DNA of 64,000 nucleotides from Paramacrobiotus metropolitanus (taxonomy: Eukaryota > Tardigrada > Eutardigrada > Parachela > Macrobiotidae), in contig NW_026570224.1 in the NCBI RefSeq assembly GCF_019649055.1, positions 3,286,001 through 3,350,000 on the forward strand, given 5' to 3'. Under the pieces are notes generated by a model. The model saw only the letters and a program-made list of their open reading frames with translations. It made no database searches and was not told where the DNA came from. Position 1 is the first letter of the stretch. Every line of letters begins with the position of its first letter. The translations under genes were made by a program, and so were the position numbers. Positions 1-64,000 of this stretch are shown one piece after another.

Positions 1-1835
1 TATCAAGAACAGCATTGGAAAATTGAATATGAATAATGGTAAGTCACGTCGGAATTATAAAATATATGACATGTGCCGCTGAACTGCGAAGGTTTTAATA
101 AATCGAAAGTGAGCGTGCCAACGCGTTCTACAAAAACAGGCTTGAAAATCCACCATACGGACATTGGAAATGGCTATACGTTTTAGGGATGTTTTTTTTA
201 AAAGTGAAATTATTCCGGGAATCGTAAATTTTACAGACCCTGATGATTCAATAAATTTAATGGAATCCGTGCGAAATTTCAATCCCTATCGCATGCATGA
301 TGTGGACAGTTACAGTCATCTGCTTTTCATTATGGATGATCGCGTACGAATGCGGAAACTGGCAGATGATGTTTTCGAGGGTGGGCGATTCAGCCCGGAA
401 TGCTGCATCGCTTTGGGTAAACACTTACAACTTGCGCTCGTTTGACATTCAGTCTCTTGCCTCTTCTTGCTTTACAGTGCTTACTTTTTTGCAGGGAATT
501 TTTTTAGTCTTCTGGGTGATCACGAGAAAGCCATTCAGAATTTCAACCGAGCATTGCGTTATAATCCCGATTTGCACCATGTTTGGACGTTGATCGGTCA
601 CGAACATGTTGAGCTGAAACAAACAGATTTGGCTATGCGGTCGTATTCAAATGCGATTGGTAATACATAGTATAATTGTTCTTATTTCTAGAACCATAAA
701 CATGCATGACAGCTTTATTCTTCTGAACAGAGGCCAATCCGAATGAATACCGCGCTTGGTACGGACTGGGCCAAGCACAGGAAATTCTGCGAGCACATTC
801 GTCCGCCTTATATTATTTCAAACATGCTTTCGAATATTGGTGAGCAATATTGTATCTCGCCTTACGGTTTCCCTTAATTTGCCTGCCGAAATGGAATATT
901 TTAAGCATTTCTTACCAACACCTCATGGCGATTGGTATTATATTATGTACTCTTGCAGTCCAAACGATACTCGGATGCTCCTGGCACTGGCTGACACTTT
1001 TCAGATTTTGGAAAACTATACGGACGCCGAAATGTGTTATTGGAGAGCTTACCAAATCGAAGGAGACACAGTTGTGTTGGTCCGGCTTGCGAAGTAAGAA
1101 AGATATGCCGCAGATCGTGCCCTATTCTTAGGTTTCTAGCTTTGCATTTGCATTGTAAGATTATGTCGCACGAAACTTTTCCGTCGTTTGTAAGTACTTT
1201 GGTCAGTGGTCCTGAAGTGTTATAAAGTCATGATGTGTGTTATAGAGTCAGTAGTGTTATAGAGTCAGTAGTGTTTATCATTAAAGTTATAAAGTCAGTC
1301 AGTTCAGCAGATAAAGTGAATTTTCTGCGTTATACGCGTCAGTGGGTTGTAACGTGTACAATACAGTAAGAGTTTATAACGCGTAATGGTGAGTTTGTCA
1401 TCGCTTTATGCAAATTTTATGTCAAATCCTATAGTCAGATTTTACGGCATCTTGTCGGTTTTCAGAATGTTTGAAAAACTTGGACGCTATGGAAGAGCCG
1501 CCGAAATTTACGTGAAGTTCACTGCAGATGTGCAGGCCATGAACTGTGATGAAGTCGATGGGGCGATTCGGCCGGTTGACCGTGAGGATTCAGAGGATGT
1601 TGGTTGTGCTTATCTGTATTTGTCGAAGTATTATCTCCTTCACCGAATGTTCGATAAGGCTTTCGAAGAGGCAAAAGCAGCCGAGGTATTCCGCGAGGTC
1701 AGGGAGGAAGCTCATGCCTTGCTGAAGCAAATTAGCCGGATGCGAGCTGAATCTGAGATGGATAATAGCGAAATGGTGAACGTTGATCCTGCGCGGCTGG
1801 GATTTCCACTGTGGGCGGATACGTCTGTTGTATAG
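1..1835 (+). CDS. CDC23: CDC23/APC8, anaphase-promoting complex TPR subunit (5' partial)
   Basis: TPR scaffold subunit of the anaphase-promoting complex (APC/C), the nuclear and cytosolic ubiquitin ligase that drives mitotic exit. Exons: 1-38, 237-416, 495-659, 731-839, 959-1093, 1466-1835; the phases agree at every junction, giving about 332 codons. The 5' part lies outside the window: exon 1-38 ends at a strong GTAAGT donor, so the gene is cut by the window edge. Visible family signatures: DPDD...NFNPYR before the repeats, then TPR helices NFFSLLGDHEKAIQNFNRAL, WTLIGHEHVELKQ, EYRAWYGLGQAQEIL, NDTRMLLALAD, AEMCYWRAY and YLYLSKYYLLHRMFDKA, in the same order as animal CDC23. The protein ends with a short acidic tail at a TAG. 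Recognition is by family memory; the order and spacing of repeats make it secure. No frame break is visible. Confidence 0.93.
1217..1301. repeat. Short degenerate tandem repeat in CDC23 intron
   Basis: Two perfect adjacent copies of a 17-nt unit (GTGTTATAGAGTCAGTA) lie at 1237-1253 and 1254-1270. Degenerate copies containing GTTATAAAGTCA flank them at 1217-1230 and 1286-1299. They sit inside the last CDC23 intron (1094-1465) and do not overlap coding sequence. Confidence 0.7.
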
Positions 1836-2659
1836 TTATGGTTTATCGATACATCTGCCGCAGGCTGTTTTTCTGTGAGAAAGGTTTTTTAACTATCCTA
1901 TTGTGCGGAGCAGACACCTGTCTGGTGTAAAAAATTGAGAAATAAAAATATATACAGAGATTAGTCTGTACAACAACTGTGGTCGATAACTGGGGCTGTG
2001 AGAGTGGGAGATGACAATGCAGTTATAAAAAGAGGATCTCAGAAACTTGAAGGAGGCACAGTGGTCGGACGCAATACGTAAGGGCTATGTGCTATAATTC
2101 TGAATTTTTAAATTTCAGATTTGAATGCAGTCGAATAATTATCAACTCCTTACAACAGCGATCTAATATTTTGCAGGGTCAGCTACAATTAACTGCACTA
2201 ATACTATATACTTATTCCTTAATATACTTATTCCGTAACAAACATATTATTATTTCAATCAATGCGTTGCTAAATGCTCACCACCCCAGGTTGCCGGTTG
2301 CCTAAATCAGCTGTTTTATAAAAGCCTGTTTGCCATGTGCGGAATTTGCCAATCATGCTGCCGCTAATGCGACTAACTTCGCCTAATTGCCCTACTCGGA
2401 TTGTATACATTTCACATCACATACTCGTAGGTAGAATTCTTCTCTTTTGGAAACCGCTTGTTATCGTTATCTGGACTTCTTATCGCAAGTGTAGACGTTT
2501 GCCGGTCTGAATCCCCTTCGGCTTTATTCGTTCGGTTGGTAAATTGGTAAGAACAAAACGGGAAACTCCCCTTCTTGAAGCGTGACTCTTCCTGATAAAC
2601 CAATTTGAGAAATTGTGATCCTTTAGGAGTAGATTGGTTGGTATTCTTGACGTTTCACC
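1836..2659. other. Intergenic, CDC23 to FAS1-A
   Basis: Contains the CDC23 3' end, and from about 2600 the presumed promoter and 5' leader of the first fasciclin gene. No convincing open frame, RNA gene or repeat was seen. Confidence 0.5.
1941..1946 (+). terminator. Probable CDC23 polyadenylation signal
   Basis: AATAAA about 105 nt after the CDC23 stop codon on the same strand. It is the nearest canonical hexamer downstream. Cleavage site not determined. Confidence 0.45.
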
Positions 2660-4297
2660 ATGAGGACTTTTCTGATCGTTTTCGCCATCGGCTTGGCCGT
2701 CACGGCCGCAGATGATGTAAAAGATCCGGTCCTGAATGTTGTGGAAGTGGCCCTTCGCATGGGACAGTACAGTTATCTCATGGCTTTGGAGGAGACTAAT
2801 AGCCTAGATTTGCTGTTGAACACGAGTACGTTATGAATTTGTGAGCCAGAATGAGAAAACCGAGAAAAGCTTTCTACTGCTGTGTGCTGAAGTGCAACTA
2901 AAATTTTGTCTATAGAGGATATCACGGTTTTCATGCCCACTAACGACGCATTCCGCAACGTAAGCGAAGATACCAGGAATTTCTGGCGTGCTCATCCGAT
3001 TACTACAAACAGCTTATGCGGTAAGGGAGCTGCGCAAAATCATATCCATTCTGAGCACACTGTACATAAGTTTACTTCTAATGGTTTACGAGTACCACTC
3101 AATTAACACAATCAAATATTGTTTGTTATTTGTTTTCTTATTAGTATCGCAGACTATCGCTAATTTTATTTCTTATATTTATATGCTTGGTCTCATCACA
3201 GTGTATCCCTGTCCATATTTCTACTTCAGATACCACATTGTTGGCGAGCGAAGGGATAAAAAAGACCTGATTGACGAAGCTAACTACGATACCTTGGCTG
3301 ATAAGAAGCGTGCTCGTTACATCGATTACAATGGATTCAGTAAAAATGTAACGAAACATTTTTTGATAAGGAGTTCAAAAGAACGTTTTCGCCAGAAAAC
3401 AGCCTATTCTTACGGACAGGAATAGCCGGTTAATTGTTTTTCAGATTCAACTGTACAATGATGCGCAGATCCAGTCCTTCAACTACGAGGCGTCAAACGG
3501 TGTCATTCATTTGCTGGATAACGTGGTCGGACACATCCAGAACGACAACATGCTCAGCACGTTCAAGGGCGTCCGGAATTATCCAAAATTCTCAATGCAG
3601 TGAAAATCACTAACTTGACAACCGTTTTGAATGGTACGCACTACGCTTAGTAAATTTAAATTTTATCTACACTTTGCATACTACTGGTAGCAAATACAGA
3701 AACAGATGTAATAATTATGTTTTTCTTATCGCTGACTTATTGCAAATTTTTAGGCTCGGGCCCGTACACTTTTGCGGCTCCCACCGATCAAGCAATTGGG
3801 AAACTGCCAGCTGGAGCATGGGACAAATTATTGAACGATACAACCCAGCTGAAAGGTTTGTAATCTTACCGGAGGTATGGAGCGATATGGAGTAAAATTG
3901 TTTTTTTCGCTTTGCAGAAATTCTGAACTTCCACATTGCCAGTGCTGGAACATGGATGACTCGTGGTTTGACTGACAAATTGAGCATTGCTACTCTGAAC
4001 AAGAATGCCAATTGGACAATCAGCATCATGGACAGTACGTGATGAATGATTAATTTTGTTAAATTGCCGGAGATTTTTAATGGGGTTTTAAAAATCACGA
4101 GATTTTTAATGGGCTTTTAAAAATCACAGTTTAATTAAAATCTTATCTTTTTAACAGACCAGCCGATCACGATATGGAATGATAAGGCCACACCAACGAG
4201 CCGTGCTCAACTGGTTACCTCGGATCTGTCAGCACTGAATGGAGTTGTGCATACGATCGATACCGTGCTTTTCCTCCCTGGCCAAGAAGAGTTGTAA
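2660..4297 (+). CDS. Secreted two-domain fasciclin (FAS1) protein, copy A, with two frame breaks
   Basis: Fasciclin-family extracellular adhesion protein. Exons: 2660-2825, 2916-3020, 3230-3347, 3445-3633, 3754-3855, 3918-4034, 4158-4297. Residues 1-17 form a signal peptide (MRTFLIVFAIGLAVTAA). Two FAS1 domains are visible: H1-type motif ITVFMPTNDAF, YH motif RYHIVG, H2-type motif GVIHLLDNVV; then YTFAAPTDQAI and GVVHTIDTVLF at the end. Intron phases (1,2,0,1,1,1) match copy B exactly, so this is a tandem duplicate. Oddity: relative to copy B one base is missing near 2999 (HP followed by a shifted frame) and one near 3567, and the unshifted frame meets TGA at 3601-3603. The downstream exons stay conserved, so these may be assembly errors; otherwise the copy is a recent pseudogene. 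About 312 codons would be expected if intact. Confidence 0.82.
4070..4127. repeat. Tandem 29-nt duplication in FAS1-A intron
   Basis: Two adjacent 29-nt copies (4070-4098 and 4099-4127), each beginning GAGATTTTTAATGGG and ending TTTTAAAAATCAC, with one mismatch. Each unit is itself partly palindromic (GATTTTTAA...TTAAAAATC). It lies in the last intron of copy A. Confidence 0.75.
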
Positions 4298-5926
4298 AAA
4301 TGTGCTTTTCAGAATTGAACTGAGTTTTATTTATTATACGATGTTTGTTGGTTTATGATTTTATTTTGATGTTTTAACGTTCTCGTGATGCTACTTTGGC
4401 GGCTCCGGTATGGTTTGCTAAAACGTTTCGTTCTTTGGTCGACTGCATGAAGACACAAATCATCAGTGTTGGCCACGCGTTCTGCGGTGGTCACAAAAAA
4501 ATCTGACTGTGGCACTAGTAAGAATTTAATAAATGGCATTCTGACGATCTCAGATTTATAATTACGGAAAATCCTAAAGATACGGAGTAGTCATCATTTC
4601 ACTTCAAGTCCAACATTTCACGATGACGATGCTACCGACATATTGTCTGCAATTTCATTTTCACTGGCTTACAAAACGAGATAATGAGTACTGGACTAAG
4701 AGCTCTTAGCTATAATGACGGTTATTGTCCAGCAATAACAGTCGTTAACGTGCGATCTGAGGCTTTCTTGTTGCTATGCAGCAGAGGGCAATCGAACTTC
4801 TATGGCATTTTAACTTTCATGTGCCATTAGAGTTTGAGTGAATAGTTGCCTTTATGGTGTCTCAAATAAACCGCCCGCCTCTCCCGTTTCTGTCAGTTAT
4901 CATCTTGCTTGACAGCGGTGTCTCGTTTATTGATTAAAGGGTCTGGTCGCGGACGGTTACATAAGCGGTAGACTGACCAACAGCCTTTCAGTTGCCAAGT
5001 TCGGACATCAGTCTGCACTTCACCACCTCCGTTGATTAACCCCATTTCCGGCAACTATTCTGGTCTGAAGATCGCGAAACGTTAATCAACTCTATGCAGT
5101 CAGTGTCCAGTGGTCATCTAGAGCGGCATCCACAGACGCAGTGACCTTCAACTTGGTAGATGCGAACAAAACCAAAAGAAAGTTGCGGAACTGAGGCTGT
5201 ACACTTGACTGAGACGTTGTTTCATTGTGCAAAATTTATCTCCGATTTTCTTTAAAATACCACGACCGTACAAACTTACGTGCTTGTTAAATTTATAACG
5301 GAATATGATACTATAATTACTAAAATTTCACGCGCAATGTAGTACCTACCAGACTTGGCCCATTTTCGCTTTTCCCACTTTCATCCCACCCCCACCTTCA
5401 CAATTTAATTCCCAGCCCAGCCCACCTCCGGCTACTCAAATTTTCAGCCCATCTCACCTTTTCGATCTCATCTTCATCCCCATTTTTACAGGCTCAACGC
5501 CGCTACTTTTGCAAGTTTTCCGCATACGACAGAATTGCCGGGCAAAAAAAATTTCGGTTTTTAAGAGTAGGTAGGTACTACCTACCGTTAATTTCCGTGG
5601 TAGGCTGGTTGCGCATCATTTCTATCGGTGCAGCCTGTGTTAAGTGCAATTCCTGTGTTGGAACAAACAACAGCCTTTGTGCCTTTGTGATCTCAGTTTT
5701 GGCACACTGCACTAACAGCGTACTCATTTGTTCGAACTCCCGAATTTGTCAGTTATCAGGATAATTAGTTTTGTTAATCGATTTTCTTCCAGTACTACTC
5801 GTACTGTCCTTTTTTATACAAAAGATTCGTTTCTATCATAGTATCTGTCACTTTCGATTCAGTTTCACAATTTTCCCTTTCCACTAATACCCTTTTGGCT
5901 TTTACTAAGCATAAGCTCTTTAGACC
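4298..5926. other. Intergenic between FAS1 copies
   Basis: About 1.6 kb without a supportable gene. It holds a 243-bp inverted-repeat-bounded element (5339-5581) and pyrimidine-rich tracts just before copy B. The intergenic sequence of copy A and copy B does not look duplicated, so the duplication unit is probably limited to the gene body or is old. Confidence 0.45.
5339..5581. mobile_element. Possible MITE with 12-bp terminal inverted repeats
   Basis: GTAGTACCTACC at 5339-5350 is matched by its exact reverse complement GGTAGGTACTAC at 5570-5581. The 243-bp interior is C-rich in its middle and has no coding frame. No clear target-site duplication was seen, and the right end is itself locally palindromic (GGTAGGTACTACCTACC), so the arms could be a short coincidental repeat. 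Confidence 0.35.
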
Positions 5927-8346
5927 ATGGGAAAATCTGCAGTCTTTTTCGTTGCACTCTTATTGGGTTTCGGCGGTATTAAAGCAGCCGATGTTGTCAA
6001 GCGGGATATATGCTTGTCAGATCCTGTCGGAAATGTTGTACAAGTAGCTCTACAGATGGGGCAGTACCTTTTTTTAGGCGCCATGGAAGAAACCAAAAGC
6101 CTACATTTACTGGAGAAGACAGGTACGGTCGTCCTATAGCTAGTTTTATTAGTTCGCTCGCTCCCGGCCTTCATAGTTTCACGAATAAGGGATGGTTAAT
6201 CCGAAACGATAAAGCTATTGTACAATTCTGTTAATAATAATATGTTGTAATAGCTTTGCGATCGGTATCTTTATAATATGGTGGTGCAAATTAGAATACT
6301 TTCGTCTTTCGTGTTAGCATACTTTACTTTTAATGCGCCGCGGTCTTAAACCTCCCGGCATGCGAAAATACCGCAAAGTACCAATTTTTTACATGTACAG
6401 TAAGTTGATAATGCATTAATGATATTATGATATTAATTAATGCGTGATGTATTTTTGGATAGGTAATATCACGGTTTTTTTGCCGACCAACGAGGCATTT
6501 CGAAATGTTAGCCAAGAAACCCGAGATTTTTGGAAAAAACATCCCGGAGCCTACAAGCAGCTAATGAGGTTTGTGGGATTTGTGCTCAGTAGTAGGAATG
6601 TGGCAGCCGTTAAAATCAGTACGGATTTGGCGGCAGATAATTTCTCACAAACCATGAGCATTGTAAAACCACATACCCAATTGTAGCAGTATGTAACTAA
6701 ATCAGCTCTACACTTCAGGTACCACATTGTCAAAGAATTGCGACATAAAGCTGACCTCGTCGATGAAGCTACATACGTAACTATGACCAACAAGAGTTTT
6801 TCGGGTCGTTATGTTGACTACAATGGATTCAGTAAAAATGTGTGTACGAAGCTTTAAATTTGTAAACACGAGTAAAAACAAGCCTGACAATATCAAAATC
6901 TGCAACGCTTGTTTATGGTATTAAAAAGGCTGGCGTCGCCTAGATCCTTGCATGCTCAAGGTTTTTAAGCTCTGTAGTAAATTGTAGTAAGCAATGGTTT
7001 TGCTGTACATCTATACGACATCAGCTGACGCTTTTCGGTATGTATGCTGTTTCAACTTTCAACCCCTTTGCTCTTTTGCATGCCGGGTTCCTCGTTTTTT
7101 GCAAAACAACAGTGTTTGAGTTCACAATACTGGTGCAGGTAGGGTGACACCTAGCTGATTCTATTTGCAGATACAGCTGTATAACGATGCACCGATCAAC
7201 TCCTTCGATTACGAAGCATCGAATGGTGTCATTCATCTTTTGGATAGCGTGGTTGGACGCATGGCAAAGGATACCATATTCGGCATCGTCAAAAAACGCA
7301 AAGATTTAACCAAAATACTCAACGCGATACAAATAGCAAATCTGACTTCGATTCTAAACGGTACTTGTATGCATACCAGTAGCTTGAAATAAAATTTAGT
7401 TTATAGTTTATAACAGTAGTGGCCGACCCGCGGTTACTTTTTTAATAAAGCACATAAAATGATAAGTGCACCAACTAATATTAATTTTCTCATTTGAGCC
7501 TACAAATTAAAGTATGAGTAGTTGAGTACTGCACTCGTATTACATGAAAGTGGTTGATGGGCTTGCTCTGTGAATTTTTGTGTACGAGCTAGGTTTGCGT
7601 TCACATGCACCGCTCTGCTGAAATAAGTTACATTACGAGTACTATAAAAGCGGGAAATAGCAGCGATCTTTTTTTCAGGTTCGCAGCCCTACACATTCGC
7701 TGCGCCAACGGATAAAGCAATCGACAAGCTTCCGTCTGGGACGTGGGATAAATTGCTGCATAATCCTGATCAGCTCAGAGGTTAATGCTGTTTGTAGTAG
7801 CATTAGCGGTAAACATATAATGTATTGTAATCGTAGCATAATCGTGTCTTCGTATGTGACCCTGAACAGAAATTCGAACACTGTATCTGTGCACATTTAA
7901 TTTACCCTGTTTATAACGCTTTAATTACTGATGTCTGGTGACCTTTGTGAATTGTGCAGACGTCTTGAATTACCATGTGGCAAGTGCGGGAACATGGATG
8001 ACTCGTGGTCTCATAGATAACCTCAAAATTGCAACTTTAAACAAGAAGGCTGACTGGACAATCCATATGGACAACTATCAGAAACATGGGAATGAAAAAA
8101 AGTCTGGGTCGCCGGGTAAATATAGAAGAGCATTGACTTAATTTGATTTAAGCAGTGTAATTTGGCGTACAAGAACTTCTATATACAATACACAGAATGT
8201 TATTACCTTTTTTAGGTAGCTTTATCAAAATCGACCAAGCCAAAATGATTGCTGTGGATTTATCAGCGACTAACGGAGTAGTGCATACCATCAGCGCCGT
8301 GCTTTTTCCTCCTTCTCGTAGACGTCTGGGCCGTCGGCATAACTGA
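5927..8346 (+). CDS. Secreted two-domain fasciclin (FAS1) protein, copy B
   Basis: Extracellular FAS1-domain protein of about 333 aa, intact. Exons: 5927-6122, 6463-6568, 6719-6839, 7171-7360, 7679-7780, 7960-8115, 8216-8346; all phases agree. The start ATG (GACCATGG context) opens a signal peptide, MGKSAVFFVALLLGFGGIKAA. Domain 1 carries ITVFLPTNEAFRNVS, RYHIVKELRHKADLVDEA and GVIHLLDSVVGR; domain 2 carries YTFAAPTDKAIDKLP, VLNYHVASAGTWMTRGL and GVVHTISAVLFPP, ending in a basic tail (RRRLGRRHN). No transmembrane segment or obvious GPI signal is visible, so the protein is probably secreted and may act in matrix or cuticle adhesion, as other FAS1 proteins do (inference). Exon 6 is longer than in copy A by an insert rich in Lys, Gly and Ser. 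It lies 1.6 kb downstream of copy A on the same strand. Confidence 0.88.
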
Positions 8347-9622
8347 TAAGTTGATAACAGTTTTTTCTGCTTCTTGTCGTAGGTATTACGGTTATGTATC
8401 ACGCCAGTTAAATATATTTTGTACAAATGTATTAGACTATTAGTGGATTACTGTATTAGGATTAATTTCGAGCACTGTGTTTGTGTCATTTTGATCGGTA
8501 CAAAATACTATAGATAACTCTGTTATTCTATGCCCTGTCAAGCAGAAGATAACGGAATAAAGCTTCATTCGCTTATTCTAGAAAATTCAAAGCGGAAAAC
8601 CGTTTTCAGTTAATTGCCTGTTTTCAAAGGAATACATAAGCGAAAGTTGAACTACTTTCCTTCAAGTATAAAGTGCGACATTCGTATCCCATAATACACA
8701 ATTTAAAGTAATAAATTCGGGCCAATTTAAAGTGAAGTAATTTGCACCAAATCGGGTAGCAGCAAAAAGTAAAGCAGTTAAACCTAACCTTAACAACGTT
8801 TTTTGCTTAACGGTAAGGAACGCGCATATTAACCGGTAAGTATATAATAGAATATAGATATAAAGTCCACCATTTTGCTTCTACTGCATTGCGCCGTTTG
8901 TTTTGTGTGTGCTGCATTCGCGTCTTGAAGTTGAGCAGTACTCACTTGCACGAGCACTTCTCGTACTTTAGACAGCAGATAATTTTTTTTATCAGACGAT
9001 GATAGGTGTTTGATATTTCGAAATCAAACATTAAATGCGTTGCATATTATTAATTCGTGACGAAAAAGAGAGCGACCCACTGAATCTAACCATAAGCGAA
9101 TTTGACCATAAACGTATTGGTTGTGTGTCTTGCGTTATGTCGCTGGAATTTGGTCGTCATGCAGTCCCATTGAGATACCAAAAGTGGATCGGAAAAAGTT
9201 TTCTGCCCTGCAGTTTTTACTGACATTGAATGCAATTCATCCGAAAAAATATCTAATATGTGCTGCAATTGCAAACCGTGAACTGGAGCAACGAGTGCTA
9301 CATGAATTCTTGTAAACAAACACTTCCTGGTTTGATTTGTCCCAGAATTTCGACTGAAAATCCTGTGTAACATTACCAGTATGCATATGGTATTTGCATC
9401 TCCGCGTCCGTATTCTTCCGTTTTCAGAACTATCATAAAACGTGGTTGTTTCGCACGTGGAGGCTGCATCTGATGTGTACAATTTCATCCATGGAATTTC
9501 TCTTGTGTTGTAACTCCTCGTTTCTGTGCTTCTAATTTACGTGCACGCTGATTATGTTCTAAGCTGTTGGCGCCGGAGTTGGTAGAATTTGAAAACTTGT
9601 GGATTACTAAAAAGGCGAAACG
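8347..9622. other. Intergenic, FAS1-B to K+ channel
   Basis: About 1.3 kb with no supportable gene. Short overlapping frames on both strands at 9035-9490 shadow each other and match nothing I recognise. Confidence 0.4.
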
Positions 9623-12053
9623 ATGGACACTTTCGGCAACACATACCGCTTACAGGGCTGGAACGGCATTGATCTGGATTTAGAGCCCAGCAATCAGGGA
9701 TTAACGATCCCGCACGCGTAGCCAGCTACACCGACCACAACACCATTATTAATGTGGACCTCAACAAACGATCTCAGCGACCGCGGCAGACACGGTTGCT
9801 CTACAAAGATGGAGCATATACCCTGATTGGCAAAAACATCCCCAATATCACGCGGCGTTTCATGTCGGATTTCTGGAATACGATGCTGGACATGAGCTGG
9901 ATGACGATTCTGTGCTTTTTTCTCTGCAGCAGTCTGGCGTTGTGGTTGACGTTTGCCGCCGTGTTCTGGATCATTTCTTACGCACATGGAGATTTTGACA
10001 CGCGAAATTTCACTAATGACACTTGGATACCGTGCATTTATTTTGAGAATATGAGTAATACGACGACGCTGACCAATACGTTCACGCACAGCTTCCTGTT
10101 CGCAGTGGAGACCCTGCGTACGATAGGATATGGTGAGTTGCACTGGTCAGTTTTCACATATCTATATTTACTGCAGACACGCTGTAACAGTTACACTAGA
10201 TAGGCATAGTGCAAATAGTTATAAGTCGTACTCGTCCGAGTTTTGCTGACTGGTCAGCAGTGCGCCTTAATGCACAGATGTGAGATTAATAAAATAAAAT
10301 TAAATATATATGATTTTAATACATAAAAATACAGGATTTTACTTGTACACATTTTGTTACAAAAGTAATATTCCAGCCATTTCCAGGTACACCGCGCTAT
10401 CCAACGGATGAATGCGCAGCGACATTGTTTTTCCTGTGTTTTGGATTAATTGTCAGTTGCCTCTTGGAGAGCGTCCTGGTGGGGCTCCTCCTGGCCAAAA
10501 CGCATGTCCCGCAAAAGCGCACACAAACCCTCCTATTCAGCCAGTGTGCGACAATCTGCACCCGCAATGACCAAATGTGTCTTCTCTTCCGCGTGGGAAA
10601 CGTCCGCACCAGTCTGCTGCTGCGTGTGGCACTCAAGGCGTATTTGGTGAGAGATACTGGAGAGTAAACACAGTTGTCAAACTATCTATATTTGTGTAAG
10701 TTTGACCCACATGTAATGTGCAAATTTGTTTGCAGGTTTATGCCAAACGCACCGACGAGGGTACTATACGCAATAGAGTCCAAAGTTTCTGTTATGCGCT
10801 GTCGTGATTGATTTCCCTGGAACTAAAAGCGTGTGTTTACAGGGGAAGAAATGCCTTCCATCAGCATGAAATTGATCTGCAAATCGACTGCAATGGCGAC
10901 AATGTCTATCTGGGATGGCCAATTACCGCCTGCCATGTGATCGACGCCAGCAGTCCTTTTTATCATGTGAGCAAAAAGAATCTGAGTCGAGCCGCGTTCG
11001 AAATCCTGGTCATCCTGGAAGGCATTGTTGAATCAACAGGTACGATTGTAGTGTTATTCCCGTATCTTTATGTACTCGTACACAAGAGTGCTTTCGGTTA
11101 TATTTATATTTATATGCGTTTATATACTGCGCCGACAGTTCTGCAAAGTTTTTGACCTAACAACTTAGATGATTATCTATTTTAATAGTATTTTGTTTAA
11201 ATAAGTATTTGAGTTGTTAAATTTATTGTTATTAATATTCCCGTAGCTTTTTCGTATAAGAATGGCTTAGGTGACCTTGTATGTCTGCACTCGGCGCTGA
11301 CATTAGTGAATACGATACTGAAGAGTTCTTTCCATTAAATACGTATTTATCTGACTTAATTCATTAAATCTGTGGTAAAAAACTGTGTGTGCTACACAAA
11401 ATTAATGGAATAAAGTTTTCGTAGGATCGTCCGTTCAAGCACGCACATCGTACATTCCGGACGAAATCCTTTGGGGTCATCGCTTCCGTAGCGTCTACAC
11501 CCATGCGGATCGCAAACAAACCCAGATTTTTGACTTTACCCACTTCGACAGTACAGAACCACAAGCGGACATGAAAGATCTTTCTGCTTACGAACTGAAC
11601 GAACGGGCCATCTTGACCAGTCCGCTGAATTCCACTCCGGCACCGACTCCGGTTATCTTAATGTCGGTGGCGGAAGAAGAGCAATCGGGTGACTATACCG
11701 ACAGTGTGGTCGGCGCAATGCCGAAGGAAGCGATGTTATCACCGTCTCTTGCGAAGGCTCTGGATCTCCCGTATGAGGTCATTCAGAATCGAAGCCGGGC
11801 AGGAACGCGGCGTGGCAGTACGCAAGTGCAGTCGCGGAGGGTATCGCGGGTGGAGACTTACGGTCAAGATGGATTACGCTTGCCGCATCCGTGCAGTAAT
11901 TCACCGATTGCTTTCGGGAATCCCGAACCGATTTCATTGCCGTTGCGGAGGATGTCGACATCTGCGGGCCGGAGTGATGCTAAGATGCGGCATGTGGCCA
12001 GTTGTGATGATTTTTCCGCGATAGGGAGGTTGAGGAAAATATCTTCTCCGTAA
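9623..12053 (+). CDS. Inward-rectifier K+ channel (Kir family), with two apparent frame breaks
   Basis: Two-transmembrane potassium channel of the plasma membrane. Exons: 9623-10132, 10387-10646, 10736-10760, 10843-11039, 11425-12053; about 540 codons. M1 is near MTILCFFLCSSLALWLTFAA; the pore has VETLRTIGYG with the filter TIGYG; M2 is LIVSCLLESVLVGLLLAKT; the cytoplasmic domain shows QTLLFSQCATICTRNDQ, FRVGNVRTS, ACHVIDASSPFYHVS, EILVILEGIVESTG and ARTSYIPDEILWGHRF. After the filter the residues are TP rather than the usual aromatic-Arg. The pore-lining rectification position in M2 aligns with Glu. Oddity: the ATG at 9623 runs into TAG at 9719-9721 unless one base is missing near the GGG at 9697; exon 4 needs one more base near 10855. 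The long Ser/Arg-rich C-terminal tail lacks an obvious PDZ ligand. An upstream first exon could replace the 9623 start. Confidence 0.85.
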
Positions 12054-14958
12054 AGTGCTCTTAGATCGTTATAATGTTATTTATTTTGATGATGCTAACT
12101 GTGATTCGTTGATAAACGTCGGTGATACTGTCCTTTGTTACATACTCATGATTCCATGATGCAGTTTCTTCTATACCGTTACTATCAGCATTTATTCGTT
12201 GATAATTGAGCTCCTAGGTGCTTTTGTTTATTGTCAGAGTCAATATAAACCGTTTTGTTACTAGAGAAATAAATATTGATTCTGGTGATTGTAAAAATCG
12301 AGATCCTGCAACGGTGATATAAACCCGCGCAATTAAACAAAGGTTTCTCTTCCTCCTGTTTTAGTTTTTTGCAGTGTTGGAGAAATTTATAGTGAATCAT
12401 TTGCAGACGATTAAAGCGAATGCCGCGTCCTTTTGCAGCTTTAACTACTTTTTAGCATTCCCCGTGCTTAATTTTTTCAGAATGTTTTCTAATAGTAATC
12501 AGCAATGAATAACCGTTTTTCTGTTGTACTTGCTGTGACAATGATTCCACTGAAGCAGACACTATGCCAGACATTAGACAATTGCCGGTGTAACAGTTTT
12601 GAGTATACATGTACATACTTACCAGTTAGGGCTTGCAAGTAGTTTGTTCTTGAAGATGTGAAAATCGATATGCCCGCTATGAATTGTTGCTTGGTCATAA
12701 GCGGTTAAGTTAATATTGCACTGCTAAACAAGCCAAAGAAATCGGAAATTGGGATGAGCAGCTGGACTTTAAGTTTGAAGTTCAATATTGAGCTTTGTTA
12801 GTTATAGTGGCAGACTGGCAGCATAAACTAGCACCGCACAAAATCTTTATGCCTTATAGCTGTCAGTTCCCTATACTGCAGCACAATGTGCACAACACTA
12901 AACATCGCTCCTGTTTCCTTCGCACGACTGAACACAGCGTAATTTCCACATAATCTGGCGCGCCAAACATATTTGCAGTTTTTCCCGTTGTATAACTTCC
13001 GTTGTATTCCCGACTTCTCGTGAAGACAATTTCTCCAGTGCATCATCTCCATCGAGCAGTGATAATCCAATTTGAAACCATCAAGTGCCGACCCGGCTGT
13101 ATATTCAGTGAGCGTAAATTTATCTGTAGTTACGGCAAGACGGTTAACCTTACTGATCAAGTCGAGGCGCAGATGCACAGATATTGTAGTAATTGTACCT
13201 GCATGGATTACATCGACCGTGGACTTCAATGCGGCATTTTTACATGCTAGCTGTGGAATAGAACACGTCCTGTTCCACCTAGCTGAAACCGGGATACCGG
13301 TAAGGCCGGCATGGGAATAATGTCACTGACGAGTAGATGCGAACAGTCTTATACAATATGCACACCGGCGAATACCGGGCCGTAATATATAGTTCGTAAT
13401 ACATATTGTATTACTCCAAACATTTTGTACATTCCACATGTACACACCTCTCGTACACAGTACTCTAGCGCGAATGCATACAATTCCTTAACGAGATATC
13501 GATTATGCGTTATTTTATTATTGATTAACAGTTATCCGCAGTCAGCCGTGGGAATGGGCTGAGGGAGTTGGGTGTTGCTGCGAATCTGACTGAAATAAAA
13601 CACATGTGGTGTTGATGATTAAGCGAGAAAATTGAGTACCGCTCAATCACAATCGAAGCTTCTTCGACAAATGATATTGTAATTACGTTTTTGTTAAACC
13701 AACGGACAAGATGCTTAATTCAACTATCACTGCATAATATTGCTGCATTTATGGTGTACTAAAAATGTTTTACCAGTTATCTCGTACTGACAGCTAAGAA
13801 TTTGGGTCAAAATTATATTATAATGGTTAGCGTTTACAGCTGCATGCCTGTAATGCATTCTTGCACTTAAAAATTCGATTTATTACCCGAGTAAATGGTG
13901 TTTAATTAACGGCGCGTGTACGGATGTAGTACATATATATCGAAATTTGTTTGAGTTTCAGATTTCAATCAACTTCAAGCAGGTGCCGATGTTATGGTAC
14001 AATGTGTTGCTGCGCAGTGTATGCCACCGGCACCGTGTAATTTTGTGCAAATTAGAATTAGAAAAATTCTAATAATATAACGTTCATGATTATCTAGCCG
14101 CAACAACGTCATAGACTAACTCCTACGTTCGACCTACAGCATAAACATTGTGTAAGTGCAGCCGCCTGGCTTTTGAAGGATTATGGGACAACGCGTATCA
14201 CAGTGTAGTTTTCATGGTAGCACAGGGGGATTTTAAGGAGCCGGTATCAATTGCAGACGTCAACATTTGTCAACTATCAATCCCGTAACCTGCTTTACTT
14301 GGCCTGGCAGATAGAATACAGGGACGATCAGGGATGGCCTTTCGTCGGCTAATTCACTAGTATTTGCAAACAAGCCCCCATACAATTGCATTGCGCACAG
14401 CCGTGCAGATTTTCGACAGGAAGCTCTAAATTTTCGATCATCACGCAGATGCGTTTTCGCGATCGTGGGGACATTTTGCGTCGAACATACCTTTATTACA
14501 TACCCCTTGCGGCTAACTTATTTCTACCGGGAATTATTTGAAAATGTCACCTCCACCGATAAGAAAACAGAGCTACCGAGCGTATATATACATGTGTAGT
14601 CGTACATATGCATTATATGATCGACTTTAGCATCCTGGAGTTGAAATTTTATTGCGAATGTTTGTAACGTGCATTTCGCTAATTACTCATGGAAATGTTG
14701 TCCCGCATCGGCAGGAAGTGATGGCGACATTCCGCGACTTGCCGTTAGCTTTTCCCGAGATTATAATTGCTGAACGGTGGCTGTAGGGCACATCTATAAC
14801 TGTATAGGTTAGCCGGTGCGTTGCCGGTATCTGCGTAAAAGTTGGTGGGATGTAATTCCATAATCCAATTGGCAATAACTGACAGCACGTATAGTATAAG
14901 CCAAGTGCATATATGCCGGGGCCTTTTTGTTTGTGGGAACAGGTTAGCCGGGGAGAAA
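12054..14958. other. Intergenic, K+ channel to PIP4P
   Basis: About 2.9 kb. AATAAA-like hexamers near 12268 may end the channel transcript. The overlapping short frames on both strands at 12.8-13.3 kb are probably non-coding. The last few hundred bases presumably hold the PIP4P promoter. No RNA gene or clear repeat was seen. Confidence 0.4.
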
Positions 14959-17900
14959 ATGGATCGTTCAGACCACTGGAGTCCCAATAATCGTCGCTCA
15001 GGCTCCACGTGTGCGGCGGATAGTGAAAGGGCGCCGCTGCTACCTCCACGGAGTGCGTCGATTTGTGTGGCAGCTGCGCGTACTACAGCTGCTGTAGTGC
15101 ATCAGCCGTCGACGGCGGTTTCCAGTCCCGAGACACCGTTAAGTACGAATACCGTCGTGCTGCTGCTGTTGATGCCGCTGTGTTGTTGCTTCAGTGTATA
15201 TACTATATACCCGTTGTTGGCACGGCATGTATCTGACTTTTATTACGATGATTATCATCGCTACTATCTAATCCCCTGTCTCTCTGCTATGTACCTCTCC
15301 TATCTCTTCGCATGCTACAGCGTAATATGATTTATATTAATGTTCTAATTTCCTGCCTTTATGGAAGGACCGGTGGAGATTCGGCGCAAAGAGAGTATTA
15401 AGCCACCGTCGTTAAGCGCCCAGGAGATTAATGGCAGTCTACTATCCAATGGTGCTCTCGCGAATGCCGTTAGTGATGGGTTATCACCTTATCGGGATGC
15501 AGTGGTCAGTCCTACAATGGAGGAGGAAGAGGAAGAAACGACCCAATGGGCGGTTACCTGCAGGTAAGTACACTTCGGCGTACGGTGCAATTTGCATAAT
15601 GCACATGATTGACAAGCTGCTAAGTTGATCAAACAATTGAATCCGTCGCCACGACCTAATGCGCGTTCACTGCGTTGTAACTAGCGATTATGTGCGCTAT
15701 AATGTGATACGCATTTGATTTCGCAGTATTTTGATCCTGGATATAAACAACTGTAAATACATTATGCTTAAGATACGTTTTTTTTAAACTTGTGAGCGCT
15801 GAGAATTTTTGACCTAAGTTACTATACAAAATGATGATAAACTACACGTATGTACGTACATTGGTATTTTCTCTCCTGCCTAGCACTTGGGAGGTTAATT
15901 ATGAATTTTCATTAAGCGCCGGAAATTTTATTGATTTGTGGGATGATGGTTACAACCACCTTCGGGAATATATCCCAAAATTTCAGTATTTCCATAATAA
16001 ACACATAAACAATCTTGTGAACACGTTAGTGTGACACGACGGTTATCGCAAAAGTAATCGTATTTTATTACATCATTTGCGTCAATGGTTTTAGTCGTGT
16101 AATATTAGAAATGGACATATCATATCCGCATTACGTAGCCGCATGTTACTTATAAAAATGGATTCTGTAAAGGCGCAGTAGCTCGGGCGCGATCGATTTA
16201 TTGCATTACACTGCTTTACTTCGTCGGTGAATACAATCTTATCAATGTTGTATATTTTGTTGCGTAATGTGCCTCTTCATGGATTCATATAACGCTGTAG
16301 CCTTTTGAAGTGACATCTTTTGACGGAACCAGATTTTTTTGCTTGAGTTATTCCGCTATTATATTCGCGTATTTTATGGCTTATAACTTGGGACTTAAGC
16401 GGGAAGAAAAGGATGCATTATTGATGATGGTAGGGTATGCAACAATGAGATCATTATCGAGAAGGAGGAGGGATTCGTCGTTAAATGTGGAGTTTGTAAT
16501 GAAGCAACGGTAAGTGGTTTAACTGACCTGTACTGTTAGAAGTTGCAATAAAAATTACACGCTGTAAATGTAAATTTGAAGCGGAAGTAGTTCACCTGGT
16601 AAACGTTGTATATTGCATTGTAAACGATTTATATTGTATGGTTTCCATTGCCATGCAATTAACTGCAAGCTAGTGACCGATAGCATCACAACTTTGTATG
16701 GTTTCTCATACATACTGCAGCACTCTGTAGTACTGCCGACCGTAAGAAATACCGTAATCAAGCTCTCATATTTAGATTACAAGAAATATTCTTAATAATG
16801 CTAAACAAAGGCAGGCGTCTGATAACAATAATGCTGCGAAGTTTGTTTTTAAAAATTCAGCAAAAGTATATTTCTACTCACCGCCTGCAAAATATGGAAC
16901 GGTTTGTACCAGCCCATATATATATTTTGTTTCGAGATGCCCGCAAAAGCATTTAGTTTGTACACAAATATCTTGGTACAACTTCCTTTTTTCTTGTAAG
17001 TTCTTACAGCTAGAAAAGCAAGATTTTACAATATTATAGCTTTTTATCGCTTCGCTGAACCAAAGCCGTACAGTAAAATCTGATGAAGTTACAAATACAA
17101 AAGGTGCGCATGTTCGGGCGTATCTCAAAAAGGCCCATCCAAATGGAAGTGTTCGACATAGGTCAAAAAGGTCGGTTAGTACAAATTGATTGTTACACTC
17201 AAATACGTGAATTCTCTTGGAAGTGACATACGAGTAAACTAGCGGCGATTGTATTGCTGCCGTAATAAGGCTTTTATATATGGATATTCGCAAGAGCGTC
17301 TAGACTTGGGGCACTATTCCCGCTGGCGATCAATATTTCGACACTTCTCCTTCCGTATCGTAACTTTGAGTAAAAGAGGCCTGATTTATTCTAAGAGATT
17401 CAGATTAAGTGGGGACGTCTTATTCAAAGCGAGCAGGTGTTGAAAAATTAACATACTCAACTGAATCAAAAGACACTTGTCACATCTGTTTTTTTACTAA
17501 CTCCATTCAAAGAAACTGTTGCCACTTTATAAAATTTTACTTTCACTACATTCAGTAGGTTTACTTTAGTGATCCAATTTAAACGCACACCGACAAATCG
17601 CAATCAATTTAACAGCTAGCTGGCTGCAGTTTTGCGGCTTTTTCATCACCCTGCAGCGTACAAAAAGAATTTTGATAATAAAATAATTTCTGGATTACCT
17701 GCAGTAGCAGTGGCAAAACTCTGTTTGGTGTCGTATGCACAAACTTCATTCACGATTTCACGTAAGCGGCCTAATGTGTGAAAAGCCTACTTTTACAATC
17801 TTTTGTGTATCTTGTCAATATTGTGTTAGAAATCTTGGGTTTACTGCCTAACTAAATTTTATAGTCAACGCCCATTTTCTCTCTGTTTTATCTCTGTGAT

Positions 17901-20013
17901 GTTGTTTATAGCTATAATATGTAGGAGTTTGTCGTATCGTTTTGTTTGAATTTTACTGAACATGGCAGTAAAATATTCGTTAAATCGTTATTGCAGTTTT
18001 AACGTACACCTGTATCTCCCGGTTTACCCAAGCTTTTAATAATAATACAAGTAATAGAGATAATATTGCCAGTTGTGAATTAATAGTTCTATCGTTTATA
18101 CCGCCTTTTGCAGGTGCGCTTGCGTACAACAATAATGCTACATTGGTATAATGGAATCATAAACCGGTTAACGTTATCGTGATATATAGGAAAGTAAAGT
18201 AGACGGTAGCTGTATGCGCTTAATACGAGTATAATCGTTTTTTAGAAAATCGGAATTCTACCTTGAGGTTATACTGGAGAAATCGATTATTCCTTGGTAC
18301 TTCATTCATCAGCTTTCTCGTTAAAAGTCAATGGGATGTCTGGGAGAAATTCCCTAGCGGCTAGCTTTTACTGCTACCTGCCGTAGACAGCTTGAGTGGC
18401 CGTTACTAGTAATATTTTGAAATCGGGTTTGAAGTAGATCAAGAGGGGCATAAATTGTTTGCCCTGAGAAGATATGCGTTTAAAAAATATGGAACTATTC
18501 TGTAGTACATATGGAGAATATTAACTAGAAGGTTACCCGTAGCGTACAAGATTGTAAACGTGTAAAACATGCAGCCGTACCATAACTACAATATTAGGCG
18601 TACCGCGTGACTATAAGATAGCTCAAAACTTCTACCATATATAATTTCCAGCAAGAAAAATAATTATATTGATGTATTTTTACATGATATGACTGCGTGT
18701 TTTCAATGGCGTACACCCGTTTATTGCTTCATGCTGTGCTCAAAAGCACTTATACACTTTTCCACGGAATTAAAGTATTACACAAGTTGCATGAACCGAT
18801 AATGAATCGATTTTTGCGGGGGCTGGAAGCAGCGCAGTAAGGACCGAAATGGTATTTTTTTGTGCGACTGTGCCCATAATAAAACAGAACATCACGCTAA
18901 ATCAATCAGGTTGGTTGGTTGTACATCAATAATACATACAGCGCTTCCTTCGACATAAAAAGCAATCCCTATTTGCATATAATGTTGCGACTATAAAGGC
19001 TTTTTGCCTTTGAAAGATGTCTGCTCGTTTCATCGGTTACGTGACACTGTCGTGCATATTATCTTGCCGCAGTCTGCGCAGTTAACAATACAAAACGCTA
19101 CTGTATAATGCATATGATGCGAAGTGTGAACTGTATATCAATATGCAAACAGATTTTATTATTATGTCGTGAAGTACACAGTATTTTTAGTGATAAAGTA
19201 CAATTTGTTTCTCGGGTTAAGTTAACCTGTACGCAGAAACTACTTTAATAAATAGTTAAACGATATGTTAATTTCAAAAATTCTGTGAGGATTACGTGTA
19301 CTCGGTACCATTACTAAAGTGTTAAACATTTCTTGGTCATGTTGCATTGTTGTCAAAGTCAAATGATTTTATTGCAGCCAATTAGGAACGCGCCGGTTGG
19401 TGAAAAGTATGTCCGCTGTCCTTGCCACTGTCTATTGATCTGTAAGGATAGTTCCGAGCGCATCGCTTGCCCACGTCAAAACTGGTAAATCTCCCTCTTA
19501 AATGTAATGCGTCCCCCATAAGGCAAATATTTAACTTCCGGCTCAAACATTTTCATGTCTTGGCTCAATCGGTGCCTGTATGGTTCACGTATGTTTCACA
19601 GTAAGCGCATCATCACCATCACGGCCGCCGTCGATGGTACCGGTCCCCTGTCCCAGTCTTTCGCCGCATCCAACAACACTACACCGGGCACTTGTCATGT
19701 AGTGTGTGTTCACTGTGGTCAAGATTTCCTCTTCAATATCCTACACAAATCACTGGCCAAATGTCCCCATTGTAATAAGATATCGGCGGTAGGGAATGTC
19801 TACCGTCGCCGGCAGTTACGTGTATACTCCGTGGTGGCCTTCCTGTTCCTGCTGGTAACCGTCCTTGTGATAGTGGGCACGTACTTTCTTGTCGCCGAAT
19901 CCGGTGGTATCGTGGCGCTCTATGTTGGACTCGTAGCCATAACCGTCCTGGCTGCAGTGCGCGTTGTATACTTCTTCCGGATGAAAGTCAGTCAAGTGCA
20001 GGGCACCTTTTGA
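14959..20013 (+). CDS. PIP4P: TMEM55/PIP4P-type phosphatidylinositol-4,5-bisphosphate 4-phosphatase
   Basis: Late-endosome/lysosome membrane protein of the TMEM55 family, which removes the 4-phosphate of PI(4,5)P2. Exons: 14959-15142, 15368-15563, 16434-16509, 19378-19484, 19602-20013; 324 aa with consistent phases. The N-terminus has the acidic ERAPLLPP motif typical of the family. Next come the Cys-rich zinc-binding core TCRVC...[30 protein letters not shown] and the CX5R catalytic-type motif CKDSSER, then [13 protein letters not shown] and CPHC. Two C-terminal transmembrane helices follow ([20 protein letters not shown] and [20 protein letters not shown]). The exon 1/exon 2 junction is the least certain part, because the acceptor is AAG rather than CAG. 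The third intron is unusually long for this window (2.9 kb). An AATAAA lies at 20211. Confidence 0.88.
16510..19377. other. Long PIP4P intron
   Basis: 2.9-kb AT-rich intron between the exons ending CNEAT and starting PIRNAP. On the minus strand 16874-17293 is a 139-codon open frame, containing [19 protein letters not shown] and a Cys-rich C-terminal half. I recognise no family in it and it has no supporting splice or start context, so it is probably chance. No repeats or RNA gene were seen. Confidence 0.35.
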
Positions 20014-20210
20014 ATAATACAGACACCACAACTGCTCTCCCGTCTTTCACACCAGTTTATGGAGTTGGTGCAATTCACAGCGCCAATATCGTCGCGGCAT
20101 CGTTATATTGGTGGATTGTATCCGATGATTAATTAATGTAAAGCGGATATGTGGCGTCATGTGTAATTGGTCCCCTCTCGCAGCATCAGCAGCAACATAT
20201 GCACACTGGC

Positions 20211-20216
20211 AATAAA
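20211..20216 (+). terminator. Probable PIP4P polyadenylation signal
   Basis: AATAAA about 200 nt after the PIP4P stop, on the coding strand and before the convergent guanylyl cyclase gene ends at 20601. Confidence 0.45.
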
Positions 20217-20600
20217 TGTGGCACTTACTGTATTTTCATCCCAATAAGGATGTTACCAAAGATTCGCGCACTGGCACATGCTCTGAAACATATGGCAAGT
20301 TCATTCTAATTTAATTAATACAGTGCTGGAGCAAAGTAGTTTTTGCGTTTAATGCCAAGAGGATTTATTTTGAATTGCTCGGAAATAAAGTTCGCTCACA
20401 TATTCGCGGCATATAATGCTGCGACGTAACGGCCGTACCGGAAAATACCGCACTGACTCGTATTTGAAATCAATAATAAGTATGAGATCAATAAACGATG
20501 CATTGTTGCTAACTGGAATTAAGTATCTTAATTTTACCCCATTCTTCCTTACCGTCCAGTCTTGTGAAAAAATTGACTTGGTGATAGTGCAAAATTTATA

Positions 20601-23600
20601 TCATTCAACGTTGCTCTCATCTTTTGCTGTGGACACCAGCCAGTACGTGGAAAGGTTACCTTTCCCCTGCAATTCGCAATTATTATGACATACGAGATAA
20701 TTTACGTTGATAAGTGCAAGGGAAACCGGATAAAGTTTCCCGCGAGAAACGAATTTTGCCACTAGCACGGCACAAGTATGTGGTCGGCGAAATGACTGTA
20801 ATTATGAGATACCTTAATTAAAATGGTTCCTCGAGGTACAAATTGGAAGGCCTTGGGGAAAAATTGCTGAGCGGCATCCATAAAATCTTTACTAACATGG
20901 ATCTTTCGAGCTAGCATAACAAAGAAATACCGAATTACGCGGATGCTGCACAACGGGTTCACATCGTACATCATTGCTCTTATGTTGTTAATGACAGTGT
21001 ACGATCATCGTATTAGAAGAGATTCTTACCACATCCAAAGGAAGTCATCCGGGAAGCAGTATTGATTGTATCGCCAAACCTGTGCCATAATTGCTTGTTT
21101 AGTCTACTGCATATATAAGAAGATGATGCTGATAAAACTAAAAGGTCACTCATCATATTCCTGTCACAGTTACTGCGTGTTTGCTGAAAACTTACAAACA
21201 GTAACGGAGCATTCTGGTTCCCACAACGCTGGCCGCACAAGGCCCTGTGAAAGCAACAGTCGCATAATATTTTTTGGTTAAAAGTAAATTTAGAATTTTT
21301 TAGTAAAGCTAACCTGTATTAAGGCCAACTTTTAACTGCAACCTGCAGCTCATATCACGCAGTCGCATAGGCTGCTCGGTACGCTGCATGAGGTGAACGG
21401 ACGTTTCACTGACTTCACGAATATGCCTTTTACCATTTCGGACAGGTATTCCACTAGCAATCTGTGGGTATCAAAAGCCACATAATTATCACCAGTCTGC
21501 AACAGTGTGCCATCATTCGAAACAAGAACACGTTGGTTAGTACCATGTACGAGTCTCCTATAGTTTCCACTTTGTACACGTCATAGCTGCTAAGAACTTC
21601 ATCCAGAATGCGAAACATGTGATGGAGAAAATTCACAACCATGAGTGGTTCGATCCGTGCAACAATTGTAACAAAGTCAGCAACCGCCGTGAAACCCACA
21701 GTCACTTGATCGAAGTCTTCTGGTGGCACGGAAAGTCCCAACCTCAGTCTCTCCACAACTGGTCTATAAGGCATTTCTTCCTTCACTATTTTGGTTTTAG
21801 CTCTAATTTAATTATCAATGCATTAAGTAAAGTACGTTTATTGTATGCTAGATTCTAACGCATTTTACTTGGGCAAAATTTCGGCAAGGAGTTTATCAGT
21901 AGCCTTTTTTTCCTCGTCCAAGGTTGCTGTTTTTAATTTGACGGAATTCTCCAGTTCCCTTGTAAAGTATTCCAGTTTATCCATAACATCTTCCAACAAA
22001 GATCCATCTTGCTTGAAATTCGGCATGCGCTCGCTGAGGTACCGCCGAATGGCCTTGAAATCCGGCCGCTCCCGAGGATCCTCGGCCCAGCATTCCGGCA
22101 GTAATTTGATAAACGGCATTTCTTCTGGCTCAACCGGCTGAATGTCCGGTCGATGATGGGCATCGGAAGTAACCGGCGTTTTTTTAATTAGGCTTATTAT
22201 TTCTACACAAACAAAATTGCAAAACTAAGACACCTGAAATATACAACTGTGTTAAGGCATAATAAAAGCGCAATAATTATAGTCGCATTATTTCCCCTGT
22301 TTTAAGTTGTCCTAATATATGTGACCATATTTGGTACGTACAATAGCTTTTATTGTAATAATTATTTATAATTTTGACCGCATAAAAATATTTTTTCCAC
22401 AATTTGAATTGAGGGAAAAAGACTTTCTTAAACTATTTAGCAGTGCATGTTAGCGTGACCTTTTATTTTGGCTAATAGTTTTGCTCCATTCCTTCCCTCA
22501 AAATTTATCCAAAATGGCTCGCAGGTGAACAACACTTGATGCATAACAATGGCAAAGGAATATACATCGCCTTTCACGGTTTCAGGTTCGGCTGACTCCC
22601 CCCGAAGTAATTCCGGGGAAATGTACAGTTTCCGCGCTTCAGTCTGATGCGGAAGCACCGAAGCCATCTCGGAAACTTGTTCACGAATCTTCCGCAATCC
22701 GAAATCACTCAGTCGTACCGTCAGCCGCCTATCAATTAAACAGTTGGACGCCGTGAGCCGTCCGTGCACACGAATCGATGAATGATGAATGTATAGCATT
22801 CCCTGCAAGAGAAGGCCACTAAGGTCAACTTTTGAATAATGTAGAGAATGCGTAGTGTTTGTGTGTGGTTTACGCATGACCTACTATAAAATTGAAGAAT
22901 TATCATACATAGTTTAATTATGCCTCCAAGTTCAGATGTAAGAAGATGCTCGCTAGTAATTAGGTAAAACATCTCGAATGCGGTATTGGTGTTAACCTCA
23001 AGATTCAACAATACTGTAAACAATTAAGTAAGCTCTATATTGTGTACAGTGTGGCACAGCCAAGTTGATACTGCTTGCTCGAATATTTTCCATTTTCATA
23101 ATATTTTAATGGTTTTGTATGTGCTCTGTATGTGCATGCACTTGTACCGCTGTTATCCCGTTGATAAGAAACAGCTTGATATCTTTTAGCAACGACTGAA
23201 AAGTGTCCTTTCGTAGCAGGTCTTGGAAAGAATGTTCGGGAGCAAATTCCGAGATAATGCGAACATCACTCGTCCCAATGCAGACTCCAAAGAATATGGC
23301 AATATTATCATGCCTCATTTTCTTTCTCTGCAATAGTATGAGATTATCCTTTACAGCATGAGTTCGAGTATTTCACCAGTTCATTTGGTTGTGGAGGTCC
23401 TATCCAGCCCAAACTGCTTAATATTTTCATATCCCATTTCGACTGTACGCTTACGTGATAAGTTATTTCCAGCAGTTCATCATCAACAAGTAACTTTCGT
23501 TGGATTTTAAGTTTTTTGCACCACACCAACTGGTCATGGAATCTGACAAGTCCGTTATTCCCGCGTCCAGATTGTTCCGTCTAGCACAGTAATATTATTA

Positions 23601-26600
23601 AATTCCATCGATGAGCTTCGCATTTTAATAGATCAACGCTGACCATGTGCATTAGACGCGTAATAGTTTGCCGCAGATGGCGGTGTTTATCGGAGATTGT
23701 GGAGGCCGGTGTGATTTCCTCTGGTAAAATAATCCAGCTGCTGTATTCTTTGCGCAATTTCCTCCTGGAAATGCAACGATTTGCGGACATTTTATAGTTT
23801 TTGTGGAGAACTGTGGAAATATGCTAAATAAATTTACCTTTGGTGCACGCGATAAATGACAAATGCAGCTACGTAAATGATGGCACAAGGAATGAGTATG
23901 GAGGGAAGCAGTTCCGTCAACAGAGCGTCTAAGCAGATACAATAACTTAATTGGTGCGTTTACAGTACTGCAGACAGTCTTTTCACATTTCTACTAACGA
24001 GTAAGTACAAATACCTATCCACTTTGCTACAATCATGATAATTAATTGCTCGTTCTTTCATACACGAATAAGAATTAATTTTGATAACAGATAACATCAA
24101 CAAACTGCGCCAGCCCCGATGTACAGATAAGGTATAAGGCTAATAAATAATTGTTGTACCCAAGATATTGTAACCAACCAAATAACCAATTTCCTCACTT
24201 TTTCGTAAACATTCAGCATCGTCGCCCACGAATCCGCATGGCGGACGATCGCTTGGAGGATTGGCATGACGAATCCACTTAAACCGGCTAGATGCGATCA
24301 GTTCCGAATCATATGAATCAAAAGTCCAGAGCTCCTAATTTAAGATCCAATTACGTTATAGCGTGAACTACTTACTCTATTACACCTTTGATTTGCATCT
24401 TATATAATCTTTGTATATCAAAAAATTACGTTAATCCTGCAGTACAGGATTGGTTTAAAAAAAAACTGATTTACGTGCATCCTTACAGTTCCAAAATACG
24501 TACTTGGAATGACTTTGTCTGGGCGCTGACTCCAAAAACAGAATATGCAGCGTCACGATCCCCGTTTTCATCAATAATGAACGGCGTTCCCATGACGGAG
24601 CTGAAATTCCGCCTGTACATGCTTCTTGTCAACTCAATCCCGTCGCTAAGATTATATCCCAATGAAATGGTTTCGTTCACCATCTGAAGCATACATTACG
24701 CAAAACTTGGCGTTAAAATAATGATAGAATTTTAAGAATTTTCCTTGTCTGAAATTTTTCAGCTTTACCTCGGCAGCTGCTGCAAATGCGGTATGCGTGC
24801 AAACCGCAGTAAGAACTGACTGAAAAAGAAAGATTTTCCAGCGAAAAACTAGCAGTACGGTATTATTGTACCGTAACGTCCTATTAAAAAAAATAACTAA
24901 ACTCTATTACTAGTAAATAAACAGAGCATATGTAACTTATATAGGGCATGAGCGCCCAGTACCAGTTTTTTTACATTAGACTAAAACGCTGCGCTAAATA
25001 AATGAGAATTCGAGCTTACTTCTTCGGTGATATCGCTGGAATTTGACTGAGAGCGAATGTATGACGTAAAATTATTTAACCGTTGGTTGTCCGTGGGAAG
25101 AGGGGATAGGGATATTATGAAAAGCGATTGCAATATCTAAAATCGGCCAAAACAATTGCTGTGCAATATCGGAAGCGATCATCATGTAGTCCGAACTATT
25201 ACGGCGTACCACATCCAAAGAATTTTGAGCAGCTTCGGACAGAAAGTGTTCTGTATTCCACAATGAGCTGTATACAATATTGGTGACATACACCTAAAGA
25301 GAGGACAAAATCTTCGTTATATTAATCCGGCTGCTGAGAAACACATTGACATCAGTAATACCCGCATAGACACTTAGGAATTTCGGAAGTTCTCGACAAT
25401 TGTACTGTACATAAAGTGCGGCAGTTTTTCTGTAAGAAGTCCTATTTGCTTACATAGTCTTTTCCCATCATTCCTAAATTAACGGCAGTTTTCTGAAAAT
25501 CAAACAAATCATATTTAAATTTTTCTTGTGTTCGTCGAAACCAAAACTCGAAAATAGTAGCAAATTTTCGCTAAATGTTAGTAATGTAAAAATTAATTAC
25601 AATTAATTCTCTTTAGCATACCAACATATCCAGCAGAAATTTGATTTCCACCATAAGGACAATCACTGCAAACGGCAAAAAGTTGTCGACTGGCAATACA
25701 TACTTGTAAATATATAGAGTTATTTAAGTACTCATAAATGTATTGTAAAACCCGTTATTAATTTATTAACTACAGACACAGTAGCTGATGCTAATTATAC
25801 TGTTACTTATTGCTTCAGAATATGTAGCTGCTTTACCTCTACTCCGGGCTCGAGCATATTCCAGAGCCTGTACTCGTTGTTCAGGTAAGGAGAGATCCAA
25901 AGACAACAAATACGTAGCGCGTGGGGTATACATTTCCGGATCACCATATATAAGATCTTTTGCTGTTTCAGCACACATTTCTTTTAATGATGCAGGCACA
26001 TAGTGGATATCACAGATGATGGTTATAGTGCGCCACTTATACACCGCAAAAAGTTCACGAGTGCACCGACTGAACGCTTCGATCTGCACCGGCAGCACGC
26101 GAACCAGAGTCGGAAAGCGAACCTTATTTTGCAACAGACTCCCCCTTCCGGCACTAGTGACAGAAAAAATCATTTTGGTCCTTTGGATCAAATATTTATA
26201 GACATTTTCAAGCCTTTTCTTACCTTGTAATGACAGGAATGTTTAACTCTGCATACATAAATCGACATAAGAAAAATGCAGTTTCTGATAAACTATAGCC
26301 TGACAACAGTTTCTTGATATAATAATAATTTCATTTCGTTAACAGTCCACGACAATTATCGTAAAAATTTCAATTATTAAAATGATGTTTTTATACAGGA
26401 GTTTCTATATCAGGATGACATCATGACGTAATCAAAACTGAGCCGTCCCCACCCGCGCGAAATGTCCACGATTCTGTCGATTGCTAACACAGCGAATTTT
26501 TGCAAGTATCAACATGAAACCGGTGTCAATTTGTGGAATTACTCCCTAATCCCTATCGATTCTCCATCAGGATGGTTTCCGTATCGAATTTCTTTTTTAT

Positions 26601-27352
26601 TTGTTTACCTCTGGCGAAATCGGATTCCAGCACCATCGCTCCTGTGCAACCTGCAAACCGGCCCACCCTTAATTTTACAAACTATATGCTGTAGAATTCA
26701 CAATGTGTAGTAGAAACTGCAAGGACTCATCCAGTCGAAAACCTGTATACAAATATTCTTATGGGATCAGTGGCATCCATTGCGGAACGCGAAATACTCG
26801 GTTATGTTTGACAGGATGTGAGAGGATAAGAACTGTGTGTTATACGTTAATGATTTTTCAATATGTATTAGTGTGACTTATTATACGAGCATATGCACTC
26901 AGTTATACATCGATTTTGCCAAATAGAAAACTGAGTGTTAATTAAGTGAATAGTTAAGTGAAGAGAAAAATGTGAGTATTTCAGGGGCATACCGGAATAT
27001 GCTTGTATTGTACTACCGTACCTGTGGGGATAAACACAGTGAAGCTGGCTTTTTCCAAATTTTTTGCGTAATACTCCGCAAAAATAGAAGGCGCTAAATC
27101 TTCAAAGTAGTTGCACGGTGTGACACTCCAGTTAACTATCGAATGCAGTATTATGTTCATGTTAGAATATTTTTCCTGTGATTCTTGAAGAGCAAGATTG
27201 ACGGCGGCCATCACAATTTTGGCATCATAAGGAACAATCACTAGGAAAATCACAGTTGGTTTGGTATTTGGCTTATCTTCGCCACCAATTATCATCACAC
27301 CAAAAACAAATATCCATGTACAAAGAATCTGATAAAATTTGGGAAATCGCAT
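20601..27352 (-). CDS. Receptor-type guanylyl cyclase, 22 exons, catalytic metal Asp replaced by Ala
   Basis: Single-pass receptor of the natriuretic-peptide-receptor type, about 1095 aa. Exons in transcript order: 27352-27022, 26650-26609, 26248-26224, 26153-25837, 25665-25622, 25492-25454, 25293-25081, 24819-24769, 24683-24504, 24334-24160, 23928-23838, 23764-23644, 23580-23455, 23327-23142, 22802-22460, 22202-21869, 21802-21544, 21461-21314, 21244-21196, 21079-21030, 20910-20813, 20666-20601; every phase agrees. Signal peptide 1-23; ANF-type ligand domain to about 440 (RFPTLVRVLPVQ, IDENGDRDAAYSVF); transmembrane 474-502; kinase-homology domain with NIAIFFGVC, VHGRLTASNC, LSDFGL and ECWAEDPRERPD but no HRD; coiled linker ending EILPK; cyclase domain from about 900. 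Guanine-specifying Glu952 and Cys1024, metal Asp956, and Asn1031/Arg1035 are present. The first metal Asp (F-S-D-I-V-G-F in active enzymes) is Ala912 (codon 21687-21685). The protein is probably inactive alone and may work as a heterodimer partner (inference). Confidence 0.93.
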
Positions 27353-28672
27353 ACTGCATCTGGAATATGGCTAATACACAACCGCACGGTGACCTTTATT
27401 ACAGTGAGCAAAGCTTGTTAGCATAACGGAGAAGTCCAGAACGTTTTGCAAATGGCAAACATGGCCGCTTCATATCAGAACAGCGAATCTCATCCAATTA
27501 TACGGTGACCATGATTCCAAGCCATAATATAATATTGTCCATATCAAAATGGAAAAGTAGGACTGCCTATTCAGTTGCTGATATTTCCGATTTTTTTCCG
27601 TTCCTCCAGAGTGTTCCACGCACGGATGCAACACTGAAGCAGCCGTAATGATTTGAAGAGCGTTGTGTTGACTTAGAAACCAGAGCTTAGAAGAAAGTCA
27701 CTTACACTGCAAATTGACTGCATCCTGTAGCCCCGCTTGAAGGAACATATCGGTTACTCCCAACCGGAAACCATAAATAATGCGAATATGATGTGCCTTA
27801 ATGCGTGTGTCACTGTTGTGCACCGCTTCCTCTCAATAGCTAATTATCTTCCGTGGTTGGCTACATTTGCCGACTTGGAATACATAATTATTCGGATACC
27901 CGAAGTCCGCGTCCTTAAATACTAAGAACGGCATTATTTTGCGCGCTTTCGGACAGTAAATCCGCGCCGGTACAACACGTTAGAGGTTCTTCTCGAACAT
28001 ATATGCTGTACATACAGCTGTGAAACTGACGTTGATGTTGTTATTGCCAGTGTTAGGGCTAGTACTAAACTAACAATCTTACTGCACACAATTATTTCAA
28101 GAGTTCAAATATAACCTTATCCATTTCTAAGCGTTCCCAGCGTACGAAAACGTACGCTGTTGAAAGCAGTTTCGAGTTTTCACACGATGACACGGGTATA
28201 TATCCGAAGACCGAAACCAGAATTTCAAATTACCCGTGAAGTGAAGAGTTCCTTAATTTTTTTTGTATTTAACCTTTGTAATGTAACTCTGCTTTTAAAT
28301 ACTGCTTTTCAGACAAGTAATAAAGCGTAAAGCTAGAGGATTTGTAGTGCTAAATATAAAATGCATATGTATTTACGATTACATGTAGCTATTACAAAGT
28401 ACTTACTATAGTGTGAGATACTACGTATAGCAAGTTCTTGCTATTACAAAATACAAAGGAAGTGCGCCTGCGCGCTCGACACCTACCTCCACTTCCATCG
28501 ACATCGCCACCATTACCAGTACCATTAATTTCTGACTGATGGTATTGGTAGGCCAGAGCGTTCTCGCTACATTTTTTCGTTAGGATTTCGCAAGTTCTTG
28601 GTGAGGTTTTTGTTGTTCTTCATCGGAACGCAACATTTTCCTGCTTTTATCGACACATATAACGCTTTCAAA
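27353..28672. promoter_or_regulatory. Divergent intergenic region, cyclase / SmD1
   Basis: 1.3 kb between the start codons of two divergent genes, so it must hold both promoters. I cannot point to a TATA box or initiator with confidence. An open stretch on the minus strand at about 27700-27940 resembles coding sequence weakly, but it lacks a consistent splice partner. Confidence 0.4.
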
Positions 28673-29288
28673 ATGAAGCTTGTGCGATTTCTTATGAAAC
28701 TTAGTCACGAAACCGTGACAGTGGAGCTTAAGAATGGGACCGTTATCAATGGCACCATTACAGGTACTGTGGCGATTCGATTGCTCTTTACTCTGTGTTC
28801 ACTTCTGTGGGTGATTGTACTTATATGTTTTTACTACTTAACACGTTTTTCTTCTGCAGGCGTGGATCCTGCCATGAACACCCATTTGAAGGCCGTCAAA
28901 ATGACACCAAAGGGGCGTGATACTATGCAGCTGGAATCTCTGAGCATTCGCGGTAACAATATTCGCTATTATATTTTGCCTGAGACTCTGGCTTTGGACA
29001 GTCTCCTCATCGATGACACACCCAAGGCTAAGATCAAGCGACGAGAAGCCAAATTGGGACGAGGACGAGGTAAGGGTTATACTGGCCATTTCGGGCTAAA
29101 AAATGCCCATAACAGCACGCTGGATTTCTGTGTTTTCCACGAAGAACCTTGGAACTTGGAAAATCGACTTTTTTCGCGATATATTATATTGCTTGCTTAT
29201 TATTATCCTACATTATTAATTTATAGGCCGCGGGAGAGGTGGTCCCGGGTTTCGTGGACGAGGCCGCGGACGTGGCGGCAGGCGGTGA
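28673..29288 (+). CDS. SNRPD1: Small nuclear ribonucleoprotein SmD1
   Basis: Core Sm-ring protein of spliceosomal U snRNPs; nuclear after cytoplasmic assembly. Exons 28673-28763, 28860-29069, 29227-29288 give 120 aa, against 119 in vertebrates. The Sm1 motif begins [20 protein letters not shown] with NGTVINGTI; Sm2 has [29 protein letters not shown] and the family linker LLIDD. The C-terminus is the expected RG-rich tail ([15 protein letters not shown]), the target of arginine dimethylation recognised by SMN (family knowledge). All junctions are in phase 1 with canonical GT-AG sites. Nothing is unusual. It is convergent with VPS54. Confidence 0.96.
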
Positions 29289-29961
29289 GCGTGGGAGGTC
29301 GATTATTTTATTGGCGCTGCAAGTATTTTCTCTACGCGCACGTTCTCCATGCTGGTTGTATCATCGGTCGCGCGGCCTGGGCCTTCTCAATACTAAGCAG
29401 CACACCGCTTCGGGAAGGTTTTTTAATCATTTGTTCGTTGTTTAGATCCCTTGATAGCGGGTACGTTGATTCCTTTTATGTTGTAATTTCTTTGTTAACT
29501 ATTTTAAATGATCGTAATTATTTTACTGTAATTTTCACTAGGAACTGTATTTAGAAAAGCTTACAAAAATCCGTGCCAGTGTTACTGGAAATTCCAAATT
29601 TTTCCCCTGTTGCATCCATTTGGTATTGCTCCGTAACGCAACTCAGACAACGATAAAATTGAATGTTTGACAGTGTAGTGTTTGGAATGGTTGGGGAAAT
29701 TAAATATCGTCAACGGAAATAATTTCTGTCATCTGCAGTTTGATTAAGCAGTTCAATCACAACTTCAATGTCAACCTGCCACTGCGTTTTTATATTTATT
29801 GACGCAATTATTAAACGTGCACTTTCTCATGTACAGCACAACTAATTTCTTTGCTTGATTTACTGTCTGGATAAATTTTCAGCTAAAAACATCAGAATAA
29901 AACATTTCACCAACAACCGAGTACAAACCAGAAAATGCACAGATTTACAGAAAAATGACTA
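29289..29961. other. Convergent 3' region, SmD1 / VPS54
   Basis: About 670 bp holding the 3' ends of two converging transcripts. Nothing else was recognised. Confidence 0.4.
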
Positions 29962-32900
29962 TCACTTTTCCCAAATATCATAAAAATCCTCATCTAAATC
30001 CACGAGCCTTGTTAAATTGCGTACTTCGTTCCGGAAATACGATAATTCCGAGGTAACAATGCCGTGCTGTGGTCCACCGTCGTTGGAAATGCCCAGTTTT
30101 GCAATCTGCTGCCGAAGCCGTCTTTTAAACAAGACAAAAATACTCTTAAACAGCCGTTCCAAATGGGCTTGTGGCAACATTTCGTTAACGGCATCATACA
30201 GTTTTTTCACATAAATAAATATATTCTTGAAAGCCTGCGAGGGCACCGGTACTGTTGCTTCCCAGCGGGCGAAATTCCCAATCAACTGTGCATCAAATAT
30301 CTGCAAAAGCTTTTTGTCGATCTCCTGTAACGACAAAGAAAGCTGTAAAACACACGTTGAGTCGGAAATTTCAGAACCAGGTGAGTGGTAAACAATAAAT
30401 ACAGTAAGTAAATAAATGAAAGTAGCCGTAAACAATTCTCAAAAAATTACTGCACGTGCGTAGATGTATAAGCAAAACAATACATCCAAATATGAAAAAA
30501 AGTATAAAAACGTTCTCCAGAAATTAAATTGCAAACAACTAGCCACGGTCACTATGCAGGAAAAAGCAAGCACGAAGAAAGATAACTTACTTACATTCGT
30601 GCGTGCAAAATTATAGCAAACTGCTTATTCACAAAAGCATGACACGATGTTTGTCCTTTACCTCGCAATGTGTATCGATATCCCGCGCTAGAGTTTCAAA
30701 ATTTTTTGTTAAATGCTTTTGCTTTGAAGAAAGCCGTTTGCTGAGATCATCACGCACAATCGGAATAAAAAATCCAATCAACTGGAGACACCTGGATGAC
30801 AAAGTCAGATTTTTACTGGTTATGGACTTCAAACCAGCGGAATGCATGGCTCCTGCGCCGAGAACCAACTGACACGTTCTGGAATTAAACATCTTGAGGA
30901 TTTCAACAATCTTCAAAAGAATGTCACCGGAAATATTCATGGAAGCGGGTAATCGGTCCATGAGTGCGGCATACTCGCCCAGCATACGCAATAATATCAC
31001 AACTGTGCCAACAACAACGAAAAATTCGCCTTGGATTTCCAGATATGGAACAACCGCCACCGGCGATTTCGGGGCATCTTCTGTGCTGCCATTCAAAGCA
31101 AAGGAATCGTTGGATGAATGGCGCGGGATGCTGACTCGAAATGTCTGCGAAGTAATTATATTCTCCACATATGACTGAAATTCGACTGGAATCTGAAAAC
31201 AATTTGATAGTTCGTTAGTATAGGTTAAAATCAAGTTTTTCTTAACGGGACAGGGACAGATGAAATGCACGCATACGAGTGCTGATCTCTGCTTGCTTGC
31301 TACTTTGTATTAAACAGAAACTGACATTATAAGAAAAATCACGTCCTCAGACGTTTTGTACAAGTCTCCAATCTCTCATTGATAATCAGAAAAACATGCA
31401 TAAAATGAGTTGGAAATGTATGAAGGACTAGAGGGACGAGACCATACCTCAGTTGGTGTCCACCTTTCACTGTCCAAAATCAACGTCAGCTTCTGTCTGC
31501 GATCCTCATGAAAACGTCCCACAAAGGCGAAAGCCAACTTCTGCAGCTGCGCATTGAGCAGTGTCATTTTAACGCCAAGGATATCTTCTCCATCCTTCAT
31601 GATATGTTGCAAAATCTCCCACAGCGACGCCAAACTATCGTTGTGCAATTTGAGATCTTTCCAGCCAGGGCTTTTACTGAGAATTCTGGCAATTTCTTCC
31701 TGGGTTTCTTCTCCGACGGCAAACAGCAGCTCCTGTAACTGTGTTCGTAACCGGCTAAAATCCAGAGCCGTTAAGCCTCCATCGTCCACTCCGCCGGTTC
31801 GTGATTCTTGGTTATCACATTCCAAACTGTAAATAACGTCATGTGCCGCACGGATCCGCAACAACATCTCGCGGAGTGGCTGCTGCATTCTGACAAACAA
31901 ATCTACCAGTCCAGAAAAATCTAGGGATTTCAGCAGGTGATACGGCAGCGTCTTGCCCTCCTCTTCGGCGCTCATTTCTTCTTTATCGTCAACATCCACT
32001 TCCCGATCTTCTGTTGAGCTGATCATGGCAAACTTCATTGTAATCTGCAGTGCGGATAGTGCCTCTTCACGGAACCAATCAACAACATTGAAACGCCTTT
32101 GCCGGAGTAAGCCTGTTACGATCGCCGCAAAGCGTTCGGCTTCCTGCATTTTTTGAGATGATTCTTCACCGTCAAATGAGCGGTTTAAGTGGGCGGATAA
32201 AGCGCGACGGAATTCCAAGCTCATCATTTTATCAATGAACTTTTCCATCTCACTCAGCTGTGTGCCGAGATGGCGAAAACAGTGCAGGCCCGATAATTCG
32301 CTGCCAACAATATCACGCGTCGTAGTTATCAAATCTAGCGCACCGACGAAATCTCCGCTAGCTAGCAGCATCTGGATGGTAGCCTGGGTCTGGCTTATCG
32401 TCAGAACGGTTTGCAGTTTGTGCATCGTTCGGTTTAAATTAAACCGTTTCTAAAAAAGTGAAAATATCGTTTGAAAATACAGCCTTCTATAATAAAGCAC
32501 ATATACAGATTTCCATAAATGCGTCTGCATAAATAATACATGGATTAGAAAGCTCGTAACTTTTAAGATCAGTGCATACATTGTTATGTACGAGATACTT
32601 ACAGTACGGCCAGCGATACAGGTTTATACAGTCAAACAAAACTACAGAATACTAAATAATTTTTTTCGGAATGTTCAATCAAGACCAAATGAAAATTTTT
32701 CCATCTTTTCGCAAAAAAGTTACAAGTCAAGAAATTACAATAAAAATTATTAACTCGTCCAGACTCGTCCGTATACTCCAGATTTTTTTTTTAAAATTAA
32801 GGACATTTCTGTTTAATGATGGCCCATACTGTTGTATGGGCCATCATTAAACAGAAATGTCCTTAATTTTTAAAAAAAAAATCTGGAGTATATGTTCTAG

Positions 32901-33836
32901 TGCAAACACGCCCATTTCCACTTGTTGAGCAGTAATCCTAACCTGGGCAAGTGCCACTGTCTGCACATAAGGTTGTATAATCTTCTCCGTCGTCTGCAGC
33001 CTTTGTCTCGCTAAGGACGCTTTATTTTGACAAATCTCTATTCGATCCTGGAGTAGATCGTGGCTGGTGACCACCGTGAAAAACGCTTCCGCTCTGAGCG
33101 AAACAGTTTTGGCGATTTCACTCTCCACGATATCCAACCACTGCGCGCACCGATCCCGCAGTCCCTGTATGGAGCGCCGTGCCTCCCGATCCGCCAATGA
33201 AACTGGACAAATCTGTCGAAAAATCTGGGGATTCTCCAAATCCAGTGTCTGCGCCAGATACACCGCGGGAATATTTTCCAGCGGATTCTCCGACGTCGGA
33301 CGCGGACTCCGCACACTGTGCGATGGTCGTCGATCAAAACTGTCCGGAGTGGATCGTGTGCCTTTCAGGAGTGCCTCTCGTACATTAATGCAGCGCATAT
33401 ACGGTCGGAAATCGTCGATGCTGTATTCGTCCAGGCGCGGCGACGGGCGGACGGAATTCTCCATGAAACCTTCACCCCATGTTCGCGTGAGAAAATCAAT
33501 CGGCCGCGGCTTGCGCGGATCGTTTAAAACGGCGGGCAGATTGACGCTGGTATCGTAGAAGTTGAACACACGCTGTGGCAAGTCCTCTTGCAAACTGGGA
33601 TGACGTCCGAGGGATGTTATGGTGGACGAACGAGATAAACGGGAAATAGGCCGTGAATCGGGCTCATCGAATGGAGTGTGTGAGACGATGCTGCTGCCTC
33701 GTGACAGCGTCCTCGGATGAGAGTGATTGTCGTTAGATTCATCCTCGTCAAACGGATTCTGGGAAGAACGAATCGATGTGCTTCTCTGCACTTTAGATTT
33801 TTCAGTATCCATCTCCAGAGTGAGATCCTCGTTCAT
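29962..33836 (-). CDS. VPS54: VPS54, GARP tethering complex subunit
   Basis: Subunit of the Golgi-associated retrograde protein (GARP) complex, which tethers endosome-derived vesicles at the trans-Golgi. Four exons: 33836-32922, 32449-31448, 31192-30662, 30324-29962, all joined in phase 0, giving 936 aa; animal VPS54 is about 980 aa. The start is the first ATG after an in-frame stop. The N-terminal 110 residues are Ser/Arg/Asp-rich and probably disordered, followed by a coiled N-terminal rod with ENIPAVYLAQTLDLENPQIF. The second exon carries HKLQTVLTISQTQATIQMLL and LHCFRHLGTQLSEMEKFIDK, diagnostic of VPS54. The C-terminal Vps54 domain ends with GISNDGGPQHGIVTSEL and DFYDIWEK. Intron 1 contains a large foldback (32772-32892). 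No frame break is seen. It is head to head with RPB9. Confidence 0.95.
32772..32892. repeat. Near-perfect 58/59-nt inverted repeat in VPS54 intron 1
   Basis: Left arm 32772-32829 and right arm 32834-32892 are reverse complements over their whole length, apart from a one-base difference in an A/T run; the loop is TGTT (32830-32833). The arms start TATACTCCAGAT and meet at GGCCCATAC/GTATGGGCC. The foldback lies 29 nt from the intron 1 donor. Transcribed, it would form a long, almost unbroken hairpin. Confidence 0.92.
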
Positions 33837-34376
33837 CGACGGTGCCTCAACCTACACGAATCAGGCTCCTCAACGACGAATCCGAACATCTTCCATACCG
33901 TGTAGGCACAAAATGCGCATAAAAAAGCAAGTAACGATGAAAGAAAATCTCAAAATTTTTATTAACTTTTACATCTGATGGTAAAAATCTGAAAACTAAA
34001 CTTACTTACAGTATTCAAATAATTTAGGCGATAACAATGTGGAGTGTTATGTTATGTCAAGTCGTCCAAGTGATTGCGTCTTCACTTACTCGTGTAGTCG
34101 TAAATGTGGCCAGAGAGGCACAAATTCAGACGAACAGCGCCGCATGGGAGGTTGGTACTGTACAAGTAGAACGGTTTCTATTTTTTTTGGCGTTATTGTT
34201 TAAACAATTTTTCCAGTCTTTGGGTTTCACTTGGAAATTCTGCAGTGTTGACTGTCGAGTTGCTTGTCGCTTCCAGCTCTCCTTCCTTTCAAGTAAAAAT
34301 TTCCTGTTTTCAGGTGATCGCAGTTCGTTAGTAATTCCGCAGATTTAATCACCTTCGCAGTGCTTGGCAAGCGAAA
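33837..34376. promoter_or_regulatory. Shared promoter interval, VPS54 / RPB9
   Basis: Only 540 bp separate the divergent start codons of VPS54 and RPB9, so both promoters must lie here, probably as a bidirectional unit. A plus-strand open frame from about 34037 to 34348 is present; I recognise no protein in it. Confidence 0.5.
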
Positions 34377-36208
34377 ATGAGTCTCTCGCGCTCCCTACCG
34401 AGCACTATGCCGCGTTCTCAGAATGAATTTGCTACTCAGCGCTCCCAACATGAGCTGGCTCTTCAGGGTCCTGGCTTCGTTGGCATCCGCTTTTGCGGGG
34501 AATGGTTCGTACTCTGGCTCTGATGTGCATGCTAGCAGGAACTTTACCCTGCGTCTCATAACTTTGTAATGCTTCAAGTGAACGACGTGGATTAGTAGTT
34601 AGCAGTTTAGCTAAAGCAGAATACCACGCTGTATTTAGACAGTTTAGTGGCTTCTCTTGAATTCTCATTTGCTTTAATCTTTAGCAACAACATGTTATAC
34701 CCGAAAGAAGACAAATCCACCAGACGCCTGATGTATACGGTAATTTAATTTCGATTTTTCTTAACGAACTCGCTACTTATAGTATAGTTCTCGTGTTTTT
34801 GTTGCAGTGCCGCAACTGTGTCTTCAGCGAACCTGCAATGAACTCTTGCGTGTAAGACTAAACGACAAAAATTAAGTAGCTGGGTTTGCGCTTATCATTT
34901 TGTGTGTGTTTTAGGTATGTTAACAAGATCCTCCATAAAGTTGAGTAAGTGTACAGCGTTTGCGGAGTGTTGCCATTTTTTTGCTTGCAAAAGGGCTCGG
35001 CTGGAAATAGAAAACGCATAGATTTTGAAATTTTGTTGGTTACTCGTTTTTAGTGTAAAATGTAAAATGCGCTCTTTTGTTCCACACAGGTTAATGTCTT
35101 CAGAGAAATTGTTGCCTTACTTTTGAGATATGTATGGTGAATGATACCAAGTTACATAGGAAATGCGGATTTGGATGATAATAAATCGCCGAATAAATTT
35201 TGACGTTGAACATTTTTTTGCTATTTCGCAGTGAACTGACTCATATCGTCTCCGATGTCGTCGCTGATCCTACTTTGCCGCGGACGAACGATCATCCCTG
35301 CCCGAAATGTGGACATCAGAATGCTGTGTTTTTCCAAGCTCAATCTCGACGTGGTGAAGTAAGCAAAATGATGAACTTCTAAAAACGTTTCAGGTTGCTT
35401 TTCCATAGACTTTCTAAACAATATTTTTCGGGTGGTGTTTTCACTGTTTTTGGGCGAATATATAAATGTTTTGTTGTAACATTTTATGTTGGTACACAAT
35501 ATGTGAGGTTTGCTTATTATAATTTAGAAGGATAAAACTGTTATACTGTTACTGTTCTTTGTTGGGTTACTAGTTTAAGGCTTTTATTACACTGATTTCG
35601 TAATTGCATAATGCAGCATACAGTTGCCGCATCCATTCTGACTGAACCTTGTGCGTTTACAAATTTTTTAAGTTTAGACGTTTTGTAGCTCTTTAGTTCG
35701 TTTGCAGTTTTTACAGTTTGATATTACTAGTAATGATCCTTGAACCAATGGTTATTGAATATTGTATGTCAAAGCATGATATATACTAATTTTCAGCCTG
35801 GCTTCCAGCATCTATTTTCCTTTTTTTCGTATCTTCTGTTTTTGCGCTTTGATGTACAGAGTGACTAATTTCGAGGGCAGTATTCGTTGGTCAGTAGTTG
35901 GTACCAGCTGCATTCATTTTATCCAACGGTATTTTTTTATGTTTTCTTTGGTCAGGATATCTGTGTATTTGCATATTTTTTCAGAAAGTACTATTTGTCT
36001 GCTAAAACTTGTGCAGTTTATGCAGGATGGTTTTACCCACTTGAGAAACTTCTGTAACTGTGCTGCAGCAGATGTGAAACTTGTTTATCTTCAAAAGTAC
36101 TAGGCTTTTTCTAGACACCATTTTTTAATGTGTTCTTCGTTTCAGGAGGAAATGCGGCTGTACTATGTGTGCTGTGCTGCCAACTGCCTGCATCGCTGGA
36201 CAGAATGA
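34377..36208 (+). CDS. POLR2I: RNA polymerase II subunit RPB9
   Basis: Small zinc-binding subunit of RNA polymerase II, involved in start-site selection, elongation and transcript fidelity. Exons 34377-34504, 34685-34739, 34808-34851, 34915-34944, 35232-35358, 36146-36208; phases agree; 148 aa, or 138 aa from the second in-frame ATG at 34407 (human about 125 aa). The N-terminal zinc ribbon reads [10 protein letters not shown]...[10 protein letters not shown] and CRNC. The middle has [20 protein letters not shown] and [17 protein letters not shown]. The C-terminal TFIIS-like ribbon has [14 protein letters not shown] and ends HRWTE. Exon 1 uses a weak donor (GTTCGT), but the junction rebuilds the expected Cys exactly. 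The longer N-terminus is Ser/Arg-rich and may be untranslated. Confidence 0.95.
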
Positions 36209-39200
36209 AGCACTCTTAGGAAATCAATGACAAGGATAATCTCTTCTTTTTTTCTAAGTTTGTATGAGATCTCGAGTGTACTAGGTATTATCTCTGATTT
36301 TTTCATCTCTTACTTGTATCAGTATTTTTACTACGGTCTGTTGTGCGTGCGATTTTAGTTGTGGAATCTTGCAACAAAAGTATCTTTGTGGTACCTTTAT
36401 GTACAATATTTTCCTAAGGTGTTGAAGATCAGGTAAATATTATTTACAGAATTGCATTTATCCGAATATGGTGCCTTTTTATTAAAGTTGCCTGAAAACC
36501 CCGTGAATTAGAAAATCCATTTAACGGGTCGCATATCGCATTTCGCTTTGTATCCGCGTCTCTTTCTTTAACACTGGACCCTGTTCTGTATCAACCGGAA
36601 AAGAAGAAGAAACCGGAAGATTTTAACGCCCAGTAATACTGTTAAAGGTGATAGCATCGGGGTCACGCGTTTGTTTTTCCGGTGTCCGAGCGTTTCCTAT
36701 TGTCGTTACAAGACTCCTTTTTTATGAAAGAACCTGAAACTTTCGAGATAGTGTTGCATTGCCGAATTTAGGTAGCTTACTTGTTTAATTCAAAGTGCAT
36801 ACTGCTAGCTTACAGTTTAGCGCGATGATTCCCTCACTCTTGGGATGTGTCGAAAAAGCGCAAAAGTTTTCCATTTTTTCTCGAAGTGGTGGTAGGACAA
36901 TAAAAACAAATGCTTAAACTGGTGAAAAGTAAAACTAAAACCTAGGCGGGTTTGAGTAAAGTTGTCAGTGCAAACTAGTTATCTATAAATCTGATTTTAT
37001 AGCTGAATTATTCGTATTTCGTTAAGGTCAAGTGCCCATACGCGCCGTTCAAGCAGTCTGCTTGAATCTCTCACCAGGTAATAAGTTCGTCATATAAACT
37101 AAAATTTTTCCTTTGATCGCAGTCATTTTGAGCATGCATTGATCCATCAGTGTGCAGACTTGTAAGCTTACCGCGCTGTTTTGTTTTACTGTGCTTCCTG
37201 TTGTGCAAACCACTGTGCTGTACTGAAACAGGATGATTTGGTCGGTTAGCATCGCCGCCCCCGCATTTAACCTAACAGTTGCTTTTGGCATCACAATCAA
37301 ACCTGCCAGCCATGTGTGCTGATAATGTGCTTTCTCACCTGGAAGAATTGCTATACCATATTCTACGTCTGTCAATATTAAGTAGCATGGTTCATGCACA
37401 AAAGAAGTAAATTATCACAATAATTACTCTTGTAAGACAAATTACCGTCAATAGATAACCTGCACGCTTTCTTGTGCCTCTAATTAATGGCGATTAGCAA
37501 TTCTTGTCGGACGGGGTAATTACGGTATTGCTGTTTCCCGATCCGCCCTCCTAGTTATCGCCGGCAAAGTTCATATCAGTTCACCGTAAATTGCTAATCA
37601 TAAACTATTTACATACAAAGTATTTGTATGGAATCTACGGATCGCAGAAATAGAATGTGCTCGGTATACGCTTAATTAGTGCTCTCAGATCCGCGATCAG
37701 ATCAGCTTATAAGAATCTTCTGACATATCATGAAACGCTAATCCATACCGCTTGCAAATTATTGCCAATAATCTATGTGAATATGTATCCATTTCAGTAT
37801 TAATTAGAACTGAGCTTCTTAATTTTATCGGTTTATCTTCGAATAACGTGAAGGTGCTCATCAACTTAAATTTGTAGTTTTTCAGCGCCTTATGCATGAC
37901 TGCGGTAAATTGTCAGAAATAATTATTCTCTCGACTTCCATACAGATATATCTGTTGTTAGCCACCATGGATTTCTATGGTGTTTTGAGTAGTGCTGTTG
38001 GCATCATTTCAGAATCACTCAGCAGAATTAAATCGTGTTTGCCGATTCTGCCTGCATTCGAATAAACACCCGTAAGATTTACAAATATGAACCTCCAATC
38101 TAATACACTCACAGAAAATGTGCCTGCCCGGTACATTATTCGACAATACAATTTCACCATACAGATGCGATAAATGGTCATGCGCTTTTCCGGTAGTTGC
38201 ATTTGAATGCTTATGCTGACAATCCTGGCATTATTGAGAAGTATTATTGGCTTTTATTGAACAGACAATAAGTCAACTATTTGTGATTGAATAAAATAAG
38301 CATTTTGCTTGGTCAGGTCACCAAAGACCGTTAATAATCTTTTGCAAACGATTGTGAAAATATTAACTGCAATCGTGCCGTGCGCATGCTGCTCTGACAG
38401 TGTTCTCCATCTAGTGTTGTGAAGCACTGCTGAAATAATAATAAACTAAATACAAGTACCTTTTTGAAAGTTACTGGTGACATCTTTAGTAACAGAACTA
38501 TGTATTTCACTATACGAATATTCATACAATTCCCGAATCTTTCCAGATTTATTATTGCCCTAACGATGTCATTTCTTGGGGCCGCTCTCAGTGTTTTAAA
38601 AAAAGTTAATCATGACCCGTCTCATAATATTTACACACTACATAATTACACATAATCTATCGCGGCAATGACGCTCAAAACAATGTAAATTCAAGTTTAA
38701 TGCGATATAATTGGCGATATGAAATTAGTAAGTCAAAAGTGTCCTTACTAACCATAAGCAGACTACTGAGGGGACATATGCGGTAGCACTGGTATTACTC
38801 TAACAATTTGATTAATATTACATCTCGCCTGCCAGTGCCGTCTGTGTTTACTCCGCTCTGCAGCGTATTTTGCAGCTCAAATGATAGAAAAAAATGTAAG
38901 TACGATCCACTCGAAGATTTTTCAATAAATTGGACAAACTTGTGTCAATTGTGGTACAAATATTTGCCAATTATGAAATGGATGACGAACTGGCAGGTGA
39001 GTCTTGACATCGTCGAATGGTCATGGTTTTCTTGTGGCAAAGCGGTTAGAGCTGTTTGTAAAGAGATAATTTCCCCCAACGGCATGTTTCGGCTTATCAT
39101 AGCTATTCAATATTTCCTAGCCCTTTCATGTTTTGTACCACAGGTATGTACTCCAAATATTTACAGAAACTTGTAAGGATTCATTCACTCTGTACTTTAC

Positions 39201-42200
39201 TAATTCATTTCATCGAAGGTGTCTGCTGCGCTTGCGGCCAATCAATATATGCGCGTATGTATATACACAATCAAATGGCACAATTACTTGGTGTAGGATA
39301 TTGTTTGCTCCTGTAGTCTGCTCAGTATCAAACATATAGTTATTGACGAACTCCGATATACCAGTGTGCTGTTTTTATGTTAGATAACTTTTACAGTCGA
39401 TCTGTGACCTTTACATGAATCACGTCCGCTAAAATAAAGTTCCTTTTGCAAATGCGGCGAGTATCATTTCTGAGATTTTTGCGCAGAAGGTCCGCTAATC
39501 AGTTGCCCACAACAATTACAGATATACCCGTACATCTGCTCGACAGTAATACTCGTACTCTTTTGAAAGATGTGTTAGTGAAAGCATTATTCCAGCAGTA
39601 AAAGGACGATATTAGAAAATCTGAATTCTGCTTTCTTTAATTGAACCTATAAATATTTGTATTTTTTGAAGACAACAAAGAATTATTTGGTTATTCAGGT
39701 TACCGACGTTAACTTAAAATCTGTAGTTTGTACTTTGTAGTACTGTATATTATAAATCGTAAATACTATAGAATATTTTGCTGAGCTGTAGTATCGTCAG
39801 CGTGAGCCTCTGTTATGAATTTTTTCTTGCCGCTTTTAAGGACTGCTCCACAGTATATACGACGCGGCGTCTGTAAAAACCACAATTTGTTTAGCTAGAA
39901 AAACTATCCACTATCCATTGTGATTTGATTACAGTGCTGTTTCCGGTTGGTATGGCAATCGAGTTAAAAACAGCTGCAGGGCAGTGTAGCGCATCTTTAT
40001 CTTTTTTATTGATATTTATAGTTAACGTGGTAAAAGCATTTCATGACACCGATGGGATCATATTAGCCTCGGTATAGCGACAAAGGGGTTCCCTTTGAAA
40101 CTAATTTCCTCCGTATTTATTCATGCTGAGTCCAGTAATCTCCTTTTTCAACGAGCAGGCAAAGTTTGTGCTTTTGTCTGGACAAGTGGCCTAACCCACG
40201 GGATCCTTTCAAGAGATCCCTCATTAGTGGAAACATACAACTTTATTAGTCGGCTCAGTGGTTCGGGCTGGCGTTGTATCACTAAGCGGATATCAATAAA
40301 TGGGAGATAAGTTGTGAGGAAACAAGCATATATGTATCGCCGCTAACAGATTTCACTGCTTTTCACATAACACAGCGCGCGCGCGCACACCCGGTTAACT
40401 ATTGGGGTTTGTCATGAATGGATATTTACATCAAACAGCGCTGCATGGGAGCCGGCATGATGCACCGCATCCCCGGCTATTGGCAGCTTGATCATCATGG
40501 CCAGCTGTTGCGGCTAGTGCCCGAGCGGAACTCGGATGGCGAAACACATTGACAGGTCGTAATCTTCCATATTGCTCACCACGAGTGAGCGTCCCGCTAG
40601 TTTTTGTACGAACGATGACTTCTTTGTGCAATACCCGAAATACAAAAATCGAAAACACTAATTACCCTAGTATACCATTAGAGTGCTGCCCTTTTACAGT
40701 ACTGGCCTGATCCGTCATAATTACCTGCTTCAGAGTTAATCAATGGCCTATGTCTGGAAAATAAATTGAGGAATAAATGTGTCATAAATAAGCCCAAAAT
40801 TAAACTAAAATTGGCTACAGACGGCAGAACACAGTGTAAGTGCCACGGGCTTATCAAAATGTAAGGAATCTCAAGCGAAGTGATAGCGGTTACACATTAA
40901 TTTTGCGTGTTACTTATTAATTGTGTTTAGCAAAGGTTATTGCTAAAATTGAGCATAACATACGACAGGCACGCTACAAGCAAAATATTATGCTGCACTA
41001 TAAATAATGCACGGTGAGCACTCATATGGTAAGAAAATATTGTTTGTGAACACAACAACCTAGCGCAGGAGGTTGCCGACGATGAGGGCAATGGAGAACA
41101 ACAGTTGTAGCGTGCGCTGAAAAGGTTTTCCGCCATCGGCGGCAAGTATGCTGCAGCGTTTAGGGCAGCTAATATGCGATGGTCGGCGTAGTGTTATGCT
41201 TATATTTCCTTAAAATAAATCGATTGTCACATCGATTTCTGCTCACTTACCGCATTGCCCAGCTGCATGAAGACAACATTTTCTTTCAGCATTCAAAAAA
41301 GCAAGCTTGTTAACCCAGCAGCTTATACAACTCGCTACCACAATAGCAAGCTGAAAATCAAATATTTATCTAAGCCATCCCAGCTAATTCAGTCGCTGTA
41401 TTGCCGTACCACCGTGACTAGCTCGCTGTTCAATGCTGTAGATTTCATTCAAATGATCCAGCTGTAGTGGCGATGAATGAACATTAATTTGTCAACATAC
41501 ATGATATGAATGGTATTAACACATAAAATGGTATTAGAGCACTTACGGGTAGCAGTTATATCTTATTTTCATTTGTAAATATTAAACTATGTTAAATGCT
41601 ATTTCCTATGGTGGCGCTCATTCATTCAAATCCAACGCTTACAATTTTTGTACCAAAAGAACTGTTATTATTTTACAATTTTCATATATTGCAAGACAAG
41701 ATACTTTAAATTTGGCTCGTGCTGGGAGGACGAGATTTATTCCACATTTCCAAGCTGTCTGCAAAAGCTTTCCAGAATTTAATTTGAATCCAGCCAGTTA
41801 ATAGTTGGTCGTTATATACGTTGTCCACACATGTACTAACATTTTGTAGTACTTAATATTAATAATAATGCTGCTTAAGAAAACAAGTAAAGTGAAGCAC
41901 TTGGTTCCGGCATCGTGCATGCGTTGCGGTGCCCATCTGTATTGTGCATAAAGGGGAGTAAACCGCATGTGCGGATTTTGCTAATATGTACTAATATATT
42001 ATTTACAATAAACTGGTACAGAACCGTTTTCTGTTCCGTTAAAGCATCGGCTTAGTGCGCATGATATACTCAAATAAAAGCCGGCGCGTTTAAACCCGGA
42101 TTATGCCTCTCATGTCAATCAAATTAGTTGACCGGATGACTCGCGAAGCGGAAATAAGTAATAATTTGTAAAGAAGCCTTCAAGACAGCACATGTCCGCA

Positions 42201-45200
42201 GGGGTGCCGGTGTGTATGTGAATAATTTGTAATAATAATGTTCCTACCGACAATATGATCTACGGTGGAATAGTGCGCGCTTGTGTTGCAGGACTTGACA
42301 TACCCGACTGTTATTTCAGCTGAGAATACACGTTTAGGCAGTTCTGCGTACATCCTGTCTGTTTGTGGTGCCTGTGAACATGCTCCCTCATAGGTAGGAC
42401 GCATCTGGAAGAAATTCGTTATCAAATTGTCTATTACTGTTTAAAAATATTTTTGTGAACGAGAACTGGCAAAAAGTATTGGAAAGCCAATACACGTAGA
42501 TGTGAAACAAAGCGTAAGGCTGGTATCTGAACGATATGTATAACTTGGTGCCAGAATGTCTGTATGATGTGGAAAGTCGCCTAAAATAACGAGCCGCAGT
42601 AGTCATTTTGAATGGGTCATAATTGCAGGCGGTAATCAAATGAAACCAGGAAGCATTTGCTATCCCAGATTGCCATCATCTGGTTTCATTTAGCTCATCC
42701 GCACGATCCATTGCGAATAGCACAATCGTTGCATTTAGTCTTAATGAACTGCCTAATTGCCTAGACTTCCTTATACGCCGTCTTATGACAGCAGAGTGTA
42801 ATGTTTATTACATGTTTTCACAAAGATTGATTGTGGCACACTTTCTCTCTGGGCGCGCTCACAATAATCAAACTCCTACCGGTATAGACAAACCTTCGGA
42901 TATTTGATCATTAGGATAATGAAGACCGGTGTCAGCTTCCTGGCTGTTTAGAACACATACACACTCACCATCGACAGGCACAGTGTGTAATCGATCGCGA
43001 CCACATTGCGGCTGTTTGTAGCCGGCATGTAATGCATCCGGTGCCAAAGGACCACATGCACCCGCGGGGCGCTCTGTTGGTCAGAAACGGTTAGCTTGAC
43101 CAAAACATTAATTTCACTTTCAATGGAAGGCATTAATCGTGGCCCTGCACCCACTGGCATAAATATATCCACGTAGCGAAAGATTATTTGAAACGGATGC
43201 GCATGTGTGGAACACCACGTTATTATAAGACTTTATTATCCGCTATCATACTGTTTTCTTTTACCAGTGGCAGCCGACGCTCTCAGATAACCGGCTTCAT
43301 ATAGATCAAAGGAAGCTAAAGTTGCACTTATAATATCTATAGATATTGTGTGCGCTGATATTTATTAATTAGTGCTAATAGTAAACGATAGTTAGTTTAA
43401 ACAACAACACTAAAATGGAATATTTTCCAAATTAACCAACTATATACGAAATTACGTAAAATTTATGTGTCATTCAGGGTCACATACTGCCGTTACGCAA
43501 TTATACGTATGTGATATTCAGTGATATTTCCAATAGTATTACATATATTTGAAGCAAAACATTTACGAAGACCTGCAGCCTCGTTTATCTATAAATACTG
43601 TATAATCAAGCGTAAACCTAGCAGTTTTTAAGTTTGCACGTGCGCGACTCTGGTTTATTATAAGTACGCTTAAAATAGTCTCCGATTGGTTTGGAAGTAT
43701 TTGATGTACAGCCTAAGAAGTATATGAGGCCCATATGACACGCGCCGACGGACATGTCAGTTGGTTGACAAACTTTGTTCTAAATCGTCAAGCGTCGCTC
43801 TGCTTCCAAGCCGCTAAATATAAAGAAAATTCTTGAAAAACCAAATTAGCACTGCAGAAACGTTTACTGTGGTAAGCACAACTGTTATTTCGAGCCGAGA
43901 TGGAAAGTTGTGTTGAGCTAAGACAACATTTAATGGCTTGGCTTGCCATCTGCCGGCGTTCTCGAGATGTGAGTGCGGCGCTTCACGTCAGACTCACATT
44001 ATTGTGTATCTGTACAGTCCATTATACGCGCAACTGTGTGCGCAGTAGCTGTTCTTATGTGGCCATTCCCGTAGGCATCAGTTGTAAATTGTAATTAAAT
44101 AGTTATTGGATCGAGTAGCTTCAGCTATCTCAATGTTGCAGAATTCCCAGCTGTTAAGCTATACTCTGTAATTGCTGGTGTGGAAGATTTAGGAACTCTC
44201 ACACATTTTATGCAAGTTTATTTTTACAGCATGCACGTTTTCTGCACAAACTGTGGAAAGCATTTAGCAAACTGAGGTACTCGACTGTAACAACTTCAGT
44301 CGGCACCCAAAACGTTTTTCTGAATTAAGGAAATGTTTTAGTTGTATTCTATTGTTTATCGGCAACATTTTTTTCCAGATTGTAAGCTTAAGGGTGAAGC
44401 AGTGTTCCTAAACTTAATTAAAGGGTTGTTATTTGCATCTACCGGCACCGGCAGCATATAGTTTACTCCGTCACTCACCATGGTCAGTATATCGACACAC
44501 TGTTCAGAGTGGAATAACGTTATTAAATCAGCTATCGGCATGTCACATCACCCGGGCCAAATTTTGAAAACAAGGTTAAACCTTCATCGTATTATTAGAT
44601 GACAAAGTTGTTCGGCACATATCGCTGACTTTCTCAACGCAAATTCTTCTCGGCTAAATGTCATCAAGTTGAGCACGCTTCAGTCGTAGGTTATGTTTAG
44701 GCAACTGTTCAAAATTAAAGAGCATGACGGAAAAGATACGATGAGAATTTTCCTATCTAACTCTAAGCAAAGATTTAGACGTCGTCCGACTATCGGCCAC
44801 TAAATGCTTTCTTCCCATGCCAGGGAAACATGTTTTACTATTGCACACTGCATATAGGCTCTCTCGTTGGACTGATATGTTTGTATTTACTAGGGTTAGA
44901 TTTAAATCACAAGCTATCTTAAAACTTGATGTTGTGTGTGTTTTGTAGTAATAAATATTTTGAAGACAGGTAAAATTTAATCACTTCATGTCTGTGAACA
45001 GAACATGTACGATAACTTCTATAGATAAACACATCCCGGGCTGCTTATTTCATTCTACATAATCCAATTAAAAAATGCAATTAGTTTTGTAGTTTACCAA
45101 ATCAGTAGTTTACTAAATTTTGTTTTATTTCATTTAATTAGAGATCACCTTAAATTCGAACGATAAAGAAAGGCGCGAATTAAAAGGTCACTCTGGTTCA

Positions 45201-48200
45201 GTTAGTAGTGACACGAAAACCCAGAGCGTACGTACATACTTCGGAACAAAATAATTTTGTTGCCGAATAATCTTGGGAATTTTGATGACTGCAACAGATG
45301 TCTTTTAACAGTCGCGCTTTTGTGTTTGGTTGTTACGATGTTGACTGCGACTGTATGCGAACTAAGTTGTGTCAAATGAGCCTGACAAGAATAATCAATT
45401 AATGGAGCAAGTTTGTTTTGTGACATTTACAGCATGCAGCCTAGCGCAAATTGGTGAAGATTTGTGTTGGCGTGCTCGCATCTTTGATGACAGCCTCAAA
45501 CTAACGCGCGTAAATCCACAAGCCAGACTGGTCATCATTTGTGTGCTGCAATCATCGCGTAGTACTTATACACGAGCGGATTTTTTCGAACAGATTGAAA
45601 ACAACAGTTTGACAAATATAATTCTTTTCATTTTATTCTTTTGTGCAAAATATGTATTATGGCACAGTTTGACCTAAACCGAATGAATTCTTATAAGAAC
45701 GTTAATACTTTTCACCTTTTCATTGGCAAGTTAACCTTAAACAGACTTGGATAATCCAGAGTAAACGCTAACAATGGTAAGCTACGTATGACAGATTATA
45801 CCATTTGTCAACGATTTGGCACTTAGAAAATTGACATTGTTAATGTCGAATAGTGTTGTAATACCAGTACCAGTACTTCAGACAAAATTATGACAAATTT
45901 GAAGAAAATGCAAAATATACATGGAAAGGAGATAAAAGTTTAAGCATACCATATACTGTAAATAGAACTATAGCGTTTTTCCGTATTTTAATAAAGAAAT
46001 TTAAAAAAAAACCATTATATATACGGGCCATAAATAGGGCATATATTTGGCCCTTTAAAAGCCATATACCTTATATAACTATTGCTTTACTCAGATGTGC
46101 ATCATGCAGCAAAACTAAGGTGCACATTCAAAGAACGTGCATTCGTAGCAACTTAGTACTTTGTACACGCATATGTATATTGAATTTCCATTATTTCGCA
46201 GATTAAGCCACGCATTTTTTTGGTACTTAAAATTTAAAAGAATTTGCATTCTTCACGCTCTGAGGATAAAGAGGAATGAAAATATGTACTAAAATAGAAT
46301 AAATTCCTAATTGTTACTTGAAAGCGGATGCTTAACAATGTAATTCACAAGAGCGCTTTAATTAGACAAACATTTATCAACGAGTGCCAAGATTGTTCGC
46401 AGTTTGAAAAACGCTTTCATGACACTGTTCGCCCAAACATAAATCGATGGCTTATGTAAAGTATACCATTGAAAACTCCTAAAAGAAGGACGGATGGATG
46501 AGTGGGATTCCGTGAGCCAGATGGGAAATGAAGCATGATGTAGGTTTTCAATGCTTCTTTTATAATTCGATACAATTTCCAGAATAACAATATTATATGT
46601 ACCATAGAATTACATTTTAAACCCATAGTTTAGCCGGCATAGGCGCTGTATTGGCGCATTTCAAAGGTGTCTAAATAAACAAATCCCGTTTAGAAGTGAC
46701 TCGCTCTATGCGCGCATTCCATGTAGAATACTTTTAGTGCGTAAACCATAGTACAGAAGAGTTGCCAACATTTGTTTGAGATCATTATAATAAGCCACGA
46801 AATACTCAAGCTAACAGTGGCGCTGGCACTTAATTCACCACTAAGCTGCGGATGTTTAATATTGCTCCTGCTTTCCAGTAGAATGCATATTTACTTGCTT
46901 TAAAATACAAAATTCGGTAAGCCTGGAAACCAAAAAGAAATTCTTTGTGAACTTAGAAATTGCAGCCAAGTGCCACTTCATACTTTTTCCACATTTTCAG
47001 CGATTTTATTTTTCCATCCAAAAAAGCCGTTGTTTCCCGTTACGACCACATGTCCTTAAATAAACATCGCAACTGCCCATACATACAATATACATAGAGA
47101 AGGTTTATATGTGTGCTGTTGACAGCAATAAAGCTGAAGCTGTAACACATAATAATCTACGTACAGAATTCTAACATTTTTATGGACTATGGGCTTGAAA
47201 ATGTATATGAGCTGGTCGTGTTTGGTTTGAATGAGGGAAATTGTTCACATTGAACAAGTGTAACTATCCGCAACCGGCGTTTACACAGCTTGCCAGCATC
47301 ATTCAACAAAGCATGAACATAAACTTTCGTCTCCCATTCAAATAAATAAAAGCACACATTTTGAAAATAACCCATGTGTTATTCTTGAACGGCAGTCTGT
47401 TTTCTTTTTGATTCAAACCATATTTTATTACAAGTCTTTTCGAGCATGTCATCATTTATGACCAAAATACACTTGCGTGTCTATATCAGCTTGTTGTTAG
47501 TGACTGTAACTGCTTGGTTTGGGTAACACTTTTTGAACCAACACACATGCGGCTAAATGTATTCTGTAGCATAGTCCGTTGGGTTGAGCAGCTAGGTTTT
47601 CTTAATGTTTATGTGAGCATACCGGTGTAAAACGCAGCTTTTCTCAACGATTACGTCTTGGAATTTTTACCCTTTGTTAAAAACTGATGATCAAGTTGAT
47701 TCGCTAACTGTTTTGTTCTCCATGTGTCGTAGTAAAAAAACGCAAATTTTAGGAAAGAGCTCAGAATTTCCTTTTGTGAATCTTATTAACTTCTGGGTAC
47801 CTCGCACGAGGAAAGTAACCAAAAGCTGCTACACAATTTAATAAATCTGAATCTTTGCATATTTGTAAAAAAGATTGAAATCTGCTGAATGAAAGCTTTA
47901 GATATTTGTTCAGGCTGTGATTAAGAAAAGTTTAGATGCGTCAAGGAACTAAGCAGTTTCCAATTACCAGAACCCTTTTAATTTGTAATTTATTTGCGAT
48001 CTTTAATTATTTGCATGATTTTGCATTGTGGAATATTGTGCAGACGAAGTTAAGCGGATTAGAAAGGTAGAGTTGCAGGTTAGAATAGATTAAGACCTCT
48101 GTTTACACCATAAAGGTTGGCATCGATTTACCGCAGATGTACATCTATATGTTTCGGTACGGTATCGTTTGCGCCTGTAGCTTTATTACCGTAGATTACT

Positions 48201-49135
48201 GTACTGTGTGCAGTTGAAAGTATACACAGTTTAACATGTGTATTATCGACGAATGTGGATTGGGGCGTTTTACGCTTAGAGGCGACAACACATTGCAACA
48301 TGAGACCTTACGGGAGCCGAGCGAGACATGAACATGGCTTCCGGCAACACTTCCTAAAATTAATTTGCCCATGAAGTGAAGCTGGACAAGTTAACACAAA
48401 TGCAATGCGGTGTGTCATTATGATAACAGATTATGTTGGCCTGAATACAATGTGTGTATGTTCGACGATGCTTGTTTCTCCTAGAATTAAAAAATGTAAT
48501 AATAACACTTTACAAACTGCTGGCGCCGTCTTTCTCATTATGCAAATTTATGCAAACTAAAGTAATTTTTAGACTTCGGCATTTATGAATTCTTGAGTGT
48601 TCGGATCTAATTTGTGGCTCATTTTTAGGCTGTAAATATTTATAAAATCAGGCGCGCGTGTGCTGCATATATTGCGTTATTCTATGAAAGGTCGTGTAGA
48701 AAGCAATGATCAGCACAAGACATACGCAAAACAACTGTTCAGTAATGTATTTGTGTGATGTCCTAACAACATTTGGAAACAGAACTGCAAATAATAGCAG
48801 GGATTTATTACACGAAACGCGCGGCCGGCTGCTTCGCGGTTCAACACAGAAACCGGAAGGCTATTTTGGTAAACCAAACCAAACTCAATAAAAATGCAGA
48901 AAAACCATCCAACTGGAACATCTTCCTAAGGCAAACAATCAGAGCCCTCCCTGGTTAAAAGTGCATTTGCTCCACGAATAATAACCAATTTTTATTACCA
49001 CTTCAATTCCACTCCATGTGAGAAAAAAATGAATAGCGCATACAAAAATGTCAGATTAAATCGCTGTTTTTAGTATAGATAACTGCGAAGTAACATATTT
49101 AAGGCATCTGTATTAACTATTCTCCAGTCAAAAGC
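36209..49135. other. 13-kb region without an assigned gene
   Basis: AT-rich. Scattered exon-like segments on the minus strand have canonical splice sites: an open segment ending at a GTAAGC donor near 37220, one ending at a GTGAGT donor near 38114, one ending at a GTGAGC donor near 40580, a hydrophobic GPI-like terminus ending in TAG at 41062-41060 (LQLLFSIALIVGNLLR), and the pair listed at 42248-43236. I could not join them into one gene or name a family. On the plus strand, 38808-39176 is a 122-codon frame with a GTGAGT at 38998. From 44.6 to 49.1 kb I see nothing convincing. Confidence 0.35.
42248..43236 (-). CDS. Unassigned candidate gene, two consecutive exons
   Basis: Exon 1 ends at 42969 with a strong donor (ATG|GTGAGT) and is open back to about 43236; exon 2 runs 42404-42248, from a TTCCAG acceptor to a GTAGGA donor, and joins in phase 0. 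The first exon reads ESEINVLVKLTVSD...RVHVVLWHRMHYMP, an alternating beta-strand pattern; the second has two Cys (GACSQAP, KSCNTS). The GC content at third positions is higher than the flanks, which supports coding. I do not recognise the family: it looks extracellular, but the signal peptide and outer exons are not found. It may belong with the hydrophobic terminus ending at 41060. Confidence 0.35.
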
Positions 49136-51404
49136 TCATTTATGCCAGAAAGGAAACAAGTTCATATACTGGCGATACCTCTCAAAATCTTGTGAATGCA
49201 TATTGGGCAGGAAACCGGGTGCTGCTGTAAAGGGAAGGTTACGCTGCTGCATTGTAGCCGCCATACTACGCGCCCAAGCCGATTGCAGGGCATTAACAGG
49301 CAGGGGTGAAATGGATTTAATCGGGGATGTCGGTGCAGTAATATTTGTGTTCTTACTACTGTCCGGCGATGATGATGTGCTTTTTGTATCCCCAATCAGC
49401 TTATCAATGGTAAATGCCGACGATTTGGATGTTGTAGCCGGCGAACTGGGCAGCTTAATGGCCGTCGGCTGCAAAGGGCTGTGGTGCAGCATAGTATGGG
49501 GTACAACCGGCATCGGAGGCGCGGCAGGTATGGGCAGTGTGAAGGGCGCGCGAGGATTAGGTAGAAAGGGCATAGCGGCCGGATGGATGCAGGGGTACGG
49601 CGCACCGTGATGGCCCAGTAAACGAGCAGTGTAGGGATCGCCTAGGAAGACGGTGTTCTGGTCCCGATACGGCTCCGGTTGCGGGCGTTTAAAACGCTTC
49701 CGGCGACGTAAAAAGCTGCCGTTATCGAACATGTCTTCACTTTGTGGATCCAATGTCCAGTAATTGCCCTTGCCCGGGTTGCCAGGCTCGCGGGGAATTT
49801 TCACGAAGCAGTCGTTGAGGGAAAGGTTATGCCGTATGCTGTTCTGCAATTACGAAATTAACTGTAAATCATTGACAAAAACATATAACACGCTGCAGCT
49901 TTATTACTTCAGTCGCTCACTGTAAAACTGCTGTAGGAAAGTAAAAGATGTTAAACATCTAATTAATCAACAAAAGACCGTATTCCGTACTACCTCATGA
50001 TCATTGTAAAAATTAAATTTATATGCTCCTAACTGGCTTTAAAGTATACATACAGAGTACTCGCATACTGTTACGCTGTGTACTTCGTCAATTTATTATT
50101 GCGCCGCAGCTGTCAGAAATTAATTACAGAACCGAAGGCAATAAACCATTGCCCATCGGTACATGAACGTGCAATCAACAGCTCATTGTCCATTCGATGT
50201 TTTGAGTCGTACAATGCATATATATATATAAAACGAACATTTTTAATTTTAACTGAGCGCGCTCATGAATATTGTCATAATTATACCAGACGGAAACGGT
50301 AAAATGTTCCAATCGGCTCCACTGCGACAATCATGCTGTATCTTTAGTCTTTAGGATATCTACGATTTCAGAACTACTACAGTAGCCATTACTTGATCGT
50401 AGAATAAACTAGCCATGCACCGAAAAAGTTTATTACAACGTTCGTGTCATAACTACCTAACATTCAGGTGAAATGACCAAGTACAGTATTAGTACCAGTT
50501 AAGTAGCGGCAGTATGGTGCAGCGGCAGCCCACAAAACGTAAATCAAAATATACGCGTAGTTATCCTATAATTATTGCCGAGTGTGAAGCTATATGTACA
50601 GTGATTATCTGTATATAATGCTAAACACTAAGCCTTCTATAATACTAGTATGATGCATAAATAAAATTTAAAAATAAAATAGCTTCACGATTAATTCATT
50701 AAAATGGAATGATGCGCACTAATCAGATACAGCGTTTTCCTTTAAATGTAAAATCTAAAAAAGATTTGGTTTGTCTAGACTTGTTCTGTTGTCATTTGTA
50801 AAGAAAGCGCAATCAATGTGCGAAATGCCAGATACATCTTTGAGCAATACCGCCGATATATGATGTATTGTACAGTGTTAAAAGTTGCTTTTAGCCTGTG
50901 CTGCAATGATTACAAACGCTTTTACGAATTGATTCGTTGTTTTAGGCATTCATTCCGCTACCAGCATAAGCTCACCTGCCAAACTGGAAACTTCTCGCGA
51001 TAGTACGGGAATCGATTCATGATAAACTCGCAGATGCCCGACAGCGTCAATTTTTTGTCAGGTGCATTAAGTATAGCCATTGTGATAAGGGCAATATAAC
51101 TGTAAGCTGGTTTTTGATGGACATTCTTCTTGCCAAAAGTCGACTTTCCCTCAGACGAAGGATCATTGTCGTCTGGATTATTGCTGGATTTAATCACATT
51201 ATCATCGGGATCCATGTCAAGGTCAATACTTTCATCATGATCGGAAACATTGTCGTCCTGGTCATATTCATGAGATGCAGTCAAACACGCGCCCGCCGAT
51301 AAGGTCGGCTTGCTATGGGAGTCGTCTGAGCTGGCAATGGACAACGGGCTGCCGTTCATGTTTTGTCGTACGTGCGCTTCAGCCATGTCAACGTTGAGCA
51401 ACAT
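49136..51404 (-). CDS. FoxD: Forkhead transcription factor FoxD
   Basis: Nuclear DNA-binding developmental regulator, 378 aa from two exons: 51404-50976 and 49843-49136 (phase 0 junction inside the forkhead). Forkhead domain at about residues 98-190: [54 protein letters not shown] and the FoxD-type [20 protein letters not shown], followed by RRRKRFKR. One family-typical Pro is Ala (KPAY for KPPY). The N-terminus is acidic ([18 protein letters not shown]). The Pro/Ala-rich C-terminus has an Eh1-like Groucho-binding motif, FTIDKLIGD (287-295), as in repressor FoxD proteins. The start is the first ATG; a non-ATG open extension precedes it. The intron splits the recognition-helix region at WQ/NSIRHN. 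FoxD is clear; the orthologue number is not. Confidence 0.94.
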
Positions 51405-53630
51405 AGTATCCACACCGTGCAACGTTGAGGAGAAAACTCACAATCAGAAAGTGTCGTGCGCTAATCAACAGACGGGCAAAAATTGGGAAAACGTTGTTGT
51501 ATTTACAGTACTGCACGCCTTATTTAAATAGTCCATACTTGGCAGTTTTCACGAGGACTGTAGCACCAATCCAGTAAACAGAATCACCTTCTGCGAACAC
51601 AATTGCCGACAAATCCTAATAGATTAAAGTTTGTGTATCAAAGCGATCCTATTCTTGTGTATATAAGCTTCAAGCGCTCGCGCGTTTAGATGTATATGCC
51701 GTATATATATGTGGTGCATCCGGCTCCGCCTATGATTGGTGCGTTGATTGGGGAGTTTGTTATGCTAACTGCTCAGTTGCGATGACAGTAGGCGGATAAA
51801 GTTGAGTGTCTGAACCAGTCGCAGAGCGTGGTGTGGTGGATTACTTATGTAAAGCGGCGCGCGCTCACTTACGTTTTTCATGCCATGTTTTCCTATAGCA
51901 GACAAACAGTTTACAGTAAATCGAACAGAAATCTGTGCATTGCAAAACTTGCCGGAGATTAATACCGGTAAAATCAATGTTAATTAACTGATTGTCAAAA
52001 TTTCGATTACGTTACAATTAGAGTTTGGGTACGAGGGTCGTCATGAAGTAGGTAATAAAGTGTGGTGCACTGGGAGTATAATCTTATCACAAGGACAATT
52101 TATGATGTCCGCGAAACTGTTTTCATAGTCTGATTTCCCGACAATGCGCAAAATATTGTCTTAGCCATAAATCACGGTGTACTAACAAAGATAACGTATT
52201 GTATACTTGGTTTCAAGTAGGCATATCGCACGATATGGCGCTTGCAAAGTTAAAAGACACGTCAGCTGCTTGGATCAAGCTATTTTCGTCGTAAAAACTC
52301 ATAATTCAATACTTATGCCACAAACTAAAGTAAAGATTACGCATTTTATGGTTTGGCTAATAATGGGTACCTTAGCGGTACAGTTTTCTGTCGATATTGT
52401 TCCGTGACGGCTGTCCTTTCGGTTTAATATTTAAGTCTCTTTCTAATCAGCTTCATAGAGAGGCCCAAACAATAATGTACAATGCAACTTATTTACACTT
52501 GATAAGATTTTCGACTGAACGGAACAGATTTACATAAGATCGGTTTCATACAATAATAATTATAACGTTTAATATTTTACTGTTTCTGTAAAAAAATGTC
52601 GTTAATCGTAATATTGTACTATAATTTTACAGCCCAGTATTGCATGTATTGTACAGGGTTATTTTACGTTTCTTAATAATATATGCTAAACAATAGGCTA
52701 GAGTTTTTATATTTATCGTAATCATATTAAAGTCTGCATTCTACAAAATTAATACAAGTGCTGATATTGTATACAGATACACTATGCAGTAAATCTCAGT
52801 GCTGACCGTGAATAGTTTGTGTTAAGCTTTACTGATTTATTGTGAACGAAAAACTTCCTACATAGTGTGTACGCATCTTGAGCAGTTATCGGTTCTATAC
52901 ATTAAATTTAAAAATTGTATTGTGTAAACTGCAGAATGCTTTGAGCCATGGGGCCCGATGTTCATGGACATATCCACGAGTCCCCGACCACGTAGTTAGG
53001 CCACATTTACAGTTAGTTTGTTAAATAATATCTTGTATGTAATTGATGTGTCCAGTAGCGAAACATGAATGCAGCAGTCTATTGTATATGAATTAATAGG
53101 TATTTATTAACTTCTCTGGACATGAGCGCACGTCTGATTAATGATATTTTATTATGCACTGCTTCAATCCTCTGGCGTAAATTCTTGTGTATATGAAACT
53201 GCTTAAGAAAATATTTAAAACTATGAAGTATGAGCTACACTGCTGTGCATGTACAGTATCAATGATTCAATGTGGCATCATTTTGAGCTTTTATTAACTG
53301 CAGGCAGTTAGTGTGTGAAGGAATCTCGCTGATAAGTCGGTAAGCTTATCTATAAGGATATCAGTATCTGGAAGAAGCATGACTCCCTACCCCAGTCATT
53401 AGCATCATAACTTATGAAGATACGAATTGCACGAATGAGAACCATTTTCACAAGATTTCACGGCAATTAAAGCCCCGGAATCTGTCAACATGATTTCGAT
53501 TCCCTGTACGTATAAGCGATAGAATCACACATGCTTATATATATTAAAGAAGCATAATAAATTTAGCAGGAAACACCAACAAAGTAATGAGCAAATGTGC
53601 CGCAAGTACTGCATACTCCAAGCCACTGAC

Positions 53631-53677
53631 CGAAGTTATTTTATTTTGCTGCGAGGCAGCAAAATAAAATAACTTCG
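53631..53677. repeat. Perfect 22-bp hairpin with 3-nt loop
   Basis: CGAAGTTATTTTATTTTGCTGC at 53631-53652 is followed by GAG and then the exact reverse complement at 53656-53677. It lies in intergenic DNA, away from any recognised transcript end. Confidence 0.9.
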
Positions 53678-54019
53678 TATTAAGTAATGGGCCCCCTATG
53701 TACTACTCTAGTTATGGTAAGTAAGTTGTTGTGTAATTAAGTACACTGATGCTTTTTTTAGACTTTTATTTACTGGAAATTAGTACCAGACTCGCAATTA
53801 CTCTACACTCTACAGATAAAAATAGCAATGTACAGTACTACTGCAGTCCGAGACTGCTTCCATCTTATTGTCTGGTATATTCATGATCACTATTGGCACA
53901 TGCACATGCCAGCAAAACTAATTTTTCGGCTCCATAAAACAACGTTCCGTATAAGCCGGGGAAGAATGTTTCTGTAAGAAATTTGTCAAGCATTGCTGGT
54001 TGCGATTGCCGCTTTTGTT

Positions 54020-54493
54020 TTATTGTAATCCAGGTGTGAATCTAAACTTCACTCGTTTATTGTCACAATCCACTTGCAACCTCAAGTAGTAAGCGGCTTC
54101 CACGTTAACAATGATTTCATTCATGAGTTTTTCCAAAGCGGCTGGTTTATCCGGAAAGAAAGAGGAGTCTTTGATGGATTGTGATGGGCAAAGATTAAGA
54201 TAGAGCCGGCAAGGAGCTGGGTGAAGTGACCAATGGTCTCTAAGAAAATCGTACGAGAATAGCGCGAGAATGCAGCATACACTGCCTCTCGTTTTGGATA
54301 TACATATGAATGAATGAATCGGGTGTTTGTTTAGCAGGCAAACCCAATTAATTAAGCAAGCTTGATGAACTCGATATGCGGGGGGATAGTTGAGAGAGCT
54401 TCCTAATGGACTACTGAGAACGAGATGATCCACTGGTAATTTGTTTTCATTTAGCGCCGACCGCATACTTTTCTCAGGAAGTACAATCGTCAA
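54020..54493 (-). CDS. Unassigned 157-codon open frame
   Basis: ATG-initiated open frame, longer than most non-coding frames here. The last 45 codons, containing KPAALEKLMNEIIVNVEAAY and ending KVRFTP-like (VKFRFTPGLQ), look protein-like; the first part does not. It could be the terminal exon of an unrecognised gene, or chance. No family was recognised and no signal peptide is visible. Confidence 0.2.
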   Translation of the reverse strand: MTIVLPEKSMRSALNENKLPVDHLVLSSPLGSSLNYPPAYRVHQACLINWVCLLNKHPIHSFICISKTRGSVCCILALFSYDFLRDHWSLHPAPCRLYLNLCPSQSIKDSSFFPDKPAALEKLMNEIIVNVEAAYYLRLQVDCDNKRVKFRFTPGLQ

Positions 54494-54908
54494 GATGTGT
54501 CAGACAGATACGACAGACCATTCTGCTTGTAGAAGTATACCGGCAGCTGAAAAACACGTGCTCGTTCCAAGACGCTGGAACATTATGTCAATTAACGCAG
54601 TAATCAACGAAAGACAAAAATAACAAAGGACTCAGTCAGTAATGCGAATGCAGTGCATAATATCATGATTACTATCCCTTTTTTTAACAGGCATCTTTTT
54701 GTAAATCGATATCTACGTATCCTTGAGGTCATAATAATAATAATATTGTGTAAGTGGTAAAAAAAATACTCTCAGTAAAGAACTGATCAAAGAGTCAGAT
54801 GACCCGAATATCCGATACATAAAACAGTACATACTACATACACCGATGATACACGTACTTACCTATAACTGGGTACGTATATGTATACGTATATTCGTAT
54901 ACATACTG

Positions 54909-55424
54909 TAGAGATGGGCATCGGGCCGGAATATCCGACCCAATCCGATCCGATCCAAAATTCGGATCGGATAGTCGGATAAAAATCCGAATAGGTTCGG
55001 ATTCGGATATGGGTCGGATTTCCCAAACATTGTTCCGGGTCGGATTCGGATTTTATAAGAATATCCGAGGAAAATCCGACTGTTTTGTGCAATGCGATTC
55101 GGGAGTAGTACCTCGTACTTCTTTTATAAAAAGTGCAAAGCATTCACTGTTCCCTGTTTGCCGGATACGTTTTCATAGTAGTTGTTCGCAATAAGTGTTG
55201 GTCAAAACGTATTAGGCCTCGTAATAAAAACTTATAGGTTACACGATATTAGGTCGGATATTCAGGTCGGATAATCCGATCGGATTCGGATGTCCGACGG
55301 TCGGATACGGATCGGATCCGGAAAGTAAAAATAATAAAATGTCGGATACGGGTCGGATTCGGATTTTTAAAAATTTTGTCGGATCGGATACGGATTTAAA
55401 ATTTTAACCCGATGCCCATCTCTA
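54909..55424. mobile_element. Non-autonomous hAT-like element with TCGGAT-rich interior
   Basis: Terminal inverted repeats of 17 bp: TAGAGATGGGCATCGGG at 54909-54925 and its exact complement CCCGATGCCCATCTCTA at 55408-55424. The TAGAGATGGGCA start fits hAT-type ends (established pattern). The 516-bp interior is packed with direct and inverted copies of TCGGAT/ATCCGA and has no transposase frame. The 8-bp flanks (ACATACTG and ACCAGCAC) do not match, so no target duplication survives. Confidence 0.75.
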
Positions 55425-57066
55425 ACCAGCACGGAAACTTTTGCATGCGCGTACTCGCAGACACCTTTTTTGTTTTGTTTAATTATATTGTACAGCCAAA
55501 TCGTTTATATTACATTGACTGATTGGCGTGAAAAAGCATCGATTACTGTAATGAATCAAAATCCTTATTTCTGTATATTTTACGCATCCGCATTCCACTG
55601 TCAAAATTGCCACCGATTTAGTCCTGCATTCTCGCTAGTCGCTACATGCATTTGTTGCTTTGTTTGCTGAAACTTCTTAGTCTGGAACCTCTTGTATCGT
55701 GTATTTTCATAATTCTTGCGATAACGTTACTGTACTTACAGTTAGCTGCACTGGGATGCACACCCAGCATCCCAACCGCTGTCATCCGTGTAACCTTAAC
55801 TGGGTACCGGTTTTCAACTTCCGGTCAGCATCCTCGCCAAGTGCCAACCGACTTTCGCCTTTACCACATAACAGCCGACAGTTCGTCGATAAGGCAGCCT
55901 AAACCGACTGTTACGCGATAAGTGACAGAGTAATTATGATCCATGGAATCATTACAATGGTCAGACGCAGACCCACAGGAAGTGTATCTTCAATTCAGAG
56001 TTTCGAACTAACGTTGCAGTTTCTTTGGAATACATATGTAATTCTAAAGGTTGAACAATGCCAGCTTACAAATTACAATGTCAGATACTCGTGCAGACTA
56101 TTTGCAGTATCTGATCTGAGTATCTGCAGTGCGTTCATAATAAAATATTATGTTTTACTTATGGTCTTCTTATCTTCTTACCGGTAGCAGTAGCCCCATG
56201 AATCATGCAGAGGTCATGGCGCAGTGTTTAGGAAGACAGCTTTTACGCGTATGCGCGCTAGCTTCGATGCGTACCGTAATGCTTAAGATTAGGTCAATTC
56301 ATAAATTATTGGTAAGCACGTTATCCATAAAAAACTGCCAAACCAGTTAGTGGGCGATCAGTGACAGAGATTTCGGTGGTTTTTTAATATTTAAATATTA
56401 AATAATATCAAGTAATGTACCCGCGGTTGCAAGTTGTAACTATTGTCAAATAATTCAGTGGCTATTGCCAATAAAATTTTTATTGTTTTAGAACATAAGA
56501 TTGTGCAGGTGTTGATGGTTTATGTTGCAATGATACTCGTACTATAGTTGCAATTTTACCAGTATTTTCAGCACCAAAAATTGGCACAAGCAAGAAAGAC
56601 AAACAGCCGCCATATTTTGCTCAAATCCCCTCATCCACCATTGTTTCACCAGCTGTTTTTCCTTGAGGCTAGACCTCATTCTTCACGTCAGGCCTTATCT
56701 CAGTTATCTGCAGGCCACCAAACGACCCAAAGCTATGGGTGCCGTCTGGTTGCAGCTTTCGCATACCTATCTTAAAATTAATTTCCAAGTGAAAAAATTA
56801 GAAAAATTAGGTAACTTACTGCTTACATACCCATGCCGTGGTGATTTTCGGTCACGTCAGAAAGAGTGTTCTTATTAACTGTATTGGTCCTTATCTTTTG
56901 AATGTGAACCGTTGACGAAGACAACATCAGAGCTCGTATTCTGAGATTGTCTCACCAGGTTCTACTAGAACGTTTTCGTCAGATTCAGGATTCGTACGCG
57001 TCTCCTGTACTTCGTTTATTACTGGATTTCATGTTGGGAACCTGAAAGCCGATATTTAGAGATATT

Positions 57067-58846
57067 ATGGACCGCCTTTCGAAGTCTCTCACTCCGAAGA
57101 AGCGGGACAAAACTTACATAAGTCTGTCCTCGGACGAAGAAATAACGGAAACCTTCGCTACGACTTCTCAACACGATCGTCGTCCAGTGAAGAGAACGTC
57201 GCACGATCATCTCCGCGAGCATCATTCATCACCCAAGAAATCCCCCCGTCGTCATCGCAAGGATACCGAGTATGAAGTCGTTGATTTGTTAGATCATCGA
57301 AGGGAAGGCAAGGAGAAGATCCTCGTGTACATGGTAAAATGGGCGAAGTTGCCAGGAGATTTGACCGAGACGATCTCCTGGGAGCCTGAAAGCAACATAA
57401 CGGGCTGTTCAGAATTGCTGCGTAAATATTGGATACGATACGAGCGAAGTAAACGACGAGATGGCAAAAGTTCTTCGCCTCGCTACAAAGTCTCTCCAAA
57501 ATCGCCCAAGGATGTGGAAAAACGCGCAAAGAAAGACGAAGTGCAAGATTATACGGTGGAATCTGACTGCGAATCCGATCGCAAGAAATCTTCACGGCGA
57601 TCCACAACTTCACCCAGGTCCGATGATAAATCAGTATCCATAGTGTTTAAGAAAGAAAAGCATGTTGGCGAACGGTCGCATATCGAGAAGCACGTGCTAA
57701 ATGATCAGCTTGACAAATATCGGAAAGTCAAAATGGAGAAAGAGCGCAAGAAGATCGGACGTGTTCGTCGCGAAAAGGAGAGGAGTACGAGCGAGTCGTC
57801 GGGTGTTTCGGTGGATATTTCAGGGTGTGCTGCTACCGAAGAAGAGATGCGGGATATTGTAGTAGTCAGAGACGAGGATAGCGATGCGGTGACGGATCCG
57901 GGATCGAAATCCATGGGTAGCTGCAATTCATGTCATACTTAATTTTTGGTAAACGTTATTTTGATTATAACCTTGAATTTTTATTTTTATTGATCTTATA
58001 ATTTGAAATTAAGCGTAATTAATCGTCACCTTTTAAAATGTTTCTTAAAGAGATTGGAAGAACCGGTTCTCAACTTTTCCTGCGAAAAAGGTGGGGCATT
58101 GGCGTTGACGCATTATTTTTGATGCTGTTAATTTTTATCTTTGTGTACTTTCGTTTCCATTACTTTTGCTATTGTAGCACATTATGTGATCGAGTTTCTA
58201 TCGTATACTTGTGTTTTAATCATATTATTGAAAAGTTTTGACGAATACTTTGTAGTTTGATTGGATAATTAATTTTGTAACTATGAGTTGTGATAAGTAG
58301 TAATTAAATGTCATAAAGTGTTTCTTAAACTATAGATTCTTTTCACTGCTGTTAATTTGTGATACAGCTCATGCAAGTGAATTCTAAACTGTTAACGGAT
58401 CAACAATTTCACGGTTTTTAAATATTTTGCGAACTTGTTCAACTGAAACATGTTTTGCAACAGACAGCGGATTCAGCGCGGCTACGGCGAAGAAACCCAT
58501 TCCCTGTGAACAGCCAGAAAGGGAAGGTTCTCCGGAAATAGCTCCGATCCCCATGGTGCTTCCGCCACCGATACCACCCCGAGTTCCCGGTAAGGGTGTC
58601 CGCGTGGCTGAAATCGATGCAAGTGTTGCGCCGCCTGGCTATCCCAGCCCCAGTGATCCACCCGAAATCGGATGTATTTGGCATGTGGATACCAAAGATG
58701 GGTGCCCTCCCTCTGAAGAGACTTGGGTGTTGTTTTTTCTCGGAGAAACTGGCATTCGCACCATAACCAGAGCCGAAGCCTTAAAGAAATTCCGAGATTA
58801 TGTGGCAAAGTATTCGCAAAAGGAAAGGAGCAAGGAGAGTGCGTGA
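57067..58846 (+). CDS. HP1-like chromodomain protein with possible divergent chromoshadow domain
   Basis: Probable nuclear chromatin reader. Exon 1 57067-57916 (GGTAGC donor), exon 2 58464-58846 (TTTGCAACAG acceptor), phase 1, 410 aa. If unspliced, the first frame stops at 57942 (291 aa). The chromodomain spans about residues 68-124: EYEVVDLLDH, ILVYMVKWAKLPGD and ISWEPESNI. Two aromatic-cage positions are kept (Tyr69, Trp92); the third, usually Tyr in KWKGY, is Leu95. Flanks are basic and Ser-rich (SPKKSPRRHRK; KKSSRRSTTSPRSDD). The second exon has a Pro-rich linker (MVLPPPIPPRVPGK), then EIGCIWHVDTKDG, TWVLFFLGE and EALKKFRDYVAKY, which follows the strand-strand-helix layout of a chromoshadow domain, but identity is low. 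The single-protein model rests on matching phase and one downstream AATAAA (58872). Confidence 0.7.
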
Positions 58847-60543
58847 CAACGTGCCGGTTTCTTTCCTTTGAAATAAATTGGAAGAAGAGTCAGTATGGTA
58901 ACAAATGTTTTCGAAGTTTATTTTTTTCTGAGTTGCATGCAGTCGAGAATCTTTCTTGGTTTGAGTGATACAGTGCATGAAAATTAATAATGAGTTGTGT
59001 ATTATTTGTTTAGAGTTAGGTAGAGCTAACAGATGTTTTACAGCTGCTGTAGCTTAACGGGTTCATACAGACGCGTTCTATGGATTTAAAAAAACAGAAT
59101 TCTGTGAATATTTCTAGCAATTGCTTGGGCAGTTGGGCTTACTATTAAAAGTAAAACGGTATTTGTAGCATCGCCTTGAAGTGGTTAAAATTTAAAGCAG
59201 CGCTAACATTTTGTGCAAGTTGCTGGTTCAGGTTTACGTGTAGTGATGCTAATGGTACGATGAATTTCACTTGGTTGTGTAGTTACACAACCAACTGCAA
59301 ATTGTGGGCAAATGACCGGAAGCTCCTCTCCTCCTTGGATATTCGGCTTACCTGCCTCGTTGAGTGGAAATACGGTTAATTCCTTATCCGCTATCACGCG
59401 CGGAATTAAAGGAATTTCCTTGCGTGCCACAAATTTATCCGATCGCAGTGTTAAACTATGAAGGTGGTACGACGATTATGGGGCAAATTGGTTTCTATTA
59501 TGTTACTTTATGGCAGAATACAGCATAAACAAACTTATCACCATCGGAAGAAGATCAGAGCAGACCGGAAATGGAGCGTTATCCCCTGAGATCTATTTGC
59601 CTTTTGTATAGGCAAATTTATCTGTATGATGGATTTTATATACTTTGGGTGACAGTTTAGGCTGCGAGCAATATAATAAACGCCTCGAACAAAATATAAA
59701 AACTCATCGGTAATTTTTAAGTCATACACACTGTGAAAGTTCTTACGTTACGCACTACCTTTTACACATTTTGACGAGCAGTAAGGTCATCTCATGCTTC
59801 TGAATGCACAAAATTCTTCATGGCATTCCAAACATGAAAATACTTCACTAGGGAAGTTCTAATGATGTAACTTACAAGTATTAGGCAACTTCCAAGTGTC
59901 ACTTATTTCGTAAAAATACATTCTTCGGATTTGAACCTTTGCGATCGCTTATTTCATCTTTTGAGCGCTGAACCTTAAAATTAGATATATTACCAACAAA
60001 AGACGCTCCAGTGATTTTACGCGATATTTAATAATAAGAAAAACGATATAAAAAAGAATTAGCTGAAGAAATGCCGTTGACATAGTTCGGGATGCAATTA
60101 TAAATCGATTAAAAGAATCCTGGCTGTCCAGTTTTCTATATAAAACTGGATACGTACTTTCACTGATTTGTATTGGCATGTCAACAAGAATTTACGCTGT
60201 CAATCTGCACTTGTACTATAACGAAACCATGTGTATACGCTACGGACTCGCGGTAAGGAACACTGCCAATTCTTGTTCTGCCATCACGAGAGGAAGCACT
60301 TAGTCGTCAGTGGAAGAAACCGTGACGACCACAGTTGCCGGCACATACAAGTCACAACAACCCGGCACTGCTCCATGCGGATCATACGCATAAAATCTCT
60401 TGCCATTTGATCCCCCAGCGAGTTAGTGGCAATAATACTTAACACCATGTTCTTTCCGTAAAATGATATTCCTTCCGTGGTCACCATGTTTTCTTCGCTG
60501 CAATAACATCTGCCAGACATTTTCTTGATTTTCTAATCGAAAC
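58847..60543. other. Intergenic, chromodomain gene to GPCR
   Basis: 1.7 kb. Minus-strand open segments at 59203-59430 (with KEIPLIPRVIADKELTVFPL) and 60284-60520 (with FMRMIRMEQCRVVVTC) look partly protein-like, but they share no consistent splice frame and match no family I know. The GPCR promoter must lie upstream of 60544. Confidence 0.35.
58872..58877 (+). terminator. Probable polyadenylation signal of chromodomain gene
   Basis: AATAAA 26 nt after the stop at 58846, in a favourable position. It supports 58846 as the transcript's real end. Confidence 0.55.
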
Positions 60544-62072
60544 ATGGCGTTAGATTACGCTTATAATTGTCGCAATGCAACATATTCAACGGACAACTGC
60601 TCAACGCCGGACACCAGTGAAGTTTATTACCAGGATTTCCTCGACTTGTCGCGTTTCTGGATCCAGCGAATTTTCATTCCCATCATCAGTATTGTTGGGA
60701 TTATTGTTAATTGTATGACAATTATTGTGTTTTCCCAGCGGCGACTGCGCAGTTCCACCAACATGTACCTGAAAGCACTGGCGGCATTTGACCTTTTGTA
60801 CCTGATGAGTGTGCTGACATTGTCGTTTTATCATTATCCCAATCACCATCCTTATTTTACGTACTACAAACCGTACGGATACTTCATTACAGATTTCGCC
60901 AGTAATGTCAGCGTGTGGCTGACGGCAGCCTTCACCGTGGAACGGTTTACCGTTATTCGTAATCCGATGAAAAGTATGAAACATGCCACGTCGCAGTTTG
61001 CTAAGAGGGTCGTCTTTACCATTACGGTGTGCTGTTTTGTTGCAACGTTTCCCACATTGATGGAATATCATGTACAAGACCGATACAATCTGCTGACCAA
61101 TACAACCGTCTTGGAATTACATCCAACCGCGTTAGGGAAGAATGCCACGTATAAAAACGTGTTTTACTGGTTCACGTCCGTCACCTTTGTATTCTTACCG
61201 TTCCTGTTAATTGCCGCACTGAATATGTTTTTGTTGCGGTCACTGCGAGCAGCGCGCAGTATTCGTTCGTCCTTATCATCGGCGGTGCTAGCGTCGGAAT
61301 TACGGACCACATTTTTACTGGTGACGGTGATACTAATGTTTTTATTCTGCCAGACACCGGCGGCGGTTATGCTGATTGTGTCCCTTTTCAATGAACGACA
61401 TGGTTTCATGCCGGACAATCTTCAGAGGGGGCTCAACAATATCATTAACCTCCTGGTGGCGGTTAACGCCTGTGCAAACTTTTTCCTGTATGTGGGGTTG
61501 TCGATCAAGTTCCGGAAGACATTTGTAAGTGATCAAACTAGATACAGTTTACATTGATTAATTTAATTAGCGTCGTGACGTAGAAAAGCGGCATGGCAGC
61601 AAGAACTGATCAATAAGAGGCAGATTATAATCAATACACTAAATACTGCACTTTTACAAAGTGTACAAGGAATCTTTGTTGTTGAGGCAGAACGAAAGTA
61701 GTGGCAGTACTGAACTCCTAACGGTAACAACATGGTGTATTAAAATAATAAAGTACCGCTAAATCTACAGTCTCTTCGCGTTCGAACTGGGACCGCTTCC
61801 TCCTTTGATCTTGTTGATAGCATTTTAGTGACGCTGTTGTCTGTACGCAGGCTGAATAAAGTTAAATTTCATTTAAAAAAAGCAAAAAAATGGTACATAC
61901 ACAGGAGTATATAAACTATTTTTCCATTGGTAGAAGTAGTGTATAATGTATGTAGTATGTACTAAACTGAAATTAACCTTTGTTTAGCTTCAATCAATAA
62001 TGGTTGCAGAGTTTATCTTTGCTGCACCAACGCACTTCTGTACGCAATCGTAACGACGTCACCGCATTGTAG
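60544..62072 (+). CDS. Class A GPCR, FMRFamide/neuropeptide-receptor type
   Basis: Seven-transmembrane plasma-membrane receptor, probably for a neuropeptide. The main exon, 60544-61524, encodes 327 residues covering all seven helices and ends at a strong donor (ACATTT|GTAAGT). N-glycosylation sites lie in the N-terminus (NATYS, NCST). TM1 is IIVNCMTIIVFSQRR, followed by LRSSTNMYLKALAAFDLLYL. The DRY position is ERF (TVERFTVIRNPMK). TM7 ends LVAVNACANFFLYVGLSIKF, close to the NSSVNFLIY pattern of FMRFamide receptors. A possible second exon, 62010-62072 (TTGCAG acceptor, phase 0), adds 20 residues ending VTAL, a class I PDZ-type tail. Without splicing the frame runs on to TGA at 61557 (337 aa). 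No ligand can be assigned from sequence. Confidence 0.87.
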
Positions 62073-63914
62073 TCCCGTTGATGATTGAAACCGGAAAACT
62101 TTTTCCGATTTTGGATTAATTCAGTGACTACTCTGTCATCATGCGGGGTACGCAAAACTGTTCGCTGAAAATACGAAGATTTAATTATTCGGCTCCGTGA
62201 GCCGTGAGGGTATGATTTCGGTGCCTTTTTCGAAACAAAAAAATATGAGATTAAACCCGTGATGTCGCTCATCTGGCATACTGCGGAGACTCAAAATTAC
62301 GTACACGCAGTGCATTGCAAAGGTTCGTTTTTTACAGTACATTGCGCCTATTTTTTTATACGTTACTGATTAACCGTAAACATTTCTCACCGTTCGGCAG
62401 TCACTCTTGTGATACAGATGCGTTGGATAGTAGTACAGTAAATAGTAAATCATAATTTAAATATATAAGTATCACTGCTTATCATGCCACGGATTATTAC
62501 ATAGTATTATTGTATCTAGAATAATACATCAACACTCGTAAACCTATTAGGTCCTGTTTCACATAAGATACTCCCAACCGCAAATGAGTCGTTTCAAATT
62601 ACTCTTCCGGTCTCCCCGGCCGATTACTCCATGCGCTACTTAGTATTGCGTCAGTAGAAATGTGACTGCTGTAAAATCCTGTTGCGAAGCGAAGCACTTT
62701 TCAGCTATGCATAATTGCATCCCATACCTAATTCCAACATAAACCATTAATCTACATAGATCGGCCGATTATATGTCTGCTTAACCCATATGATGTATTT
62801 TGTCGGCACGGAAATTCTTACGCTTATACTAGCATTATTTTGCAGTTAAGTCTACTTTTCCTCCAAATGAAGCGCAAGCTATCAGCCCGATCGATACAAA
62901 CTCCCAACGGGCTGAATGGATACAACTTAGCCAACTGTCCCTATGGATGACGTAATACTGTTATGACAAGTGAGATTATGATGAACCATGAAACATTTCC
63001 GGTTACAATTCTTCTCTGTGCTGCGGTACATATTCGCCAGTGTGCGGATTATTTCGGCGCACCAGCAAAGATTAAAGCTGATGTTGTCTGGATGGGAACA
63101 GCGAAGGCTACTTGCCAAGAGGCAAGTATGGTAGTCGAACCGGCGACTGACAAGATTTTTTTGTGTACTTGTATACGCCGCAGATTCTGATTACGATGGT
63201 GCGCACTCGATCGTACTGCAGCATGTTTCCATATGAATCTCCCAAAGTGAATTGCGATAAAATATTTTACTGTGCGATTGTATCTGACATATTTGTCAAT
63301 GGTTACTTTGTACTGTTCGGAAAAACATTTCTAGATGTGTTTATTTTTCTACCACTGTAATCTGTAATAAAATAGCACTGCTTGTTTTAACTCTAAAGTT
63401 TCCAGGGGATATTTTCTTTGGTTTCGATCGCTTGCTGTTACGCACTTGGAAATTCTGCGAGGGCGGAGTGACATGAGTTATAGGGCAAGTGGTTAAGCAC
63501 CGTAACCCGGCGTCCAAATTTATCATCAGGCACCAACTAACGAAATATTTTTCTACGTAATTCCAAAAGGCCAAAGCGCTATAATTCTTCGTTAACAGAT
63601 GCGCGCAAAGCACATTGTGATTCAATGTGATTTAACGTGGCATTCTACACCTCGCTGTGATTATACTCGGATTTCAGTCTTAATAAAGAACAACATGACC
63701 ATAGTGTTTTCTGGCAGTCTGAAAAAGTTGTATTTGGTTGTTGGTGGCATACTTTGATTACGCCAAGCCCATAATAATATACTGACTTATTAACGACATT
63801 GTACGCAAGTGTGATGAGCAGGTTGTTCGGCTAAAAATAACGGTATTAAACGGAGACGACATGTTGTTAACATCGACGGGAAGTCAGGGTTGTAAACTTA
63901 GAGGAAGGGTGTAA
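62073..63914. other. Intergenic near right edge
   Basis: 1.8 kb. A plus-strand frame at 62963-63190 begins with a hydrophobic stretch (VTILLCAAVHI) but has no clear continuation. No other feature was recognised. Confidence 0.35.
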
Positions 63915-64000
63915 ATGGTGCGAACGCAGCGGTCTGCCAACTTAAACGTGATTTGTGTTCTTTTTATATTTGTACTTCGTGCGTACGGTCAACTATTGCA
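63915..64000 (+). CDS. Possible first exon of a secreted or membrane protein (3' partial)
   Basis: The ATG at 63915 opens a frame to the window end: a basic N-terminus (MVRTQRSANL) followed by a hydrophobic core (VICVLFIFVL) and AYGQ, a good signal-peptide pattern with probable cleavage after YG. Only 28 codons are visible, so no family can be named. It could be chance, but the signal-peptide grammar is complete. Confidence 0.35.
   Translation, partial: MVRTQRSANLNVICVLFIFVLRAYGQLL

What the first reader, a model, noticed from the sequence alone, without database searches (positions are those of the whole stretch)
21544..21802. Receptor guanylyl cyclase lacking the first catalytic metal-binding Asp
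In active class III cyclases the motif F-S-D-I-V-G-F supplies one of the two metal-coordinating Asp residues. Here the same position reads F-T-A-V-A-D-F, with Ala912 encoded by GCG at 21687-21685, flanked by well-conserved VPPEDFDQVTV and DVYKVETIGD. The second Asp (956), guanine-specifying Glu952 and Cys1024, and Asn1031/Arg1035 are all intact, and the 22-exon frame is unbroken, so this is not decay. It points to a selected pseudo-cyclase receptor, or to a subunit active only with a partner that supplies the missing Asp. Asp915, three residues on, is a possible but geometrically doubtful substitute.
Basis: partly seen in the sequence, partly recalled or inferred. Interest (0 to 1): 0.75.

Follow-up and report, generated by a model that had tools for sequence, protein, structure and literature searches.

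The report
Half-site receptor cyclase, partner needed
This receptor enzyme gene has lost one of the two acids that hold the metal needed to make the signal cGMP but has kept the parts that hold the fuel molecule, and since dozens of sister genes show the same one-sided loss while five others show the opposite loss, it probably works as one half of a two-part receptor.

Summary
Confirmed: a minus-strand receptor guanylyl cyclase gene (about 20601-27353) has Ala (GCG, 21687-21685) where the first metal-binding Asp belongs. Second Asp, guanine-specifying Glu and Cys, catalytic Asn and Arg are intact, and the window holds no second exon of this kind.

It is not a lone oddity. The genome holds at least 177 cyclase places. 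Of 159 aligned exons, 54 lack this Asp; all 54 keep the Glu. The 33 of those 54 whose later exons were read all keep Asn and Arg. A third metal-side residue, an Arg, is kept in 24 of 24 chains counted as Asp-intact but lost in 20 of 33 Asp-broken ones; here it is Lys. Five other chains have both Asp but lost Asn and Arg.

Erosion is thus one-sided and complementary, as in adenylyl cyclase C1/C2 and soluble cyclase alpha/beta. Best reading: a C2/beta-like, substrate-holding subunit active only with an Asp-bearing partner; nematode ODR-1/DAF-11 is the known precedent. Pairing itself is inferred. A silent pseudo-cyclase remains possible.

The parts
20601..27353 (-). receptor guanylyl cyclase gene (approximate span, ATG 27353 to stop 20603-20601)
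   Evidence: open exons and Pfam hits
24486..27353 (-). extracellular ligand-binding region (several exons, not rebuilt splice by splice)
   Evidence: weak ANF_receptor hits 21.2 and 15.2 bits, both under the curated 25.4
23838..23929 (-). probable transmembrane segment LLPSILIPCAIIYVAAFVIYRVHQR
   Evidence: read; no TM predictor was run
22492..22802 (-). kinase homology domain, main exon
   Evidence: PK_Tyr_Ser-Thr 54.2 bits over the cut-off 23.1 for the open stretch 22440-22880
21869..22187 (-). end of kinase homology domain and dimerisation linker, ending AEILPK (5' end approximate)
   Evidence: HNOBA 17.3 bits, under the cut-off 23.4
21544..21763 (-). cyclase exon with the missing Asp
21685..21687 (-). 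Ala codon GCG at the first metal-Asp position
21676..21678 (-).
   Evidence: not conserved in related genes
21565..21567 (-). guanine-specifying Glu codon
   Evidence: present in 54 of 54 Asp-less exons
21553..21555 (-). second metal Asp codon, intact
21314..21461 (-). next cyclase exon IASGIPVRNG...LQLKVGLNT; Lys at 21332-21330 where the metal-side Arg is expected
21196..21244 (-). exon GPCAASVVGTRMLRYC with guanine-specifying Cys 21200-21198
21030..21079 (-). exon LFGDTINTASRMTSFGC with catalytic Asn 21063-21061 and Arg 21051-21049
20813..20910 (-). exon ARKIHVSKDF...GTILIK
20601..20666 (-). last exon GKGNLSTYWLVSTAKDESNVE and stop

Best explanation
The gene encodes the substrate-holding (C2-like, sGC-beta-like) half of a heterodimeric receptor guanylyl cyclase. 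Shown from sequence: it has lost metal-side residues (first Asp to Ala; the Arg of the RIGIHTG strand to Lys) and kept the partner-side residues (Glu and Cys that read guanine, Asn and Arg of the transition state). Inferred: it pairs through its linker with a receptor chain that carries both Asp and the Arg; one working active site forms at the interface and makes cGMP when ligand binds. Likely partners are the five 'alpha-like' chains in this genome that have both Asp but lost Asn and Arg, or an ordinary complete receptor. A homodimer would be dead or nearly so.
For: (1) All 54 Asp-less exons (of 159 aligned) keep the Glu; its column shares first place of 74 in conservation with a last column that is mostly splice-donor letters, while the first-Asp column ranks 55th and holds 12 different letters. 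(2) 33 of the 54 Asp-less chains, window included, had their later exons read: all 33 keep Asn and Arg; so do 10 of 10 chains classed as having the first Asp but not the second (one, L083, is probably an intron-split codon). (3) Metal-side Arg kept in 24 of 24 chains counted as Asp-intact (in two of them, L111 and L113, the second Asp is unread), lost in 20 of 33 Asp-broken ones (Fisher 5e-7, ignoring relatedness). (4) Complementary chains: C6:2054310, C6:2061898, C6:2071227, C98:162049, C98:170205 have both Asp but Asn to Q/Q/Q/V/A and Arg to Lys in all five; they form one clade, 96/96. (5) Aligned to adenylyl cyclase 5, this chain resembles C2 (VMFASIANF, FQMKIGLN), not C1 (LFADIEGF, MRVGIHSG), at the eroded sites (VGFTAVADF, LQLKVGLN). 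(6) Purifying selection in Asp-less pairs, median dN/dS 0.14. (7) sGC splits residues this way and its catalytic-domain homodimers are inactive (PMC3591389 passages); C. elegans rGCs lacking such residues are hypothesised to be heterodimers, with chimera data for ODR-1 plus DAF-11 (PMC8045692 and PMC5225109 passages).
Against: No expression, binding or activity data. The correlation in (3) is not independent on the tree: metal-site loss needs 4 changes, Arg loss 5, and one pair on starred branches was available. Asn/Arg loss is a single event. Eleven of 28 Asp-less chains still have the metal-side Arg and two of 28 have Cys to Ser. The second Asp, useless in a C2-like half, is kept in 47 of 54, though sGC beta keeps it too (recalled). 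Glu, Asn and Arg sit in motifs that might be conserved for folding. The precedent is not closed: PMC8045692 says formal proof of native ODR-1/DAF-11 pairing is awaited and that there are clues to homodimers, and some beta-type soluble cyclases are reported active as homodimers (PMC5225109; PMC1435932; passages).
Confidence: 0.62

Rival explanations
1. Selected pseudo-cyclase: the receptor signals through its kinase-homology domain or other partners, or acts as a decoy or dominant negative, and never makes cGMP.
For: Metal-binding residues are lost repeatedly in the family, at least 4 changes on the tree of 57 rows; close Asp-less pairs are under purifying selection.
Against: Glu is kept in 54 of 54 Asp-less exons, Asn and Arg in the 33 of these chains that were read; a non-catalytic scaffold need not keep residues whose known role is GTP binding. 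Complementary losses exist in another clade.
Confidence: 0.25
2. Active homodimer with a replaced metal ligand: the Asp three residues on, or the second Asp alone, carries the metals.
For: Asp is commoner at that column in Asp-less exons (9 of 54) than in Asp-bearing ones (1 of 105).
Against: The column is Asn in the nearest genes L064 and L066 and Gly in 29 of 54; the C2 half of adenylyl cyclase 5 has Asn at the same place. A metal-side Arg is lost as well.
Confidence: 0.07
3. Early decay or assembly error: a gene on its way out.
For: The family is large and partly tandem, which favours decay; one copy elsewhere (C65:182067, L209) has a broken-looking later exon.
Against: Open cyclase exons with GT-AG splice sites, PF00211 at 173 bits, the same loss shared by a supported clade (99/95), dN/dS median 0.14 in Asp-less pairs.
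Confidence: 0.03

Closest known systems
C. elegans ODR-1/DAF-11 receptor guanylyl cyclases
   Same: Single-pass receptor cyclases that lack catalytic residues and are taken to complement each other; chimeras rescued only as a pair (PMC8045692, passages).
   Different: Two genes in a family of 27 there (PMC5225109); here 54 Asp-less exons of 159 aligned, plus a separate alpha-like clade. Residue-by-residue comparison with ODR-1/DAF-11 was not done.
Soluble guanylyl cyclase alpha1/beta1
   Same: Asp pair and R574 come from alpha, R552 and K593 from beta; homodimers of the catalytic domains inactive (PMC3591389, passages). The window gene is eroded like beta, the C6/C98 clade like alpha.
   Different: Membrane receptor architecture with a kinase homology domain; nearest solved relatives are ANP receptor 1 and GC-C, not sGC.
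Mammalian adenylyl cyclase C1/C2 halves
   Same: The eroded sites match C2 of adenylyl cyclase 5 (Ala against Ser for Asp, Asp against Asn for Gly, Lys for Arg, Asn for His).
   Different: Separate chains, guanine-type Glu and Cys; the rest of the domain is receptor-cyclase-like.
ANP receptor 1 (GC-A) and GC-C
   Same: Closest solved homologues, 175.8 and 159.7 bits.
   Different: They have both Asp; mammalian receptor cyclases are described as homodimers (PMC5225109).

Membership tests
Receptor guanylyl cyclase (rGC) | class III cyclase catalytic domain | tested here: met
   PF00211 173 bits, cut-off 21.9
Receptor guanylyl cyclase (rGC) | kinase homology domain upstream | tested here: met
   PK_Tyr_Ser-Thr 54.2 bits, cut-off 23.1
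Receptor guanylyl cyclase (rGC) | ANF-type extracellular domain | tested here: inconclusive
   two exons at 21.2 and 15.2 bits, cut-off 25.4; two further ectodomain stretches gave no hit
Receptor guanylyl cyclase (rGC) | single transmembrane segment | tested here: inconclusive
   hydrophobic stretch seen by eye at 23838-23929; no predictor run
Receptor guanylyl cyclase (rGC) | coiled-coil linker before the cyclase | tested here: inconclusive
   HNOBA 17.3 bits, under 23.4
Homodimer-competent cyclase | both metal-binding Asp in one chain | tested here: not met
   first is Ala
C2/sGC-beta-like half-site subunit (works like) | metal-side residues eroded | tested here: met
   Asp to Ala; RIGIHTG Arg to Lys
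C2/sGC-beta-like half-site subunit (works like) | Glu, Cys, Asn, Arg of the substrate side kept | tested here: met
C2/sGC-beta-like half-site subunit (works like) | dimerises with an Asp-bearing chain and is active only then | not testable with these tools
   candidate partners exist
Soluble guanylyl cyclase | heme (H-NOX) domain instead of receptor domains | not tested
   a kinase homology domain was found instead
Pseudo-cyclase | substrate-binding residues also free to drift | tested here: not met
   33 of 33 Asp-less chains read keep Asn and Arg, 54 of 54 keep Glu

The most novel reading that the evidence does not exclude
This animal runs a combinatorial receptor system: many divergent 'half-site' receptor cyclases, each with its own ectodomain and no complete metal site, share a small set of alpha-like co-receptors that carry the metals but cannot finish catalysis alone, much as insect odorant receptors share Orco (analogy recalled). 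The split active site enforces pairing and multiplies receptor types. Receptor cyclases would then have re-evolved the C1/C2 division of labour, with erosion at the same positions as in adenylyl cyclase.
Probability: 0.3. Interest if true: 0.82.

Novelty: new variant of a known kind. Interest (0 to 1): 0.62.

Why it matters
Heterodimeric receptor cyclases are known mainly from one worm pair, and the pairing rules are guessed from missing residues. Here one genome offers dozens of chains eroded on one side and a clade eroded on the other, which makes the complementation rule testable by simple co-expression, and shows how enzymes may split a symmetric active site into two specialised halves. 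It would also mean that counting 'dead' cyclases as inactive receptors is wrong for whole gene families.

Tried and rejected
Rejected: alternative exon with the Asp (one good profile hit in the window). Asp three residues on as a ligand. Simple decay (by way of relatives). A nematode source: the nematode-typical family TTR-52 (PF01060; label recalled) gave 0 matches, but nothing rang in the control genomes either, so this is weak. The mitochondrial COX1 search found nothing, so the species is not established; that it is an animal is inferred from gene content.

Led nowhere: a tree with two rows shifted by one column was redone; a dN/dS script timed out and was rewritten; the 2006 C. elegans rGC survey is not held. 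Independent-pair testing had too few pairs. No structure was predicted.

Rows dropped or not seen: the five late-start loci without a first-Asp row (C54 and four on C71; their metal-side Arg is kept), L120 (later exon broken or mis-read) and L001, L102 (later exons not found within 2.1 kb). In one search L061 (13 bits, not a real alignment). The 15 late-start loci and two C98 loci were not among the 160 exons; the C98 pair came in through. The 23 further places were not fetched. Six Asp-bearing rows (L031, L083, L084, L111-L113) probably have an intron near the second Asp codon, so its state is unread. Of the 100 pattern matches listed (236 counted; its backward control counted 89) I passed 57, those on contig stretches with a fetched exon. 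Three listed matches not linked to any fetched exon lack the Arg (C19:604406, C20:324653, C21:1037730) and were not followed.

Full report
What is there. On the minus strand between about 27353 and 20601 lies a receptor guanylyl cyclase gene: weak ANF-type ligand-binding matches (under the curated cut-off), a hydrophobic segment near 23838-23929, a kinase homology domain (54.2 bits), a linker ending AEILPK, and a cyclase domain (PF00211, 173 bits). Its nearest solved relatives are ANP receptor 1 (175.8 bits) and GC-C (159.7 bits). Glu, second Asp, Cys, Asn and Arg are intact. The window contains no second exon of this type. The ectodomain exons were not rebuilt, so the 22-exon claim is unchecked.

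Setting. PF00211 gives 200 exon matches, 150 of them listed; together with a search by the window's own domain the listed ones fall into 177 separate places, 162 of which cover the first-Asp region. Not all are receptors: L110 looks like an adenylyl cyclase and L061 is a poor match. A later search adds 23 places, so the total is about 200; the tool calls its counts lower bounds, and a few places are near-identical copies (for example L001/L002, L096/L120) that may be uncollapsed haplotypes. By comparison C. elegans has 27, mammals 7 and Drosophila 6 receptor cyclases (PMC5225109, passages).

The first Asp across the family. I fetched 160 of the 162 exons and aligned them to a profile. Leaving out L061, 105 of 159 have the first Asp and 54 do not; the 54 carry Ser 16, Ala 11, Tyr 7, His 5, Gly 5, Glu 2, Leu 2, Ile 2 and one each of Cys, Thr, Arg, Lys. 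Fifteen more keep the first Asp but have lost the second; in six others an intron probably hides the second. The window gene sits in a supported set of four Asp-less genes with L025, L064 and L066 (96; 99/95), so its loss is shared and old, not a private accident.

One-sided conservation. In those 54 Asp-less exons the guanine-specifying Glu is present in 54 of 54. Its column ties for first of 74 in conservation (the other is the last column, mostly splice-donor letters); the first-Asp column ranks 55th. I then read later exons for 40 chosen paralogues (27 Asp-less, 13 others). All 27 Asp-less ones and the window keep Asn and Arg; of the 13 others, 10 keep both, L108 lost both, and in L001 and L102 the exons were not found. 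With places added from a pattern search (57 of 100 listed matches passed on) and, 33 of 33 Asp-less chains keep both, and so do 10 of 10 classed as lacking only the second Asp (one, L083, doubtful). Cys is kept in 26 of 28 Asp-less chains and is Ser in 2.

A third metal-side residue. In sGC the alpha chain supplies, besides D486 and D530, R574 for the phosphates, while beta supplies R552 and K593 (PMC3591389, passages). The family's R in RIGIHTG aligns with the C1 Arg of adenylyl cyclase 5; that this is the R574 position is my reading from recalled sequences. It is Arg in 24 of 24 chains counted as Asp-intact (two of them, L111 and L113, with the second Asp unread; two pairs nearly identical) and lost in 20 of 33 Asp-broken chains (Lys, Gln, Leu, Ile, Val): 17 of 28 without the first Asp and 3 of 5 without the second. 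The window has Lys. Fisher's p is 5e-7 but rows are related: on the tree of 57 rows metal-site loss needs 4 changes and Arg loss 5, and too few independent pairs exist for a test.

Complementary chains. Five genes, C6:2054310, 2061898 and 2071227 (within 17 kb) and C98:162049 and 170205, have both Asp, the Glu, the Cys and the metal-side Arg, but Asn is Gln, Gln, Gln, Val, Ala and Arg is Lys in all five. They are one clade (96/96). A nearby row, C6:1393997, has Asn to Leu with Arg kept. This is the mirror image of the window gene. The alpha-like first-Asp exons other than the query are 88-91% identical to it, whereas the window's exon finds nothing above 48% over the same stretch; this compares one query each, and close pairs exist among Asp-less genes too (L122/L123).

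Convergence on C2. Against adenylyl cyclase 5 the window's VGFTAVADF and LQLKVGLN align with C2's VMFASIANF and FQMKIGLN, while C1 reads LFADIEGF and MRVGIHSG. The changed positions are the same ones, although overall the domain is closest to receptor cyclases. This may also explain the Asp three residues on: C2 has Asn there, and related genes alternate Asp and Asn.

Selection. For close pairs (dN under 0.35) the median dN/dS over the exon is 0.14 in 8 Asp-less pairs and 0.11 in 46 Asp-bearing pairs. The pairs share members and are not independent. The window gene's own relatives are too distant for a direct estimate.

Mechanism. The simplest account is that one active site at the dimer interface takes its metals from an Asp-bearing chain and its guanine, ribose and phosphate contacts from the window chain. 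Shown: sequence-level complementarity, and selection in relatives. Inferred: pairing, activity, ligand. Pseudo-cyclase function cannot be excluded but does not explain why only the metal side erodes.

Known and new. That receptor cyclases lacking residues may be obligate heterodimers is a published idea with experimental support for ODR-1/DAF-11, though formal proof of native pairing is said to be awaited (PMC8045692 and PMC5225109, passages; they cite Morton 2004, which I did not read). What I did not find in ten searches (open-licence papers only, mostly seen as listings) is a family of this size with opposite-side erosion in separate clades.

Noticed in passing
L027, L028, L159 (C118, C91): A subfamily with FTSFDGF has the guanine-specifying Cys changed to Ser and FGD to VGD (later exons read for L028 and L159); base preference might differ.
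   Followed up: partly
L001/L002/L008/L009/L015/L090/L091, L005-L007, L032/L092, L143, L082, L098: Fifteen exons that keep the first metal Asp but lost the second (for example METIGSSYM), again with Asn and Arg kept where read.
   Followed up: partly
G000:C6:1393997 (L221): Asp-intact chain with catalytic Asn changed to Leu but Arg kept; near the alpha-like clade on the tree.
   Followed up: no
G000:C19:604406, C20:324653, C21:1037730: Pattern matches that lack the catalytic Arg (Cys, Lys, Ile) and were not linked to a fetched exon; chance matches or further alpha-like chains.
   Followed up: no
G000:C65:182067 (L209) and C474:6548 (L210): Nearly identical cyclase genes, one with a broken-looking FGDTVN exon; perhaps alleles, one damaged.
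   Followed up: no
G000:C16:1376074-1430961: Run of 8 pattern matches of the GDT-V/I-NMASRM kind in 55 kb, a cluster of cyclase genes hardly sampled here.
   Followed up: no
window 2891-3103 and 6441-6683, +: Two Fasciclin-domain stretches about 3.5 kb apart, possibly tandem duplicates.
   Followed up: no
window 60529-61554, +: Long open stretch matching rhodopsin-type GPCR (7tm_1 92.3 bits) and Srw (85.1 bits).
   Followed up: no
window 57046-57939, +: 298-codon open frame with a chromodomain; possibly retroelement-derived, not checked.
   Followed up: no
window 9673-10200 +; 19522-20010 +; 50961-51437 -; 446-667 +: Inward rectifier K channel, Tmemb_55A, forkhead and TPR matches.
   Followed up: no
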